NCBI GenBank assembly: GCA_902729315.2 | Contig: LR746266.1 | Span: 997,001 to 1,061,000, forward strand | Origin: Spirodela intermedia | Taxonomy: Eukaryota; Streptophyta; Magnoliopsida; Alismatales; Araceae | Direction of reading: 5' to 3' | DNA length: 64,000 nucleotides | In this document: positions 1 through 64,000 of the stretch, piece by piece | Layout of the letters: the number at the start of each line of letters is the position of its first letter | Numbering within the stretch: the first letter of the stretch is position 1 | Notes under the pieces: generated by a model | The model's database searches: none | Seen by the model: the letters and a program-made list of their open reading frames with translations, nothing else | What the model was told of the DNA's origin: nothing | Translations under genes and position numbers: made by a program

Positions 1-1141
1 AAATCTCGAAGGGTCCACATGACGTTGTTTTTTTGTTTTTTTTGGCTGTAAATTTATGATGCCATTATATGAGTGTATGGAGCCATTCTCTGATATTGAT
101 TATTTCCCCCATTTTTTGGACAATAAGGGAAGAAATATCTCCCTTAGGACTTGTAACCTTATGAACAGTGACCAGGTATGATTCACTTGCAGAGTCCTTG
201 CCATGTTTGGGGACACGAACACATGTTGATAGTTGAGGCGCTCTGGAAGAAAGACCCACCTGATTGGGTTTTTTTTTTTTTGTTTATATAATTCCCCTGT
301 TGAACCTAATTTCAACACACTCTTATTATAACCCACGTTCAGAATTCTTGACTAACCTAGTCCATCCCACCCATTGTTCATCCAGTAAATATGAGCCTCA
401 GCCAGCTGATCTAGCCTCGCTAGCTCTGCATGATTGAACCATTGATTTTTCCTTCTGTGTTGCCTCGCATATGAAAGTCCCGGTGCATGCATTTGGAGCT
501 GGATAGAGTTAATAGATATCTTCTACGTCACTGCATGACATGGGCAAGATCTACCTCCTCTACCTTCCTCCCACAGATCGTTGGTGTTGAAATTTTTGAT
601 ACTGTTTCTCTCCAAACAGAAGAGAATCACCATCTTTTGTTTGCTCATGATTTGCCAAATTAAAATGGGATATAGATGCTTTCCTATAGTCTCATACCTT
701 TACTGTCTCAAGATATAAGTGAGGACTCTTGTTTCTTATATTTATGTTAATGTCTCTCTTTGGATGGGATTTCTGGAACGAAAGTTTTCTGTCATGACGA
801 GGAAATAAATTGTTTCAACTCTGTAGTCGTTGGGCACTGATCGGAATTGATTCGCCCCTCAGCTCTCGATGGGTTTTTCTGTGATTTCATCTCATCTTTC
901 AGGATCGGATTTGATATTCTAGTCACTGGTTTCAAAATTGCAATACCGACAGTACTTGAAAAAAAATTCGCAGTACTGTCGATGGAGGATGCTTTCATTT
1001 TATTTACCTTATCTAGAATCGAATCACGGAAAATGCTTTCATTTTATTTCGTTTGCAGGCATTTAGATCAAGATTGGTTGAATGATCTGCGTTGTCTTCT
1101 CCATTTCGAATTCATACTACTTTATGTTGTGAACCAGCAGG
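1..1141. other. Upstream non-coding region of the PPR gene
   Basis: No convincing coding sequence. It is AT-rich with T-runs near 24-43 and 269-281. A short open frame at 847-1149 just before the PPR start has no family signature and most likely lies in the 5' leader or an upstream intron; a pyrimidine-rich stretch ending in tttgcag near 1050-1057 could be a splice acceptor. Confidence 0.5.
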
Positions 1142-2287
1142 ATGATTAGCAGGTGTCGTCTCTTGCCTTACAAGGGCAAATGGCAGCATATGTTCAGTGA
1201 AAGACTTGCGATGGAGGAGTTAAAGAACAAGGTGAACGAGAAATGCAGCTCTAATGATGATCTTATTGGGGTTCTCACCGGCACTTTCAGCAGTTATGGG
1301 CTGAAGCCAGGCTTCCCGGCCTACTCCTTCATCATCAAGGATCTGATTCAAAGGTCTCTGTTCTTGAAACTTCCGCCGGTTCTCAACCATCTTGAAGAAG
1401 CCGAGAGTTTTGAAACTTCGGAAAGACTATTCATCAGCATCATAAGGAGTTATGGTGCAGCAAACATGCTTCAAGAAGCTGTAGATGTGTTATTCAGAAT
1501 CCCAAAGTTCCGCTGTAGCCCTTCTGTGAGATCCCTCAACTCCTTGCTTTCTGTTCTTTGCAAGAGGGAAGAAGGCCTCGGGTTAGTCCCAGATGTCTTG
1601 TTAAGGACACCCCAGATGAATCTTCGTCTGGAGGACTCGAGCTTTCGGATTCTCATGAGAGCCCTCTGCAAGAATGGGAAAGCGGCTGCGGCAGTTGAGC
1701 TCTTGGAGGCAATGAAGCTCCAAGGATGGGCTCCTGATCCGAGAATGTACTCTCTGATACTCTCCTCGCTTTATAAGCATGCGGGTCCCCCCAGGGTCAT
1801 CTCCTTCTTTGAAGATATGAAGGCCGCAGGTATCTCACCGAACACAATGGACTATACCTGTGTAATGAACGTTCTTGTGAAGGAAGGGAGGGCTGATGAC
1901 GCCTGGGCGATTCTCAGACAAATGCGATCTGACGGCTCAAGGCCCTCCGTGGCGAACTACACTGCCGTCCTTGGTGGGCTCATCTCAGCTGGAGATTTTC
2001 AGAAGACGGAAGCGGTGTTCGACGAAATGCTAGTGAGCGGGCTCCGCCCCGATTCTTCTGCCTACAACACCTACATAAACGGGCTCTGCAAGCAGGGTGC
2101 CGTAGAAAAGGCCTGCAAGATGCTCGTCTGCATGGAGAAAACGGGATACCGGCCAGATTCAGCCACCTACAGCATCATAATCGGCGGATTTCTCGAGGCT
2201 GGTGAGCCTGAGAGGGCGAGACAGACCTTGAAGGAGATGCAGGAGAAGGGTTTCGCGCAAATTCAGAGCTTTTCAGGATCCTGGTAA
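1142..2287 (+). CDS. Pentatricopeptide repeat (PPR) protein, At2g38420-like, C-terminus disrupted
   Basis: PPR proteins bind organellar RNA through helical repeats of about 35 residues and act in RNA processing, editing or stability. This frame encodes 381 residues. From about residue 57 to 373 there are roughly nine P-type repeats, for example those starting near residues 199, 234, 269, 304 and 339, with typical helix text such as YTCVMNVLVKEGR and YNTYINGLCKQG. The phrase FRIPKFRCSPSV and the overall order recall the Arabidopsis At2g38420 family, which is annotated as mitochondrial; this is from memory. No RNA-editing E or DYW domain is present. The first ATG of the frame is taken as the start; a further upstream exon cannot be excluded. 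The frame ends abruptly at GFAQIQSFSGSW, but homologous text continues in other frames downstream, so the 3' end is either decayed or mis-sequenced. Confidence 0.85.
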   Translation: MISRCRLLPYKGKWQHMFSERLAMEELKNKVNEKCSSNDDLIGVLTGTFSSYGLKPGFPAYSFIIKDLIQRSLFLKLPPVLNHLEEAESFETSERLFISIIRSYGAANMLQEAVDVLFRIPKFRCSPSVRSLNSLLSVLCKREEGLGLVPDVLLRTPQMNLRLEDSSFRILMRALCKNGKAAAAVELLEAMKLQGWAPDPRMYSLILSSLYKHAGPPRVISFFEDMKAAGISPNTMDYTCVMNVLVKEGRADDAWAILRQMRSDGSRPSVANYTAVLGGLISAGDFQKTEAVFDEMLVSGLRPDSSAYNTYINGLCKQGAVEKACKMLVCMEKTGYRPDSATYSIIIGGFLEAGEPERARQTLKEMQEKGFAQIQSFSGSW

Positions 2288-2480
2288 GTGGGTTTCTTGA
2301 CGAAGGTGAGATAGGGAAGCCCATCTGGCCTTTATGGAGGTGCTTGGTGGGAGGGGGGGAGGGATTTACTGTGATGCTCTAATAATATGTGGGTTGTGTT
2401 GGGGTGGGCTCTCCAAGCCATGGTCGAGTTCTCTGTTGCCCCAGAGATCGGGCCATGGGAGGCGCTTCTGTGTGTGCCCA
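2264..2480 (+). pseudogene. Out-of-frame remnant of the PPR C-terminus
   Basis: Directly after the PPR frame, text resembling the missing last repeats appears in three successive frames. The frame at 2272 reads FRILVSGFLDEGEIGK, the frame around 2334 reads MEVLGGRGGGIYCDALIICG, and the frame from 2387 reads AMVEFSVAPEIGPWEALL. The last matches the usual WEALL ending of this PPR family. Each step moves the frame in the same direction, as expected from three small losses, two of them near G- or T-rich runs. Either the gene end has decayed or the consensus sequence has indel errors here. Confidence 0.6.
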
Positions 2481-2499
2481 GGTCCTCCGCTGCGGAGCC

Positions 2500-3001
2500 C
2501 CTCCTCGGCTTCCATTATTCCAGAGGGAGTCATCTTCTTCATGGAGTCTGTGATCACCCCCTGTTGTGTCGAAGCCTTTTGCAGGCGTTAAGTCAACTGG
2601 GTTGAGCTTTGAAGATGGTTGGCCAAGGAGGGCGAAAGCCCGTTACTTTCCGGCATGGGCGGCTAAGTGGTCACCCACAGTGGGCCCCATTGGTAGTTCC
2701 CCCTTACCGAGGGGTTCTGGTTCTTCTGCCTTGGAGAAGGCGGAAAGGGTGACGTCGGTGTGTGCCCCGTTCTGGAGAATTATGCGATATGCACGTAAGG
2801 GGTGCGCGGGGGAGAGAGATTGTAATAAATTATCCTCAGTTTTTGTCCCCGTGGGAGGGCAGCTTCCACAGAAATGGGGTACCTTCGCGGCGGCGCGTCT
2901 GTGAACGAGCACGCGACTGAAATGAAGAGGGTGGTAGATGGAGCTTTAAATTTGGTGAGATGGGAGCCGGCGTTGGCTAAAGAAGGAAGTCCCGAGCTCT
3001 A
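2500..3001. other. GC-rich non-coding stretch after the PPR gene
   Basis: Several overlapping open frames on both strands reflect high GC content and absence of stops rather than genes; none shows a protein-family signature. Nothing else was recognised. Confidence 0.4.
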
Positions 3002-3028
3002 ATCTCTCTCTCTCTCTCTCTCTCTCTG
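3002..3028. repeat. (CT)n microsatellite
   Basis: Uninterrupted CT dinucleotide run visible in the sequence. Confidence 0.9.
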
Positions 3029-3054
3029 CCTCTCCCTCTCATCTTGGCAATGTA

Positions 3055-3410
3055 CCGCCGACGGAGGTCTCCGCAGCTTTGGGTTCGGACGTCCTCTGGT
3101 TTTCTTCTTCCTTCAAGGTAGCGCCTCCCCGCATTCTGGACATTCTTCCTCTGATTTCTAGTCCCCCATTTCAAGTCTTCCCGACGGCTCCTCGTCGACG
3201 GTGTTGCCGGCATTTTCTTTCTTCGGTGTTCTGGAGGAAGCAGATGCTCTAGCTGTCGGCGCCGTGCCGCAGGGTCGTCTCTGGGCCTTCTTCTAAGCCC
3301 TCAGTGTAGAGCCCCTCACCTCCCCATCCCTCCTCAGAGCTACCCTTTTCCCAGCATGTAGCTCCTCGCCTCGGACGGGCCTTGACCACTGGGTCTGTCC
3401 AATCTTCAGG
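3055..3410 (-). repeat. Dispersed repeat, copy 1 (inverted relative to 58630-58960)
   Basis: The reverse complement of this stretch resembles 58630-58960. Shared landmarks are ggaggtctccgc, gtcgacggtgt followed by gccggcatt, ccttcttctaagccctcag, and acccttttcccagcatg. The match is imperfect and carries small indels, so this is an old dispersed repeat of unknown class, possibly a piece of an LTR element. The short similar peptides (MPATPST) read from both copies are a by-product and not evidence of a gene. Confidence 0.65.
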
Positions 3411-4049
3411 CTTGCCCGAGCCGCTGACCTATCTGGGTGAGCTAAAAAATGTTTTTTTCTGTCTGGGTGGTGGTGACCGGAGAGAAGTGAGATGTGACCG
3501 TGGAGAAGGATCCTCAGTGGAATCCTTAGGGATCCCTCGAGAAGATATGTGGACGAACGCGGCATCTCCTCGTCGGCAGGTTGCAGCGGCCGGTGGGCGA
3601 GGAGAGCCCGTGGGGCCCTCCCCGGTGCGTCGGCCTTTGTAGGTATCAGTTGCACAACCTTGAAAGCAGATTGGCCGAATGGGTGTCGGCTGCCGGGTCT
3701 TCAATCACCGGCGTCGATCGACATAGAACTCCCTATCAGCACCGTTGCCCTCTTCCCTTCTTCTTCTGCTAACTCCTTATCCGCTCCTTCAGACGTTACG
3801 ATTCCCAAAATTTGAGTTGTCGTGGTTACTTTGAGGGCCATCTATAGATGCACCGAAGGATGTAATCTAGACCCTGTTCAAACCCAGCCTGGGTCTAGTA
3901 GAGAACAATCCTGCTAGATGCGGGTCGTACCCGGCGCCGGCAGGAGATAACCAGAAAGCCCGATCTCTCCCAGACACGATCTTAATTGGGCTTAGTTTGT
4001 TTTTAGTCAAAGACTTGTTTTGGAATTTTGCAATCCAAGCCAATTCGAA
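3411..4049. other. Intergenic region before the inverted-duplication arm
   Basis: GC-rich to moderate-GC sequence with overlapping frames in several phases and no recognisable domain. No gene is supported. Confidence 0.4.
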
Positions 4050-4376
4050 TCCCAGTAGTTGACTAGATATCATTTTGATCCGATTTCTATTAAACTATGG
4101 ATACTGATCACCTGGAAGTTATTGATTTGAACGTCAGCGTAGGCTTTGATGATGCAGGCGCAGACCATCTTGAACCAGGGGGAAAATATCGTCTTTAAGA
4201 ACAATCGTCGTCAGATAACATCAATGCGCTTCGCAATCTCCCTCCTTCCCACGTTTCGCCGGCCGAACAATGGCCCAAAAAGCACCACATTGCAGCCCTG
4301 AAGCCACAACAGCTCCTGCCTCCGGTCTCTAAATACGTGCTTCATCGGGACAACGGTCTCCAACGCGCACCTCAGC

Positions 4377-6014
4377 ATGGCGACTTCACCCACGGCACTG
4401 CAGTGGCTGAGCCTTGTGGGGGTCATCTGGCTGCAGCTGGCCAATGGGGCGAGCTCCAACTTCCCCGACTACTCCTCCAACCTCAAGCAGGTTCTCTCCA
4501 TATCCCAGATGCAGCTCAACGCCCTCGCCTTCGCTTCGGACTCCGGGAAGCTACTCGCCTGGGTCTCAGGCGTGGCGGTGGTCTACCTTCCTCTGTGGGC
4601 GGTGCTCCTCGTCGGCGCGGCTCTTGGGCTGGTGGGGTACGGGGTGCAGTTCCTCCTCGTGGGCGAGGCCCTCGCCTCCGTGTCGTACTGGCAGGTGTTC
4701 CTGCTGAGCGCCACGGCGGGTAACGCCGCCTGCTGGATCAACACAGCCTGCTACGAGGTGTGCCTGAGGAACTTCAGGTCCAAGGCCCGAGTCGCCATAG
4801 GGCTCTCCACAAGCTACTTCGGACTGAGCGCAGTGGCGTACACGGTCCTGGCCGACGCCTTTATCCAACCGCTCCCCCACCAGAAGGCGAAGGCGTACCT
4901 CCTCCTCAATGCGGTGGTACCGGTTGCGACCACGTTGTTGGTCCTGCCTATCGCAAGGGTCGTCTTATCGGAAGACAAGCAGCGGTCTGACGGTGGGTTC
5001 ATCTTGGTCTTCGTCATAGCCATGGCGAGCGGGGCGTGCGGAGTTTTCGGCAGCTTATGGTCTATGTCGACGTGGGTCATGTTGAGCTTCGGGTGCCTTC
5101 TGGCGGCTCTGCTGGTCTTGCCGGCGGCGGCAAAAGTACGGGAGGTGGTGGAGCAGAGACGGCTCCGGAGTGGGGGGGCCAGAGTTCACGACGAGGCCGT
5201 GGAAGCGACAACACCGGCGGAGGCAGTGAAGGTGGAGGAGGGGTTGGCGGCTCCAGGAGGATGGGAGGAGGCCGGAGAGGACAGGCAGGTCGCGGCGAGC
5301 GCCATGGTGAGGACGCCGGAGTTCTGGCTGTACTTCTTCGGTTACTTGTTTGGGGGGACGGTGGGGCTGGTCTACCTTAACAACCTGGGCCAGATTGTGG
5401 AGTCCCGCGGGCACTCCAAAACCTCTGCTGTGGTCTCTCTGGCATTCGCCTTCGGGTTCTTCGGCCGCTGCATGGTCTCCCTCGTGGACTTCGTCTGCAT
5501 AAGGTAAGGCCTTCGCCGTCCTGCTCCTCAAGCCGCCGCCGCGTCTCCCTTCCCTTCTCTGAGCATGTCTTCTTCCGACGCTATGTCCAGGTACGTGTAC
5601 GAGGTGCCGAGGCCCGCTCTCATCGCCGCTCTGACGGCGCCCATGGCCGGATCCTTCTTCTTGTTACTAAACTCCGGGAACGCGTGCCTCTACGCCGGAA
5701 ACGTTGTGATAGGGACCTGCACGGGGGCCATCACCTCCGCCGCCGCCTCCGCAACCACGGAGCTCTTCGGGACTAAGTTCTTCGGCATCAACCACAACAT
5801 CGTCGTCTCCAACATCCCCATAGGATCGTTCCTCTTCGGCTTCTTAGCGGCCTTCGTGTACCAGAGAGGCGAGAACGGACGGGGGGTTTGCATGGGAGCC
5901 CAGTGCTACGAGAGGACGTTCCTCGTCTGGGGCTGCCTCTGCGCTGTTTCCACACTACTCTTCGTCGTCCTCCACATCCGAACGCGGAAGACTCGATCTG
6001 TGGTTAGTGCGTGA
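4377..6014 (+). CDS. NFD4-like / nodulin-like major facilitator protein (two exons)
   Basis: Predicted membrane transporter of the plant nodulin-like/MFS group that includes NUCLEAR FUSION DEFECTIVE 4; substrates of most members are unknown. Exon 1 is 4377-5503 and exon 2 is 5591-6014. The 87-base intron has GT at 5504-5505 and AG at 5589-5590, phase 2, joining FVCIR to YVYEVPRP. The product is about 516 residues, slightly short for a family near 550-600. The N-terminal nodulin-like half shows WLQLANGASSNFPDYSSNLK and LALAFASDSGK-type text (here LNALAFASDSGKLLAWVSG). A charged cytoplasmic loop lies around residues 245-305, then the family stretch EFWLYFFGYLFGGTVGLVYL opens the C-terminal half. 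Many hydrophobic segments fit a multi-pass protein. No frame defect is visible. An inverted second copy at 14237-15871 has an early stop. Confidence 0.9.
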
Positions 6015-6130
6015 TCCCTGGGCAATGTGGAAACCCCCTGCCTCCGCCCGTTTTGTAGATTGATCAGATACATACGTGTATTACATATATTACACATGAT
6101 GGAGAGATATGTACACGCATCCACACACTT

Positions 6131-6132
<2 letters not shown>

Positions 6133-6164
<32 letters not shown>
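6133..6164. repeat. (GA)n microsatellite in arm A
   Basis: Thirty-two bases of perfect GA in the 3' flank of the NFD4-like gene. The mirrored tract at 14087-14118 is exactly the same length, which is unusual for a fast-mutating repeat unless the arms were homogenised very recently. Confidence 0.9.
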
Positions 6165-6166
<2 letters not shown>

Positions 6167-7194
6167 TAAGAATGGAATGAAGAGCATAAATTCGTACACA
6201 CCTCTCTCTTTCTGATTACGTGCATGCGCCTTCATTCTCAAGATTTTTTATTCTATTTAAATGGGCGGTTCGTAAGAGGTTAGCGTACTTGCCAAGTGGC
6301 AACAGTGATTGGTAAGGTCATTGAATTGGTGGGCAGGTTTTTAAGATGTAAAAACTTTGGGCTGCAATGAAGGGAAGTGAACCCCATAGGAAAACGGTGT
6401 AGAGGGGCAGCACCGCAGATTTATTATTTGTGTAATGATGGAAATTCCTGAATTATAAATTAATTATAGACTGAATAATAAGCAAGGTGCTTTGTCGAAA
6501 AATAAATAAATTATTAGAAGAGTTAGGATAATAAAATATATGCATAAAATATATATGTTGCCTGTCTGTTAGTCATGTTTTGTAGGAACCCATCTCCTCG
6601 AGATGTTATTTTTTCCTCATTTTGTGGAAAATATTTAATATGAACCTTATCTTGATGGCCACTAGATTGATTCCGCATGAGCACTCTAGTAGAAAAAAAA
6701 ATAGCTTTTCGATGAGCTTTGATATAATGATGGAGCTTGTGCTCGTGAGATTATTCTGCTGATAAATAATAAAAAAAATGTGACACTAAGGAAATAATCT
6801 ACATGGTCAGCATGAAGTCGATGGTTGCGGTGATATGTAATTTAATTCCATTAATTTAAAATATGTTTTAATCCGGTCGTGAATATTCCCATTTGATGGC
6901 CTATTTGTCTCTCGATTTGACCTGTCGAAGGTTGATGTCCATGGGGCTTTCGGTGCCTCCAACGAAGACTTTGTTCGGAGGCTGCTGTGGTCAAAGACAA
7001 GCTGAAAATTTTGAATTGAAGGCGAGGTCAGGACGTGGACTGAATATTAAAAAGACGACTAAATTTTTCTGTCTGTCATTGTTCCTCTGTGTTATCGTAA
7101 AGATTTGCCGTGCATCCGGCGCCCCTTCCGGAAACAACAACTTGGAGCAGATACTACCACACTTCATTGCGATGGAGACGGCACCATCAGTTCC

Positions 7195-7228
7195 CTCCCC
7201 TCTCCTCTCTCTCTCTCTCTCTCTCCAG
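7195..7228. repeat. Pyrimidine/(CT)n tract at the inner breakpoint of arm A
   Basis: A C/T-only tract begins two to three bases after the last base shared by the two arms. It is absent at the arm B breakpoint. Confidence 0.8.
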
Positions 7229-7278
7229 GAATGTATGGAGAAAATCAAAACTCGACATGATCGTAGACCTCCCCGGAG

Positions 7279-7318
7279 ATATATATATATATATATTATT
7301 TATTTATTTATTTATCTC
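7279..7318. repeat. (AT)n(TTTA)n microsatellite
   Basis: An alternating AT run followed by TTTA repeats in the spacer next to the inner breakpoint of arm A. Confidence 0.8.
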
Positions 7319-7499
7319 CTTCCCCTAGAGCTTAAGCCGAAGAAGTCAACTACTTATATAACATCGACTTCTAGACACATCAGCGATGATTAGTCTTCAG
7401 ACTGAATAGAATTCTAACACTGGTGAGATCAGACTGATGGTCTACTGGCTTGTCACCCCATTCTAACTATATTCCACGATCTTTATACTTCATGTATTT

Positions 7500-8036
7500 C
7501 GTGTACATGTAACATGTAACATTCATGGGTGATCTCTTAGACATATTTGAAATTAATTGAATGAAAATTTATGAAGAATATATTAGAAATGGCATGTTTA
7601 GATGATAATTCAATGAATACATTTGATGCTCATGATTTAAGTTTCACATTTATTACAAATTTTTGGCTGAAAATCATTAGTTTGTGTGCTTCTTTAAAAG
7701 GTGATAACAATTAGGAAGAATACCACTGAAGATATATAATGATGTCGGGATTAGATTTCATTTGAATATTTGTAATAAAATATTGACACAAATTTAGTTT
7801 GTATCATAGATGTCTATAATTTAAAATTATTATTTCCATTCATTTTCAATAGAGAATTGAATCTGAATGATATAAAATGGCCCTTTATATTTTTATAAAT
7901 ATTAAAAAATATTAATTAGAAATAACTTTCGAAAATTATATGTCAATGAAGTAATGATATAAAATATGAAAATTAAGATTTATATGTCTACTATGTGCTC
8001 TTATTATATTTGATGAGTTTTAGTTTATTATATATA
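7500..8036 (+). repeat. Dispersed AT-rich repeat, copy 1 (partner at 62460-62997)
   Basis: Long similarity in the same orientation to 62460-62997. Shared blocks include catgtaacattcatgggtga, atgaaaatttatgaagaata, tttggatattt-type text, and ttatttgaatatttgtaata. No coding potential was recognised. The stretch ends where the copia LTR at 8041 begins, so the element abuts or truncates this repeat. Confidence 0.75.
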
Positions 8037-8040
8037 AGCT

Positions 8041-8391
8041 TGTAGAAGAATATATAAGCACATAATCATTATAATAGTTAAAATATAATTCATAGAATTC
8101 AAAGAAGGTAAATAACTGAAGAGAAATTATCAAACTATGAAAGAATCTAATGAGAACAAGTCTTTTACTAAATATGTCTAAAAAAAAATCACATTTCAAA
8201 AATCTTTTGAGACAACTATTTCTTGGACAAACAATGGTTCCTTTACTTCTATAAAGCCTCCATGTATAATAGAAAGTACAAAAAAGGGGTTGAACACTAA
8301 GTGAAGAAGAGGGGGAGAAGAGGAGCAAGATGAAGACAAATCACAACCTTTGGCCGTTGTAAATTCTCACCCTAAATTCTCCCAAATAGCA
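8041..8391 (-). repeat. copia-1 3' LTR (lower-coordinate copy)
   Basis: About 350 bases resembling 12556-12937. Shared text includes gaatatataagcac-type sequence, aaaaaaaaatcacatttcaaaa, gaagagggggagaagag and cctaaattctcc. It begins TG and ends CA. The other copy has an extra A-rich stretch of about 30 bases near its end. Confidence 0.82.
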
Positions 8392-8539
8392 AGTCAATAA
8401 GATGAGTGACACATGTAAACAAACTCTACTTTGATAGTTATCTTTGTTCTAGTCGAAGTCAATATTCGTCGATGCTGTAAGTTCTCTACTTACTCCAAGA
8501 TACCTATAACATGAATGAAATCTAAATAACATTTGAGTT

Positions 8540-9150
8540 TCTCCACCATGACGACCTTCATCAACATATCTACAATATTCTCTTCTATGTGAACCTTCTC
8601 TAGAAAGATATCTCTAGATTTCATCAGATCATGAACCTTATGATATCACACATTAATATGTTTCAATTATGCATAGTAGACTTGATTCTTTACTAAGAAA
8701 ATTACACTCTAACTATCACAATGTAAATGCACTTCATCTTGTCAGTTCTCAAATTCAATTGACAATTTTTTTAAGCACAATGACTCCTTGATTGTTTCAA
8801 TAGCCACCATATACTTCGTCTCAATTGGAGATAACAGGATAATAAATTGAAGTGTAAACTTTAAATTTACAAACACACTAACTAGAGTGAAGACATAGCC
8901 CATTGTAAATTTCACTAGATCTTAGATCTTGTGATACCACACATCATTGTGCTTCAATCGTGTATAGTAGAATTGATTATTTGCCAAGTAAATAGCACTA
9001 TAACTGTTGCAATGTAGATGCACTTCACCTTGTCAGATCTCAAATTCAATCAATAACCTCTTTAACCACAAGGCCTCCTTAGTTGCTTTAGTAACCACCA
9101 TGTACTCCACCAACCATAGTGAAAACATAGCATGTTGTAGATCTTTGATG
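8540..9150 (-). pseudogene. copia-1 RNase H remnant with internal duplication
   Basis: On the minus strand this matches the RNase H end of the plus-strand element at 20290-20460, including the block for ...SRDI-LEKVHIEEN.... The stretch 8635-8830 is repeated imperfectly at 8930-9110: both contain ataccacacat/atatcacacat, tgcacttca-cttgtcag, ctcaaattcaat and accaccat. So part of the domain is duplicated in tandem with a period of about 295 bases. Confidence 0.7.
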
Positions 9151-9723
9151 ATCTAAAACTCTGAAAAAATTTACATCAACAAAATCAATAGTAAAAAGAG
9201 AACTCTATTTGTCAAAGAAACTTATGAAATCTAAGGAACCTTTTAGATATCAAAGAATTCACTTCACTGCACTCTAATACTCATCCCTTAGATTGCTCAT
9301 AAATCTATTCACAAGCTCAATAGATTGAGTAATATATGACTAATATAAATCATAACATATGAGAGAGCTAATTGTGTTAGCATAAGAAATTTACTTTATT
9401 TCAATTATATTTTTCTCAAACATCAGGTACTAAGTAGTAGATAAAATGATTTATTAGAAGAGTGCCGACTACTTTAACATTACTCATGCAAACATATTCA
9501 TCACTTTTGAAAGATAACTCCACTAAGTCAACTATAGTTATACTCTCTCTTAGTCTCTATGGATCTCTATGTCAATGATCTTCTTTATTGTATTAAAATC
9601 TTTTATGTCAAATTTCCTACTCCATAATGTCTCAACCTTATAATTTCTTATAAATTCTTTATAACAATAAGCATATCATCAACATAGAATATCAAATAAT
9701 CTAGTAACAATCATCACATGTCT

Positions 9724-9936
9724 TCACATAAACACAACAATTAAACTCACACTTGATATAGTCAATCTACAGTATGTGAAAGTTAATTTTTCTGTACCAC
9801 TATTTTGGTGACTACTTCGATCCATAAGTGACTTTCTCAATTGATAGAAAAGATGTTCTAACCCTTGCACAACAAAACTCTTTAGGTGCTGCATGTAAAT
9901 CATCAACTCTAAATTTTCATGAAAAAATGATGTCAC
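9724..9936 (-). pseudogene. copia-1 reverse transcriptase fragment
   Basis: Seventy residues read HENLELMIYMQHLKSFVVQG, then a stretch resembling LKKSL. This fits the copia RT segment whose usual form is HGDLEEEIYMQQPEGF, with several substitutions. It is a short island of open frame in a decayed pol. Confidence 0.75.
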
Positions 9937-12543
9937 ATCTAACTATTCAAACTTTATATTTTTATGTGTAGGTTAACACCAGCCAAATAAATGCGTGTGT
10001 CACAATAAGAAAAAACTTATCATTATAATCAATTTCTTATTTTTGTACAAAATCTATGGCAACAAGTCTTGCTTTGTGTTGTGGTTGATCAACATCAACC
10101 ATTGGTGTCTTCTTCTTATATACTCACTTGCAGCCAATAACTGATTTCTTTACAAGTAAATCTATTAAGTCTCATGTGTGGTTCTTGTCCAAGGATACTC
10201 AGTCCTTAGACATCACCTGCAATCAATTTTCCTTTTTCAGATAACTAATCACCTCTCAAAAAAACAAAAAACATAGTCATTTAGACAAATAAGAGGCCTT
10301 GTTTCATGCCTACCTTGTCTAGTAATAATGCTATTAGAAATATCTAATGATTCTTCTACTTGATCTCCACCTCAAACTAAATTGGATGGACCCTACACAT
10401 TTTCTACCTCCACCCAAATTCAATCTATAACATAAGTATCATCAGATTTCTAAATCATTTTCTCCATAAAAGACTTTAATAAATTTTTATAAAAAATCAC
10501 ATATCTACTTAAAAGAATTTTCTTTGCCTTTAAATCCCAAAGTCAATGTTCTTTCATGCCATTGCTAGTTGAAGAAGATATATATTTTTGACTTTAGATC
10601 AAGCTTCGATCTCTCACCAACAAGAGTAAGGGCATATTCTAGACATCCAACTATACACAAATTTGAATGATCTTATAAGATTTTCAGTCCACACATCTTT
10701 TGCCACATTCTCTTTAAGAGAAGAATCTAATAATTTATTTACCAAATAAATCATCATGTTCACAATTTTTATCTAATTTTTTTTGGACAAATTAACATTT
10801 AATCACAAACATTATGCTTTTTCAATAATTATGTGGTTCATCCACTCTGTTACACTATTATGTTATAAATTTTTCTTCATTATATAGTGAAGTTAAATGT
10901 CATATTCTTCATAAAATTGATCAAATTCAGAATCCTTAAATGTTATGTTATTGTCAGTTTGCATAACCTTAATCTTCCTCTTAGATTGGTTCTTTATATT
11001 TGTGCACCAAGTCTTGAACTTAATGAACACATCTAACATATGTTTTAAAAAGAATACTCAAATGTTCTTGAAAAATCATCAACAAAGGTAAAAAAATAAC
11101 GAGTTCTACCTATTGACATCACATCAACTAGATCATACATGTCCAAATGAATATAATTTAACATACCATGTCTCATTTTTGTTGTCTTGAGTGTCACCTT
11201 ACACTATTTCTCCATAACACATTATTTATACAAAAATAATTTACGAGTTTTCACATTAGATAGTAATATCCATGAATGTAATGTTGGGATATCTATCTCG
11301 TTCATATAACTTAATCTCAAGTGTTATAATAAAGTGTCATTTGTCATGATATTAGTTGATGTTGCAAGACAAGCTCCATCTACACTCTTCTTTTATTAAC
11401 TTTGAAGATCTCATTCTCAATTTTGAAACAACAACCATTTTCTTCCAAGTGAAAATAAGTTATAATATAATGTTGATCCATGATGAGCATTTCTAAGCTT
11501 TTGAACCACTTTATCAAACATTCAAACTTTTACCGAACTAATGTTGACCACCTTACAACAAACATCATTCCTCATGGAAACAACTCCAATCGCACTCCTA
11601 TAGGAATCAAATTAGTCAATATGTGGACATATATAGTAAGGCCAATTGGAATCAAGAATCTACGTGTTTGTCAACTTCTCAACTGCAACTAAGGCAAAGT
11701 AGCCTTCACCATTTTCACTATCCTCAACCTTCATAATATTAGCCAAATTAGATTCACTTACTATCTTTTCATTTTGATTCTTTGGATAATCTCTTCGCAA
11801 ATGTCCATTCTCATGACACGTGGCATGTTTAGTTTTTCAACCAATTAATATGTGATTTAAATCAGTTCTTCTTCTCTCCTGATGATTATTTCTCATTTTA
11901 TCTCTCATGTTCTCATCCACCTTTCACTTACAAACCTTCATCACAATCATTACTAACATACTTCTTCTGATGATAATACTTCATCAATGAATTAATGACA
12001 TTTTAAGAATAGGTGTTGTGATGCCATGTAATAAGGTGGTGACAAAATAATCATATGAATATGGAAGATAAATTAGTAAAATAATAACTTTATTCTCATT
12101 AGAAAAGTCTACTTCTATACGTAATAAGTTATTATGTTAGTGATAAAAATAATCAATGTAAAATATCAAATCATCTCCCTTTGATATACACGATCTAAAT
12201 AATTTTTTTTTGAATGTTAATTTACTCATCATCAACTTTCATGTACTTCATTTCTCTAAGTTCTTTCATAGTTCTTTGGGATCATATTCATGTATGACCT
12301 ACTAAAGAGGCCAATCAGATAAATATAAACAAATAAAACCCATAATCTTCTTCTCTATTTTCTCTCAAGTATTGACCTTAATATTATCTAGCTTTTGTCC
12401 ATCCAAAGTCACATAGAAATCCTACATCAAATATGCATCAAACACTTGATGCTTTCAGTAAAATTAGATGATTTATCTAACTTATGAATATCAACATGTA
12501 CCTTAAAAGCCATAACAAGTCAAAAGAAAAATTCAAACCTATC

Positions 12544-12555
12544 TCTAATACCATT
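12544..12555 (-). other. copia-1 primer binding site
   Basis: Minus-strand sequence tggtattagag lies two bases inside the LTR and resembles the initiator-Met-tRNA primer site tggtatcagag used by most plant copia elements. Confidence 0.75.
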
Positions 12556-12937
12556 TGTTGAGGAATATGTAAGCACGTAATCACCATAACAACAAAAACA
12601 TGATTCGTGGACTTCAAAGAAGTCAAATAACTAAAGAGAAATCATCAAATTATGAACAAATCTAATGAGAGCAAGTCTTTCACCAAAGATATCTAAAAAA
12701 AAATCACATTTCAAAAAGCTTTTGAGATGACTCTAATATCTTAGACAAATAATGACTTATTCTCCACTTCCATAAAGGCTTCACTTATAATATAAATGAA
12801 CAAGAACGGATAGAACACCAAGTGAAAAAGAGGGGGAGAAGAGAAATAAGAGGAGGACAAATCGCAGCCGTTGGATGTTGCAAAATGTTGCCCTAAATTC
12901 TCCTTAAAAAAAAAGGGTGAAAAGGTCCTAAATAACA
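12556..12937 (-). repeat. copia-1 5' LTR (higher-coordinate copy)
   Basis: Pairs with 8041-8391. It begins tgttgagg on the plus strand next to the primer site and ends near taaca at 12937. Many substitutions separate the two LTRs, so the insertion is old. Confidence 0.8.
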
Positions 12938-14084
12938 AGGGGGTCGGGCCCCGATTGGAGGGCCCGCCCACATATTATACATGCAGTTTTCTCAAACCAC
13001 CAGCGTCAGGCTCTAGTGACTTGACTGGGTCAGCGGGATAACTGAAATCTGCCAACATAACTGATGGTGCCGTCTCCATCGCAATGAAGTGTGGTAGTGT
13101 CTGCTCCAAGTTGTTGTTTCCGGAAGGGGCGCCGGATGCACGGCAAATCTTTACGATAACACAGAGGAACAATGACAGACAGAAAAATTTAGTCGTCTTT
13201 TTAATATTCAGTCCACGTCCTGACCTCGCCTTCAATTCAAAATTTTCAGCTTGTCTTTGACCACAGCAGCCTCCGAACAAAGTCTTCGTTGGAGGCACCG
13301 AAAGCCCCATGGACATCAACCTTCGACAGGTCAAATCGAGAGACAAATAGGCCATCAAATGGGAATATTCACGACCGGATTAAAACATATTTTAAATTAA
13401 TGGAATTAAATTACATATCACCGCAACCATCGACTTCATGCTGACCATGTAGATTATTTCCTTAGTGTCACATTTTTTTTATTATTTATCAGCAGAATAA
13501 TCTCACGAGCACAAGCTCCATCATTATATCAAAGCTCATCGAAAAGCTATTTTTTTTTCTACTAGAGTGCTCATGCGGAATCAATCTAGTGGCCATCAAG
13601 ATAAGGTTCATATTAAATATTTTCCACAAAATGAGGAAAAAATAACATCTCGAGGAGATGGGTTCCTACAAAACATGACTAACAGACAGGCAACATATAT
13701 ATTTTATGCATATATTTTATTATCCTAACTCTTCTAATAATTTATTTATTTTTCGACAAAGCACCTTGCTTATTATTCAGTCTATAATTAATTTATAATT
13801 CAGGAATTTCCATCATTACACAAATAATAAATCTGCGGTGCTGCCCCTCTACACCGTTTTCCTATGGGGTTCACTTCCCTTCATTGCAGCCCAAAGTTTT
13901 TACATCTTAAAAACCTGCCCACCAATTCAATGACCTTACCAATCACTGTTGCCACTTGGCAAGTACGCTAACCTCTTACGAACCGCCCATTTAAATAGAA
14001 TAAAAAATCTTGAGAATGAAGGCGCATGCACGTAATCAGAAAGAGAGAGGTGTGTACGAATTTATGCTCTTCATTCCATTCTTA

Positions 14085-14086
<2 letters not shown>

Positions 14087-14118
<32 letters not shown>
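14087..14118. repeat. (CT)n microsatellite in arm B
   Basis: Mirror of the GA tract at 6133-6164, also 32 bases. Confidence 0.9.
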
Positions 14119-14120
<2 letters not shown>

Positions 14121-14236
14121 AAGTGTGTGGATGCGTGTACATATCTCTCCATCATGTGTAATATATGTAATACACGTATGTATCTGATCAATCTACAAAA
14201 CGGGCGGAGGCAGGGGGTTTCCACATTGCCCAGGGA

Positions 14237-15871
14237 TCACGCACTAACCACAGATCGAGTCTTCCGCGTTCGGATGTGGAGGACGACGAAGAGTAGTGTG
14301 GAAACAGCGCAGAGGCAGCCCCAGACGAGGAACGTCCTCTCGTAGCACTGGGCTCCCATGCAAACCCCCCGTCCGTTCTCGCCTCTCTGGTACACGAAGG
14401 CCGCTAAGAAGCCGAAGAGGAACGATCCTATGGGGATGTTGGAGACGACGATGTTGTGGTTGATGCCGAAGAACTTAGTCCCGAAGAGCTCCGTGGTTGC
14501 GGAGGCGGCGGCGGAGGTGATGGCCCCCGTGCAGGTCCCTATCACAACGTTTCCGGCGTAGAGGCACGCGTTCCCGGAGTTTAGTAACAAGAAGAAGGAT
14601 CCGGCCATGGGCGCCGTCAGAGCGGCGATGAGAGCGGGCCTCGGCACCTCGTACACGTACCTGGACATAGCGTCGGAAGAAGACATGCTCAGAGAAGGGA
14701 AGGGAGACGCGGCGGCGGCTTGAGGAGCAGGACGGCGAAGGCCTTACCTTATGCAGACGAAGTCCACGAGGGAGACCATGCAGCGGCCGAAGAACCCGAA
14801 GGCGAATGCCAGAGAGACCACAGCAGAGGTTTTGGAGTGCCCGCGGGACTCCACAATCTGGCCCAGGTTGTTAAGGTAGACCAGCCCCACCGTCCCCCCA
14901 AACAAGTAACCGAAGAAGTACAGCCAGAACTCCGGCGTCCTCACCATGGCGCTCGCCGCGACCTGCCTGTCCTCTCCGGCCTCCTCCCATCCTCCTGGAG
15001 CCGCCAACCCCTCCTCCACCTTCACTGCCTCCGCCGGTGTTGTCGCTTCCACGGCCTCGTCGTGAACTCTGGCCCCCCCACTCCGGAGCCGTCTCTGCTC
15101 CACCACCTCCCGTACTTTTGCCGCCGCCGGCAAGACCAGCAGAGCCGCCAGAAGGCACCCGAAGCTCAACATGACCCACGTCGACATAGACCATAAGCTG
15201 CCGAAAACTCCGCACGCCCCGCTCGCCATGGCTATGACGAAGACCAAGATGAACCCACCGTCAGACCGCTGCTTGTCTTCCGACAAGACGACCCTTGCGA
15301 TAGGCAGGACCAACAACGTGGTCGCAACCGGTACCACCGCATTGAGGAGGAGGTACGCCTTCGCCTTCTGGTGGGGGAGCGGTTGGATAAAGGCGTCGGC
15401 CAGGACCGTGTACGCCACTGCGCTCAGTCCGAAGTAGCTTGTGGAGAGCCCTATGGCGACTCGGGCCTTGGACCTGAAGTTCCTCAGGCACACCTCGTAG
15501 CAGGCTGTGTTGATCCAGCAGGCGGCGTTACCCGCCGTGGCGCTCAGCAGGAACACCTGCCAGTACGACACGGAGGCGAGGGCCTCGCCCACGAGGAGGA
15601 ACTGCACCCCGTACCCCACCAGCCCAAGAGCCGCGCCGACGAGGAGCACCGCCCACAGAGGAAGGTAGACCACCGCCACGCCTGAGACCCAGGCGAGTAG
15701 CTTCCCGGAGTCCGAAGCGAAGGCGAGGGCGTTGAGCTGCATCTGGGATATGGAGAGAACCTGCTTGAGGTTGGAGTAGTCGGGGAAGTTGGAGCTCGCC
15801 CCATTGGCCAGCTGCAGCCGGATGACCCCCACTAGGCTCAGCCACTACAGTGCCGCGGGGGAAGTCGCCAT
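14237..15871 (-). pseudogene. NFD4-like mirror copy with a stop at codon 9
   Basis: Inverted copy of the transporter gene at 4377-6014. Exon 1 is 15871-14748, the intron 14747-14661 and exon 2 14660-14237, with the same splice sites. Exon 2 and nearly all of exon 1 give the same protein as copy A. The first 40 codons differ: a CAG codon in copy A is TAG here (15847-15845), one serine codon is deleted from the SSN triplet region, and there are several missense changes. Translation from the original ATG would stop after eight residues. The next in-frame ATG (MQLNALAF) would give a protein lacking the first membrane segment. It is therefore probably a pseudogene or an N-terminally truncated variant, and it may act through RNA pairing with copy A. 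Confidence 0.85.
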
Positions 15872-16049
15872 ACTGAGGAGCGCGGTGGTGACCGTTGTCT
15901 CGATGAGGCACGTATTTAGAGACGGGAGGCAGGAGCTGTTGTGGCCGGAAGTCTGGTGCTTTCTTGGCCATTGTTCGGCCGGCGAAACGTGGGAAGGAGG
16001 GAGATTGCGCGGCGCATTGGTTTGTCCGACGTCGATGGATCTTAAAAGA

Positions 16050-16545
16050 TGTTGACGGTGTGAGTACGGCTTACCCGTTCGGGAGACGTAAGAGAGAACC
16101 TCTCCCCTCTCAACCGTTGGGGAGACGTGAGAGAGATCTCACGTCTGACTCACTCGGAAGGCGTGCGATGAGTAATGGGGTGGTGACACGGTAATCACGT
16201 CCGTCGACATTATTACCCGGGGGTGGCGGCCGTCACATCCGATATGTGTGGGCGAAACGTAGATCGAGATGATTACTTTTATGGGGCGTCGGTTATATTT
16301 TTATATAATGCATATATTTACTACGACGGTCGATTTTATTCTTTATTCTATTTTCTATCTTTTCAGTGTTTTCTTTTTTTTCTCTTGATTTAGCTCTATG
16401 ACTTTTTTTTATATCTTCTATTTCTTATATGACAGTTGAAGTTTTTATTTTCTATATTTGACATCTTTTTTATTTGTTTTTATTGATATATAGAAATTAA
16501 ATTTGTATCATTATTATGATCTTGTGTTTACATATTTTTCTTACA
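16050..16545 (+). repeat. copia-2 5' LTR
   Basis: Begins tgttgacgg and ends ttaca. Pairs with 20567-21206 through blocks such as gagagaacctctccc, tctcaaccgtt and tattattatgat. It lacks about 145 bases, including the TATA region, that are present in the 3' LTR, with the gap near 16440-16470. Confidence 0.85.
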
Positions 16546-16547
16546 AA

Positions 16548-16558
16548 TGATATTAAAA
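16548..16558 (+). other. copia-2 degenerate primer binding site
   Basis: Sequence tgatattaaaa follows the 5' LTR by two bases. It resembles the Met-tRNA primer site tggtattagag with G-to-A changes. Confidence 0.45.
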
Positions 16559-17278
16559 TATTAATTTAATAATTTATGAATTTACTATGGCTTCTAAGGT
16601 GCATACTTACATCTAGAAGTTAGATAAATATTTTAATTTTTATATCAAAAAGTATCATGTATATGATGTATTGTTATAGATTGACTTATACAAAATTTTA
16701 GATAGTTTAAAGTTAGACAAGATCAATAATGATGATTAAGAGATAATAGAAAAGAAGATTGGAGGTTTTATTCATACGTCTGTTTGATTGAACTTTTTAA
16801 TAGGTCATATATGAATACAATCTAAAAGAATTTTATAATAAGTTGGAGAAATGATATACGCCAAAGTCGATGATGAGTAAATTGATATTGAAAAGAAAAC
16901 TATTTAAGTTACGTATATCATATGGAGATGATTTGGCATCTCATATTGATTATTTTAATTAATTATTGAATAACTTATTTTATATAGAATTAATTTTTTT
17001 TAATTAACATAAAATTATTATTTTATTTATTTCTCTCCCTAATTTATATGATCATCTTGTTATGACCTTGTTGCATAACAGTACAATACCCGTTCTTGAA
17101 GATATTATTGATTCATTGATGGAGTATTATCATCGAAAAAAAGATGTTAGTGAGGCTCGTGGTAAAGGTTTATATGTGAAGGGTGAAAAAAAAATGTAAA
17201 AGAGAGAAGTAAAAAGAATCGTCAGGAGATAAGAAGAGTTGGTCTAAGTCATGAATAAATTGATTGAAAAACTAAATT

Positions 17279-17320
17279 TGTCACAAGTGTCATGAGAAGG
17301 AACACTTGCGAAGAGATTGT
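17279..17320 (+). pseudogene. copia-2 gag zinc knuckle
   Basis: Encodes CHKCHEKEHLRRDC, an intact CX2CX4HX4C nucleic-acid-binding knuckle of retrotransposon gag, in an otherwise decayed frame. Confidence 0.85.
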
Positions 17321-17999
17321 CTAAAAAACTAGAGTGATAAAATTATAAGAGGTGAATCTAATTCGGTTAATATTGAGAAAGTTGATGACATAGTAAATGG
17401 TGAAGTCTATTTCGGACTTATTATACATGAGGAGTTGTCAAATATATAGATTTTTGATACTATTTGTTCTTATCATATGTGTCATAATATTGACTAGTTT
17501 GACTCATACAAGGGTGCAATAGAAGTTGTTTCTATGAGAAATAATATAATTTGTAAAGTTGTAGGCATTGATTCGGTGAAAATTCAAATGTTTGACAAGT
17601 GATTTGAGAGCTTGAAAATATTTGTTATGTTTCAACATTACATCAAAATTTGATTTCGCTTAGAGTGTTAGAGGTGAATAAATGTTACTTCAAAAGAGAG
17701 AATGAGATCCTCAAGATTATAAAAAGATCACTTGTTGTGATAAAGAGAAGACGTCAACGAGCAAATATTTATAAACTTAAGAAGAGTATTGTTGTAGGTA
17801 GAACTTTTATTACAACATCAGATAATTTAATGATGGATGACATACTTTTATGATATTTATGATTATGTCATATGAGTGAGACATGTATATAGAAGTTACA
17901 TGCACAATGACTACTACTTAGTATGAAAACTTGTAAATTGAATTTTTGTAAGTATTGTATCATAGAAAAATAGTACAAAGTGACATTCAAGATAGTAAA

Positions 18000-20500
18000 A
18001 CTTGATACGAGTGATGTATTGGATTATATTCATTCAGATGTATGTGGTCTAATTGATGTGACGTCAATGAGTGATGTTCAATATTTTCTGACTTTTGTTG
18101 ATAATTTTTCTAAATTTTTTTTCAGTATTCTTCTTGAATCATAAGTCTGAAATATTTACAAAGTTTAAGACTTGGTGTATGAAGGTGGAGAATTAAATAG
18201 AGAGGAAGATCAAAATCTTACAAACTAACAATAATACATAATTTAGGAATTCTGAATTTGATCAATTTTGTAATGAGCATGATATTCAATGTCATTATAC
18301 AGTGAAGAAGACTCCACAGCAAAATGATGTTGTTGAGTGGATAAGCCACACGATTATTAAGAGAGCATGGTGTTTACAATTGAATGTCGACTTGCCCAAA
18401 ATTATTTTAAGTGTGGCAGCTTATTTGGTGAATAGATTATCAAATTATGCTCTTGATGGGAAGGTTGCTGAAGAAATATAGATTAAAAATCATGTTGACT
18501 ATTTGAATTTGTATATATTTAAATATCTAAGATATATATTTACACCTGTTGATGAGAGATTGAAACTAGATCTAAAGTCAAAGAAATATATCTTCTTGGA
18601 CTATAGTACTGACATGAAGGGATATTGATTTTGGGATTTAGAGGTGAAGAAAGTTATTTTAAGTAGGGATGTGATTTTTGATAAATATCACATGTTGGAG
18701 TTATTTTATGTAGAGCACAAGATTCAAGAATCTAATGATAATCAAGTTGTAAACAGACTAAAACTAGAGGTGAAGATTGTGCAGGGTCTTCTTAATTTTG
18801 TTGTGAGTGAAGATCAAGTTACAAAATCATCAAATATTCCTGATTATATTATTACTATAAGGAGTAGATGTGAAGTAAGACCTCCCACTCTTTTTGATGA
18901 TTATATTATCTTTGTATTATTTGCAATAGATAATGAGCCCACAACTTTTTAAGAGGTAATTAGTTGTTATGGAAAGGAGAAGTGAATACAGGTGATGTTT
19001 GAGGAATGAACATCCTTAGATAAGAACCACACTAAAAAATTAGTAGATTTTCTTATAGAAAAGAGAGTTATTAAGTGTAAATGAGTGTACATGAAGAAGT
19101 CACTGATAATTGATGGTGATTAGTCACAGTACAAAATAAAGCTTGTTGTCAAAATCTTTACACAAAAGTAGAGAATTGATTATTTAGAAATATTTTCACC
19201 TATTGTGAAGCACACGTCTATTCATTTGGTGTTAGCCATTGTCACATATGAAGATATAGAACTTGAGTAGTTGGACGTGAAAACATTATTTCTTCATGGA
19301 GATTTAGAAGAGACTATTTACATGTAGTAGTCGGAGGGTTTTACTGTGCAAGAGTCATAACATCTTGTTTGTTAATTGAAGAAGTCCCTTTATGAGTTTA
19401 AGCATGTATCAAGACAATGATACAAGAAGTTTGACTCTTATATGTTGAAGATTGATTATATGAGGTGCAATTTTAACTGTTGTGTTTATATGAAGACTTG
19501 TGATGTTGATTCTTTAATTATTTTGATGTTCTATGTTGATGATATATTTATTTTTTTGAAGAATTCACATAAGATTACTAAATTAAAGGCACTATTAGAC
19601 AACTAATTTGATATGAAGAATCTTAGTGTGGCAAAGAAGATTCTTAAAATAGAGATTCATAGAGACTAAGAGTTAGGTCAATTTTGATTGAATTAGAGGA
19701 GTTATCTTTCAAAGGTGGTGGATTCATTTGACATAAGTAATGTTAAAATAGTGAGCACTCTTCTGGCTAGTCATTTCTAATTATGTACTATTCAGTGGAT
19801 TTATTTGACATCTTAGAAAGATATTATTAAGATGAAGTAAATTATTTATGCTAGTGTGGTTGTCTCTCTCATGTCTACTATAGTTTGTACCAAATTAGAT
19901 ATTGCTCATGCAATTGAACTTGCGAGTAGGTTTATGGACAGTTAGGAAAGAAACAACGTAGTGAAGTGGATTCTCTAATATTTAAAAGGTTCTTTAGATT
20001 CATAATCCATTTTGACTGAAAAAGTTGTCTTTCTACTATTGGCATTATTGATGTAGATTTTGTCAAAGATTTAGACCATCGAAGATCTAATATGTGATAT
20101 ATTTTTACCATGATTGATGGACTTGTTAGAAGTTTACACTTTAGACTACTATTGCATTGTCTACAATTGAGGTAGAGTATATGGTAGCTATTGAAGTGGC
20201 TAAGGAGTATTTGTGGTTGAAGAAATTATTGAGTAAACTTGGGATCAAATAAGGTGAAGTTCCTTTATATCATGATAGTCAAAGTATTATTTGCTTAGTA
20301 AATAATCAAGTCTATTATACACAATTGAAGTATATTGATGTGCAATATCACAAGATTCATGAGTTGGTGAATTCTAGAGATATCTCTCTAGAGAAGGTTC
20401 ACATAGAAGAGAATATCATGGATAGGTTGACAAAGATTGTCACATTAGAGAAGTTCAAATATTGTTTGAATTTGATTCATATTGTAGGTACCTTACAGAA
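18000..20500 (+). pseudogene. copia-2 integrase, reverse transcriptase and RNase H remnant
   Basis: Landmarks in order are LDYIHSDVCG and FLTFVDNFSK (integrase, about 18020-18110), LDVKTLFLHGDLEETIYM (RT, about 19270-19325), FYVDDIF (RT active site, 19532-19543), and the RNase H end with NNQVYYTQLKYIDVQYHKIH near 20310-20360. Stops replace glutamine codons at several family-conserved positions, for example tag tag after IYM where QQ is expected. The element cannot encode a functional polyprotein. Confidence 0.85.
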
Positions 20501-20566
20501 GGTGGAGAACTTGCATGAATAGACATTGACTCCAGGTGCAATGATGATGGCTACGAAGGTGGAGTT

Positions 20567-21206
20567 TGTTGATAGTGTTAGTTTATCACGGTTGACCTGT
20601 TCGAGAAACATGCGAGAGAACCTCTCCCGCATCTCAACCGTTTGGGAGACTAAGAGAGAGCTCTCATGTCTAACTCACTTTGAAGGCATGCGAGGAGTAA
20701 GAGGGTAGTGACATGGTAGTCACGTCGACTCATAAAACTCGTTCGGGGGTCATGTAGAGAGAATGCGGGTAGCTATAGCCGTCTCATCTGAGATGTGTGA
20801 GTTCAGTTATATGTAGATCAAGATGGTTTCTTTTAAAGAATGGTTAAATTTTCTTATTTTCTATAATTAAGACATGTATTTACTCTTTTTTGAGTACGAC
20901 AGATGATGATTTCTCTCTTGATTCTATTATCTTTCTTCATTAAACTTTATTCTTTTTTTTGATATCTTCTCTTTCTTTTATTGTAGGTGAAGTCCTTATA
21001 AAAGGAGATAAGAGTCTATTGTTGACTCTCTAATGTGTGAGTTATCTTGAGAGTATTGAGATGTGGATTAGAGGTACTCGATGAAAGTCTTGTTCTCATT
21101 AGGATTTCTAATAACTTGGTGATTTCTCTTCTATTTGTTCTTATTGATATCTAGAAATTGAGTTTTTGTTATTATTATGATTCTATGTTTGTATATTTTT
21201 CCTACA
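20567..21206 (+). repeat. copia-2 3' LTR
   Basis: Begins tgttgatag after a purine-rich stretch (gaaggtggag) and ends cctaca. It keeps a TATA-like ttataaaagg near 20996-21005 that is missing from the 5' LTR. Confidence 0.85.
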
Positions 21207-21355
21207 AAATATGATATTTTTCCCTAGTTCAAGATGGTCTCCACCTCATCGTGAAAGCCTTAAGGTTGAGATTGAATTAATAGTGTCCATGTGATCAATA
21301 TTCATATTTTAATAGAAAATGAGTCAATTTGATGTTTCGTCAACCATTGAAATTT
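21207..21355 (-). repeat. Outer segment of arm B, displaced by copia-2
   Basis: Resembles the reverse complement of 4050-4193: shared ttcaagatggtct, aaagcct, gatca-tat-cat and tttaatagaaa in the same order, at roughly 70 percent similarity by eye. Joined to 16049 it restores arm A order, with tcttaaaaga followed by gatattt. Confidence 0.8.
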
Positions 21356-21829
21356 TGACCTGCAGCAAGAAGCATTCTTACTAGGTGTGAACTAGGTCGA
21401 GATGTGACAGTTGATGTATCTTTAAATTGCCCATAAAGGAAGCAGAAAAATCTCAAATTTTGGGAGTCTTCACATAGCAGCGAAAGGAGAGTTAGACAAA
21501 AAGGGAGAGGACGGCAACGGTGCCGATAGGGAGTTTTATGTCAATCGATGTCGGCAATTGGGCCTATTTATAGGCCTTGAGAGGAGAGAGAGTATTACAA
21601 CCTAAGGTAAATAAAAGGAAATTAAATATGGGTAAATCTTAATAGTAATAGAAGTTCGGATCTAGAGCTCAGGTCTGCCGGTGGCAACATGGAGTGGCCT
21701 CAATAGTTTGTGGGGTCTCTAGAGGAGGTGACGTGGAGTCCAATGATGTCGTGGTCACCGATGGTGGGGTTAGGGTCCATGCCCACCAATGGCTGAAGAA
21801 GCCACTGTACTGGAATGGCAAACTCAATT
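21356..21829. other. Intergenic, repeat-like region without a recognised gene
   Basis: Contains a TATA-like palindromic block ggcctatttataggcc near 21565, which could be a minus-strand LTR promoter remnant. A 96-residue plus-strand frame at 21694-21984 has no family signature. Confidence 0.35.
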
Positions 21830-22149
21830 TACACAGCCATGGCCTGAATCTAACATGGCAAAATAAACCCCAATCTCTTCGCTTAAATCAAAAGGTAGAA
21901 GACTTTGATTTTGGAACTAGTGGAATATCAAAAGCAGTCTATTACTACAGAATATATCATTTTAGGTATGATAATTGTCCTTGAAGTAGAAAAGTTATAG
22001 TTATTTTTACAAGATGAAAAATATTATGACTGTGTAACATAGTGTATACTTCCAACAAAGGAAAGATGAATCGAATTGGAAAGCAATGAGTGATGCGCCC
22101 GTTTCATCATATTGAATTCCGTATTGGGACCGGATTCAGTGAATCCAAG
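21830..22149 (+). repeat. Dispersed repeat (partner at 43880-44210)
   Basis: Same-orientation similarity to 43880-44210, including aataaaccccaatctct, tagaaaagt and catagt-tata. It is cut at 22150 by the Ty3/gypsy element. Confidence 0.65.
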
Positions 22150-22839
22150 TGATGTAGGATGGGGCGAGATCCTTGTACCTAATCAATGAAACTCAAGTCC
22201 CAAGATTGGGTAGTCAGATTGATCAAGTCAGAATATATGGACCGTAGACTCTAGGTCTGACCATATAACCTAAGTACAGGTAGGCGTACCAATATGCATG
22301 ATCAACCTAGGACAACCCGGGGAAACACTCGATGATGGTAAGTGTGAGGCCCTCTCAGTCTATGTCCGGACAGACAGCGGAACGGTCGTCGTGAAGTAGC
22401 CTAAGGCTGTAGCTCACGAATGGTGACGAGTCTGACGTAGTGTTGGAAGTCACGATTTGATAACCCGTCCTATCTTGTCAACGTTCTCCTGATGGCAGTG
22501 GAAATGAGCCGAGAAAACCTTTCGAAAGATAATTAAACTTAAGAAAAAGGGGTATGGAGCTAACCTTCAGGCTATGTAGCCCAGCAGGTCGTGATGGAGC
22601 AGAGACTCGACATAAGTAGAGACATCCGGTGAAGAGCGATGCTCAATGTCGACAATCGGTCTTGGTCGATAGTCGCCGTAGTCGTCGTCATAAGATGTGG
22701 CACGGTCAGATCAGGAGTGGGCCCGCTGGTGGGCCGAAGGGCACGCTAGCAGATGTGAGCGGCAAGTTGTGCGGCATGTCTCAGGGCACACGGGCGGCAG
22801 CACCTAGTGGGTGCACAGGGTGCGTGCAGCATTGGTGCT

Positions 22840-23112
22840 TCGGCGGGAAGGCCGAGTGTTAGTGGTGCTTCGGCGGGAATGCCGAGGCCAAGCATTAGCG
22901 GCACTTCGGCGGGAGTGTCGAGCATCAGCAGCGCTTCAGCGGGAATGCCGAGTGTCAGCGGTGCTTCGGCGGGAATGCCGAGTGTTAGCGGTGCTTTAGC
23001 AGGAGTGTCGAGTGTCAATGGCACTTCAGCAGGAGTGCCGAGCATCGATGGCGCTTCGGCAGGAGTGCCGAGCGTCGACGGCGCTTCGGTGGGAATGCCG
23101 AGTGTCGACAGT
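22840..23112. repeat. 30-bp tandem array in the lower LTR
   Basis: About nine to ten imperfect units of gcttcggcgggaatgccgag followed by ten more bases of the type tgtcagcggt. Each unit contains the short inverted pair cggc...gccg. The regular reading frames on both strands (SGASAGMPSV and similar) come from the period being divisible by three. Confidence 0.9.
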
Positions 23113-23409
23113 TGGGTGGAAACCCAACCGTTGCCGGAAGGATCGGCCTTCTCTAGCGGTGCCAGGGAGCGGAGTAGAGGACGAAGCCGATCTGGCTGAT
23201 GATACCAAGGAGAGTTGAGCCCTCCTGGTCTAGGTGGTGCTGGAAATGGCGTGATGGCGGCAGATCGTTAGGAAACTCCGGTGGGGGCCTATGAAGAGCT
23301 TGGACTGGATCTGGCTTGTCAGCACGGTAGTAGGGGGTCTCCCGACGTCGCCACAAGTAGGCGTTCATCGGTGAACGGCCAGCGACTAGGTGGAGCGGTG
23401 AATGGCGAC

Positions 23410-25041
23410 TGACGTGACTCAGTCGTTGTATATTAAATCACGCAAATATAAAATTTATAAAACTAGAAAATACAAATTTTCGGATATTTAGAAGTATTTC
23501 TAAATAAATATATCAATTATAATTCAATAAAACTTCCAAAAATAGTAGTAATTTTCCAAGTCGATCGTAGGGATGTAATATAATATCTGGTAATTATTCA
23601 GAATTTTTCTCAATGAATACGATTTTCTATGAATTTTATACTAGGAAATAAAAAAGAAATATATTTAAAATTCACGAAAAAAGGAAATAAGGGCGCGGAT
23701 GTCAGGATGACATCAGCACCCGGCAAACGCGAATCGAGCGGAAATAGAGTTCCGCCCGGTGATTCTTACGTAAGCGATTACAGACGATTTAATTGATCAA
23801 ATTAAGATCTGTAAAAGCAGAAAGAATCGTAATAGAATAAAGTATATTTTGGTAAATTAAAAAGATAAAAATTATCACTAAATGAAGCGTAAAGTAAATT
23901 GAAAGTAGGAAAATAGAGTTCTGACGTCGCGATGGCGATGCGTCGACGATGTATTGGAATCCTGAGCATTCGGGAGGATCGTTGTGCAGTGTCCACAGCC
24001 TCGAAGGCTCTTTTTGGACAAAGACGACATGGGCAATCTCTAGATCTTCTCGCGAAGTCTAGAGATCAATGAAGTGGGTCGTCGAATCGTTTTCGGTGGC
24101 TGTCACCCGGTGGAGCAGAAAAACGGCGACTTTGCGGCTCTTCGGCGGCTGTCACCTGACAAAGAGGAGCTAGATGGAGGTGGGGCGCATGTTAGGGAGT
24201 TTCATCCTCAGGTCTGCGCAGTAAGAGGAGGCTCTTCATCGCATCTGGTACGCTCTCAAGAGGTGGCGACTCGTCTCCCGACGGATCGTACTCTTCCCGA
24301 TGACGGCTTGTTCGTTGATCAATTGGAGATGATTTACTCGATAGATTCGCGATCCTTTTATCGCGAATCGTTCAGTAATTTTAGTAGCAATGCTCTGCGA
24401 ATCGCATTGACGAGATTTTTGCCGATGATCCAGTGATTCTCGTTACTTTATCTTTCACCGGCGATTTGCAGAAAAGTTGCGATAATCAGATAAAAATATA
24501 TGACTTTTGACTTTAGAAGGACTCAAACCTGCGCCGGTCGCCTGCCTCTGAGGAAGGTGTGACGTGGGTTTAGTCCCACATCAGTGGTGCGCCGATTTTT
24601 TGGGCGAATATATAGTAATGTTAGCTTTCTAAGCAAAGTCCCTTCTCTCGCATGTACGACCACTCCTTGCCCCACAGCCGGCTGGCCACCAGTGACGTGG
24701 AAGGGGAGTGGCGCACATGTGCCCCTATCGGTACAAGCTAAGCTGCTCGAGCCCCTGCTCGAGGCTACTCCCCGATTGCGCTTCTGACCCCCTTGCAGGC
24801 CTGACTAGCTGGCGGGTCCCCCCTTTTTGTAATATTTTTATTTTTATTTCTTGTTCTTCATTTATCTCAAAAAGTAAGACTGTAAAAGTCATATAAAATC
24901 ATATAATTACCCAAAAATTCATGTTAATTAACTAAAAACCACAAATCATACTTTAACACAAATATAAGTCTATTTATCATGAGTTAAGGCTAAAACTATA
25001 TTATTTACTAATTATTAACTCATGATAATGAAGACTTATCA
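23410..25041 (+). mobile_element. 1.6-kb solo-LTR-like element, copy 1 (inside the lower gypsy LTR)
   Basis: Starts TGACGTGACT and ends GACTTATCA (TG...CA). It is flanked by a perfect 5-base target-site duplication gcgac (23405-23409 and 25042-25046). No internal coding region, primer site or second LTR was seen, so a solo LTR is the best call; a small non-autonomous element is possible. It carries an upstream-sequence-element/TATA promoter at 24573-24614. Confidence 0.87.
24573..24614 (+). promoter_or_regulatory. snRNA-type USE plus TATA, copy 1
   Basis: GTCCCACATCA at 24573-24583, then 25 bases, then TATATA at 24609-24614. The plant snRNA upstream sequence element consensus is RTCCCACATCG. 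Confidence 0.6.
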
Positions 25042-25989
25042 GCGACTCTGGCGAGTTTATGGTGGAGTTCCGAAGGAAGAGGTGGCAGTCGAACTAGGAG
25101 TCGAGAGACTCCAGCAAAGTGCTCGGTCACGACTCATATGGAGGCAAAGCGAGCCCCTTTCGTCACGACAGCATGACGGGGTTCTAGCTGAGGTGGCGGC
25201 GGCTGCAGCAGCAACTGCAACCATTTTGTCCAGTGATGGCGGCGATCTCACGGGAGGCAATGAAGATGTACAGTAGTGGTAGTGGTCTCAAGCGGCGGCG
25301 GGACTTCTCCGGCAGCAGCGTCACGATGAACGAAAGTCGTCAGGGTATCGACAGCCTTCCTCTCTCTCCTTCCCTCCCTATCTTAGGTCATGAAGAAGGT
25401 ATCTCACAAACAATAATTTCTCACAAAATTCGTCTCTCCCTTGAGGGGGGGTCCTACCCACCCTAATATGGCTACAAAAGGGGCTTATTGGGCCTCTAAA
25501 AGAGAGACCCAATAAGCTCCCTTAAAAGGAGAAAGAGGAGGGCCTTCATACGGTGCTTAAGTGGGCCTCAAATGAAGACCCAAATAAGCCTCAAAAGAAG
25601 CCCAAAAGGAAAGAAGCATAGGTCCCCCCCCTTAGGGTTTTAATTGGGCCTCAAAAGAGAGACCCAATTAAACCCTAAAGAAAGGGAGACACAAACAACA
25701 ACACACGCATAAAATTAGGCCCGCTAACACACAAATGCAAGACCCAACAAGTCAACGTGAAAATACAAAGAAAATAAGGGTGAGCTCGAGCTTGTCGTCG
25801 TCGCAGAGGTGGAATGTCATTGTCTTGAAGGGCTAGGCTGTGTAGCGAAAGCTAGGCTCCTTTGTCTTCACGCTTCGATTGGGCTGAACTCGGATTGCCG
25901 GTGTCTCTTGAGCTGATGGAGACAAGTCCCGCTCACCATCAATTTTCCTGAGGTTGAAAGAACTCGACTCTAACGAGTTGACAAGTGGG

Positions 25990-28171
25990 GAAGGCAGGGG
26001 CTCTAGTAGATCTAGTCGTAGTCACTCCAGGTACGCTTCCGAAATCTAAGCATCGTTCCTCCGACAGGCGACCCTACAAATGTACTAGAAATCTTCGTGA
26101 AACTCCATCCCGTATAAAGTCAATTACCTCTTGAAGAATCTCCTCGACTCGCTCGTGCCAATTAGGTGATAAAATGAGGGGAGTGAACTCCATGGTAAAC
26201 TCTCTCTTAGAGAAGGGGCCGGTAGACGAGGGCTCGATGTCAAATGAAAGAGGTGGTGCTTGGTGTGATGTCAGATCCGTCACGTTGAATGTGGAGCTAA
26301 TCCCTTGCGAAGGAAGGATGTCGATGACATAAGCGTTCTCGCCTATCTAGGAAAGAACACGAAATGGGCCGACGCTACGAGTGTGAAGCTTCATAGCAGA
26401 GCCAAGAGCATAATGCTCTAGCTTGATCCTCACCATAACCTGGTCTCCCACCTAGAAGATCCGAGGTCGACGATACATATCGGCAGCCTACTTGTACAAT
26501 GTATTCTAACTCTGTATTCTATCATGGATGTCTTGATGCAACTGACTAAAATATGGGCAAATGTGACACCATCCTTGAAAACTCTAACATGAGGGTCTAG
26601 GGGTACTAGATCTAGGGCTTGCGGGGTGCTAAGCCGTGTGCGATCTCAAAGGTGCTCATGCTAGTGGTATGATTGGTCGAGGAGTTATAGGCAAACTCGG
26701 CATGTGGTATGATCAGATCCCAAGTGGTCAAGCTCTCCCTGACTAATGACCGAAGTAGATTCCCTAAGCTACGATTGACGACCTCAATTTAGCTGTCAGT
26801 CTATGGATGGTAAGCAGTGCAGAACTTGAGCTTAGTCCCAAGTAAGCTTCAAAGAGTCCTCTAGAAGTGGTTGGTAAATCATACATCACGGTTTGAGACT
26901 ATAGACTTGGAGGCACACAATGTCTCTAAAGTAGAGGCTAGCAACCTTGGAGGTGTCAAAGGTTTTCGAACATGGCACGAAGTGTGCCATCTTTGAAAAC
27001 CTATCGATGACCACCATGATCGAGTCATGTCGTCGTGCACTACGTGGGAGTCCCAAAACGAAGTCCATGCTGACATCATCCCATGGGCAGGTCGGCACTG
27101 GAAGTGGCGTGTAGAGTCCAACATTCTTCTTTACTTTACCTACTTGGCAAGTGCGCACACTTGACACTGAGCGACGATGTTTCTTACATCACGCTTGAGG
27201 GTCAGCCAGTAGAATTGGTACTCGACTGCTGCGATGGTCTTATTGCAACCAAAATGGTCGAATAAACCTCCTACGTGACATTTCTAAGTGAGGAAGTCAC
27301 GGAGGGATGTACATGGAATGCACAGTCTGCTCCTAAAGAACAGACATCCATTGACCACAAGGAAGTCCTTATGATCTTGGGATAGACCATCTAAAAGTGC
27401 TCGTAGAATGTGGCCGAAGTCTGGGCAATCTGCGTAAGAATTCGGTAGGGACTCAAATCCTGTCACCTGAACCTTCACGAGGTTCAGCAAGTGGACTCGT
27501 CGGCTGAGGGTGTCTACCATCACGTTCTCCTTGCCCTTCTTGTGGCGAAAGATGAAGGTGAAGTCCTACAAGTACTCAACCCATCGAGCGTGTCAATTGC
27601 TCAGCTTCTACTGAGAGTGCAGATACTTCAAGGCCTCATGGTTTGAGAAGAGCACAAACTCCTTATAAAGGAGGTAATGGCACTAGTGTTTGAGAGCCTA
27701 AATGATGGCGTAAAACTCACGGTCGTAAGTGGAGTATCTAAGCCTCATGTCATTCAGCTTCTCACTAAAGTACTTTATGGGATGGCCTTCTTGGCTAAGG
27801 ACACCCTCAATACCGATGCTTGAGGCATCACAAGCGACCTCAAATACCTTGCCGAAGTCAATTAGAGGAAGTATCGGTGCCTGAGTGATAAGAGCCTTCA
27901 CTCGATCGAAGGCTTGCTCAATTGCCTCTATCCAAAAGAAGGTTTCCTTCTTGAGGCAATCAATAAGTAGAGTGGTGACGGAACTAAAGTCCTGAATGAA
28001 GTGACAGTAGAATGTTGCTAGTCCAATGAAGCTCCAGATGTCATGCATGCTACCTGGCTGTGGCTAGGTGACTATCGTGCGGACCTTTTCGAGGTCCACG
28101 GAAACTCCTCGCTCAGAGATGACAAAACCGAGGAACATAACCTCAGAAGTGAAGAAACTACACTTCTTAGG
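25990..28171 (-). pseudogene. Gypsy RNase H, integrase and chromodomain remnant
   Basis: Minus strand, from high to low coordinates. RNase H region at 27698-28048 has FEVACDASSIGIEGVLSQEG and YSTYDREFYAII. The integrase core at about 26880-27167 has [19 protein letters not shown] and [15 protein letters not shown]. The second catalytic block, normally SDRD, reads SNRD near 26885-26896. A probable chromodomain lies at about 26040-26180, with VEEILQEVIDFIRDGVSRRF then FLVHL and a stop where tryptophan is usual. Frameshifts and stops make it non-functional. Chromodomains steer chromovirus integration to heterochromatin; its presence here is inferred from the short motif only. Confidence 0.78.
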
Positions 28172-28176
28172 ATGGG

Positions 28177-29703
28177 TGATAAGTCTTCATTATCATGAGT
28201 TAATAATTAGTAAATAATATAGTTTTAGCCTTAACTCATGATAAATAGACTTATATTTGTGTTAAAGTATGATTTGTGGTTTTCAGTTGATTAACGTGAA
28301 TTTTTGGGTAATTATGTGATTTTATACGATTTTTACAGTCTTACTTTTGAGATAAATGAAGAACAAGAAATAAAAATAAAAATATTGCAAAAAAGGGGGA
28401 CCCGCCGGCCAGCCAGGCCTGCGAGCGAGTCAGAAGCGCAGTCGGGGAGTAGCCGTGAGCAGGGGCTCAAGCGGCTTAGCTTGAACCGATAGGGGCACGT
28501 GTGCGCCACTCCCCTTCCACGTCACTAGTGGCCAGCTAGTTGTGGGGCAAGGAGTGGTCGTACACGTGAGAGAAGAGACTTTGATTAGAAAGCTAATATT
28601 ACTATATATTCGCCTGAAAAATCGCCACACAACCGATGTGGGACTAAACCCACGTCACACCTTCCTTAGAGGCGGGCGACCAGTGCGAGTTTGAATCCTC
28701 CCAGAGTCAAAATTCATATAATTTTATCTGATTATCGTGACTTTCCTACAGATCGTCGATGAAGGATTAAGCAACGAGAATCGTTGGATCATCGGCGAAA
28801 ATCTCGTCTACGTGATTCGCGGAGCATTGCTACTAAAATTGCTGAACGATTCGCGATAAAAGGATCGCGAATCCATTGAGCAAACCATCTCTGATTGATC
28901 GACGAACAAGCCGTCGTCGAGAAGAGTACGATCCGCCGAGAGACGAGTCGCCACCTCCTGAGAGCGTACCGGATGCGATGAAGAGCCTCCTCTTGCTGTG
29001 CAGACCTGAGGATGAAGCTCCTTGACATGAGCCCCACCTCCATCCAGCTCCTCTTCGTTAGGTGACAGCCGCCAGAGAGCCGCAAAGTTGCCGTTTTTCT
29101 GATCCGCCAAGTGATAGCTGTCGGAGACGATTCGATGACCCACTTCATTGATCTCTAGATTTCACGAGAAGATCTAGAGATTGCTCACGTCGTCTTTGTC
29201 CAAGGAGAGCCTTCGAGGCCGTGACATTGCACAACGATCCTCCCGAACGCTCAGGATTCCGATGCATCGCTGACGCATCGCCGTCGCGACGTCGGAACTC
29301 TATTTTCCTTCTTTCAATTTACTTTACGCTTCATTTAGTGATAATTTTTGTGTTTTTAATTTACCAAAATATACTTTGTTCTATTACGATTCTTTTGGCT
29401 TTTACAGATCTTAATTTGATCAATTAAATCATCTGTAATTGCTTATGTAAGAATCGTCGAGCGGAACTCTGTTTCCTAGTATAAAATTCATAGAAAATTA
29501 TATTCATTGAGAAAAATTCTGAATAATTACCAGATATTATATTACATCCCTATGATCGACCTAGAAAAATACCGCTATTTTTGGATTGAATTATAATTGA
29601 TATATTTATTTAAAAATACTTCTAAATATCTAAAAATTCATATTTTCTAATTTTATAAATTTTATATTTGCGTGATTTAATATACAATAACTGAGTCATG
29701 TCA
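28177..29703 (-). mobile_element. 1.6-kb solo-LTR-like element, copy 2 (in gypsy pol)
   Basis: Minus orientation, 1527 bases, TGATAAGTCT...GAGTCATGTCA on the plus strand, with a perfect target-site duplication atggg at 28172-28176 and 29704-29708. It separates the reverse transcriptase from the RNase H of the host gypsy element, so it inserted after the host. Confidence 0.9.
28603..28644 (-). promoter_or_regulatory. snRNA-type USE plus TATA, copy 2
   Basis: The minus strand carries GTCCCACATCG (28644-28634), an exact match to the USE consensus, then 25 bases, then TATATA (28608-28603). Confidence 0.65.
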
Positions 29704-29708
29704 ATGGG

Positions 29709-30700
29709 CATAAAGCTTCTCCTGTCAAAGTGCCTCAAACACTTGTCATAAGTGCTAGAGGTGGGAGTCTCGGGTAATGCTGTAGACCAAGATGTCGTTG
29801 AAGTATACTATGACGAATTTGCTAATGAACGGGCGTAAAACCTCATTCATTAGCCTCTGGAACATACTGGGCGCGTTGGAGAGGCCAAATGGCATGACCT
29901 TCCACACATACAAGCCCTCCTTGATCTTGAAGACGGTCTTCCACTCGTCCCCTAGGAGTATCCTGACCTGATGATAACCACTACGTAGATCTATCTTTGA
30001 AAAGATAGTGACTCTTGTCATCATGTCAAATAAATCCTTTAATCGCGAGATCAGAAAATGGTATTTAACCATTATCCTATTGATCATGCGATTGTCGCAA
30101 CATCCTTCTTCGGTGCTAGTAATGCAGGCACAGTGCAGGGACTAAGACTTGGCTAGATGAGTCCCTTGTCCAAAAGCTCTTGTATCTGTCAGCTAAGCTC
30201 CTCGTACTTGGCCGGCTCCATGCGATAGTGCGGCAGGTTCGAGAGTGATGCTCTAGGAACCAAGTCGATAGCATGCTGAATGTGCCTCAATGGAGGCAGC
30301 TCTCTAGGAAGCTCCTCTAGGAGTACGTCGACGTACTCCAATAACATACCCTCCACTTCTAGAGAAGGCGGGTTAAGGGTCATGTCATCTCGCATATCCA
30401 AAGCGAGAGCAAAGTACGTCAGGGATCTATCAATGTCCGACGTGATCTCGTGCTGAAAAGTAGGTCCCTTCATCACGATTAACCCAATATGTGACTTAGG
30501 GTCACGCTTCGGCGTGAACTTGTTGGAATGTGGATACCAAACAAGTCGGTGATCTATATACATGAAAGAGCAAGTGTTTGCTCTTCCCATGAGTTGGACG
30601 TCATAGTCAAACAACTAAGGCCGTCCAAGTATGATGCCGCTGATTTTCATCAGAAGGACATCACACAAGATGTGCTCATCATAGGTGCTCACCCTAAGTG
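29709..30700 (-). pseudogene. Gypsy reverse transcriptase remnant
   Basis: Minus-strand frames at 30614-30189 and 30087-29755 contain the Ty3/gypsy RT text FSKIDLRSGYHQVRI, VMPFGLSNAPSMFQRLMN and FVIVYFNDILVYS. The active-site box, normally YFDD, is YFND (29805-29794), so one catalytic aspartate is lost. The N-terminal part includes the linker from protease to RT. A frame break lies between the two pieces. Confidence 0.88.
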
Positions 30701-30779
30701 GCACTTGACACTGTTGATGAACGGGTAGGGCGGTAGCATCTATTCACGATACGTCGTAAGGGGCTAGATGGCTGATAGT

Positions 30780-33180
30780 ACTCAACCTTGCCCTCTGCAA
30801 GACCTAGTCTGACACAGCATTGACGCAACTGCCCCACTGTCCACGATCACCTTGCACGCATGTCCGTTGATCTTCACATAGGTGTAGAAGATCGACGTGC
30901 GAAGGGAATCGTTTGTCGTAGGCGAAGATGTGGGCATAGTCATCCTCAGTGCCGGGGTGATCTCTCTAGCTGCCGTGGTGTCTAGCTGTGGTGTAGGAAC
31001 CGCATCTTGAGATGGACGTTGGACAGTGATGCTGACCAGCCCCCTCGATGAAGTGCTCGTTGATGAGGCAGCAAGAGAGGCAGCCTCGGCTGCTGGTACG
31101 GTGGCTGGCCGGATTTGGATGTAACCAATCAAATCAGGAATGTCATCACACTCGGCCAAACCCTCGTCAACAATGTAGACATCATCGCCTACAGGGACAT
31201 CATCCTCGTGTGAACCACTACCCAATTCTTCAATCTCTATGAGAAGATTCGAAGATGTGCATTGACTCATTCGGTGCCCCTTACCCTTACACTTGAAACA
31301 AGTGATATGGGCTTAGGACGCGGCCGTGGCATGGTCGGTTGCGTCGGCTGGTGGCAGACGCGGGGGTGGTGCAGACCCTACTGATGTCGCCGGTGTAGTT
31401 TGTCTGTTCCCTATGCTAGTACGCGTCGGTGCTATTGTCGGTGTCTGTGTAGATTGCGTGGACACGATCTTCGTGGTGATCAGAGGTGGGGTGAACTATG
31501 TGTCCTCGGCGGGTTGCTCCATATGCTCTACTATGCAGTAGGCCTCGTCTACTTCAGATGAGTTGCTTTTCAGCACCTTGTTTCGAAGCCACGGACTAAG
31601 TTCGTGGGTGAAAATGCCCCAAACCACATGTGAGTCCTCGACAAAGCCACACCTCATGCGGCACTCCTCAAAAGCTTGAATGTAGTCTCAAACGGACATC
31701 TTGCCTTGTCGAAGGTCTAATCAATTGAGGAACAACGTCGACTTGTACTACTGAGGGACATATTTGTTCCTTAAGCGTGATGCCATATCAACCTATGATG
31801 TGATGGGCTGCCTTCGTCAGTGTGCCGCGTAGCTCTCATTTTCCCAAAAAATCTTGGCCTATCTGCCAAGTCTCATCTCCGCATACTCTATGCATAAATC
31901 ATCATCTATGCGGTACCACCAAAAATAGGAGTTCATACAAGACTCCCAATCTATGAAGTCCTTGGGCTCACAGGAGCCATCAAAGACTACTACATCAATG
32001 CGCACACTTTTCAGTATGCAGGGCTTGTGATCCTCACGTTGCCTGTCCCGATCATCCAATCGATCGGCCCTATGGTCACCACCAAAGTCACAGTGGGGAG
32101 GACTCAGAAATGCCCTTGATGGTAGTATTGATCCTAATGGGCGTCCTAGGGTGCTCAGTGAAAGTCTAGAGCATGCTAGTAGTCGCGATATGAATCATCG
32201 TGATCTTGTGGCTGACACTTTGCTCGCTGATCGAGCTTCTCTCATCGGGAAGGATCAGCTATGTAACTCGAAAGGTCTCTCTTGTCGTGTCCCTGGTCGC
32301 ATCTGTGGGGTCGATAGTCTTCGTAGTGGGGTTGGGGTGGTGGTGGTGGCGGATGTAGGAGATCATCCCTACAAGCCAAGTAGACTGGCTTGCGGCGATC
32401 ATAAGTATCTTGTGACCAATGATTGCCCAATCGATCATGGCCATCGTCGTGACAAGGTGCGTCACGGCGACGAAGATTCCATCGACAATGATCGTGATCG
32501 AGGTACTGGTGCTCATATGGATCACTATAGGGGCTCATGCGACCGCGGGGCTCGCGATGCTCTTGATATGCTTGTGTAACAGGTAGTGTGGTCGGTGGTG
32601 TGACCAGATACGTGACCGGCAGTGAAGCCGGTGGCGGTGGGCCATGAGTTGTGGCTATAAAGGTAGCTCGCTCCACATGCTCAATAGCCTGGGTCATGCT
32701 ATACATGACATCATCTAGGAGGGAGCGCACTCCATCCCTCGAAAGGTACTGGGGCGAAGGTTGCCGGCAGCCACCTCTACCAAGACCCCTAGTACTCTTC
32801 GGTGGATAGTAGGGTGCAGATTCCTTCCCAGCTCGGCGGCTCGTAGCCGAAGGTGGCTGGGGCTGCCTTGATGCCTCTCCGGTCGACATAGGGCTCGGAG
32901 TCTCCCTGGGTCAGGAGGGGTCTGGTACCGAATCCGTTGGTCTTGACGGAGATGGTAGACTTGTGTCCACTCTAGCTACTTGGAGAGTTGTGGGATCTGA
33001 GGCCTCACGCGAGTGCCGTGACGATGGTGAACCTCCTCGAGCTCTAGCTCAACATGTCTCTATCATGGCTAGGTCCTATGGGTGCCTAGATGCCAATGCA
33101 ATTCTATATGAATAGTCTACTAGTGGTATGGAAGCTCGGTGAGCATCCTTAGGGGATTGAGGTTAGGTGGTAACCCAACC
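30780..33180 (-). pseudogene. Gypsy gag and protease remnant
   Basis: Minus strand. The gag N-terminal region at 32889-32242 is rich in Pro, His and Arg. Gag core text VVFDGSCEPKDFIDWESCMN lies at about 31980-31920. The zinc knuckle CFKCKGKGHRMSQC (CX2CX4HX4C intact) is at 31300-31259. The retropepsin active site IVDSGAVASM is near 30850-30820. Gag is split by frameshifts between 31300 and 32242. Confidence 0.85.
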
Positions 33181-33181
33181 T

Positions 33182-33194
33182 GGCTCTGATACCA
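33182..33194 (-). other. Gypsy primer binding site
   Basis: The minus strand reads tggtatcagagcc, matching the initiator-Met-tRNA primer site, three bases inside the LTR at 33198. Confidence 0.9.
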
Positions 33195-33863
33195 ATTTGA
33201 TGTAGGACAAGGTGAGATCCTTGTACCTGATCAATGAAACTCAAGACCCGGGATGGGGTAGTCAGATCAATCTGGTCAGAATGTATGGACCCTAGACTCT
33301 AGGTCTGACCACGTAACCTAAGTATAGGCAGGCATACCAATATGCATGATCAACCCAAGACAACCCGGGAAAACACTCGACGATGGTAAGTGTGAGGCCC
33401 TCTCGGTCCACATTCGGACAGACAGTGGAACGGTCGTCGTGAAGTAGCCTAGGGCTGCAGCTCATGAACGGTGACGAGTTTGACGCAGTGTTGGAAGTCA
33501 TGATCTGATAACCCATCCTATCCTATCTACGTTCTCCTGATGACGGTGAAAACGAGCCAAGAAAACCCTTCGAAAGATAATTAAACTTAAGAGGAAGGGG
33601 TACGGAGCTAACCTTCGGGCTATGTAGCCCAGCGGGTCGTGATGGAGCAGAGACTCGACGTAAGCAGAGACATCCGGTGAAGAGCGATGCTCAGCGTCGA
33701 CAGTCGGTCTTGGTCGAGAGTTGCCGTAGTCATCGTCGTAAGACGTGGCACGGTCGGATCGAGAGTGGGCCCATTGGTGGGCCGAAGGGCATGCTAGTGG
33801 ACGCGCGCGACAAGTTGCGCAGCGTGTCTTAGGGCACGTGGGCGGCGGCACCTGGTTGGTGCA

Positions 33864-33928
33864 TGGGCCACAGGTGCCGGCACGCGGGCCATAGGTGCCG
33901 GCACGCGGGCCACAGGTGCCGGTACGTA
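33864..33928. repeat. 21-bp tandem triplicate, upper LTR only
   Basis: Three near-identical copies of gggccacaggtgccggcac plus gc. The corresponding part of the lower LTR (near 22805-22830) shows no triplicate. Confidence 0.85.
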
Positions 33929-33934
33929 GGGCAT

Positions 33935-34130
33935 GCACAGTGCCAGCACTTTGGCAGGAATGGCGAGTGTCAGCGGCACTTTGGTAGGAGTGCCAAGCAT
34001 CAGCGGCACTTTGGCGGGAGTGCCGAGCATCAACGGCGCTTTGGCGGGAATGCTGAGCATCAACAGTGCTTTGGCAAGAGTGCCGAGTGTCAACGGTGCT
34101 TTGGCGGGAATGCCAAGCGTCGGCGGTTGG
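33935..34130. repeat. 30-bp tandem array in the upper LTR
   Basis: About six imperfect units of the same 30-base repeat as at 22840-23112, with ctttggcgggaatgcc-type cores. The copy number is lower than in the other LTR. Confidence 0.88.
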
Positions 34131-34429
34131 GCGGAAACCCAACCGTCGCTGGAAGGATTGGCCTTCTTTGGCGGGCGGCACCGAGAAGTGGAGCAGAGGA
34201 TGGAGGCGATCTGGTCGACGATACCAAGGAGGGTTGAGCCCTCCTGGTTTAGGCAGTGTTGGAAATGGCATGATGGCGGTAGATCATCGGGAAACTCTAG
34301 TGGGGGCTTGTGAGGAGCTTTGACTGGATCTAGCTCGTCGGCACGGCAACAAGGTCTCTCTCGACATCGGCGGCAGGTAGGTGTTCGTCGACGAACGGCC
34401 AGTGATTGGGCAGAGCAACGAATGGCGAC

Positions 34430-36060
34430 TAACGTGACTCAGTCATTGTATATTAAATCACGCAAATCTAAAATTTATAAAACTAAAAAATACAATTTTT
34501 CAGATATTTAGAAGTATTTCTGAACAAATATATCAATTATAATTCAATAAAACTTCTAAAAAATGGCAATAATTTTCCATATCGATCAGAGGGATGTAAT
34601 ATAATATCTGGTAATTATTCAGAATTTTTCTCAATGAATACGATTTTCTATGAATTTTATACTAAGAAATAAAAAGAAAATATATTTAAAATTCACAAAA
34701 AAGGGAAATAAGGGTGCAGACGTCAGCACCCAGCGAACGTGAATTGAGCAGAAATAGAGTTCCACCCAACAATTTTTACGTAAGCGATTACAGATGATTT
34801 AATCAATCAAATTAAGATCTGTAAAAGTCGGAAGAATCGTAATTGAACGAAGTATATCTTGGTAAATTAAAATCACAAAAATTATCACTAAATGAAGTGT
34901 AAAGTAAGTTGAAAGTAGGAAAATAGAGTTCCGACATCGTGACGGTAATGCATTGGCGATGTATCGGAATCCTGAGCGTTTGGGAGGATCGTCATGCAGT
35001 GTCCATGGCCTTGAAGGCTCTCCTTGGACAAAGACGACGTGGGCAATCTCTAGATCTTGTCGTGAAGTCTAGAGATTAATGAAATGGGTCATCGAGTCGT
35101 TTCTAACGGCTGTCACCTGGTGGAGTGGAAAAATGACGACTTTGCAGCTCTCCGGCGGTTGTCACCCGATAGAGAAGAGCTGGATGGAGGTGGGGCGTGT
35201 GTTAGGGAGCTTCATCCTCAGCTCCGCACAACAAGAGGAGGCTCTTCATCACATCCAATACGCTCTCAGGAGGTGGCGACTCGTCTCCCAGCAGATCGTC
35301 CTCTTTCCGACGACGGCTTGTTTGTTGATCAATCGGAGATGATTTACTTGATAGATTCGCGATCCTTTTATCGCAAATCGTTCAACAATTTTAGTAGCAA
35401 TGCTTTGTGAATCGCATTGACGAGATTTTCGCCGATGATCCAGCGATTCTCATTACTTAATCCTTCACTGGCGATCTATAAGAAAGTCACAATAATCAGA
35501 TAAAAATATATGACTTTTGACTCTAGAAGGACTCGAACCCCCGCCGGTTGCCTGCCTCTTCTAAGGAAGGTGTGACACGGGTTTAGTCCCACATCAATTG
35601 TGCGCCGATTTTTCGGGCGAATATATACTAATGTTAGATTTCTAAGCAAAGTCCCTTCTCTCGTGTGTACAACCACTTTTTGTCCCCTAGCTAGTTGGCC
35701 ACCGGTGACGTGGAAGGGGAGTGGCGCACACGTGCCCCTATCGGTCCAAGTCACTTGAGCCCCTACTCGCGACTACTACCCGACTGAGCTTCCGACCCAC
35801 TTGCGGGCCCGGCTGGCCAGCGGGTCTCCCTCATTTTGTCTTATTTTTATTTTTTATTTCTTTTTCTTTATTTATCTCAAAAGCAAGACTGTAAAAATCA
35901 TATAAATTCATGTATAATCACATAATTACCTAAAAATTTACATTAATCAATTAAAAACCACTTTTCACACTTTAACACAAATATAAGTCTATTTATTATG
36001 AGTTAAGGCTAAAACTATATTATTTACTAATTATTAACTCATGATAATGAAGACTTATCA
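34430..36060 (+). mobile_element. 1.6-kb solo-LTR-like element, copy 3 (inside the upper gypsy LTR)
   Basis: Same site and orientation within the LTR as copy 1. The left flank is gcgac (34425-34429); the right flank atgac (36061-36065) is the same duplication with changes. The first bases are TAACGTGACT, so the terminal TG has mutated. Confidence 0.87.
35586..35627 (+). promoter_or_regulatory. snRNA-type USE plus TATA, copy 3
   Basis: GTCCCACATCA at 35586-35596, then 25 bases, then TATATA from 35622. Confidence 0.6.
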
Positions 36061-36741
36061 ATGACTTCGGCGAGTTTATGGTGGAGTTCTGAAGGAAGAG
36101 GTGGTAGTCGAACTAGGAGTCGAGAGACTCTGGCGGAGTGCTCGTCGATGGCTCATAGGGAGGCGAAGCGAGCCCCTTTCATCACGACGGCGTGACAGGG
36201 TTCCAGCTGAGGCAGTAGTGGCTGTAGAGGCAATCGCGACCGTTTCATCCGGTGACGGTGACGATCTCACGGGAGGCAATGAAGATGTCCGGCGGCAGCA
36301 GTGGTCTTAGGCAGTGGCAGGACTTCTCCGACAGTAGCGTCATGATGAACGAAGTCCTCAGGTATCGACGACCTTCCTCTCCCTCATTACCTCCCTATCC
36401 TAGGTTATGAAGAAGGTATCTCACAAATGATAATTTCTCACAAAATTCGTTGCTTATATGGGGCCCACAAGTGGGCTAAGGGGAGGTGGGCCCACTTGAG
36501 GCCCTCAAGCCCATAAGCCACAAAAAGGCTACAAAAGAGGCTTATTGGGCCTTTAAAAGAGAGACCCAATAAGCTCCCCTAAAAAGAGAAAGAGGAGGGC
36601 CCTCGTACGGTGCTTAAGTGGGCCTCAATTGAAGACCTAAATAAGCCTCAAAAGAAGCCCAAAAGAAAAGAAGTATAGGTCCCCCCCCCTTAGGGTTTTA
36701 ATTGAGCCTCAAAAGAGAGACCCAATAAAACCCTAAAGAAA

Positions 36742-37525
36742 GATATATCTCTTCCACTTCTTGACTTATAGAAATACATCTGAACATCCATGTATGAAAA
36801 ATATGATGTAATACAATCTTCAGAACTACAATTCATAAAACTTTATTCCCTTTGTTTTCCTTTCTCTGCTTCCAGTTCGAAGGCGGACACGGGGAAGCTG
36901 TCTGCCAGGCCAGTTCCAGTCTTGAATGTGATCTTCCCGGAGGAGGGATCGTCGATGTACACCTCCACCACCGACAGCCACAGCAGCATCTCCCTCGTCT
37001 TCACCCCAGTTATCTTCTTCATCTTCCGGGGCTCCACCGCCGCCGTCACCTCCGTCGCATACGACACGAGCTGCGTGATGGCCTTGAAGTTGTGCTCCCG
37101 TTTCTTCTTCTGAACCAGCCACAGGAACCCGGCCTTCTCGTTGTAGCCGAGTTCCTCGAGGTCGTCGAGGGGAAGCAGCCCCAGTGGGAGGCCCAGCTCC
37201 TTCAGGAGATCGGCCATCCTCTTCTTGCAGACGGCGTCGCCGCGGTAGACCTCCGCATTCTCGCGGTAGCTGTCGACGGCCAGGGATCCCATTCTAGTGA
37301 ACTAAGAGAAGCTTTCGGCGAAAAGAGAGAGGAAGAAGAGGAGTATGCAGCCTGTGGATTAAGAGAACTAGAGAGCCAGGAAAGGGAGGGGCTACGGTTC
37401 GATTGGTGTTGTGAAAGAGGAAGCCGGAAGTCATTTCTATAGTGAGGCCATGTGCAGGACGGAGGCCGGTGAAAAATTGCTTGCACACAGAGCGGGAAGA
37501 AGTCGCGAAGTTGAGGCGGTCAGCA
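36742..37525 (-). repeat. High-identity core of the DUF538 duplication, copy 1
   Basis: Matches 50171-50954 at a constant offset of 13429 with no indels and about 11 substitutions by eye. It includes the 3' flank, coding region and 5' leader. Beyond 37525 similarity falls sharply. Confidence 0.9.
36843..37292 (-). CDS. DUF538 family protein, copy 1
   Basis: 149-residue single-exon protein of the plant DUF538 family (SVB-type; some members affect trichome growth or stress responses, biochemical role unsettled). The N-terminus reads MGSLAVDSYRENAEVYRGDA, followed by the family stretch LLKELGLPLGLLPLDDLEEL and, near residue 100, REMLLWLSVVEVYIDD, then a GLADSFPVSAFE ending. No signal peptide is evident, unlike some family members. 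Length and motifs look complete and the frame is intact. The start is the first ATG after a GA-rich leader. Its 3' flank is cut about 100 bases past the stop codon by the gypsy LTR, so its polyadenylation region may have changed. The second copy at 50272-50721 differs at four to five residues. Confidence 0.9.
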   Translation of the reverse strand: MGSLAVDSYRENAEVYRGDAVCKKRMADLLKELGLPLGLLPLDDLEELGYNEKAGFLWLVQKKKREHNFKAITQLVSYATEVTAAVEPRKMKKITGVKTREMLLWLSVVEVYIDDPSSGKITFKTGTGLADSFPVSAFELEAEKGKQRE

Positions 37526-38030
37526 AAGGCTAGACTATTTAGGCAATCGAGGGGCTTATTTCCTCTCGGTCTACCTCCTTGGGTTTCAACTATTTGCCTG
37601 ATTCTTGACCTGGTCGCACAATTATTTTGACCTGCCATGATAGTGACAGGTTTCTCCCAGAACAGAAACGGTCGTCTGAGACGGTAACCCCCAACTGAGA
37701 TCACCGGTATATCCGGGCGCCCCAGATAGCATCCGAGAGAAGGTCAAAGTCGACGCCGGCGATCTCTGGGCAGGCAGAGGACCTCTCGTTCTACCTCCTA
37801 GGATGTTTATATGGACGTAGAGACCTTGGCAGCCTCACTCAAGTAATATAGGTACGGCGAAATTAGATGGCGAGACATACACCATAACCTCTCACACAAA
37901 CAGCTTCCAACGGATGGGTGTTGGAACCAAGTCGACCTGGCAGTAGGCCTCCAACAGCTTCAGCAGTCAGCCTCCATTCAAAGGGTAAGTTTTGATTAGA
38001 ATCGGATCAATGCGATGCACCCAGTCGGGT
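37526..38030 (-). repeat. Diverged upstream part of the DUF538 duplication, copy 1
   Basis: Order of similar blocks matches 50955-51510 (gcagaggacctctcg, gacctggcagtaggcctccaac, aagttttgatt-gaa), but with many substitutions and indels. It probably includes the gene's promoter region; no firm TATA box was chosen. Confidence 0.7.
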
Positions 38031-38919
38031 TAGAATAGAAGGCAAGCTCGGCTTTGCCCAAGTGCGAGGTGCCGAGTCAAGTAGAATACTTAGTAGACTA
38101 AGTTACTAGTGTAATTTAGCCCAGACTACTTGGTTGCAGGCAAACGAATAAGCCCTCACAGATTTCTCAGGCACCACCAGGTGACTTAAAGGTGTTTATA
38201 ATGCACAGGTTTATTCAATATCACCCCATTTCTGGGACAGCAGAATTATTCAGAGGATGGCCTGCATGACACTTCGCGTAACTTTAGACACATCTTCTAA
38301 CCATAATTTTTTACCAAAAGTAACAAAAAGTTACTAAACTACTCACCAGCGAACTACAAAAGGAGCATCCATTGCATAGTTTTAGTAATCTTTCATCTGG
38401 TAACTTTTATAGTCACATTTGACTGTAAACTCTTAAACTTCTCAAACACATTAATTTTCGCAACGGATGTTCATCATTTTAAGACATTAAAATTTGTGTT
38501 TAAAATTTAGTACATGAAAGCTGACAATTTAGGGAAAAAACAGTTTGAGACAAGCTAAAAACCAGACATTATTGAAAGGAGTCACTCATCATACACTATT
38601 TAGAAGGGGCATCTCTAGAGAAGAGAAGGTAAATGACATATAGTAAGAGCCACTATAATGGTAGTAAAATTAATATCTGACCTGATGTCAAGGTTACGAA
38701 GTCATCAAAGATTCATATCCCTATTTTTAAGGAATCCAAGTACTTCACTATATGACCAATTCTCAAGAGGAATATTGAGATTTGATTCAATAGCAACATC
38801 TTTGAGTACATAATGTTCAAGTTTGACTTTGATCCTTACCAGTCTATGGTTACATCATCTCTAATGGTTTTATTTGGATTCAATGAACTCATAATGTTCC
38901 ATTTAAGCAGAACTATCAT
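38031..38919. other. Intergenic stretch without a recognised gene
   Basis: AT-rich sequence between the DUF538 copy 1 upstream region and copia-3. Nothing recognised. Confidence 0.35.
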
Positions 38920-41900
38920 CACCATTGTGGTAGCTGGTCATCAGAGAAGGTGCCACTAGTGCCAAAACATATGTTCACTTATGAGAGAGGAGATAGAACC
39001 GTAAAGGCAAAAAATTAGGATTAATTAAATCAAGAAACTGATTCAGATATTTATACCAAACCAATTCTAATGGGTTGGATCCAGTTAATTAATTTCACTT
39101 ATGCTGAAATCAGATCCAACACACTCATGAACAGAAAAATGCATTGTCCAATCCAGCTTAGATGTGAGCCTTTGAAATACTAGTTTACCTAATCCTTTGG
39201 TGAGAATATCTTCCAATTACTCATGAGTTAAGATATACAATGTATATCTAATGTTGTTATCGAATTTATGTTTAATGAAATGTCAATCAATCTTGATATA
39301 TTTGATTCAATCACATGGTACTAGGTCATAAACAATATTTACGATGATTTGTTGTTGTAATAAAACTTAGTTAAACACTATCATTTGATTCTAAAGTCAC
39401 TAAATATGTCTTTTACCTTTGATACTTCACATATTCCTTGAGTCATAACTTGAAAGTTTGACTCTGCACTCAATCTAGTTAGCACTTGCTGCCTCTCACT
39501 CCATATGGCAAGGTCTCTCCAAGGGATGTACAGTAGCCCAAGGTTGACTGTTAATAAAAAAATAGGCTTACATAATCAACATCAGTAGAAACCTCCACAT
39601 CTATATATGATTGTTCTTAAATAATACCCAAGAAATCAAATATAAAGGTAAACTTTTAAAGGTAAAGACAGAAAATTGTATTATATTAGGATTTTTTTGA
39701 AAGTATTATAAAGTTGTATTTACCTTTAAATGTAAACTTTTATTGAGTTATACATCAATTAACTATACGGGTATGTGATCTGAAAAATGTACATCAACTT
39801 CCCATAACATTGATACTTCAACTTATCCATATGATTACTTTTTTCTGTATTCCTTTATTTATGATTTAGATCTATTGGAGTTCTTATGAGTTTACGACCT
39901 GGATTTTTTGTATCTTCCAAAGAAGACTATAGTGCCCCCCAAAAGTGAGTGTTTACTAAATAGTATATGGTCTCTAGAACTCATTACATAATCTATCATC
40001 TGCATCACTTTTATATATCTAACAAACCAAGCTCTTGGTTACTATTTCAACTCATATACTATTTTCTTTAATTTACAAACTACATCACTCTTAGAGTGAT
40101 TTCATATCTCTAAGAAACATCCACACAAATTTATTCATCAAGTTCTCTATGTAAAAAGATATTTTTTACATCAAATATTTCTTATAATTAGCTGATCATT
40201 AAAGTAAAATTCTAACTCTACTATTGAGCCATCAGTGTTATATTTATTGGTATACACCCATTCACACTCTACTATTTCCTTTCCCTATGATAACTTGATT
40301 AGTTTCTAAATTTGATTCTTCTAAAATATTTCTATCTCTTCATTGAAAAAATGTTACAAGATAGTGTCTCAATTTTTTTTGATACAATGGAATGCAACAT
40401 TAAGTAAAGTAATAAATATTCTATATGATGGAGACAAATCTATAGAAGAAAATTTGAGAAATTGGATATTTTGGATTCCTAAAATATTTATTTTTTTTCT
40501 TAAGTATTCTTGATTTTTCTCTAATATAGAAGATTTAATTGCATTTTCTTAGATATTTTTGGTGGCATGGAAGGACTATCAAGTAGAGGTTCCACCAAGA
40601 TCAGATTTGGAGGTGTAAGTTCCACAATCATCCTTAGCTGTTTTTTTCCCCTCTTAAAGAAAAAAAATAGTGTTAATGAAGGATTCATGTTCACTAAAGG
40701 TTATATCAGTTGATACAAAAAGATAGTTTGATAGAGGATGATGAAACTTATATCCCTTATTAATGTTCGTGTATCCAATGAAACATATTTTTGTGCCATA
40801 GATCAACATTTCCTTTGACTTAATCTTTGATTTTGGACATATGTCATGCATCCAAAAGCCTTAAGAATTATATTAGTTTTCAATTGGACATATGGGTAAT
40901 GGAGATATAGTATCTAATGGTTTTCTCAAATTCCAATCTTCTAGTTGATAAGAAACTTCTAAGGTGTATGCTTGTTAAGATAGCTTCTCTTCAAAACAGT
41001 TTTGTTACATTATTTTTTGATAGAAGTGCTTTTGCTACTTTTATTATATAATTATTTTCTTTTCTATGATCCCATTTTTTTGTGAGGTAATTACACATGA
41101 GGATTCTCATGAATAATTTCCTCATTTTTAAAAAATAGTTATTGTGTGATTAAAATAATCACTAAATAAAATTCAAGTATTATCTAACCTAAATTTTAAA
41201 ATATTAAATTTATATTTATTTTAAATTATTTATAATAATTTTTAAAATAAATCTATGTAATTCATGAGTAATCATTTAAAGGTGAGAAATCATCTTAGTC
41301 CCAAGATATTGGGGGAAGATCAGAGTCCCCACACATCACTATAAATAAGTAAAAATAGAGTGGAACTTAGTCTACTAATCATATAAAATTAGGTTAGTGT
41401 ATGCTTAGTCAATTAACATGCATCATATTTGAAGTTTCTAATGATTATCTTAGAAAATAACTTTAGACGCATAATTTTACAACTCCTAAAGGATGATTGC
41501 TCAAGGAATGATGATACAAAAAAAATTATAAGTGGGACAAACTTGGCAGCTTTACATCTTGACATGATTCAGTGTTGTAGGTTTGCCTAAGATCTCAAGA
41601 TGATAAAGACCTCTATATTCTTCAGCATGTACAATCCTTGTGTTCACCAACTTATCATAACTATCATGAATATTGCTATCATTAGTCAGTATAAAATTTA
41701 TATCATTAATTATCTTTTTGATTAATATAAGACTAGTGGAAAGTTTAAAAACATATATGACTTTTAACTATACTTAGAGAGTTTATTTGTATATTTTCAA
41801 TACTTAAGTAAGGATTATAAGTTAAAAAATAATTTGAAATATTAGTCTTATAATCAGTGGCCCTAAAATGGAAAATGTAAGTAAGAAAAGAATTACATAT

Positions 41901-43470
41901 GACATGCACATAAAGGATCTAGGATTCTCACTGAAGTAGCTTAATACATTGAATGCTATAGCCTTCCACCACTCTAAGAGTGTTTGCCTCTAGTGTTACC
42001 TCTTACTCAGAAGTTGTCATGGTAGTTAGATGAACTTGATTCTTGTCAAACATCTCCCATGAAACTCTTAACACTGATCTAAAATATGTTATGGTAATTT
42101 ACAATAGATGTACCATAGGTTATCCTTATAGTTACCCTTCTTCAATTGACATTATTGTTGAGGTGAGCCTTGACTTTCTACATGGATAGTCATAAATATT
42201 AAATTGTCAACTCTTTGTGACTCCAACATGAGATTCATCTCTCTTCATTCCTTATGGTAGTTATTACCTCTTTTAGATCTCGTGTTCTTTCTCTTCCCAA
42301 AATTTGATCTCTGCCATTCTAATATCCCATATTAACATTATTAAGATATTTATAAATTTGGTCAATCTACATATATTGTCAAAAGAGAAAAGTGTCCTCA
42401 AGAGCTTTTGTTGTGATTGGTTCTATATCTATCAATTTCTTGCTACAAAACTTTAGATTCATTTGCACAGAATCTCACTGATTTATTATCTTATCTTATA
42501 GTCATTATATTTGTGCTGATTTGATATATTTGTGCTCCATTATGTTCTTTGAGAAAACTTTACTTGTTCTTTCTCAAATATTCTTAGCTAGAGAAAGAAA
42601 GAAATAATTTACATTAACATTAGAGTTCATTCTACTCTAAAGTCATGTATTTGATGATCATCTCTTCCTCTTTTGAAGCTTGGAATTGAGGGTCTACTAA
42701 TTTTTTTTGATCAAATAAATGATTTAATTTCTTTCTACCAGTCAAGAAAACTTCAATGAATTTACTCTACTAAAGAAATTTTCTTTCATTCAGATTCAAC
42801 TCATTGGAGATATTAGAAAGCTCTAAATATAATTTTGACTGGTCTATATTTTGAGCGGATGATGATTCCATCTCAATAACTTCCAGCATAAAAATAATTA
42901 TATCCTCCACTAGTAAATGCTGTGCTCTCACTTTCCATGAGGTTAATTGAGGCCAAATCAAAGGTTAAAGATTTTTTTAAAGAAAACAATTTAGAAATAT
43001 ATCTCCCCAAGGTGAATTATGCCTTTCTTCAACTCTCAAGCATTAGAAGAGAGGTGATACTGGTCTTAATAATCTTCAAGAGGAATCAATCACCATTAAC
43101 CATCTAGAAATCATCAAGAAAAAGGTTGGCAAAATAGATTTCAGATCTAAGACAAATCGGACCTCTATCTGAATCAATCAATAAGAGCAACAAAATCAAT
43201 CAATAAATCATCCTAGAGAGTCAATAGGAATGGATTAACAATCACTTGAACTGCTTTAATACCATGCTGACATCACTATAGTCATTAGAGAAGCTACATC
43301 TGACAACAAGAGAGTCCTGACTCATGAGAGAGGAATGAGAAAGGAAATAGTAGAAATTGAAGATTAATTAGACAATGAAGTAGATACATGTATTTATAAC
43401 ATATAGATCTCAATGGGTTATATCTGATTAATCAATTTCACTTATCCTAAATCAAGTTTGAAGTTGCCAT
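38920..43470 (-). mobile_element. Degraded Ty1/copia element (copia-3)
   Basis: Minus-strand element. Short, diverged LTRs of about 200 bases lie near 38920-39137 and 43265-43470, sharing atgagagagga and atgggtt-gat-c-gat/taatcaatttcactta. The primer site is degenerate (gctttaatacca on the plus strand, about 43253-43264). Integrase-end text at 40851-40654 includes KICFIGYTNINKGYKFHHP and a D-TFSEHESF match to copia. The RNase H end near 39110-39230 reads DILTKGLGKLVF. There are many stops and it is inactive. Edges are approximate. Confidence 0.75.
40654..40851 (-). pseudogene. copia-3 integrase C-terminal fragment
   Basis: Sixty-five residues with FIGYTNINKGYKFHHP and TDITFSEHESF, the region just after the copia integrase core (usual form FIGYS...KGYKCYHP and DVTFFE). 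Confidence 0.82.
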
Positions 43471-43879
43471 AAACAGAAACAATACAAACATAAAAATAAA
43501 CTAAGATCTATTCACAAATAGAGAATAATTATGGTATGATTATAATATCTTGTTCCCTAACAACTAGTTTCTACATTTGAAGATTTCATTCGTCTCTACA
43601 TGTGCAAAGATGACATTATACAGCCACTTTAATTGACTTTTACTTTCCTTTGTGTATTAACTTTATCCTATCACAACCACAAACAACCTTTTCCAAAACC
43701 AATTGTCATGTCCCAAGTAGAGCAGAAGTGCTACTGATCCTTGGATCCTTTCAACCAAGGTTGCTGATGAATTATGCAATGGTTGATGATGAACGAATGT
43801 ACTCAGGTTTATGGCAGCTACCAATTGTACAAATGCTAGACCTGGTGAAGTTGTTTACAGAGGTCAACCAGCCACCAAA
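43471..43879. other. Short intergenic stretch
   Basis: An 87-residue plus-strand frame at 43650-43913 has no family signature. Nothing else recognised. Confidence 0.35.
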
Positions 43880-44210
43880 AAATTTACAGCTAGGGTCCCA
43901 CATGGCGAAATAAACCCCAATCTCTCAGCTTGAACCAAAAAGCATATGACTGTGAACTTAGAAGTATTAGAACATTACAATCCACATATTACTAAGAAAT
44001 GTATCATTTTGGGTTTCATAATCATCCCTAAAGTAGAAAAGTGACTGTGATTTATAAAAGATGACAAATATTGTATGACTATGTGACATAGTCTATAGTT
44101 CATAAAGAGGAAAGTTGAATTGGAGAGCAAACAATGATGTCCCCATTTCATAATATTCAATTGTGGACTGCAACTAGATGCACTAAATCTAAACCGTTGA
44201 ATCTAATCTA
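43880..44210 (+). repeat. Dispersed repeat (partner at 21830-22149)
   Basis: Same-orientation partner of 21830-22149. This copy continues beyond the point where the other is cut by the gypsy LTR. Confidence 0.65.
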
Positions 44211-45528
44211 TGTAAATGTCTAGATAGAGTGGCAAAATTGAGCTCATGAGCATCAAATCTGTTAGTTTTATATAGGCTCGAGAAGGTTCAACCCAATCTA
44301 TCTCTAGTTCACTTAATCAAATTAGATGAAAATATGAAAAACTCCAATCACTATCTAAGTGAATAAATCAATTCCATAAAATAGACCAAATGGTACAAGT
44401 ATATTTCAATGAAGAATGGCTTTCATATAGCTCTACTTCTTGCCTATGTTCACTCAAACTTGGTGTTTGATTACTTCTCTATTGTTCTACTCTAGGAGTC
44501 GAATACAAGACCTGTTACCACTTAAATTTAATAGGACAAAAAACCTTATTTTGATGCCCTACGCATGCAATCTCTATCATTGAATCCACTAGGAAGACAC
44601 TTTATTGAGAAAAACTTTGTTGATAAAATTTTACAACTGATATTTTTTAGTTGGAAAATATTCAACATAAGTAGTAGCTAATTAGCATCTAAAGTCAGCA
44701 CAGCTCCCTACAATGATCATGTATCAACAAGTAAAGATGTTCATTTGGCTTTTCTCATCTAAAACACAATATGTTCAATCTTTCTTCAACATGAAATTTC
44801 TTTTGGATAAGGTAGAAGATTAAATAGTTAAAGTTGTATTTATTATAATCAGGTGAATTAGTTTCAACTATTACCAATGTAATACAATGGTCCCTAGACA
44901 AATCTTTTGGATAAGGTAGTAACCCTTTTTCGGGAGAGCTCCATTCAAACCTCATCTCCCCTTTTCCTTTATCCTAGAAACTGATTTTAGGTATGAAACA
45001 AGTCATGCCATTTTGTAAATTGGGCTAGGTAATATAGAAAAAGAGAAATGAAAAAACATATGAGAAAATTCCTCTCTCTCTGACATATGAAATCAAGATT
45101 TCATTTCTTCTTACTCCTGGTAGTGGCTGTGGTTAGAGCTTCAATAAATCTATTGATTGATGTATTTCGTTTCTCATTAATAGTGAACATTCTCCTTCTT
45201 ACACTATCCATAATATATGTTATCATCTTTGAGTCACTTTAAATTTGTAGTGTCATTCCTCAAGTCATTTTTCCTTCTCATACTCTTTTCTTCTACTATG
45301 ATACCCAACCTGATTGTGGTCCCCATCAACTCCTAACAACCCCTAACAAGTCTGATCTTTCTCATTGAGAAATTACTAGCTAAAAGGATTTCAAGATGAA
45401 GTTATTTAAAATTAGTAAAGTGGTTCCCTAACACAATTGATCGACACTTTATTTTGCAGTATTTATTATCACCAACTATTATCACCAACATATTACATCT
45501 ATGCTTTGAACTCTCTCTCTCTCTCTCT
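44211..45528. other. AT-rich intergenic region
   Basis: No gene or clear element recognised. It ends in a (CT)n run at about 45511-45528 beside the copia-4 LTR. Confidence 0.35.
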
Positions 45529-46035
45529 TGTTGAGAAATCTGATCAGATTTATGGCTCAATAGGCCTGAGAATGGCCTGATATAGGAGTGGAAATAAGGG
45601 AGCATGAGGACAGAATGTCCACTAGATAATAAATGATAGAGAAAAGTTTAATACAATGTAATAAGGTAATACAAGTTTAGTGTGATCTAAAGAGGACAAG
45701 AACACCACACCATCACTAAAAAAAAGAGTAATATCCAAAGTCAAGTGAGGAACAATGTACAGAAGTATATAGAGTTAATGAAGTATGGATACCAGCCACC
45801 AGATGAGAGAAGGGGAAGCTAAAATCATGTTTCCAACTACTGGAGGGGAAGGCTTTCCCATACTCTTAATTTGTCTCTCTCTTTCTCTCTCCCCATGCCC
45901 TCCTTTAATATCCAAATTACAAAGGGAGCAGGGCTAGTTTCATACCAGAAATGAGTCCTAAATAATGGCTTAAAGGTGGGATAAGGTCCAGACAGACCTC
46001 TCCTAAAAGTAAGGGTTGACCAAGTCACCCTTACA
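45529..46035 (-). repeat. copia-4 3' LTR
   Basis: Pairs with the LTR at about 49558-50069 through blocks such as agaatgtccacta, ataataaatgatagaga and ggataccagccaccagatga. Its outer edge runs into a CT microsatellite and may have lost about ten bases. Confidence 0.85.
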
Positions 46036-48392
46036 AATCTTCACCTTGACTTGCTCAGCTCAAACTCTAAAATGTTGTACTAGAAACTTCATATGCTCCA
46101 CATAATTACAATAGAAAATAAAAGTTTCACACCTTCTCCAAGCATGAGGTTGATTTCTAATGTTGTAAACTCCAATCAAGTTCAAATAATGTTGGAACTT
46201 TGAAAATAGAAGAGGCTTTGTTAAACATGATAATTGGAATGTCTTTAGTACCAAACTTCTATAGACTAGTTTTTCCTTTGGAAATTATATAATAGATGAA
46301 ATGATACCTAATATCAGTGTGCTTTGTCCTTTCATGATACATTTAATCTTTGACTAAATGGATAACATTTTGACTATCATAATGGACAATGATCAAATCT
46401 TGACATAATTGAAGTTCATGAAACAAACCTCTTAACATATAGCTTTTTTTAACATATGTATAAGTGCCATAAACTCTGCTTTTGTAGAGGATAATCTAAT
46501 ATTAAGGTATTTGAGAAGCTTTTCAACTAACAACACAAGTGCTAATTGAAATCTGTAACCAACTAGTGACCTCCTTTTGTCAAGATCTCTTAAAGAATCT
46601 AAATTAGGTAATCTAATCAAAGTATCACCAGTTTTCTAAAACTAAAAACATGTATTAGTAGTACCCCATAAGTACATGAAAACCTACTTAAGTGCTTACT
46701 AATGTGTTCTACTTGGATTAGCCATATAATGACTAATAACACTAACTATGTGACATATAAGGATGTGTGCAAACCATGACATAGATCATCTGCCTGCTGT
46801 ACTAGATTATAGAATATGGGGACTACAACGATAAGGAATTTGAAAGTTTAAAATGAACAACAAAAGTGGTTTTAATAGACATGTATTGAGGTATATTTAA
46901 TAATAGATGAAAAAATATCATTATAATTAATACCTTCCACTTGGCTATAGCCTTTTGCAACTAATCATTTCTTGTATCTAGCCTCATCAATGGGTGGGGT
47001 GCCTTCTTTCTTCTTGAAGACTCATTTGTAGTCAATGACTTTCTATCTTTTGGAAGCCTCTACTAAACCCCAAGTCTGATTTTTATGGAGAAATTTAATT
47101 TATTCCTCCATAACAACTAGTCACCTATTCACATCCTCACTAGATATAGCATCCTAAAATTTGGAAGGCTCATTAGGGTCTAAAATCTCCTCTGCAATGA
47201 TCAATGCATAAGCAACCATATTGATATAGCAATACCTCAATAGTGGTCTAGTATCTCTCCTTGACTTATCTTAGGCAAGAGAATAATTCTAAGTTTGTGG
47301 AGATGTCTTCATAAGATGCATGTTAGACACTATAGATTCTCTTGCTAGGAAAACATATTATGTGAACTTAAAAATTTCAAACTAAACTAGTTTTGAAGCA
47401 CCACCTTGAAAATTTATATCAAGAAGCCACTGCTTGTATCCTTTGACTCCAAAGGCATAATCGAGGAAATTAGACTTCTTTTCCTCGACTCTAACCTTCA
47501 ATCATTAATATGGACATAAGCAAGCAACCAAAAACTCTTAAATCTAATAATGAATAGGATTACCTGACTAGATTTCTTTAGGTGTTTTGAATTTGATGGT
47601 AAATGCAAAAGATTAGTTCACATGATGACATGCTATGGACATCACTTCTGCCAAAAAGTCTTGACTAAGAATTGAATTTAAAAGCATACAACAGGCTCTT
47701 TTTGTAAAGTTTTGTTCATTCTTTCTATAACTCTATTTTTCTATGGAGCATAACAAACTATTTTTTCTTGACAATACTTCATTTTTACATAAATCATCAA
47801 ATTTAGTAGAGCAAAACTCTAAACTATTAACAATTCTCAGTCTTTTAATTTTATTCCCTATCTAATTTTTTAGCAAAGCCTTCCATTGCATAAAATACAT
47901 AAATACTTTTCTTTTATGCTTAATGGTTTCCATTTATTAAGCATGAGCAATTAGATGTTTTGGAAAAAAATATCAATAAATGATAGAAAATAGCAAGCAC
48001 CCCCTTTTGAAGGAACATGGACTCCAAAGATCTAAGTGAATATAATTGAGAGTATTTTTGGTCTTGTAATTACCATTTGGAAACTAGTTTTCTTATGATT
48101 TCCCAATATTTAATGTTCAAAAAAATTGACTTTACCAATACTTTGTCCAGAAAATAATTATCTTTTGCTCAATAGTTTCATTCTTTTCTTATTCATATGT
48201 TTTAGTCTCATGTCACAATTTTATTGACATCTTTTTTATGTCATAACAGTAAATGCCACCATGGCTAAACTAGAAACCATGGTCCCTAATAAGGTGTAAA
48301 GTGTAAAATACCTTTTTCCCTTCATCACAACAAGGTCTCATTTGTTGGTTTTCATGACCACATCTTCAACCAGCTATTTACAGCCACTAGCA

Positions 48393-48599
48393 TCAAGAAA
48401 TAAGATTTTTCTTTAAATCACTAACATGCCTAATATCGGATAATGTCTTTGTAATACTATAAAACATTTTGATGCAGACTAAACCAATAGCAACTATCTT
48501 ACATGGAGTACCATTCCCCTTTAAGATAACTCCACCATTGATTTGCTCACCTATAGAGAAATACTCTCTATTTAGAGTCATATGGTGTGAGCAGGTCAT
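48393..48599 (-). pseudogene. copia-4 gag-pre-integrase fragment
   Basis: Sixty-eight residues containing CSHHMTLNREYFS, NGGVILKGNGTPCK and DIRHVSDLKKNLIS, typical of the segment between protease and integrase in copia pol. Confidence 0.85.
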
Positions 48600-49542
48600 A
48601 TCTAAGATTCAATCATCTTTGAACCTAATGGATTGAACCAAGAGAAAAAAATCATGATTCTCATCTTTGACAACACTTGCATGTGTTGAACTTTCAACAC
48701 TAGTAGACTCCTTTGAATCATCATTTGATGCCTTCTTTTGAGTTTATAACAGTCAGCCTTCAAATATCCCTTCTTGACTTTATAACAGTTCAACTCTTGC
48801 GACAATAGTTGTAGAATTTATTTTTGCTTTTTGATTTAGATCTAGACTCTCCTTTATTTTCCCCATATTGGTTTTTCTCCTTGGGTCAACTTTTGACAAA
48901 AATACTCTCTGATTGCTGTCTTTCTAAAATAATAGTCATATCTCTATCAATTAATTATTTTGAGAATAAAGAAGATTTAACATCTTTAGTAGATATGGTA
49001 TCTCTATGATATAATAATGTTTCTTGAAAGTGTTTATATGACAATGGTAAAGAATAAAGTAAAAATATGATATGATCTTCTTCCTTTACTCTTTCAATAA
49101 TATTTTCTAAATCTAATAAAATGGAATTGAACTCCTCAGGATAGGATTTAATTTTTTTGTAACTTTTGCCATCCTAAACATGAATAGATGTCACTCCAAA
49201 TATAGCTTGTTCCTATGCAATCTACTCATATACAATGACTCTAATTTAAAGTTGCTTAAAGGACCTCCCACAAAACCTTATTGGACAAGCTAAGTTGAAT
49301 CACAGTCAAAGCTTTCTCATCTGATTCCTATTTTGCCTCAATTGATATAGTACTTCACATTTTCTTCTTCCCAAGTAATACCTTAGGTAACCCTTGGTAG
49401 GTCAAGGGAGCTCTCATCTTAACCTATCATATTTGAATGTTGATACTTCAGCCAAACTTCTCAATATCAAACTTAGTGCACATTTCATGTTTATTTAAAT
49501 GTCGAATATAAAAAACCGAATGTTTGTCAAAAAACCAACAAA

Positions 49543-49554
49543 GCTCTGATACCA
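49543..49554 (-). other. copia-4 primer binding site
   Basis: The minus strand reads tggtatcagagc, an exact initiator-Met-tRNA primer site. The LTR starts about three bases away if it begins at 49558. Confidence 0.85.
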
Positions 49555-49557
49555 TAA

Positions 49558-50069
49558 TGGCCTAGTTTGTTGGAAAATGAGACTAGATTTATGGCTTAAT
49601 ATGCCTCATAATAGCCTGATAGAGCAGTGGAAGTAAAGGACCATAACAGAATGTCCACTATATAATAAATGATAGAGAGAAGTCTAATGTGTTCTAATCA
49701 GGCAACATGAGTTTAATGTGATCTAAAGAGGATAAGAACACCTTACAAACACTAAACAAATGGAGTAATATCCAAAGTTAAGTAAGAAACAAGTTATAGA
49801 GCGATATGGAGTTAATGAAGCATGGATACCAGCCACCAGATGAGAGAGGAGGAGAAGCATGTTTCCAGCTACCAGAGATGAAGGGTTTCCCCTGCCCGTT
49901 CTCTCTCTCTCTCTCTTTCTTTCTCTTCGAAGCCTCCTTTAATACCCATGTTAAACAGGGGGTTGGACTTGTTTCGTACTTGAAACCAGTCCTAAACGAT
50001 GTCTTAAAGGTGGGATGAGCGCCGGATGGACCCCTCTTAAAAGAAAGGGTTGACCAAGTCTCCCTTTCA
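49558..50069 (-). repeat. copia-4 5' LTR
   Basis: Higher-coordinate LTR of copia-4. It ends 100 bases before the high-identity DUF538 block of copy 2. Confidence 0.82.
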
Positions 50070-50170
50070 TATCTCTCTTTCTCTCTCACTCACTCATTAT
50101 TTGTATCACTCCCTCTCGCCTTCCCTTCTTCCATTATTTGTATCCAAGTGTCCCTTTCCATTTTTATACT

Positions 50171-50954
50171 GATATATCTCTTCCACTTCTTGACTTATAG
50201 AAATACATCTGAACATCCATGTATGAAAAATATGATGTAATACAATCTTCAGAACTACAATTCATAAAACTTTATTCCCTTTGTTTTCCTTTCTCTGCTT
50301 CCAGTTCGAAGGCGGACACGGGGAAGCTGTCTGCCAGGCCAGTTCCAGTCTTGAATGTGATCTTCCCGGAGGAGGGATCGTCGATGTACACCTCCACCAC
50401 CGACAGCCACAGCAGCATCTCCCTCGTCTTCACCCCAGTTATCTTCTTCATCTTCCGGGGCTCCACCAGCGCCGTCACCTCCGTCGCGTACGATACGAGC
50501 TGCTTGATGGTCTTGAAGTTGTGCTCCCGTTTCTTCTTCTGAACCAGCCACAGGAACCCGGCCTTCTCGTTGTAGCCGAGCTCCTCGAGGTCCTCGAGGG
50601 GAAGCAGCCCCAGTGGGAGGCCCAGCTCCTTCAGGAGATCGGCCATCCTCTTCTTGCAGACGGCGTCGCCGCGGTAGACCTCCGCATTCTCGCGGTAGCT
50701 GTCGACGGCCAGGGACCCCATTCTAGTGAACTAAGAGAAGCTTTCGGCGAAAAGAGAGAGGAAGAAGAGGAGTATGCAGCCTGTGGATTAAGAGAACTAG
50801 AGAGCCAGGAAAGGGAGGGGCTACGGTTCGATTGGTGTTGTGAAAGAGGAAGCCGGAAGTCATTTCTATAGTGAGGCCATGTGCAGGACGGAGGCCGGCG
50901 AAAAATTGCTTGCACACAGAGCGGGAAGAAGTCGCGAAGTTGAGGCGGTCAGCA
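50171..50954 (-). repeat. High-identity core of the DUF538 duplication, copy 2
   Basis: Partner of 36742-37525 at a constant offset of 13429. Confidence 0.9.
50272..50721 (-). CDS. DUF538 family protein, copy 2
   Basis: 149 residues, intact, same family and architecture as copy 1 at 36843-37292. Differences from copy 1 include LPLEDLEEL for LPLDDLEEL, FKTIKQL for FKAITQL and TALVEP for TAAVEP. The N-terminal and C-terminal thirds are identical between the copies. The 5' leader and 3' flank are also nearly identical to copy 1, although DNA further upstream is strongly diverged. The neighbouring copia-4 LTR lies about 200 bases downstream of the stop codon. Both copies look translatable; which is expressed cannot be told from sequence. 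Confidence 0.9.
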   Translation of the reverse strand: MGSLAVDSYRENAEVYRGDAVCKKRMADLLKELGLPLGLLPLEDLEELGYNEKAGFLWLVQKKKREHNFKTIKQLVSYATEVTALVEPRKMKKITGVKTREMLLWLSVVEVYIDDPSSGKITFKTGTGLADSFPVSAFELEAEKGKQRE

Positions 50955-51510
50955 AAGGCTAGATTATCTGGGAAGTATAGGGGATCATTTGCTCTCTGCA
51001 GCGTCCCTGAGGCGATCGGCTGTGTTCTTTGCTAAAGGTGACGTCAGCGAACGAAGACCATCTCCATTCTTGACCTCGGAGCACAATGAGTTTGACCTGA
51101 CTAGATGATGACCGGCTTTCGCCAGAAGTGGCTGTCTTTTGCCGGCTGTAATCCTTCGACTCAGCCCACCGCTCGATTCGCGCGCCGTCGATGACGACCG
51201 AGAGAACGCCAACGTTGACGGCGGCGATCTCTCGACTTGCAGAGGACCTCTCGGTCTAGCTTCTAGGTTGTTATTTAACATGCAGGTAAAGACCTCAGGA
51301 GGCTCACTCATCTAACACAGCCACGGCGGAAAATGAGATGTGAGATATAAACCATAATCTATCAGCCAAGCTGATTCTGACAGGTAGCTGTTGGAGTAAA
51401 GACGACTCTACCTGGCAGTAGGCCTCCAGCATCTTAAGCTGTCAGTCCCCCGTCAAAGGGAAAGTTTTGATTGGAACAGTTCTAAGGCGATGTACCCAGT
51501 CTCCTGATTT
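50955..51510 (-). repeat. Diverged upstream part of the DUF538 duplication, copy 2
   Basis: Partner of 37526-38030 with ordered but strongly diverged blocks. Likely holds the promoter of copy 2. Confidence 0.7.
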
Positions 51511-54500
51511 CCTTGTTTAGAACCAAGGGGCCTGACTCACTTTTCCATGGCGAAATTATTTGTCTTGGCTTTCGATTGATTTAACGTACCGTCAAATTGT
51601 GAAAAAAAAAAAATCAAAATTCTTTTTGTTCATTTTTCAAACCGAAAATGTTATATGAAACATTTTATTCATTTTTCACTCCTGATAAGCCTTTCCACAC
51701 TAGCCAGCGGTGATTTACACCGGTGTTTGAGTAACAATGATTATCTCCTCTACATCCAAGAGATCTATATCCACTACTGACGATAACCCATCTACATTTT
51801 TTTATGTGCTAGCGTTTATTGGAGTGTTTATGACCCTAATTCACTGACATACTAGCAATGTCGGTGATGATAATAACTCAAATATAATTTAGTTACATAA
51901 ATATCATTACTTCATTTAGAAGGATTCTTTGATTTTGACTAGTATTTATATTTATGTTTTATTCCCTGAAGTAACTTAACATTGATAAACATGATAATAT
52001 TGTGTTGAATTACATAATTACTCCTTTAAACTTGAATCCAACAAAGACAGTGCATATATTTGATTGTTCTAGCCATCATACATCTTGTTTCTCGATGGTA
52101 GGCATTACCTCTGACCGGACCACTCTCTCCTCCGTCCACCAAGAAGCAAATAATTAAAAAGTGCCTTCGATCACAAAAAATCTTCACGGCTGCCTTTCAA
52201 AAGTATCTTCGCAACATGTCTTTTGATTGACTCCACCAGATTACCTCCAACACCAACTGAAACCTCTGCTTCTTGCCAGACCAACGTGCACCAGTGTTCG
52301 GAGAACAATTAGCTCTTTTTCTTTTACTTCTCTTTGATAATCGCTTACATTGTAAAAGTCAGAGAAAGAATCAGAAATCTACAAGAAACGAAGGAGGTGA
52401 TCTTCGAATCCATGAGGATCTAAAATAGAGGTTCCTTGGATCGACTAAGAGAGAAGAGACCAAACCGTCTCCTCCTACACTTCTGCCCTATTTAAATAAG
52501 AAAAGAAACAGTTTTTGATATCAGAATTCGCTAACAACAAAAGCTAAAAGAAATGATCTACAATAAAAGAACAAAGTTAAAACGAGATAACGAAAAATAA
52601 ACAATGTTGATTATTATGACATCCCAACCTGTTGACCGATACTGCAAGAAAGCAGAGATCTAAGGTGACAATGCCTCTACAAAAAGAGGGTCGAATTCCT
52701 AAACTAGATGGGTCTCAGTCTAGGGCTGGACCCCCTAACAACCTCTAGGAGCGATGCTTCAACAAGGAGGCCATTTCCCTACGGCTGCACAAGAAGCATA
52801 TGAATCACAACTTAAAGCAGCTCGTGTCTAAGGCGACGGAGGTGTGGTACCCGTGGAGGGCTGTGTATACCAGAGTAGCTCTCCTCTGGGAAGATCTTGT
52901 ACCTTTGGAACAAGTATAAGATAATTTTTAAGTAGGCCTTTGCCACTCGAATATACTATCTTCGTCATTCTTAGATTCATGGATATGCAAATGAAGCTAC
53001 CTTTACATTCCGAAATGGACCACCCTGAAAGTTTATTTATTCTCAAGCAAAAGTCAAAGACATGATTGACTTGGTGGACACTCATTGTGGCGTAGAGAAA
53101 CAAAGCAAGAAATTATATTTTCAATCTAGAAGGATTTAATATCTTTAATCAAAGAAACATGTCCTGGTACTCTTTAAATAGGCCAAATTAGTTTATATCT
53201 CTTAAATAAAATTTATCATAGGAAACTTGCTAATAATTAAAATAATCTTGATAAGAGTCAATAGATGCCCATCATAAATAAATAAATCATGTTTCAGCCC
53301 AACATCTAACCAAGTTAGACTCATTCTCATTTTACCAATTATGGCCTCTGATATTGCTTTCTTGAACATCTTCCATTACCTGGGAAAATGTTCTATCTCA
53401 CATTGATTCCATTAGGTAGTCAAAGGAATTTAATGTGCATTAATTTTGTGTCTTCCTTATTATTCCATTTGGTATCTTAAATGAGATTTTGGGAGTGAGC
53501 ATTTCATTAGCTTTGTTTGTGGATCATTGGCTCTCATGGATCTAGGTTGATTGATCCCTTGAGTGAAATAGGTGAAATTTTATTGAGAGACTTCTAAACT
53601 ACCAGTAATTACTAAAACATTTTTAAGAATCATAATATGTCCAAAAGATACGAATTCGTTTACATGGTTAAAACTTCATTGGGTTATAATTCACGACACA
53701 TTTCCCAAATCTTACATTCTAGGGCAACTAACATGGAGAATCCAAACTCTATCTCTACGTTTACTATTTGTACTGTTAACTCTATCCAAAGGTTGAGATT
53801 GAATATGATGTGTATTAATTTATATTTAAAAATATATGAGCTATGTTTTAGGTTATCATCATATTTGATAATTCACCAAGGTATTGATGTACTTAGTTTT
53901 GATAATTTCAAGTGAAAATTTATTGATATATAATTATTAAATATTAAGAGTTATCTATATATGTCATAAATATGTCTTAAGTATTTAACACATCCAACAT
54001 AGTTATTATATGAAATATATTTATTTATTTTACGATCTTATCACTAAAAATTTAATACAAGATTTAGTCTTTGATACTAAATGATTCTTCACATTCTGAA
54101 AATTTGATCAACGAAGAATATTTGCTTAAGAATCATTTTCAAATAAAAAATAAATATATGATTAAATGGATATAAGCAAATAATGTGAACTATCCTATTT
54201 TTTATTATATATTTCTATAACTATATTATGAAATGTTTAGCATTTCAAAATGATAATAGGCAAGTTCTCTAAGATCTTAAATGGATTAAACTATTAAGAA
54301 AGTAAGAAACTTAAAAATATATTCAAATTTCGAAGAGAGCAGCTCAATAGTAACATATTAATTACTTCTGTTGGCAAAAGATCATAGTAAACTTGGTGAT
54401 TTTAACCTGAACTAAAATCCAATTGTTCTTCTTCAAGTTAAAAAACTCCAATTCAAATTTGAACAAAAAATAACGTAAGAATAAGTAAATTCAAATATTA

Positions 54501-55563
54501 GAACATTCAAAGGTCATTATCACACGTTCTGAAAAATGACAAGTTTCTAAATGAGGTTCTCAAATAGTGGAGTTCTGGTAAAATTAGAAAAAATTCAAAG
54601 ACAAAAATTCACTTATAAGAGAAGGTTTTTGCATCAAAAAATGTTAAACACACATATTCAAGCTAGAAGATTAAGCTCTTTTGAACATATGCATAAATGA
54701 TGTACAGGAACATAGTATCATCATCTTCTCAAGCTAATTTCAGTAAAACAATCAACTCCATCACCATAGTTATTATTATCCATAAGGCCCTAAAGAAATT
54801 AAGTGGTGAGAGGAGAGTAATTTGGGTGAAGGCATAAGGTCCTAGTAGGCAAATTGTCTCTGAAGAGACAAATTTGAGGTATTTGGGAAGCTGATACCAT
54901 GAAAATAAGTGTGTGATTCATGAAAAGTTAATAAATAATAGAGAAAGGTTTTCTCTAGGATTGGAAGTGGACAGATGAGGAGTGAACCAATATAAAATCT
55001 TAGTATTTTTTTTAAGTGAGATGAGAGGTATTATCACAATACGTGTGCAGAAACATTGTAACACATACATATAGGTCCAACCTAAATCAAAAAATAGGTA
55101 GAAATCCTATAAACCCCAATTCACTCTCCCGCATTGTTTCATCTAATTTTATAGTTCCAATAGGCAAAACTTTTTACTGAAACTTAAATAGGTAGATGTG
55201 TTTGTGTTAGGCATTCTCCTTTTACTTTTCCTATAAGAGAAGATGATCATTTCGGAGGTTATGAGCACAATGCCCTTGAAGAGCAAATTTCTTGTATGAG
55301 TTGTGGAGGAAAAGATATCACCAAGAAATAGAAAGATTACCAAGAGAATGCGAGGGAGGGAGGGAGAGACAGGTTTTCTAAGGGCAAGAGTGAACAGGTC
55401 TACAATGGCATTAAAACTGCTCCATCCCATAACTTCATGAAGGTTGAATCAGACCCATAGACTCTGTTAACATATAGACCAAACATAGGAGACATTGGTT
55501 GAGTAGCATGTTATTTCAATGAATATGTATATATATGTTTCTAATATATATGTGTATAGATAT

Positions 55564-55647
<84 letters not shown>

Positions 55648-56270
55648 AGAGATAAGGAGAGATGGAGGGAGAGTGGGAGGATATTTAAGCTATCATTTAG
55701 AAAGTCCCCGAGGCCCACAAGGGACACATTTGGTAAAGGAAGTCCTTCTGAAACCATTCAATGCTTGATCTGACCAAAAACTTCAATGACAATAATTCAT
55801 CAATCCTATCTGGCTCTGCTAATTTGCTCTCCAAGTTATATATAGGCAGTGGTAGTTGTTACATCATCAACTCCACCCTTGCTGCGAAATATCAATAGGA
55901 TTTGGTAGCCTTCTCTAATCCTTCGCACCAACCCTTGCCAAAATAGTATGAGAAAGAGAAGGCTTCAGTGGTCACCAACTGGTAGACACGAGGGCGGGTG
56001 CATTATCTTATATCATGCGATCCTATGATTAGTTTATATCAGTAGATGAGGGAGAGAATCCAACAAAATTGGTTATGGTTCTCCCTTTTCATTCACATGC
56101 GGACACAGCGTGGGTTGCCACTGTGTCTCGATAATGCCGAGGTGATGATGAGTAACAAAGAATGGAAAAAAAATAAGAGAGAAATTATCCATGGAAGGAG
56201 ATCTATTAGAACTCTATACTGTATCCTCGGCAGTTCTTGAATCTGACCTGCAGGCTATAGTTTCCGTTCT
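51511..56270. other. Long AT-rich region without a recognised gene
   Basis: Only short frames occur (for example 52828-53103 minus, 53637-53915 plus, 55149-55430 minus) and none has a recognisable motif. It probably consists of old repeats and the 3' flank of the glutaredoxin-like gene. An A-run lies at 51603-51614. Confidence 0.4.
55557..55642. repeat. Compound microsatellite (TA)n(GATA)n(GA)n
   Basis: A TA run, then GATA units, then about fifty bases of pure GA. The apparent Ser/Leu-rich minus-strand frame over it is an artefact. Confidence 0.92.
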
Positions 56271-57662
56271 TCATCTCTCTATTCTTCTTTGCTGTACAGT
56301 GGCTATGGGGGTAGAGCCAGAAACCCCCAAGGCCAAATGTCGAACATTTATCGCCCGATCGATCGGAGGTTGCCCAGCACAACAGACTGGGCAACGGACC
56401 AGCCCATTCTCGTTGCACTCGGGGCACCGCCGGAACCCGCTGTATTCCGTCGCGTCCTCCTCCTCCACGTAGACCTTACAGCTGCCAGAGCAGCCCTCGC
56501 AGGGGACGAACCTGACGCCGCCGCAGCCATGGCAGGAGTCGTCCTTCCCCCTCACCACCTCCTCGCAGCCCTCCAACGCCTCCCCTAGCTCTCCCGCATC
56601 GTGCAGCTGCCGGATCTCTTCTACCCCTCCCAGGTACCTGCCGTTAGCGAACACCCTCGGTAGCTTGCAGCCGCCGCAGCGGGGCCCGAGGAGGGAGACG
56701 AGCTCCTCCTTGAAACCGCCGTGCATCGACACGTCCCTCTCGTCGACGCGGACGGCGTAGCCTCGGAGGATCACCCTTACGACGCAGCAGTCCTCGAAGG
56801 TCCTCCGCACCCCGCGAAGGCTGGTAAAGTAGAAGACCACCTTACCCTCCCCCCCAGCTGGGAGCTTGGGCTTGACGGCGGCGCGAACCTTCTTGGCGTT
56901 TATTTTCTCCTGGAAGGCAATGATCCTGGATCTGACGGTGCCAGTCAGATCCAAGCTCTTTCTGGGGTCCTCTGTTCTCTGATTCTCTCCCGAGGTGAGA
57001 TCAGAGGTCTTCTCCATGGCCTCCCTGAAGGACGAAATGGCCTCAGGGTCGAATTCTGTGATGATAGAGTCTCCGCCGCCGTCGATGTCCATCTTCATCC
57101 ACATCGGCTCCGGCGAGATGGACCCATTGAAAAGCTTTTTCGTTTGCACCTTCAATTTTACGTCTCTACGGGCGTCCTGGAGGGAATGGAATGAGAAAGA
57201 TCGCTCCACTGGGGGGCCACCGGTGGCGGAAAACTGATAGAGCGGGCTGGCGTTCTCCAATCCGGACATCATCTCCCATGCGTCGATAATTTCCGGATCC
57301 CTGCGTGGTGTCTCGGTGGGTGTCCTCGGCGGAGGAACCCTTTCCTTGATCGTCTCCGACCGTCCCTTGGCCTTCAGCTCCTCCGCCAAGAAATCACCAG
57401 ATTTCCTGTCTCTCAGCGTCTTCTTCATCGGATCATTTCCCTCGTCGTCATCGCTGCAGAACCGGCATCCCCAGTGGTGGCGATCATGGTCGACCGGGTC
57501 GAGGCGGAGGGACCCGAGAGTGGTGGACATGAGGGAGACGACGTGGCAGCTGTCACGCTTCCAGAGGGCCGCGTGGTGCACCGGCATGGTGTGGCATCGG
57601 ACCAGAGGCACCGGGCTCCGCCAGTGGCCTTGCCGCTCTTGCTTGGACCCTGTACAGCCCAT
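56271..57662 (-). CDS. Glutaredoxin-domain protein with C-terminal CxxC zinc-finger-like region
   Basis: Single-exon, 463-residue plant protein of the class typified by Arabidopsis At3g57070 and At5g39865 (glutaredoxin family, GRXCR-like). The start is set at 57662 because the product then begins MGCTGSKQ, a plant MGCxxS N-myristoylation/palmitoylation signal suggesting membrane attachment; a longer in-frame extension to 57881 looks like 5' leader. Residues 1-270 are mostly disordered and include family phrases DPEIIDAWEMMSGLE and SFREAMEK. The glutaredoxin domain spans about 274-367 (KVVFYFTSLRGVRRTFEDC, then KLPRVFANGRYLGGVEE). The usual CPYC active site is replaced by DCCVVR, so ordinary disulfide reduction is unlikely. 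Four CxxC pairs follow (377/380, 388/391, 413/416, 424/427), resembling a DnaJ-type zinc-binding region. A tail of about 36 residues after the last CxxC is unusual and could result from loss of an earlier stop. Confidence 0.92.
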   Translation of the reverse strand: MGCTGSKQERQGHWRSPVPLVRCHTMPVHHAALWKRDSCHVVSLMSTTLGSLRLDPVDHDRHHWGCRFCSDDDEGNDPMKKTLRDRKSGDFLAEELKAKGRSETIKERVPPPRTPTETPRRDPEIIDAWEMMSGLENASPLYQFSATGGPPVERSFSFHSLQDARRDVKLKVQTKKLFNGSISPEPMWMKMDIDGGGDSIITEFDPEAISSFREAMEKTSDLTSGENQRTEDPRKSLDLTGTVRSRIIAFQEKINAKKVRAAVKPKLPAGGEGKVVFYFTSLRGVRRTFEDCCVVRVILRGYAVRVDERDVSMHGGFKEELVSLLGPRCGGCKLPRVFANGRYLGGVEEIRQLHDAGELGEALEGCEEVVRGKDDSCHGCGGVRFVPCEGCSGSCKVYVEEEDATEYSGFRRCPECNENGLVRCPVCCAGQPPIDRAINVRHLALGVSGSTPIATVQQRRIER

Positions 57663-58629
57663 GGCGGAGATGGAGCGAATTCCACGGGAGAAGAATAGCT
57701 GTACCTGTATCTCCGCGATCTGAGAACCAGGGAAGCCGACCCTCCCTCTCCTCGCTTGGAGGGGGAGAACAAGGGCAGTAGGGGGGGATCGGAGGAGAAG
57801 ATGGATGAGGGAGGTGGATCGGGGGCAGGTGGGAATCAGGAATTGATGGGATATGAGACCACAAAGATTGGGGAAATTCAATCCGGGGCCGGCAGAGATC
57901 CGGCTGAAAGCGTCGTGACTGTGTCTCTATCTACCTGAACTACGCGTTCAGGAGGGGAAGAAGAAAAATATATATATTTACGGGGAGAAGATAGAACAAA
58001 ATCAAAAACAACGGCAGCAAGAGAGGACCGACTGTGCCCACGCGGCGTCGGTCAAACATTTTCCAGACGAAGAGGATGTTTACCGGCTCCGCGTCCATCC
58101 TATCTCTATCTACGCATTCTGCTCCTTTATTGTCAACCTCTACTTTCTCCCTCTAACAGAGTTTTAACTGCTTCACCGGCTCGCTGGTGAGGCAGGTAGG
58201 AAGCCAGAAGAAAAGAGACCGGCAGAAGAGGAGAGGCAATTAAGTGCGGCCAGGGGGAAACGAAGCAAACTGTGGGCGGGGGGGGGAGGGGGAAGAGAGA
58301 GAGAAGAGCGACGTTAGAGGTATGGAGAGAAGCGGTCCAGATGGGGATCTCGGTAGACTGAGGTCAAGTCCCGGCGGTTGGAGTGGTCAGAGGAGATAGA
58401 GCGCGAGTAAACGAAAACTGTTTTACACTAACATTCCAACTCGGGGCTACTGATGAATTCAATGACCGTAGACGTTACCCTGGGTGTGGGCGATTAATGA
58501 GAAGATTTTAATGCCCTCTCTCTCCGGTCACATCTCCCGTCACTCCGGTCACCACCATCCAGAAAAAAAAATTACTTTTTTTTGGTTGACCTACAAGGTC
58601 AACGGTTCGGGCAAGACTTGAGCGTGGAA
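57663..58629. other. 5' flank of the glutaredoxin-like gene
   Basis: Probable leader and promoter. It includes a TATA-like atatatata near 57967-57976 (the gene is on the minus strand), a G-run at about 58275-58290 and a short GA run near 58296. No further gene. Confidence 0.45.
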
Positions 58630-58960
58630 GGCCCAGTGCTCAAGGATTCGGTGAGTCAACGGTAGAGTCCCGTACCAGGCAAGAAGCTCCATGCTGGGAA
58701 AAGGGTATCTCTGAAGATCTGAGTGGGGAGGTGAGAGCCCTGCTCTGAGGGCTTAGAAGAAGGTGCAGGGGCGGTCCTAGGGCACGACGACGACAATGAG
58801 CTCGTAAAATCAGCTTCCTCCATGCAGGACACAGAACACAAAATGCCGGCGACACCGTCGACGAAGAGCCAACGGGAAGATTCGAAACGAGGACATGAAA
58901 TAAGAAAAAGAAGAAAGCTAGACGAGGTCTCAAGCAGCGGAGACCTCCATCTGCAGAACA
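58630..58960 (+). repeat. Dispersed repeat, copy 2 (inverted relative to 3055-3410)
   Basis: Partner of the repeat at 3055-3410 in opposite orientation. The following 58960-59276 has a TATA-like atataaaagg near 59057 and could belong to the same unknown LTR-type element. Confidence 0.6.
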
Positions 58961-59276
58961 TTGATGAGTTATGTCGAAATATCTCAGCAATCTGGTTGAG
59001 AATAGGCGTAATAACATACAAGTGTGGCCTCCTGTATCGGGACTAAGTTTTAGCTCATATAAAAGGGCAAATCTGTAACTCTCTAATCTGTAGAGAGAGG
59101 ATTAAAGAAAGGCTATAAATTCTTTTTTCTAAGAACTAAATAACTTATGAGGTCTTACTATTCTTTATCTTTTATGGTGTTCACTCTTTATCTATCAACC
59201 TCTATCATTTTTACTTTTCTTATTGGTGTCTTGTTTGATTATTTTCAAGTTCTAGCACACTGGTGGAATAGGGTAG

Positions 59277-60918
59277 TGACGTGACTTAATTGTTGTATAG
59301 TAAATCACATAAATTTAAAATTTATAAAATTAGTAAATATAAATTTTTAGATATTTAGAAGTATTTTTAAACAAATATATCAATTATAATTCAATAAAAT
59401 TTCTAAAAATAGTGATAATTTTTCAAGTCGATCACAAAGACGTAATATAATATAAGATAATTATTCAAAATGTTCTTCAAAGAATACTATTTTCTATTAA
59501 TTTTATACTAGGAAATGAAAATGAAATATATTTAAAATTTACGAAAAAGAAAAATAAGGGTGTGGATGTCATGATGATGTCAGCACCTGACGAACATGAA
59601 TTAGGCAGAAACAAAGTTCCATCTGACGATTTTTACATAAATTATGACTAAATGAAGTAAAAATTAAGTTGAAAATAGGAAAACAGAGTTCTAACGTTAC
59701 AGCAATGATGCGTCGGCGATGCACTAGAATCCTAAGCATTCGAGAAGATCGTCGTGTAGTCTCCATAGCCTCGAAGGCTCTCTTTGACCAAGGCTAGTGG
59801 GCAATCTCTAAATCTCCTTGTGAAGTCTAAAGATCAATGAAATGGGTTGTCAAATCATCTCCGGTGGCTGTCACTTGACAGAGCAAAAAGATGACAACTT
59901 TGTGGCTCTTTAGCGGCTGTCACCCAATAGAGAAGAACTAGATGGAGATAGGGCGTGTGTCAAAAAGCTTCATCCTCAAGTCCGCGCAGCAAAAGGAGGC
60001 TCTTTATTGCATCTGATATGCTCTTAGGAGGTGGTGACTCATCTCTCAGTAGATCGTTCTCTTTCCGATAATAGCTTGTTCGTCGATCAATTAAAGATGG
60101 TTTACTTAATAGATTCGTGATCCTTTTATTGTGAATCGTTTAGTAATTTTAGTAATAATGCTCCGAGAATCGCGTTGACGAAATTTTCGTCGATGATCTA
60201 ATAATTCTAGTAGCTTAATCCTTCACCAACGATCAGAAAAGTCACGATAGTCAGCTAAAAGTATGAGTTTTGGCTCAAGAAGGATTCGAACCCGTGCTAG
60301 TTGCCCATCTGCCTAAGAGAGATTGAAATAAATACTCTAATCTCCTTATCAAGTGACATCATCATGGTATATCTCTATTATAAGTAAGGGGTATTATAGG
60401 TATTAAAATCATCAAAGCCTTTTGGGGGAAGATGTGATGTGGGTTTAGTCTCACATCACTTGTGCATCAAAGTTTCAGGTGAATATATACTAATATTACA
60501 TTTACAAGCAAGTCATTTTCTCCTGCATGTACGACCACTCTTTACTTTACAGTTAGCTGGCCACTAGTGACGTAGAAGGAGAGTGGCGCACACGTGCCCC
60601 TATTAGTCTTAGTCGCTCGAGCCCTTGCTTACAGCTCCTCCCCGACTACGCTTCTGACCCACTTGTGGGCTCGACTGACTAGTGGGTACCTCTTATTTTG
60701 ATATATTTTTATTTTTATTTCTTTTTCTTTATTTATCTCAAAGTAAGACTGTAAAAATCATATAAATTTGCATAAAATCACATAATTAGTCAAAAATTCA
60801 TGTTAATCAACTGAAAACTACTTTTCATACTTTAACATAAATATACATCTATTTATCATGATTTAAGACAAACTATATTATTTACTAATTATTAACTCAT
60901 GATAATAGAGACTTATCA
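59277..60918 (+). mobile_element. 1.6-kb solo-LTR-like element, copy 4
   Basis: 1642 bases, TGACGTGACT...GACTTATCA, flanked by ggtag (59272-59276) and ggcag (60919-60923), a target-site duplication with one change. It has more substitutions than the other copies plus an extra stretch of roughly 100 bases near 60310-60425. The USE/TATA pair is kept. Confidence 0.87.
60448..60489 (+). promoter_or_regulatory. snRNA-type USE plus TATA, copy 4
   Basis: GTCTCACATCA at 60448-60458 (one change from the others), then 25 bases, then TATATA from 60484. Confidence 0.55.
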
Positions 60919-61761
60919 GGCAGCAACCTAAAACTTGTAGTAGAGACTATTATTAAGCAAAAGAAAAAAAGCAATGAGAGGATGTGGTGACTTTTCTTGA
61001 AAATTAAACAACAGATTCTATCCTATATTCAAGGCCAAGACTTTAATGGATAGAAGATTGATTTTTAGGTACTAGATAATTGTAGACAACATGTCTTCTC
61101 ATTTATGAGAGTTATCTACAATCCACGATTTATTGGACAGTTCTAAGATATAGACTAAATAAGGATCTTTCAAGCCATATTGACTAGATCCTTGTAGTAG
61201 ATTATTCTTATTTTGAGTACATATCATTTCGCAATATCCTCAAGTTGATTTCAGCCATATACTAATTGAGACATTTATTTCCTATTTTTTATAATATTTT
61301 GATTGGTTTTATATCCAACATCTATAATAGAAAAAGGGGAGAGAGACAGAGAGAGATCATAGCTTTGGACTTCCTACTCTACCCATAGTCAAGCATAATG
61401 ACGACTTTGGCCTGTAGAGTGCCCACCTCTTCTTTGAGATCACCAAGATGCTGTTATTGAAGGGGATGCAGGATAAGAGGGCTTCTGTGGCCGGCAGAAC
61501 TCACAACGAATGCCGGACGGTCTTCAATCTCTGAGCTACTCCTTTCTTCTTCTAACATGAAGAGGGGGCAGCGAGCTGGGTTCATCTGTCGCCTGAGTGT
61601 TCTACCTTCTTCTCATTAGCAGTCAGGCCCTCATTCCAGCCTTCGAAGGAACGTGTAACCATGTCTAGCTCGTCATGTGCAAAATTTTGAATGAATATCT
61701 TCGGTTATGCTTGCTGAAGTGTATAGCGAAACAATCCGTTTTCTGGAGAACCTCCCTTTCC
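60919..61761. other. Intergenic region, no gene recognised
   Basis: AT-rich at first, rising in GC after about 61380. Nothing recognised. Confidence 0.35.
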
Positions 61762-62136
61762 TCACGCACCAGAAGACATCAGTCTTGTCGGCGTCGAGGC
61801 GAAGAAAGTCGCAGAGGATCGGTCGATGAATACGGGATCCTCGAGGAACGGTTGCGTGCCCATGGAGAACGATACCATTACCGCCATTACCTGGCCCTGC
61901 TTGATGCCAATGATAGGCCCCTCCCCCTCTGCCACATTACAGGTCTTGACGGTGAATTCTTGGCGCTGGCCGGAGCTGCTGTAAGAGCAATGATCTCCGA
62001 CAGGAGATATGGAGTAATCCACCATTATTCTATCATATTCCTCCTTTGAAACGACAGACGTGAACCATTTAAATCTTCCCTTCTTATTGTGGCTGGCTAA
62101 CCAATGTCTTCCCATAGAGTGTGGGAATCTCATCAT
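61762..62136 (-). CDS. Unrecognised 124-residue open frame, possible gene fragment
   Basis: A minus-strand frame in a local GC-richer island. It encodes readable text such as KGRFKWFTSVVSKEEYDRIM and PIIGIKQGQVMAVMVSFSMG with no low-complexity runs and no stop for 124 codons. I do not recognise a family. An overlapping plus-strand frame (61675-62049) is Arg-rich and looks like its shadow. This could be one exon or a relic of a host gene; equally it may be chance. Confidence 0.25.
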   Translation of the reverse strand: MMRFPHSMGRHWLASHNKKGRFKWFTSVVSKEEYDRIMVDYSISPVGDHCSYSSSGQRQEFTVKTCNVAEGEGPIIGIKQGQVMAVMVSFSMGTQPFLEDPVFIDRSSATFFASTPTRLMSSGA

Positions 62137-62459
62137 GCTCCTCTTGTTGGTGTTGTCCCAAGTGAGCTTGGATCATGTTTTACTGCATGGTGAGGTCACA
62201 GAGATTGTCTAGATGTGGTTTATTTAGTTGGGCATTAGTTGGTTCATGGTCTGCAGTTCCCTGATACCCTCCCCTAATGGGAGGTTTTCTTTTTACAAAT
62301 AGCATTTCAACTAAAGTTGTCCATGAGACTTAGAATATATCCTGAGAAAACTTTCTTTCCAAATCAATATTTTATTGGCTTTAGGAGACTTAATTATCCT
62401 TAAAGGTTTTGATGATGATATACACCCATAAGATAAATAAATAGATCAAATTATGTTGA

Positions 62460-62997
62460 ATATTTCATGTGCATGTAACATTCATGGGTGATCTCTTAAA
62501 CACATTCTAAATTAATTAAATGAAAATTTATGAAGAATATCTACAAAATTTCATGTTTAGATCATAACTCAATGGATACATTCGATGCTCATGATTTAAA
62601 TTCCACCTTTACAATGAATTTTTGGTTCAAAATCATTAGTTTGTATACTTCTTTAAAAGGTAGTAATAACTATGAAATTTCCTATCTATTGATAGGTAAC
62701 AGTTTGGACATCAGATTTTATTTGAATATTTGTAATAAAATATTGGTACAAAGTTTAGTTAGTATACTAGAAGTTCATCATTTAAAGTTATTATTTCCAA
62801 TCATTTTCAATAAATAAATGAATCCGAATTATACAAATGGTCGTTTAGACTTTTCTAAATATTTATCAATATTAATTAAAAAATACTTTTGGAAAATTAT
62901 AAATCACTGAAGTAATGATGTCAAATATGAAAATTAAGATTTATATATCTACTATATACTATTATTATATTTGATGTAGTTTGAGTTTACTTTCTTT
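62460..62997 (+). repeat. Dispersed AT-rich repeat, copy 2 (partner at 7500-8036)
   Basis: Same orientation as the copy in the inverted-duplication spacer. The frame at 62530-62817 lies within this repeat and is not a supported gene. Confidence 0.75.
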
Positions 62998-64000
62998 AGA
63001 AAATCACTACATTTCTTGAGACGAATTTTTGGTTCTGATTTAATGTCAAATTCTTACCAGAAATGCTAAAACTGTGAACTTGAGATATATATGTTATAGC
63101 TTTGTAGTTATGTTATTAGTTTATCCTTAGAGGATGTTTCCAAATAATTTTAGAATATTAATATTGAATAACAATAGAAAATAAAGAAAGGTTACTACTC
63201 AAATTTCTCTATAAAATACATCCTTTTGCAAACAGCTAAATGTATCTAAATGATCATAAAATTTTGTCTAACAATCGGTGTTGTGAATTACATGTGAATT
63301 TCAGCAAAATTCAAAGCTTGTTCTGAGGAATAGAAGTCAAGGAGTTGATGAGCGAATCTTGATCTAAAACCAATCTTCCTCAGCCTAATTTTGAAGGAGA
63401 ATGTATTTTCCAATCAAAGTTTCTTGATGTGAAGAAATAAAAGAAAAAGAAAACGTTCCTCTGCATTGAATTTTAAAACGTGATTCAAGTGTTCATGAAG
63501 TATTGAAAATGTCAACAATGATATTTTCTTTATTTTTTTGATTAAGTTTGACTTTGTTACAAAAACTAGTTGAGCCATATAATCAAATTTTGACTACGGA
63601 AAACATAAATGTCACTAAACTTAGAACTAAACTTGAAAAGAAATTAGAAGAGAACTAAACTTAGTAATCAACAAATGTTGCTAAATGTTACATCAGTGGA
63701 ACACAAAAATGACATGTTATTAGAGAGTAGATGTAGGTAAGGGGTCAAACCACTATAAAATTTTTGGTGTCATCAAGATTCAAATTCAGGAGACTCATGA
63801 GACCTCATGATTAAAAAAAGATCAAGAAACATAAAATATTTGACCAAAATCAAGAATATTTTAAAATAAATTCAACCCCCTTTATGGTTTAAGCATCTCT
63901 AAATCTAATAGATTTTTTCTCATTGTTTTGATCCTCAACTATCTGATCAATCTTGGAAAAGCTGAGTTGAACTTTCTCCAACTTGCTCAACAAGTGGGAA
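62998..64000. other. AT-rich end of window
   Basis: No gene, RNA or element recognised. Confidence 0.4.

Follow-up and report, generated by a model that had tools for sequence, protein, structure and literature searches.

Why are two inverted copies of a gene nearly identical over about 2.7 kb? The two copies, A and B, lie in a window of Spirodela intermedia DNA (the whole stretch analysed, 64,000 nucleotides). A sequence-only reading of this DNA had left three options: the structure is very young, it is kept alike by gene conversion, or it is an assembly artefact. We consider it very probable that the near-identity reflects ectopic gene conversion of about 2.7 kb between old inverted paralogs, probably with A copied onto B.

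A and B are, by their sequence, old inverted paralogs within a cluster of NFD4-like transporter genes. Copy A is intact. Its exon 1 (4377-5504, forward strand) has an open frame, its intron (5505-5591, forward strand) has GT...AG ends as read from the sequence, and exon 1 joins in frame in translation to an exon 2 that carries the stop codon (5592-6014, forward strand). The predicted product has 516 amino acids and is of the membrane-transporter type. A Pfam search found a Nodulin-like domain (PF06813, E = 1.1e-60) and an NFD4_C domain (PF23262, E = 3.3e-73) in this one open protein, in agreement with the earlier description of an NFD4-like gene in inverted duplication. Copy B, on the reverse strand, has its own ATG at 15871 and a premature TAG at codon 9 (15845-15847, from the translation and the stop-to-stop frame), and there is no open frame from its start codon. 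This stop, a W-to-R substitution and the loss of a Ser all fall in the 98 bases of exon 1 that lie outside the near-identical tract; inside the tract the frame is intact. Copy B is thus a predicted pseudogene.

We found that the inner arms of A (4475-7192, forward strand) and B (15776-13059, reverse strand) are gapless reverse complements that differ at 2 of 2,718 aligned sites (divergence 0.0007). The arms hold the remainder of exon 1 together with the intron, exon 2 and 3' sequence, and lie around a spacer of 5.9 kb. Self-BLAST of the window paired 4194-7192 with 16046-13059 on opposite strands. The sequence-only reading had described an inverted pair with coordinates summing to 20251 and no net indel, which holds for A from 4475 to 7192. 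It had also placed two substitutions near 4970 and 7151; we found two, at A/B positions 4967/15284 and 7152/13099. The GA microsatellite that it gave as 32 bases is indeed equally long in both arms, at 31 bases by the pattern search used (starts at 6134 and 14117).

Beyond the inner 2.7 kb, identity drops, a feature absent from the earlier reading. The next block of A (4194-4474, forward strand) comprises the 5'UTR or leader and the first 98 bases of exon 1; that of B (15777-16049, reverse strand) is bounded by the insertion point of a retrotransposon, TE2. Within 4197-4474, 241 of 267 sites match. Past TE2, which separates it from the gene, the upstream flank of B (21207-21344, reverse strand) is homologous to that of A (4058-4193, forward strand) at about 69-75%, with 93 of 135 sites matching. 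The earlier reading had included 21207-21355 in arm B; 21207-21344 does pair with 4196-4058, but at an identity of just ~75%. Homology that it had not reported extends further upstream, where A (3702-3887, forward strand) and B (21381-21560, reverse strand) are 71% identical, and B is 77% identical to paralog C over 21413-21560. Along one homologous stretch, the differences between A and B therefore climb stepwise, from 2/2,718 in the inner arms to 26/267 in the next block and 42/135 in the promoter past TE2. The first step is sharp (Fisher p = 6e-26); allowing one change point in A-B divergence gave 2dlnL = 123.

The left edge of the near-identical tract lies anywhere in 4429-4475 of A (last outer mismatch at 4428, last indel at 4472-4474). 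On the other side, the downstream flank of A (7193-7480, forward strand) is missing from B and common to paralogs C and D: 200 of the 282 sites aligned with C are identical, and there are matches to D at 70231-70315 and 70412-70551. Because it is shared in this way, the flank is ancestral, and the right edge of the tract is therefore the end of the homology of B. The flank of B past that end (12904-13058, no strand assigned) is unrelated to the flank of A. A genome search in which two candidates were scored did not find a source for these 155 bp and gave one 46-bp match elsewhere.

Constraint was considered as a cause of the A-B identity and rejected, since A and C differ at 327 of 2648 sites (12%) over the same inner stretch. 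In the 3' noncoding part, A and C differ at 213 of 1119 sites, compared to 1 of 1178 for A and B. In the inner coding part, A-C dN was 0.047 and dS 0.154 over 478 codons. Private sites in the inner arms numbered 325 for C, 2 for A and 0 for B; in the promoter the corresponding numbers were 15, 22 and 20. The identical run between A and B covers 292 variable sites. When the 388 sites variable among the three copies A, B and C were shuffled 10,000 times, no shuffle equalled this run (shuffle maximum, 145).

TE2 (16050-21206, forward strand) provides a means of ordering these events. It appears to be a degenerate copia-like LTR retrotransposon in the 5' region of B. Its LTRs, with ends placed by eye, lie near 16050-16545 and 20577-21206, and its reading frames are broken. 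One of five TE2 pieces searched had a weak match to RVT_2 (E = 7e-4; 19.7 bits, below the Pfam cut-off of 31.6). The LTR blocks are 81-82% alike, with 39 differences over 220 sites in the two that align best (K about 0.21). The resulting age is a low estimate because only these two blocks were used; the full-length alignment, over 488 sites, gave K 0.41 but was discarded, as stretches that align poorly inflate this value. LTR divergence exceeds that of the inner arms by a ratio of about 300. The element is flanked by a likely 5-bp target-site duplication, of which the left copy (16045-16049, forward strand) equals the empty site in A exactly and the right copy (21207-21211, forward strand) agrees with the left at four of five bases. 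Both A and C are uninterrupted at this site, and TE2 therefore entered B after A and B had separated.

A related element, TE1, lies in the spacer between the arms (about 8041-12902, with approximate ends; reverse strand, as judged from its inverted match to TE2). Its LTR-like ends are 79% identical, and its internal parts are 71-76% identical to inverted TE2. TE1 was rejected for dating the arms; from its position in the spacer it could have inserted either earlier or later than the duplication. Also rejected was one inverted repeat uniting arms and elements. The TE1/TE2 coordinate sum is ~29,000, compared to 20,251 for the arms, which indicates that TE1 and TE2 are separate related elements.

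Elsewhere in the window, a DUF538 gene pair has a similar identity step. Scans of the window for tRNAs (bacterial setting) and Rfam families found nothing at default thresholds.

The locus has the marks of interlocus gene conversion: an abrupt step in identity, a duplication older than the tract, and trees that differ between tract and flank. The proposal that the arms are kept alike by conversion gains support from the step, which falls inside continuous homology, and from the 12% divergence of A and C. Based on these results we suggest that A and B separated as old inverted paralogs, that TE2 then jumped into the 5' region of B, and that B lost its downstream end and turned into a pseudogene. 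Less certainly, an older conversion tract may then have reached TE2. Much later, ectopic conversion from A to B would have made ~2.7 kb of the inner arms nearly identical, possibly through strand invasion between the inverted copies during break repair. One end of this tract would lie close to 4475/15776; the other would coincide with the limit of shared homology, 7192/13059.

The older tract is likely because block 4194-4474 has an intermediate age, and the tree likely changes at TE2; we hold this part with moderate confidence. In the 5'UTR, 25 sites were private to C and 21 to A or B, compared to 15 and 42 in the promoter (p = 0.005; 103 sites, with 6 promoter sites that have three different bases dropped). 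Comparing A-B with A-C separately in each region gave p = 0.04 for the 5'UTR and p = 0.28 for the promoter. Constraint on the two regions may differ, although A-C divergence is much alike in promoter (33/132) and 5'UTR (37/179).

The direction of the recent conversion was probably from A to B. B is damaged outside the tract yet open inside it, which fits a donor under selection, in line with the inner A-C dN and dS given above, and makes A (4475-7192) the probable donor and B (13059-15776) the probable recipient. The reverse, with B as donor and A overwritten, seems to us rather unlikely, and its probability overlaps that of the preferred reading, since the process is the same. It might appear to be favored by C, which has the base of B at each of the two differing positions. 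This agreement is uninformative: it would also be seen if B had been the donor and A had then changed twice, and two A-private changes are equally expected after either direction. Against B as donor, its stop lies outside a tract with an intact frame, and the old TE2 cuts B off from its upstream flank.

Near-identical repeats are the weakest point of hybrid short-read/nanopore assemblies. The inner arm of B could have been filled with A sequence, the true B being more diverged or absent there. The assembly appears to be such a hybrid, in which MaSuRCA combined Illumina super-reads with nanopore reads (as described for clone 8410 in PMC7645714). However, a B arm diverged by ~10% would have its own short-read k-mers, making wholesale replacement unlikely, and the arms retain two differences. 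The nanopore reads that entered the assembly were 10 kb or longer (62-fold depth), which exceeds one arm plus flank (PMC7645714). A search of the assembly (8 of 8 candidates scored, counts being lower bounds) found no third near-identical copy. The artefact is made less likely still by the sharp step inside continuous homology and by the tract stopping at the end of the homology of B, and we regard it as improbable.

The comparison between clones covered proteins. Over 423 residues compared with A, the protein P0002, encoded on a contig other than C3, C11 and C5, has 16 differences; a frame-shifted stretch accounts for 13 of these, and 3 lie outside it. Here V102 is common to copies A and B; P0002, C and the C11 copy have residue A there.

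A very young inverted duplication that has yet to diverge would account for 2 differences in 2,718 sites, but it is hardly credible, and this option of the sequence-only reading is rejected, because the homology runs on into old, diverged collinear flanks common to paralog C and because B carries the old TE2 at a point where A and C are uninterrupted. This rejection holds provided that the outer homology is not itself artefactual. The near-identity is probably due to ordinary gene conversion.

The process is already known, and this locus is a well-resolved new example. In the coffee SH3 cluster of NBS-LRR resistance genes, paralogs reportedly exchange tracts by gene conversion; ours is likewise an exchange within one cluster, but between inverted partners and with a pseudogene recipient that carries a datable insertion. 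Palindromes on the W chromosome of the willow Salix purpurea are held to be old from retrotransposon analysis and are locally identical, and a 3-kb stretch without arm differences was read as gene conversion, according to a passage of PMC7023750. Both are old, locally identical inverted copies in a plant nuclear genome. The willow case, as given there, involves a 20-kb sequence in four sex-chromosome arms with an expressed converted gene, whereas our case is a single pair of gene size within a small cluster of genes, with one arm a pseudogene. Mammalian sex-chromosome palindromes keep arm identity above 99% through frequent arm-to-arm conversion (part of PMC8981503). Here, too, near-identical inverted copies are ascribed to conversion, but unlike those large palindromes the 2.7-kb tract is bounded by old diverged sequence and the end of the homology of B. 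With arms and spacer of the sizes found here, the pair lacks the large near-identical arms and short spacer of a sex-chromosome-type palindrome.

The locus is a clean case that can be dated relative to a retrotransposon, and the insertion and the broken end seem to bound conversion tracts. The near-identity of these duplicates would badly mislead age estimates. Tail-to-tail gene pairs can cause hairpin silencing. One could imagine that in this duckweed, which is mainly clonal, mitotic conversion has written the intact gene again and again into its inverted twin, whose promoter is disrupted, in at least two rounds, the latest after clones of the species split, with TE2 and the broken end of B as walls, and that hairpin RNA from the tail-to-tail arms could reduce expression of the gene family. 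We give this scenario little credence. A literature search combining all four terms for tail-to-tail inverted-repeat silencing found no matching paper. The two Spirodela species propagate mainly asexually (PMC7645714), and the mutation rate of S. polyrhiza is very low (PMC6423293). Conversion may therefore be a relatively large source of change in Spirodela, and this locus, together with the two sequenced S. intermedia clones, could be used to test its share.

We found that the inner arms of the inverted duplication, 4475-7192 in copy A and 15776-13059 in copy B, are gapless reverse complements that differ at only 2 of 2,718 sites (4967/15284 and 7152/13099, A/B). The sequence-only reading had given the coordinate sum, the substitutions and the equal GA run correctly, as the arm alignment confirmed. 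Copy A (+ strand) is intact, with two exons (4377-5504 and 5592-6014) that encode 516 amino acids; its protein contains Pfam Nodulin-like (PF06813) and NFD4_C (PF23262) domains. Copy B is coded on the - strand, so the two lie tail to tail. Its ATG is at 15871 (-) and is followed by a stop at codon 9; B also has a Trp-to-Arg change and has lost one Ser. All three changes lie outside the identical part. The public protein closest to that of A, P0001 from Spirodela intermedia, starts where A's protein has residue 45. It is also short of 12 residues, those spanned by 36 bases of exon 1 that run from GT to AG (4659-4694 in A, with a counterpart in B). If copy A was its source, the annotation of P0001 looks wrong.

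A DNA search of the assembly (8/8 candidates scored) gave at least 16 matches. On the same contig (C3), paralog C lies at 74631-83072 in window coordinates (L010-L011, C3:1061001-1081000), with an interruption of ~5 kb at 75667-80687. This insert is in a coding exon, and C also has an altered start codon, frameshifts and a stop. Paralog D is a fragment (partial copies near 68446-70551 and 67228-67913). On other contigs, C11 has a copy 83% alike over the coding part, and C5 has short matches. Only A is open throughout, among the copies seen on C3. The upstream and downstream flanks of A are common to C, and the downstream flank also to D, indicating that A is in the ancestral surroundings. B has kept the ancestral upstream flank, and its homology stops at 13059 in unrelated sequence.

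A very young duplication, one of the options first proposed for such likeness, is ruled out by the stepwise divergence of A and B and by an LTR retrotransposon in B, TE2. Along one homologous stretch, A-B divergence rises from 0.0007 in the inner arm to 26/267 at 4197-4474 and 42/135 in the promoter flank (4058-4193 vs 21207-21344), where it is not below that of A-C (33/132) or B-C (31/133). TE2 (16050-21206), a degenerate copia-like element with a 5-bp target duplication (4/5 bases agree), lies between the intermediate block and the promoter flank, that is, between the second and third steps. Its site is uninterrupted in A and C, so the insertion of TE2 into B is later than the separation of A from B. 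The TE2 LTRs differ at 39/220 sites (K ~0.21, two best-aligned blocks), roughly 300 times the inner-arm value. Together, the steps, the empty site and the LTR divergence indicate that the identical arms are far younger than the duplication. A related degenerate LTR element, TE1 (8041-12902), lies between the arms, in opposite orientation to TE2 inside arm B; the two are 71-76% alike.

Constraint was rejected as the cause of the identity: A and C differ at 327/2648 sites of the inner stretch, and in its 3' noncoding part at 213/1119, compared to 1/1178 for A-B. A and B agree over as many as 292 consecutive sites out of the 388 that are variable across the three copies (A, B, C); no run longer than 145 arose in 10,000 shuffles.

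The near-identity might also be an assembly artefact. The window spans 997001-1061000 of contig C3, and the assembly holding it has 136,496,439 bases in 32 contigs. The genome report describes S. intermedia assemblies of clone 8410 (136.6 Mb, nanopore and Illumina) and clone 7747 (147.6 Mb, PacBio), and from the total size we infer that ours is that of clone 8410. The published counts for clone 8410 are 18 pseudomolecules, 70 scaffolds and 86 contigs, none of them matching our 32. If ours is the 8410 assembly, it was built with MaSuRCA, which combined super-reads from Illumina data with nanopore reads (≥10 kb, 62-fold depth; PMC7645714). Three observations argue against an artefact and make it the less likely reading: two differences still separate the inner arms, the tract edge falls where B's homology runs out, and the 8/8 scored candidates, a lower bound, include no third near-identical copy.

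The step pattern, as read from the sequence, is that of ectopic gene conversion, another of the options first proposed. Strand invasion during break repair is a textbook mechanism of gene conversion, and invasion between the inverted copies would drive it here. The recent tract starts abruptly between 4429 and 4475 and extends to the end of the shared homology. The likelihood change point is at 4428, the last outer mismatch, and the last indel was placed at 4472-4474. Conversion would have overwritten the inner arm up to where A-B homology stops.

The intermediate block (4194-4474 in A, 15777-16049 in B) extends to TE2, where the tree switches. Sites private to C versus those private to A or B number 25:21 for 4194-4376 (5'UTR) and 15:42 for the promoter (p = 0.005; promoter defined as aligned sites before 4194, with 6 promoter sites with three bases dropped). 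For each region alone, A-B versus A-C gave p = 0.04 (5'UTR) and p = 0.28 (promoter). With moderate confidence, the simplest reading is an older conversion tract, stopped by TE2, at which it would have ended.

Conversion appears to have run from A to B, because B is cut off from the upstream flank and broken outside the tract, and its frame is intact inside. With the selected copy as donor, one would expect the frame to be intact there. Between A and C, dN is 0.047 and dS 0.154 in the inner part (478 codons). Both inner-arm differences are changes private to A and do not decide the direction. A second public protein, P0002, from an S. intermedia contig other than C3, C11 and C5, differs from A at 16/423 compared residues, 13 of them in one frame-shifted stretch and the others at residues 102, 292 and 406. 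Residue 102 is Val in A and B, and Ala in P0002, C and the C11 copy. This one protein site weakly suggests that conversion postdates the split of the clones, the copy behind P0002 being uncertain.

For inverted copies in plants, the willow W palindromes provide a reported case of conversion; there, as here, retrotransposon dating and the lack of differences between arms form the argument (PMC7023750). No such locus was named in the literature titles and abstract openings screened. We conclude that the near-identity of the arms is real and explained, by a process of a kind already known.

Elsewhere in the window, long repeats at 22150-25684, 28177-29703 (inverted), 33198-36742 and 59277-60919 form one family, 78-94% alike, perhaps retrotransposon remains; the family includes an Ala- and Pro-rich frame of short tandem repeats at 22746-23267. 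A PPR-repeat frame (1133-2287, +) and a glutaredoxin-domain frame (56271-57926, -) have Pfam matches above the curated cut-offs. Two DUF538 genes (36742-38026 and 50171-51501; the first, which was searched, has a Pfam E of 1.5e-31) lie in direct orientation, 13.4 kb apart. They differ at 10/793 sites up to 37534 and 157/492 beyond, where the alignment includes badly aligned stretches (2dlnL 269). The near-identical part starts where homology ends, the left flanks having no significant match to each other. This step is probably another conversion tract; in this region the process may be a common one.
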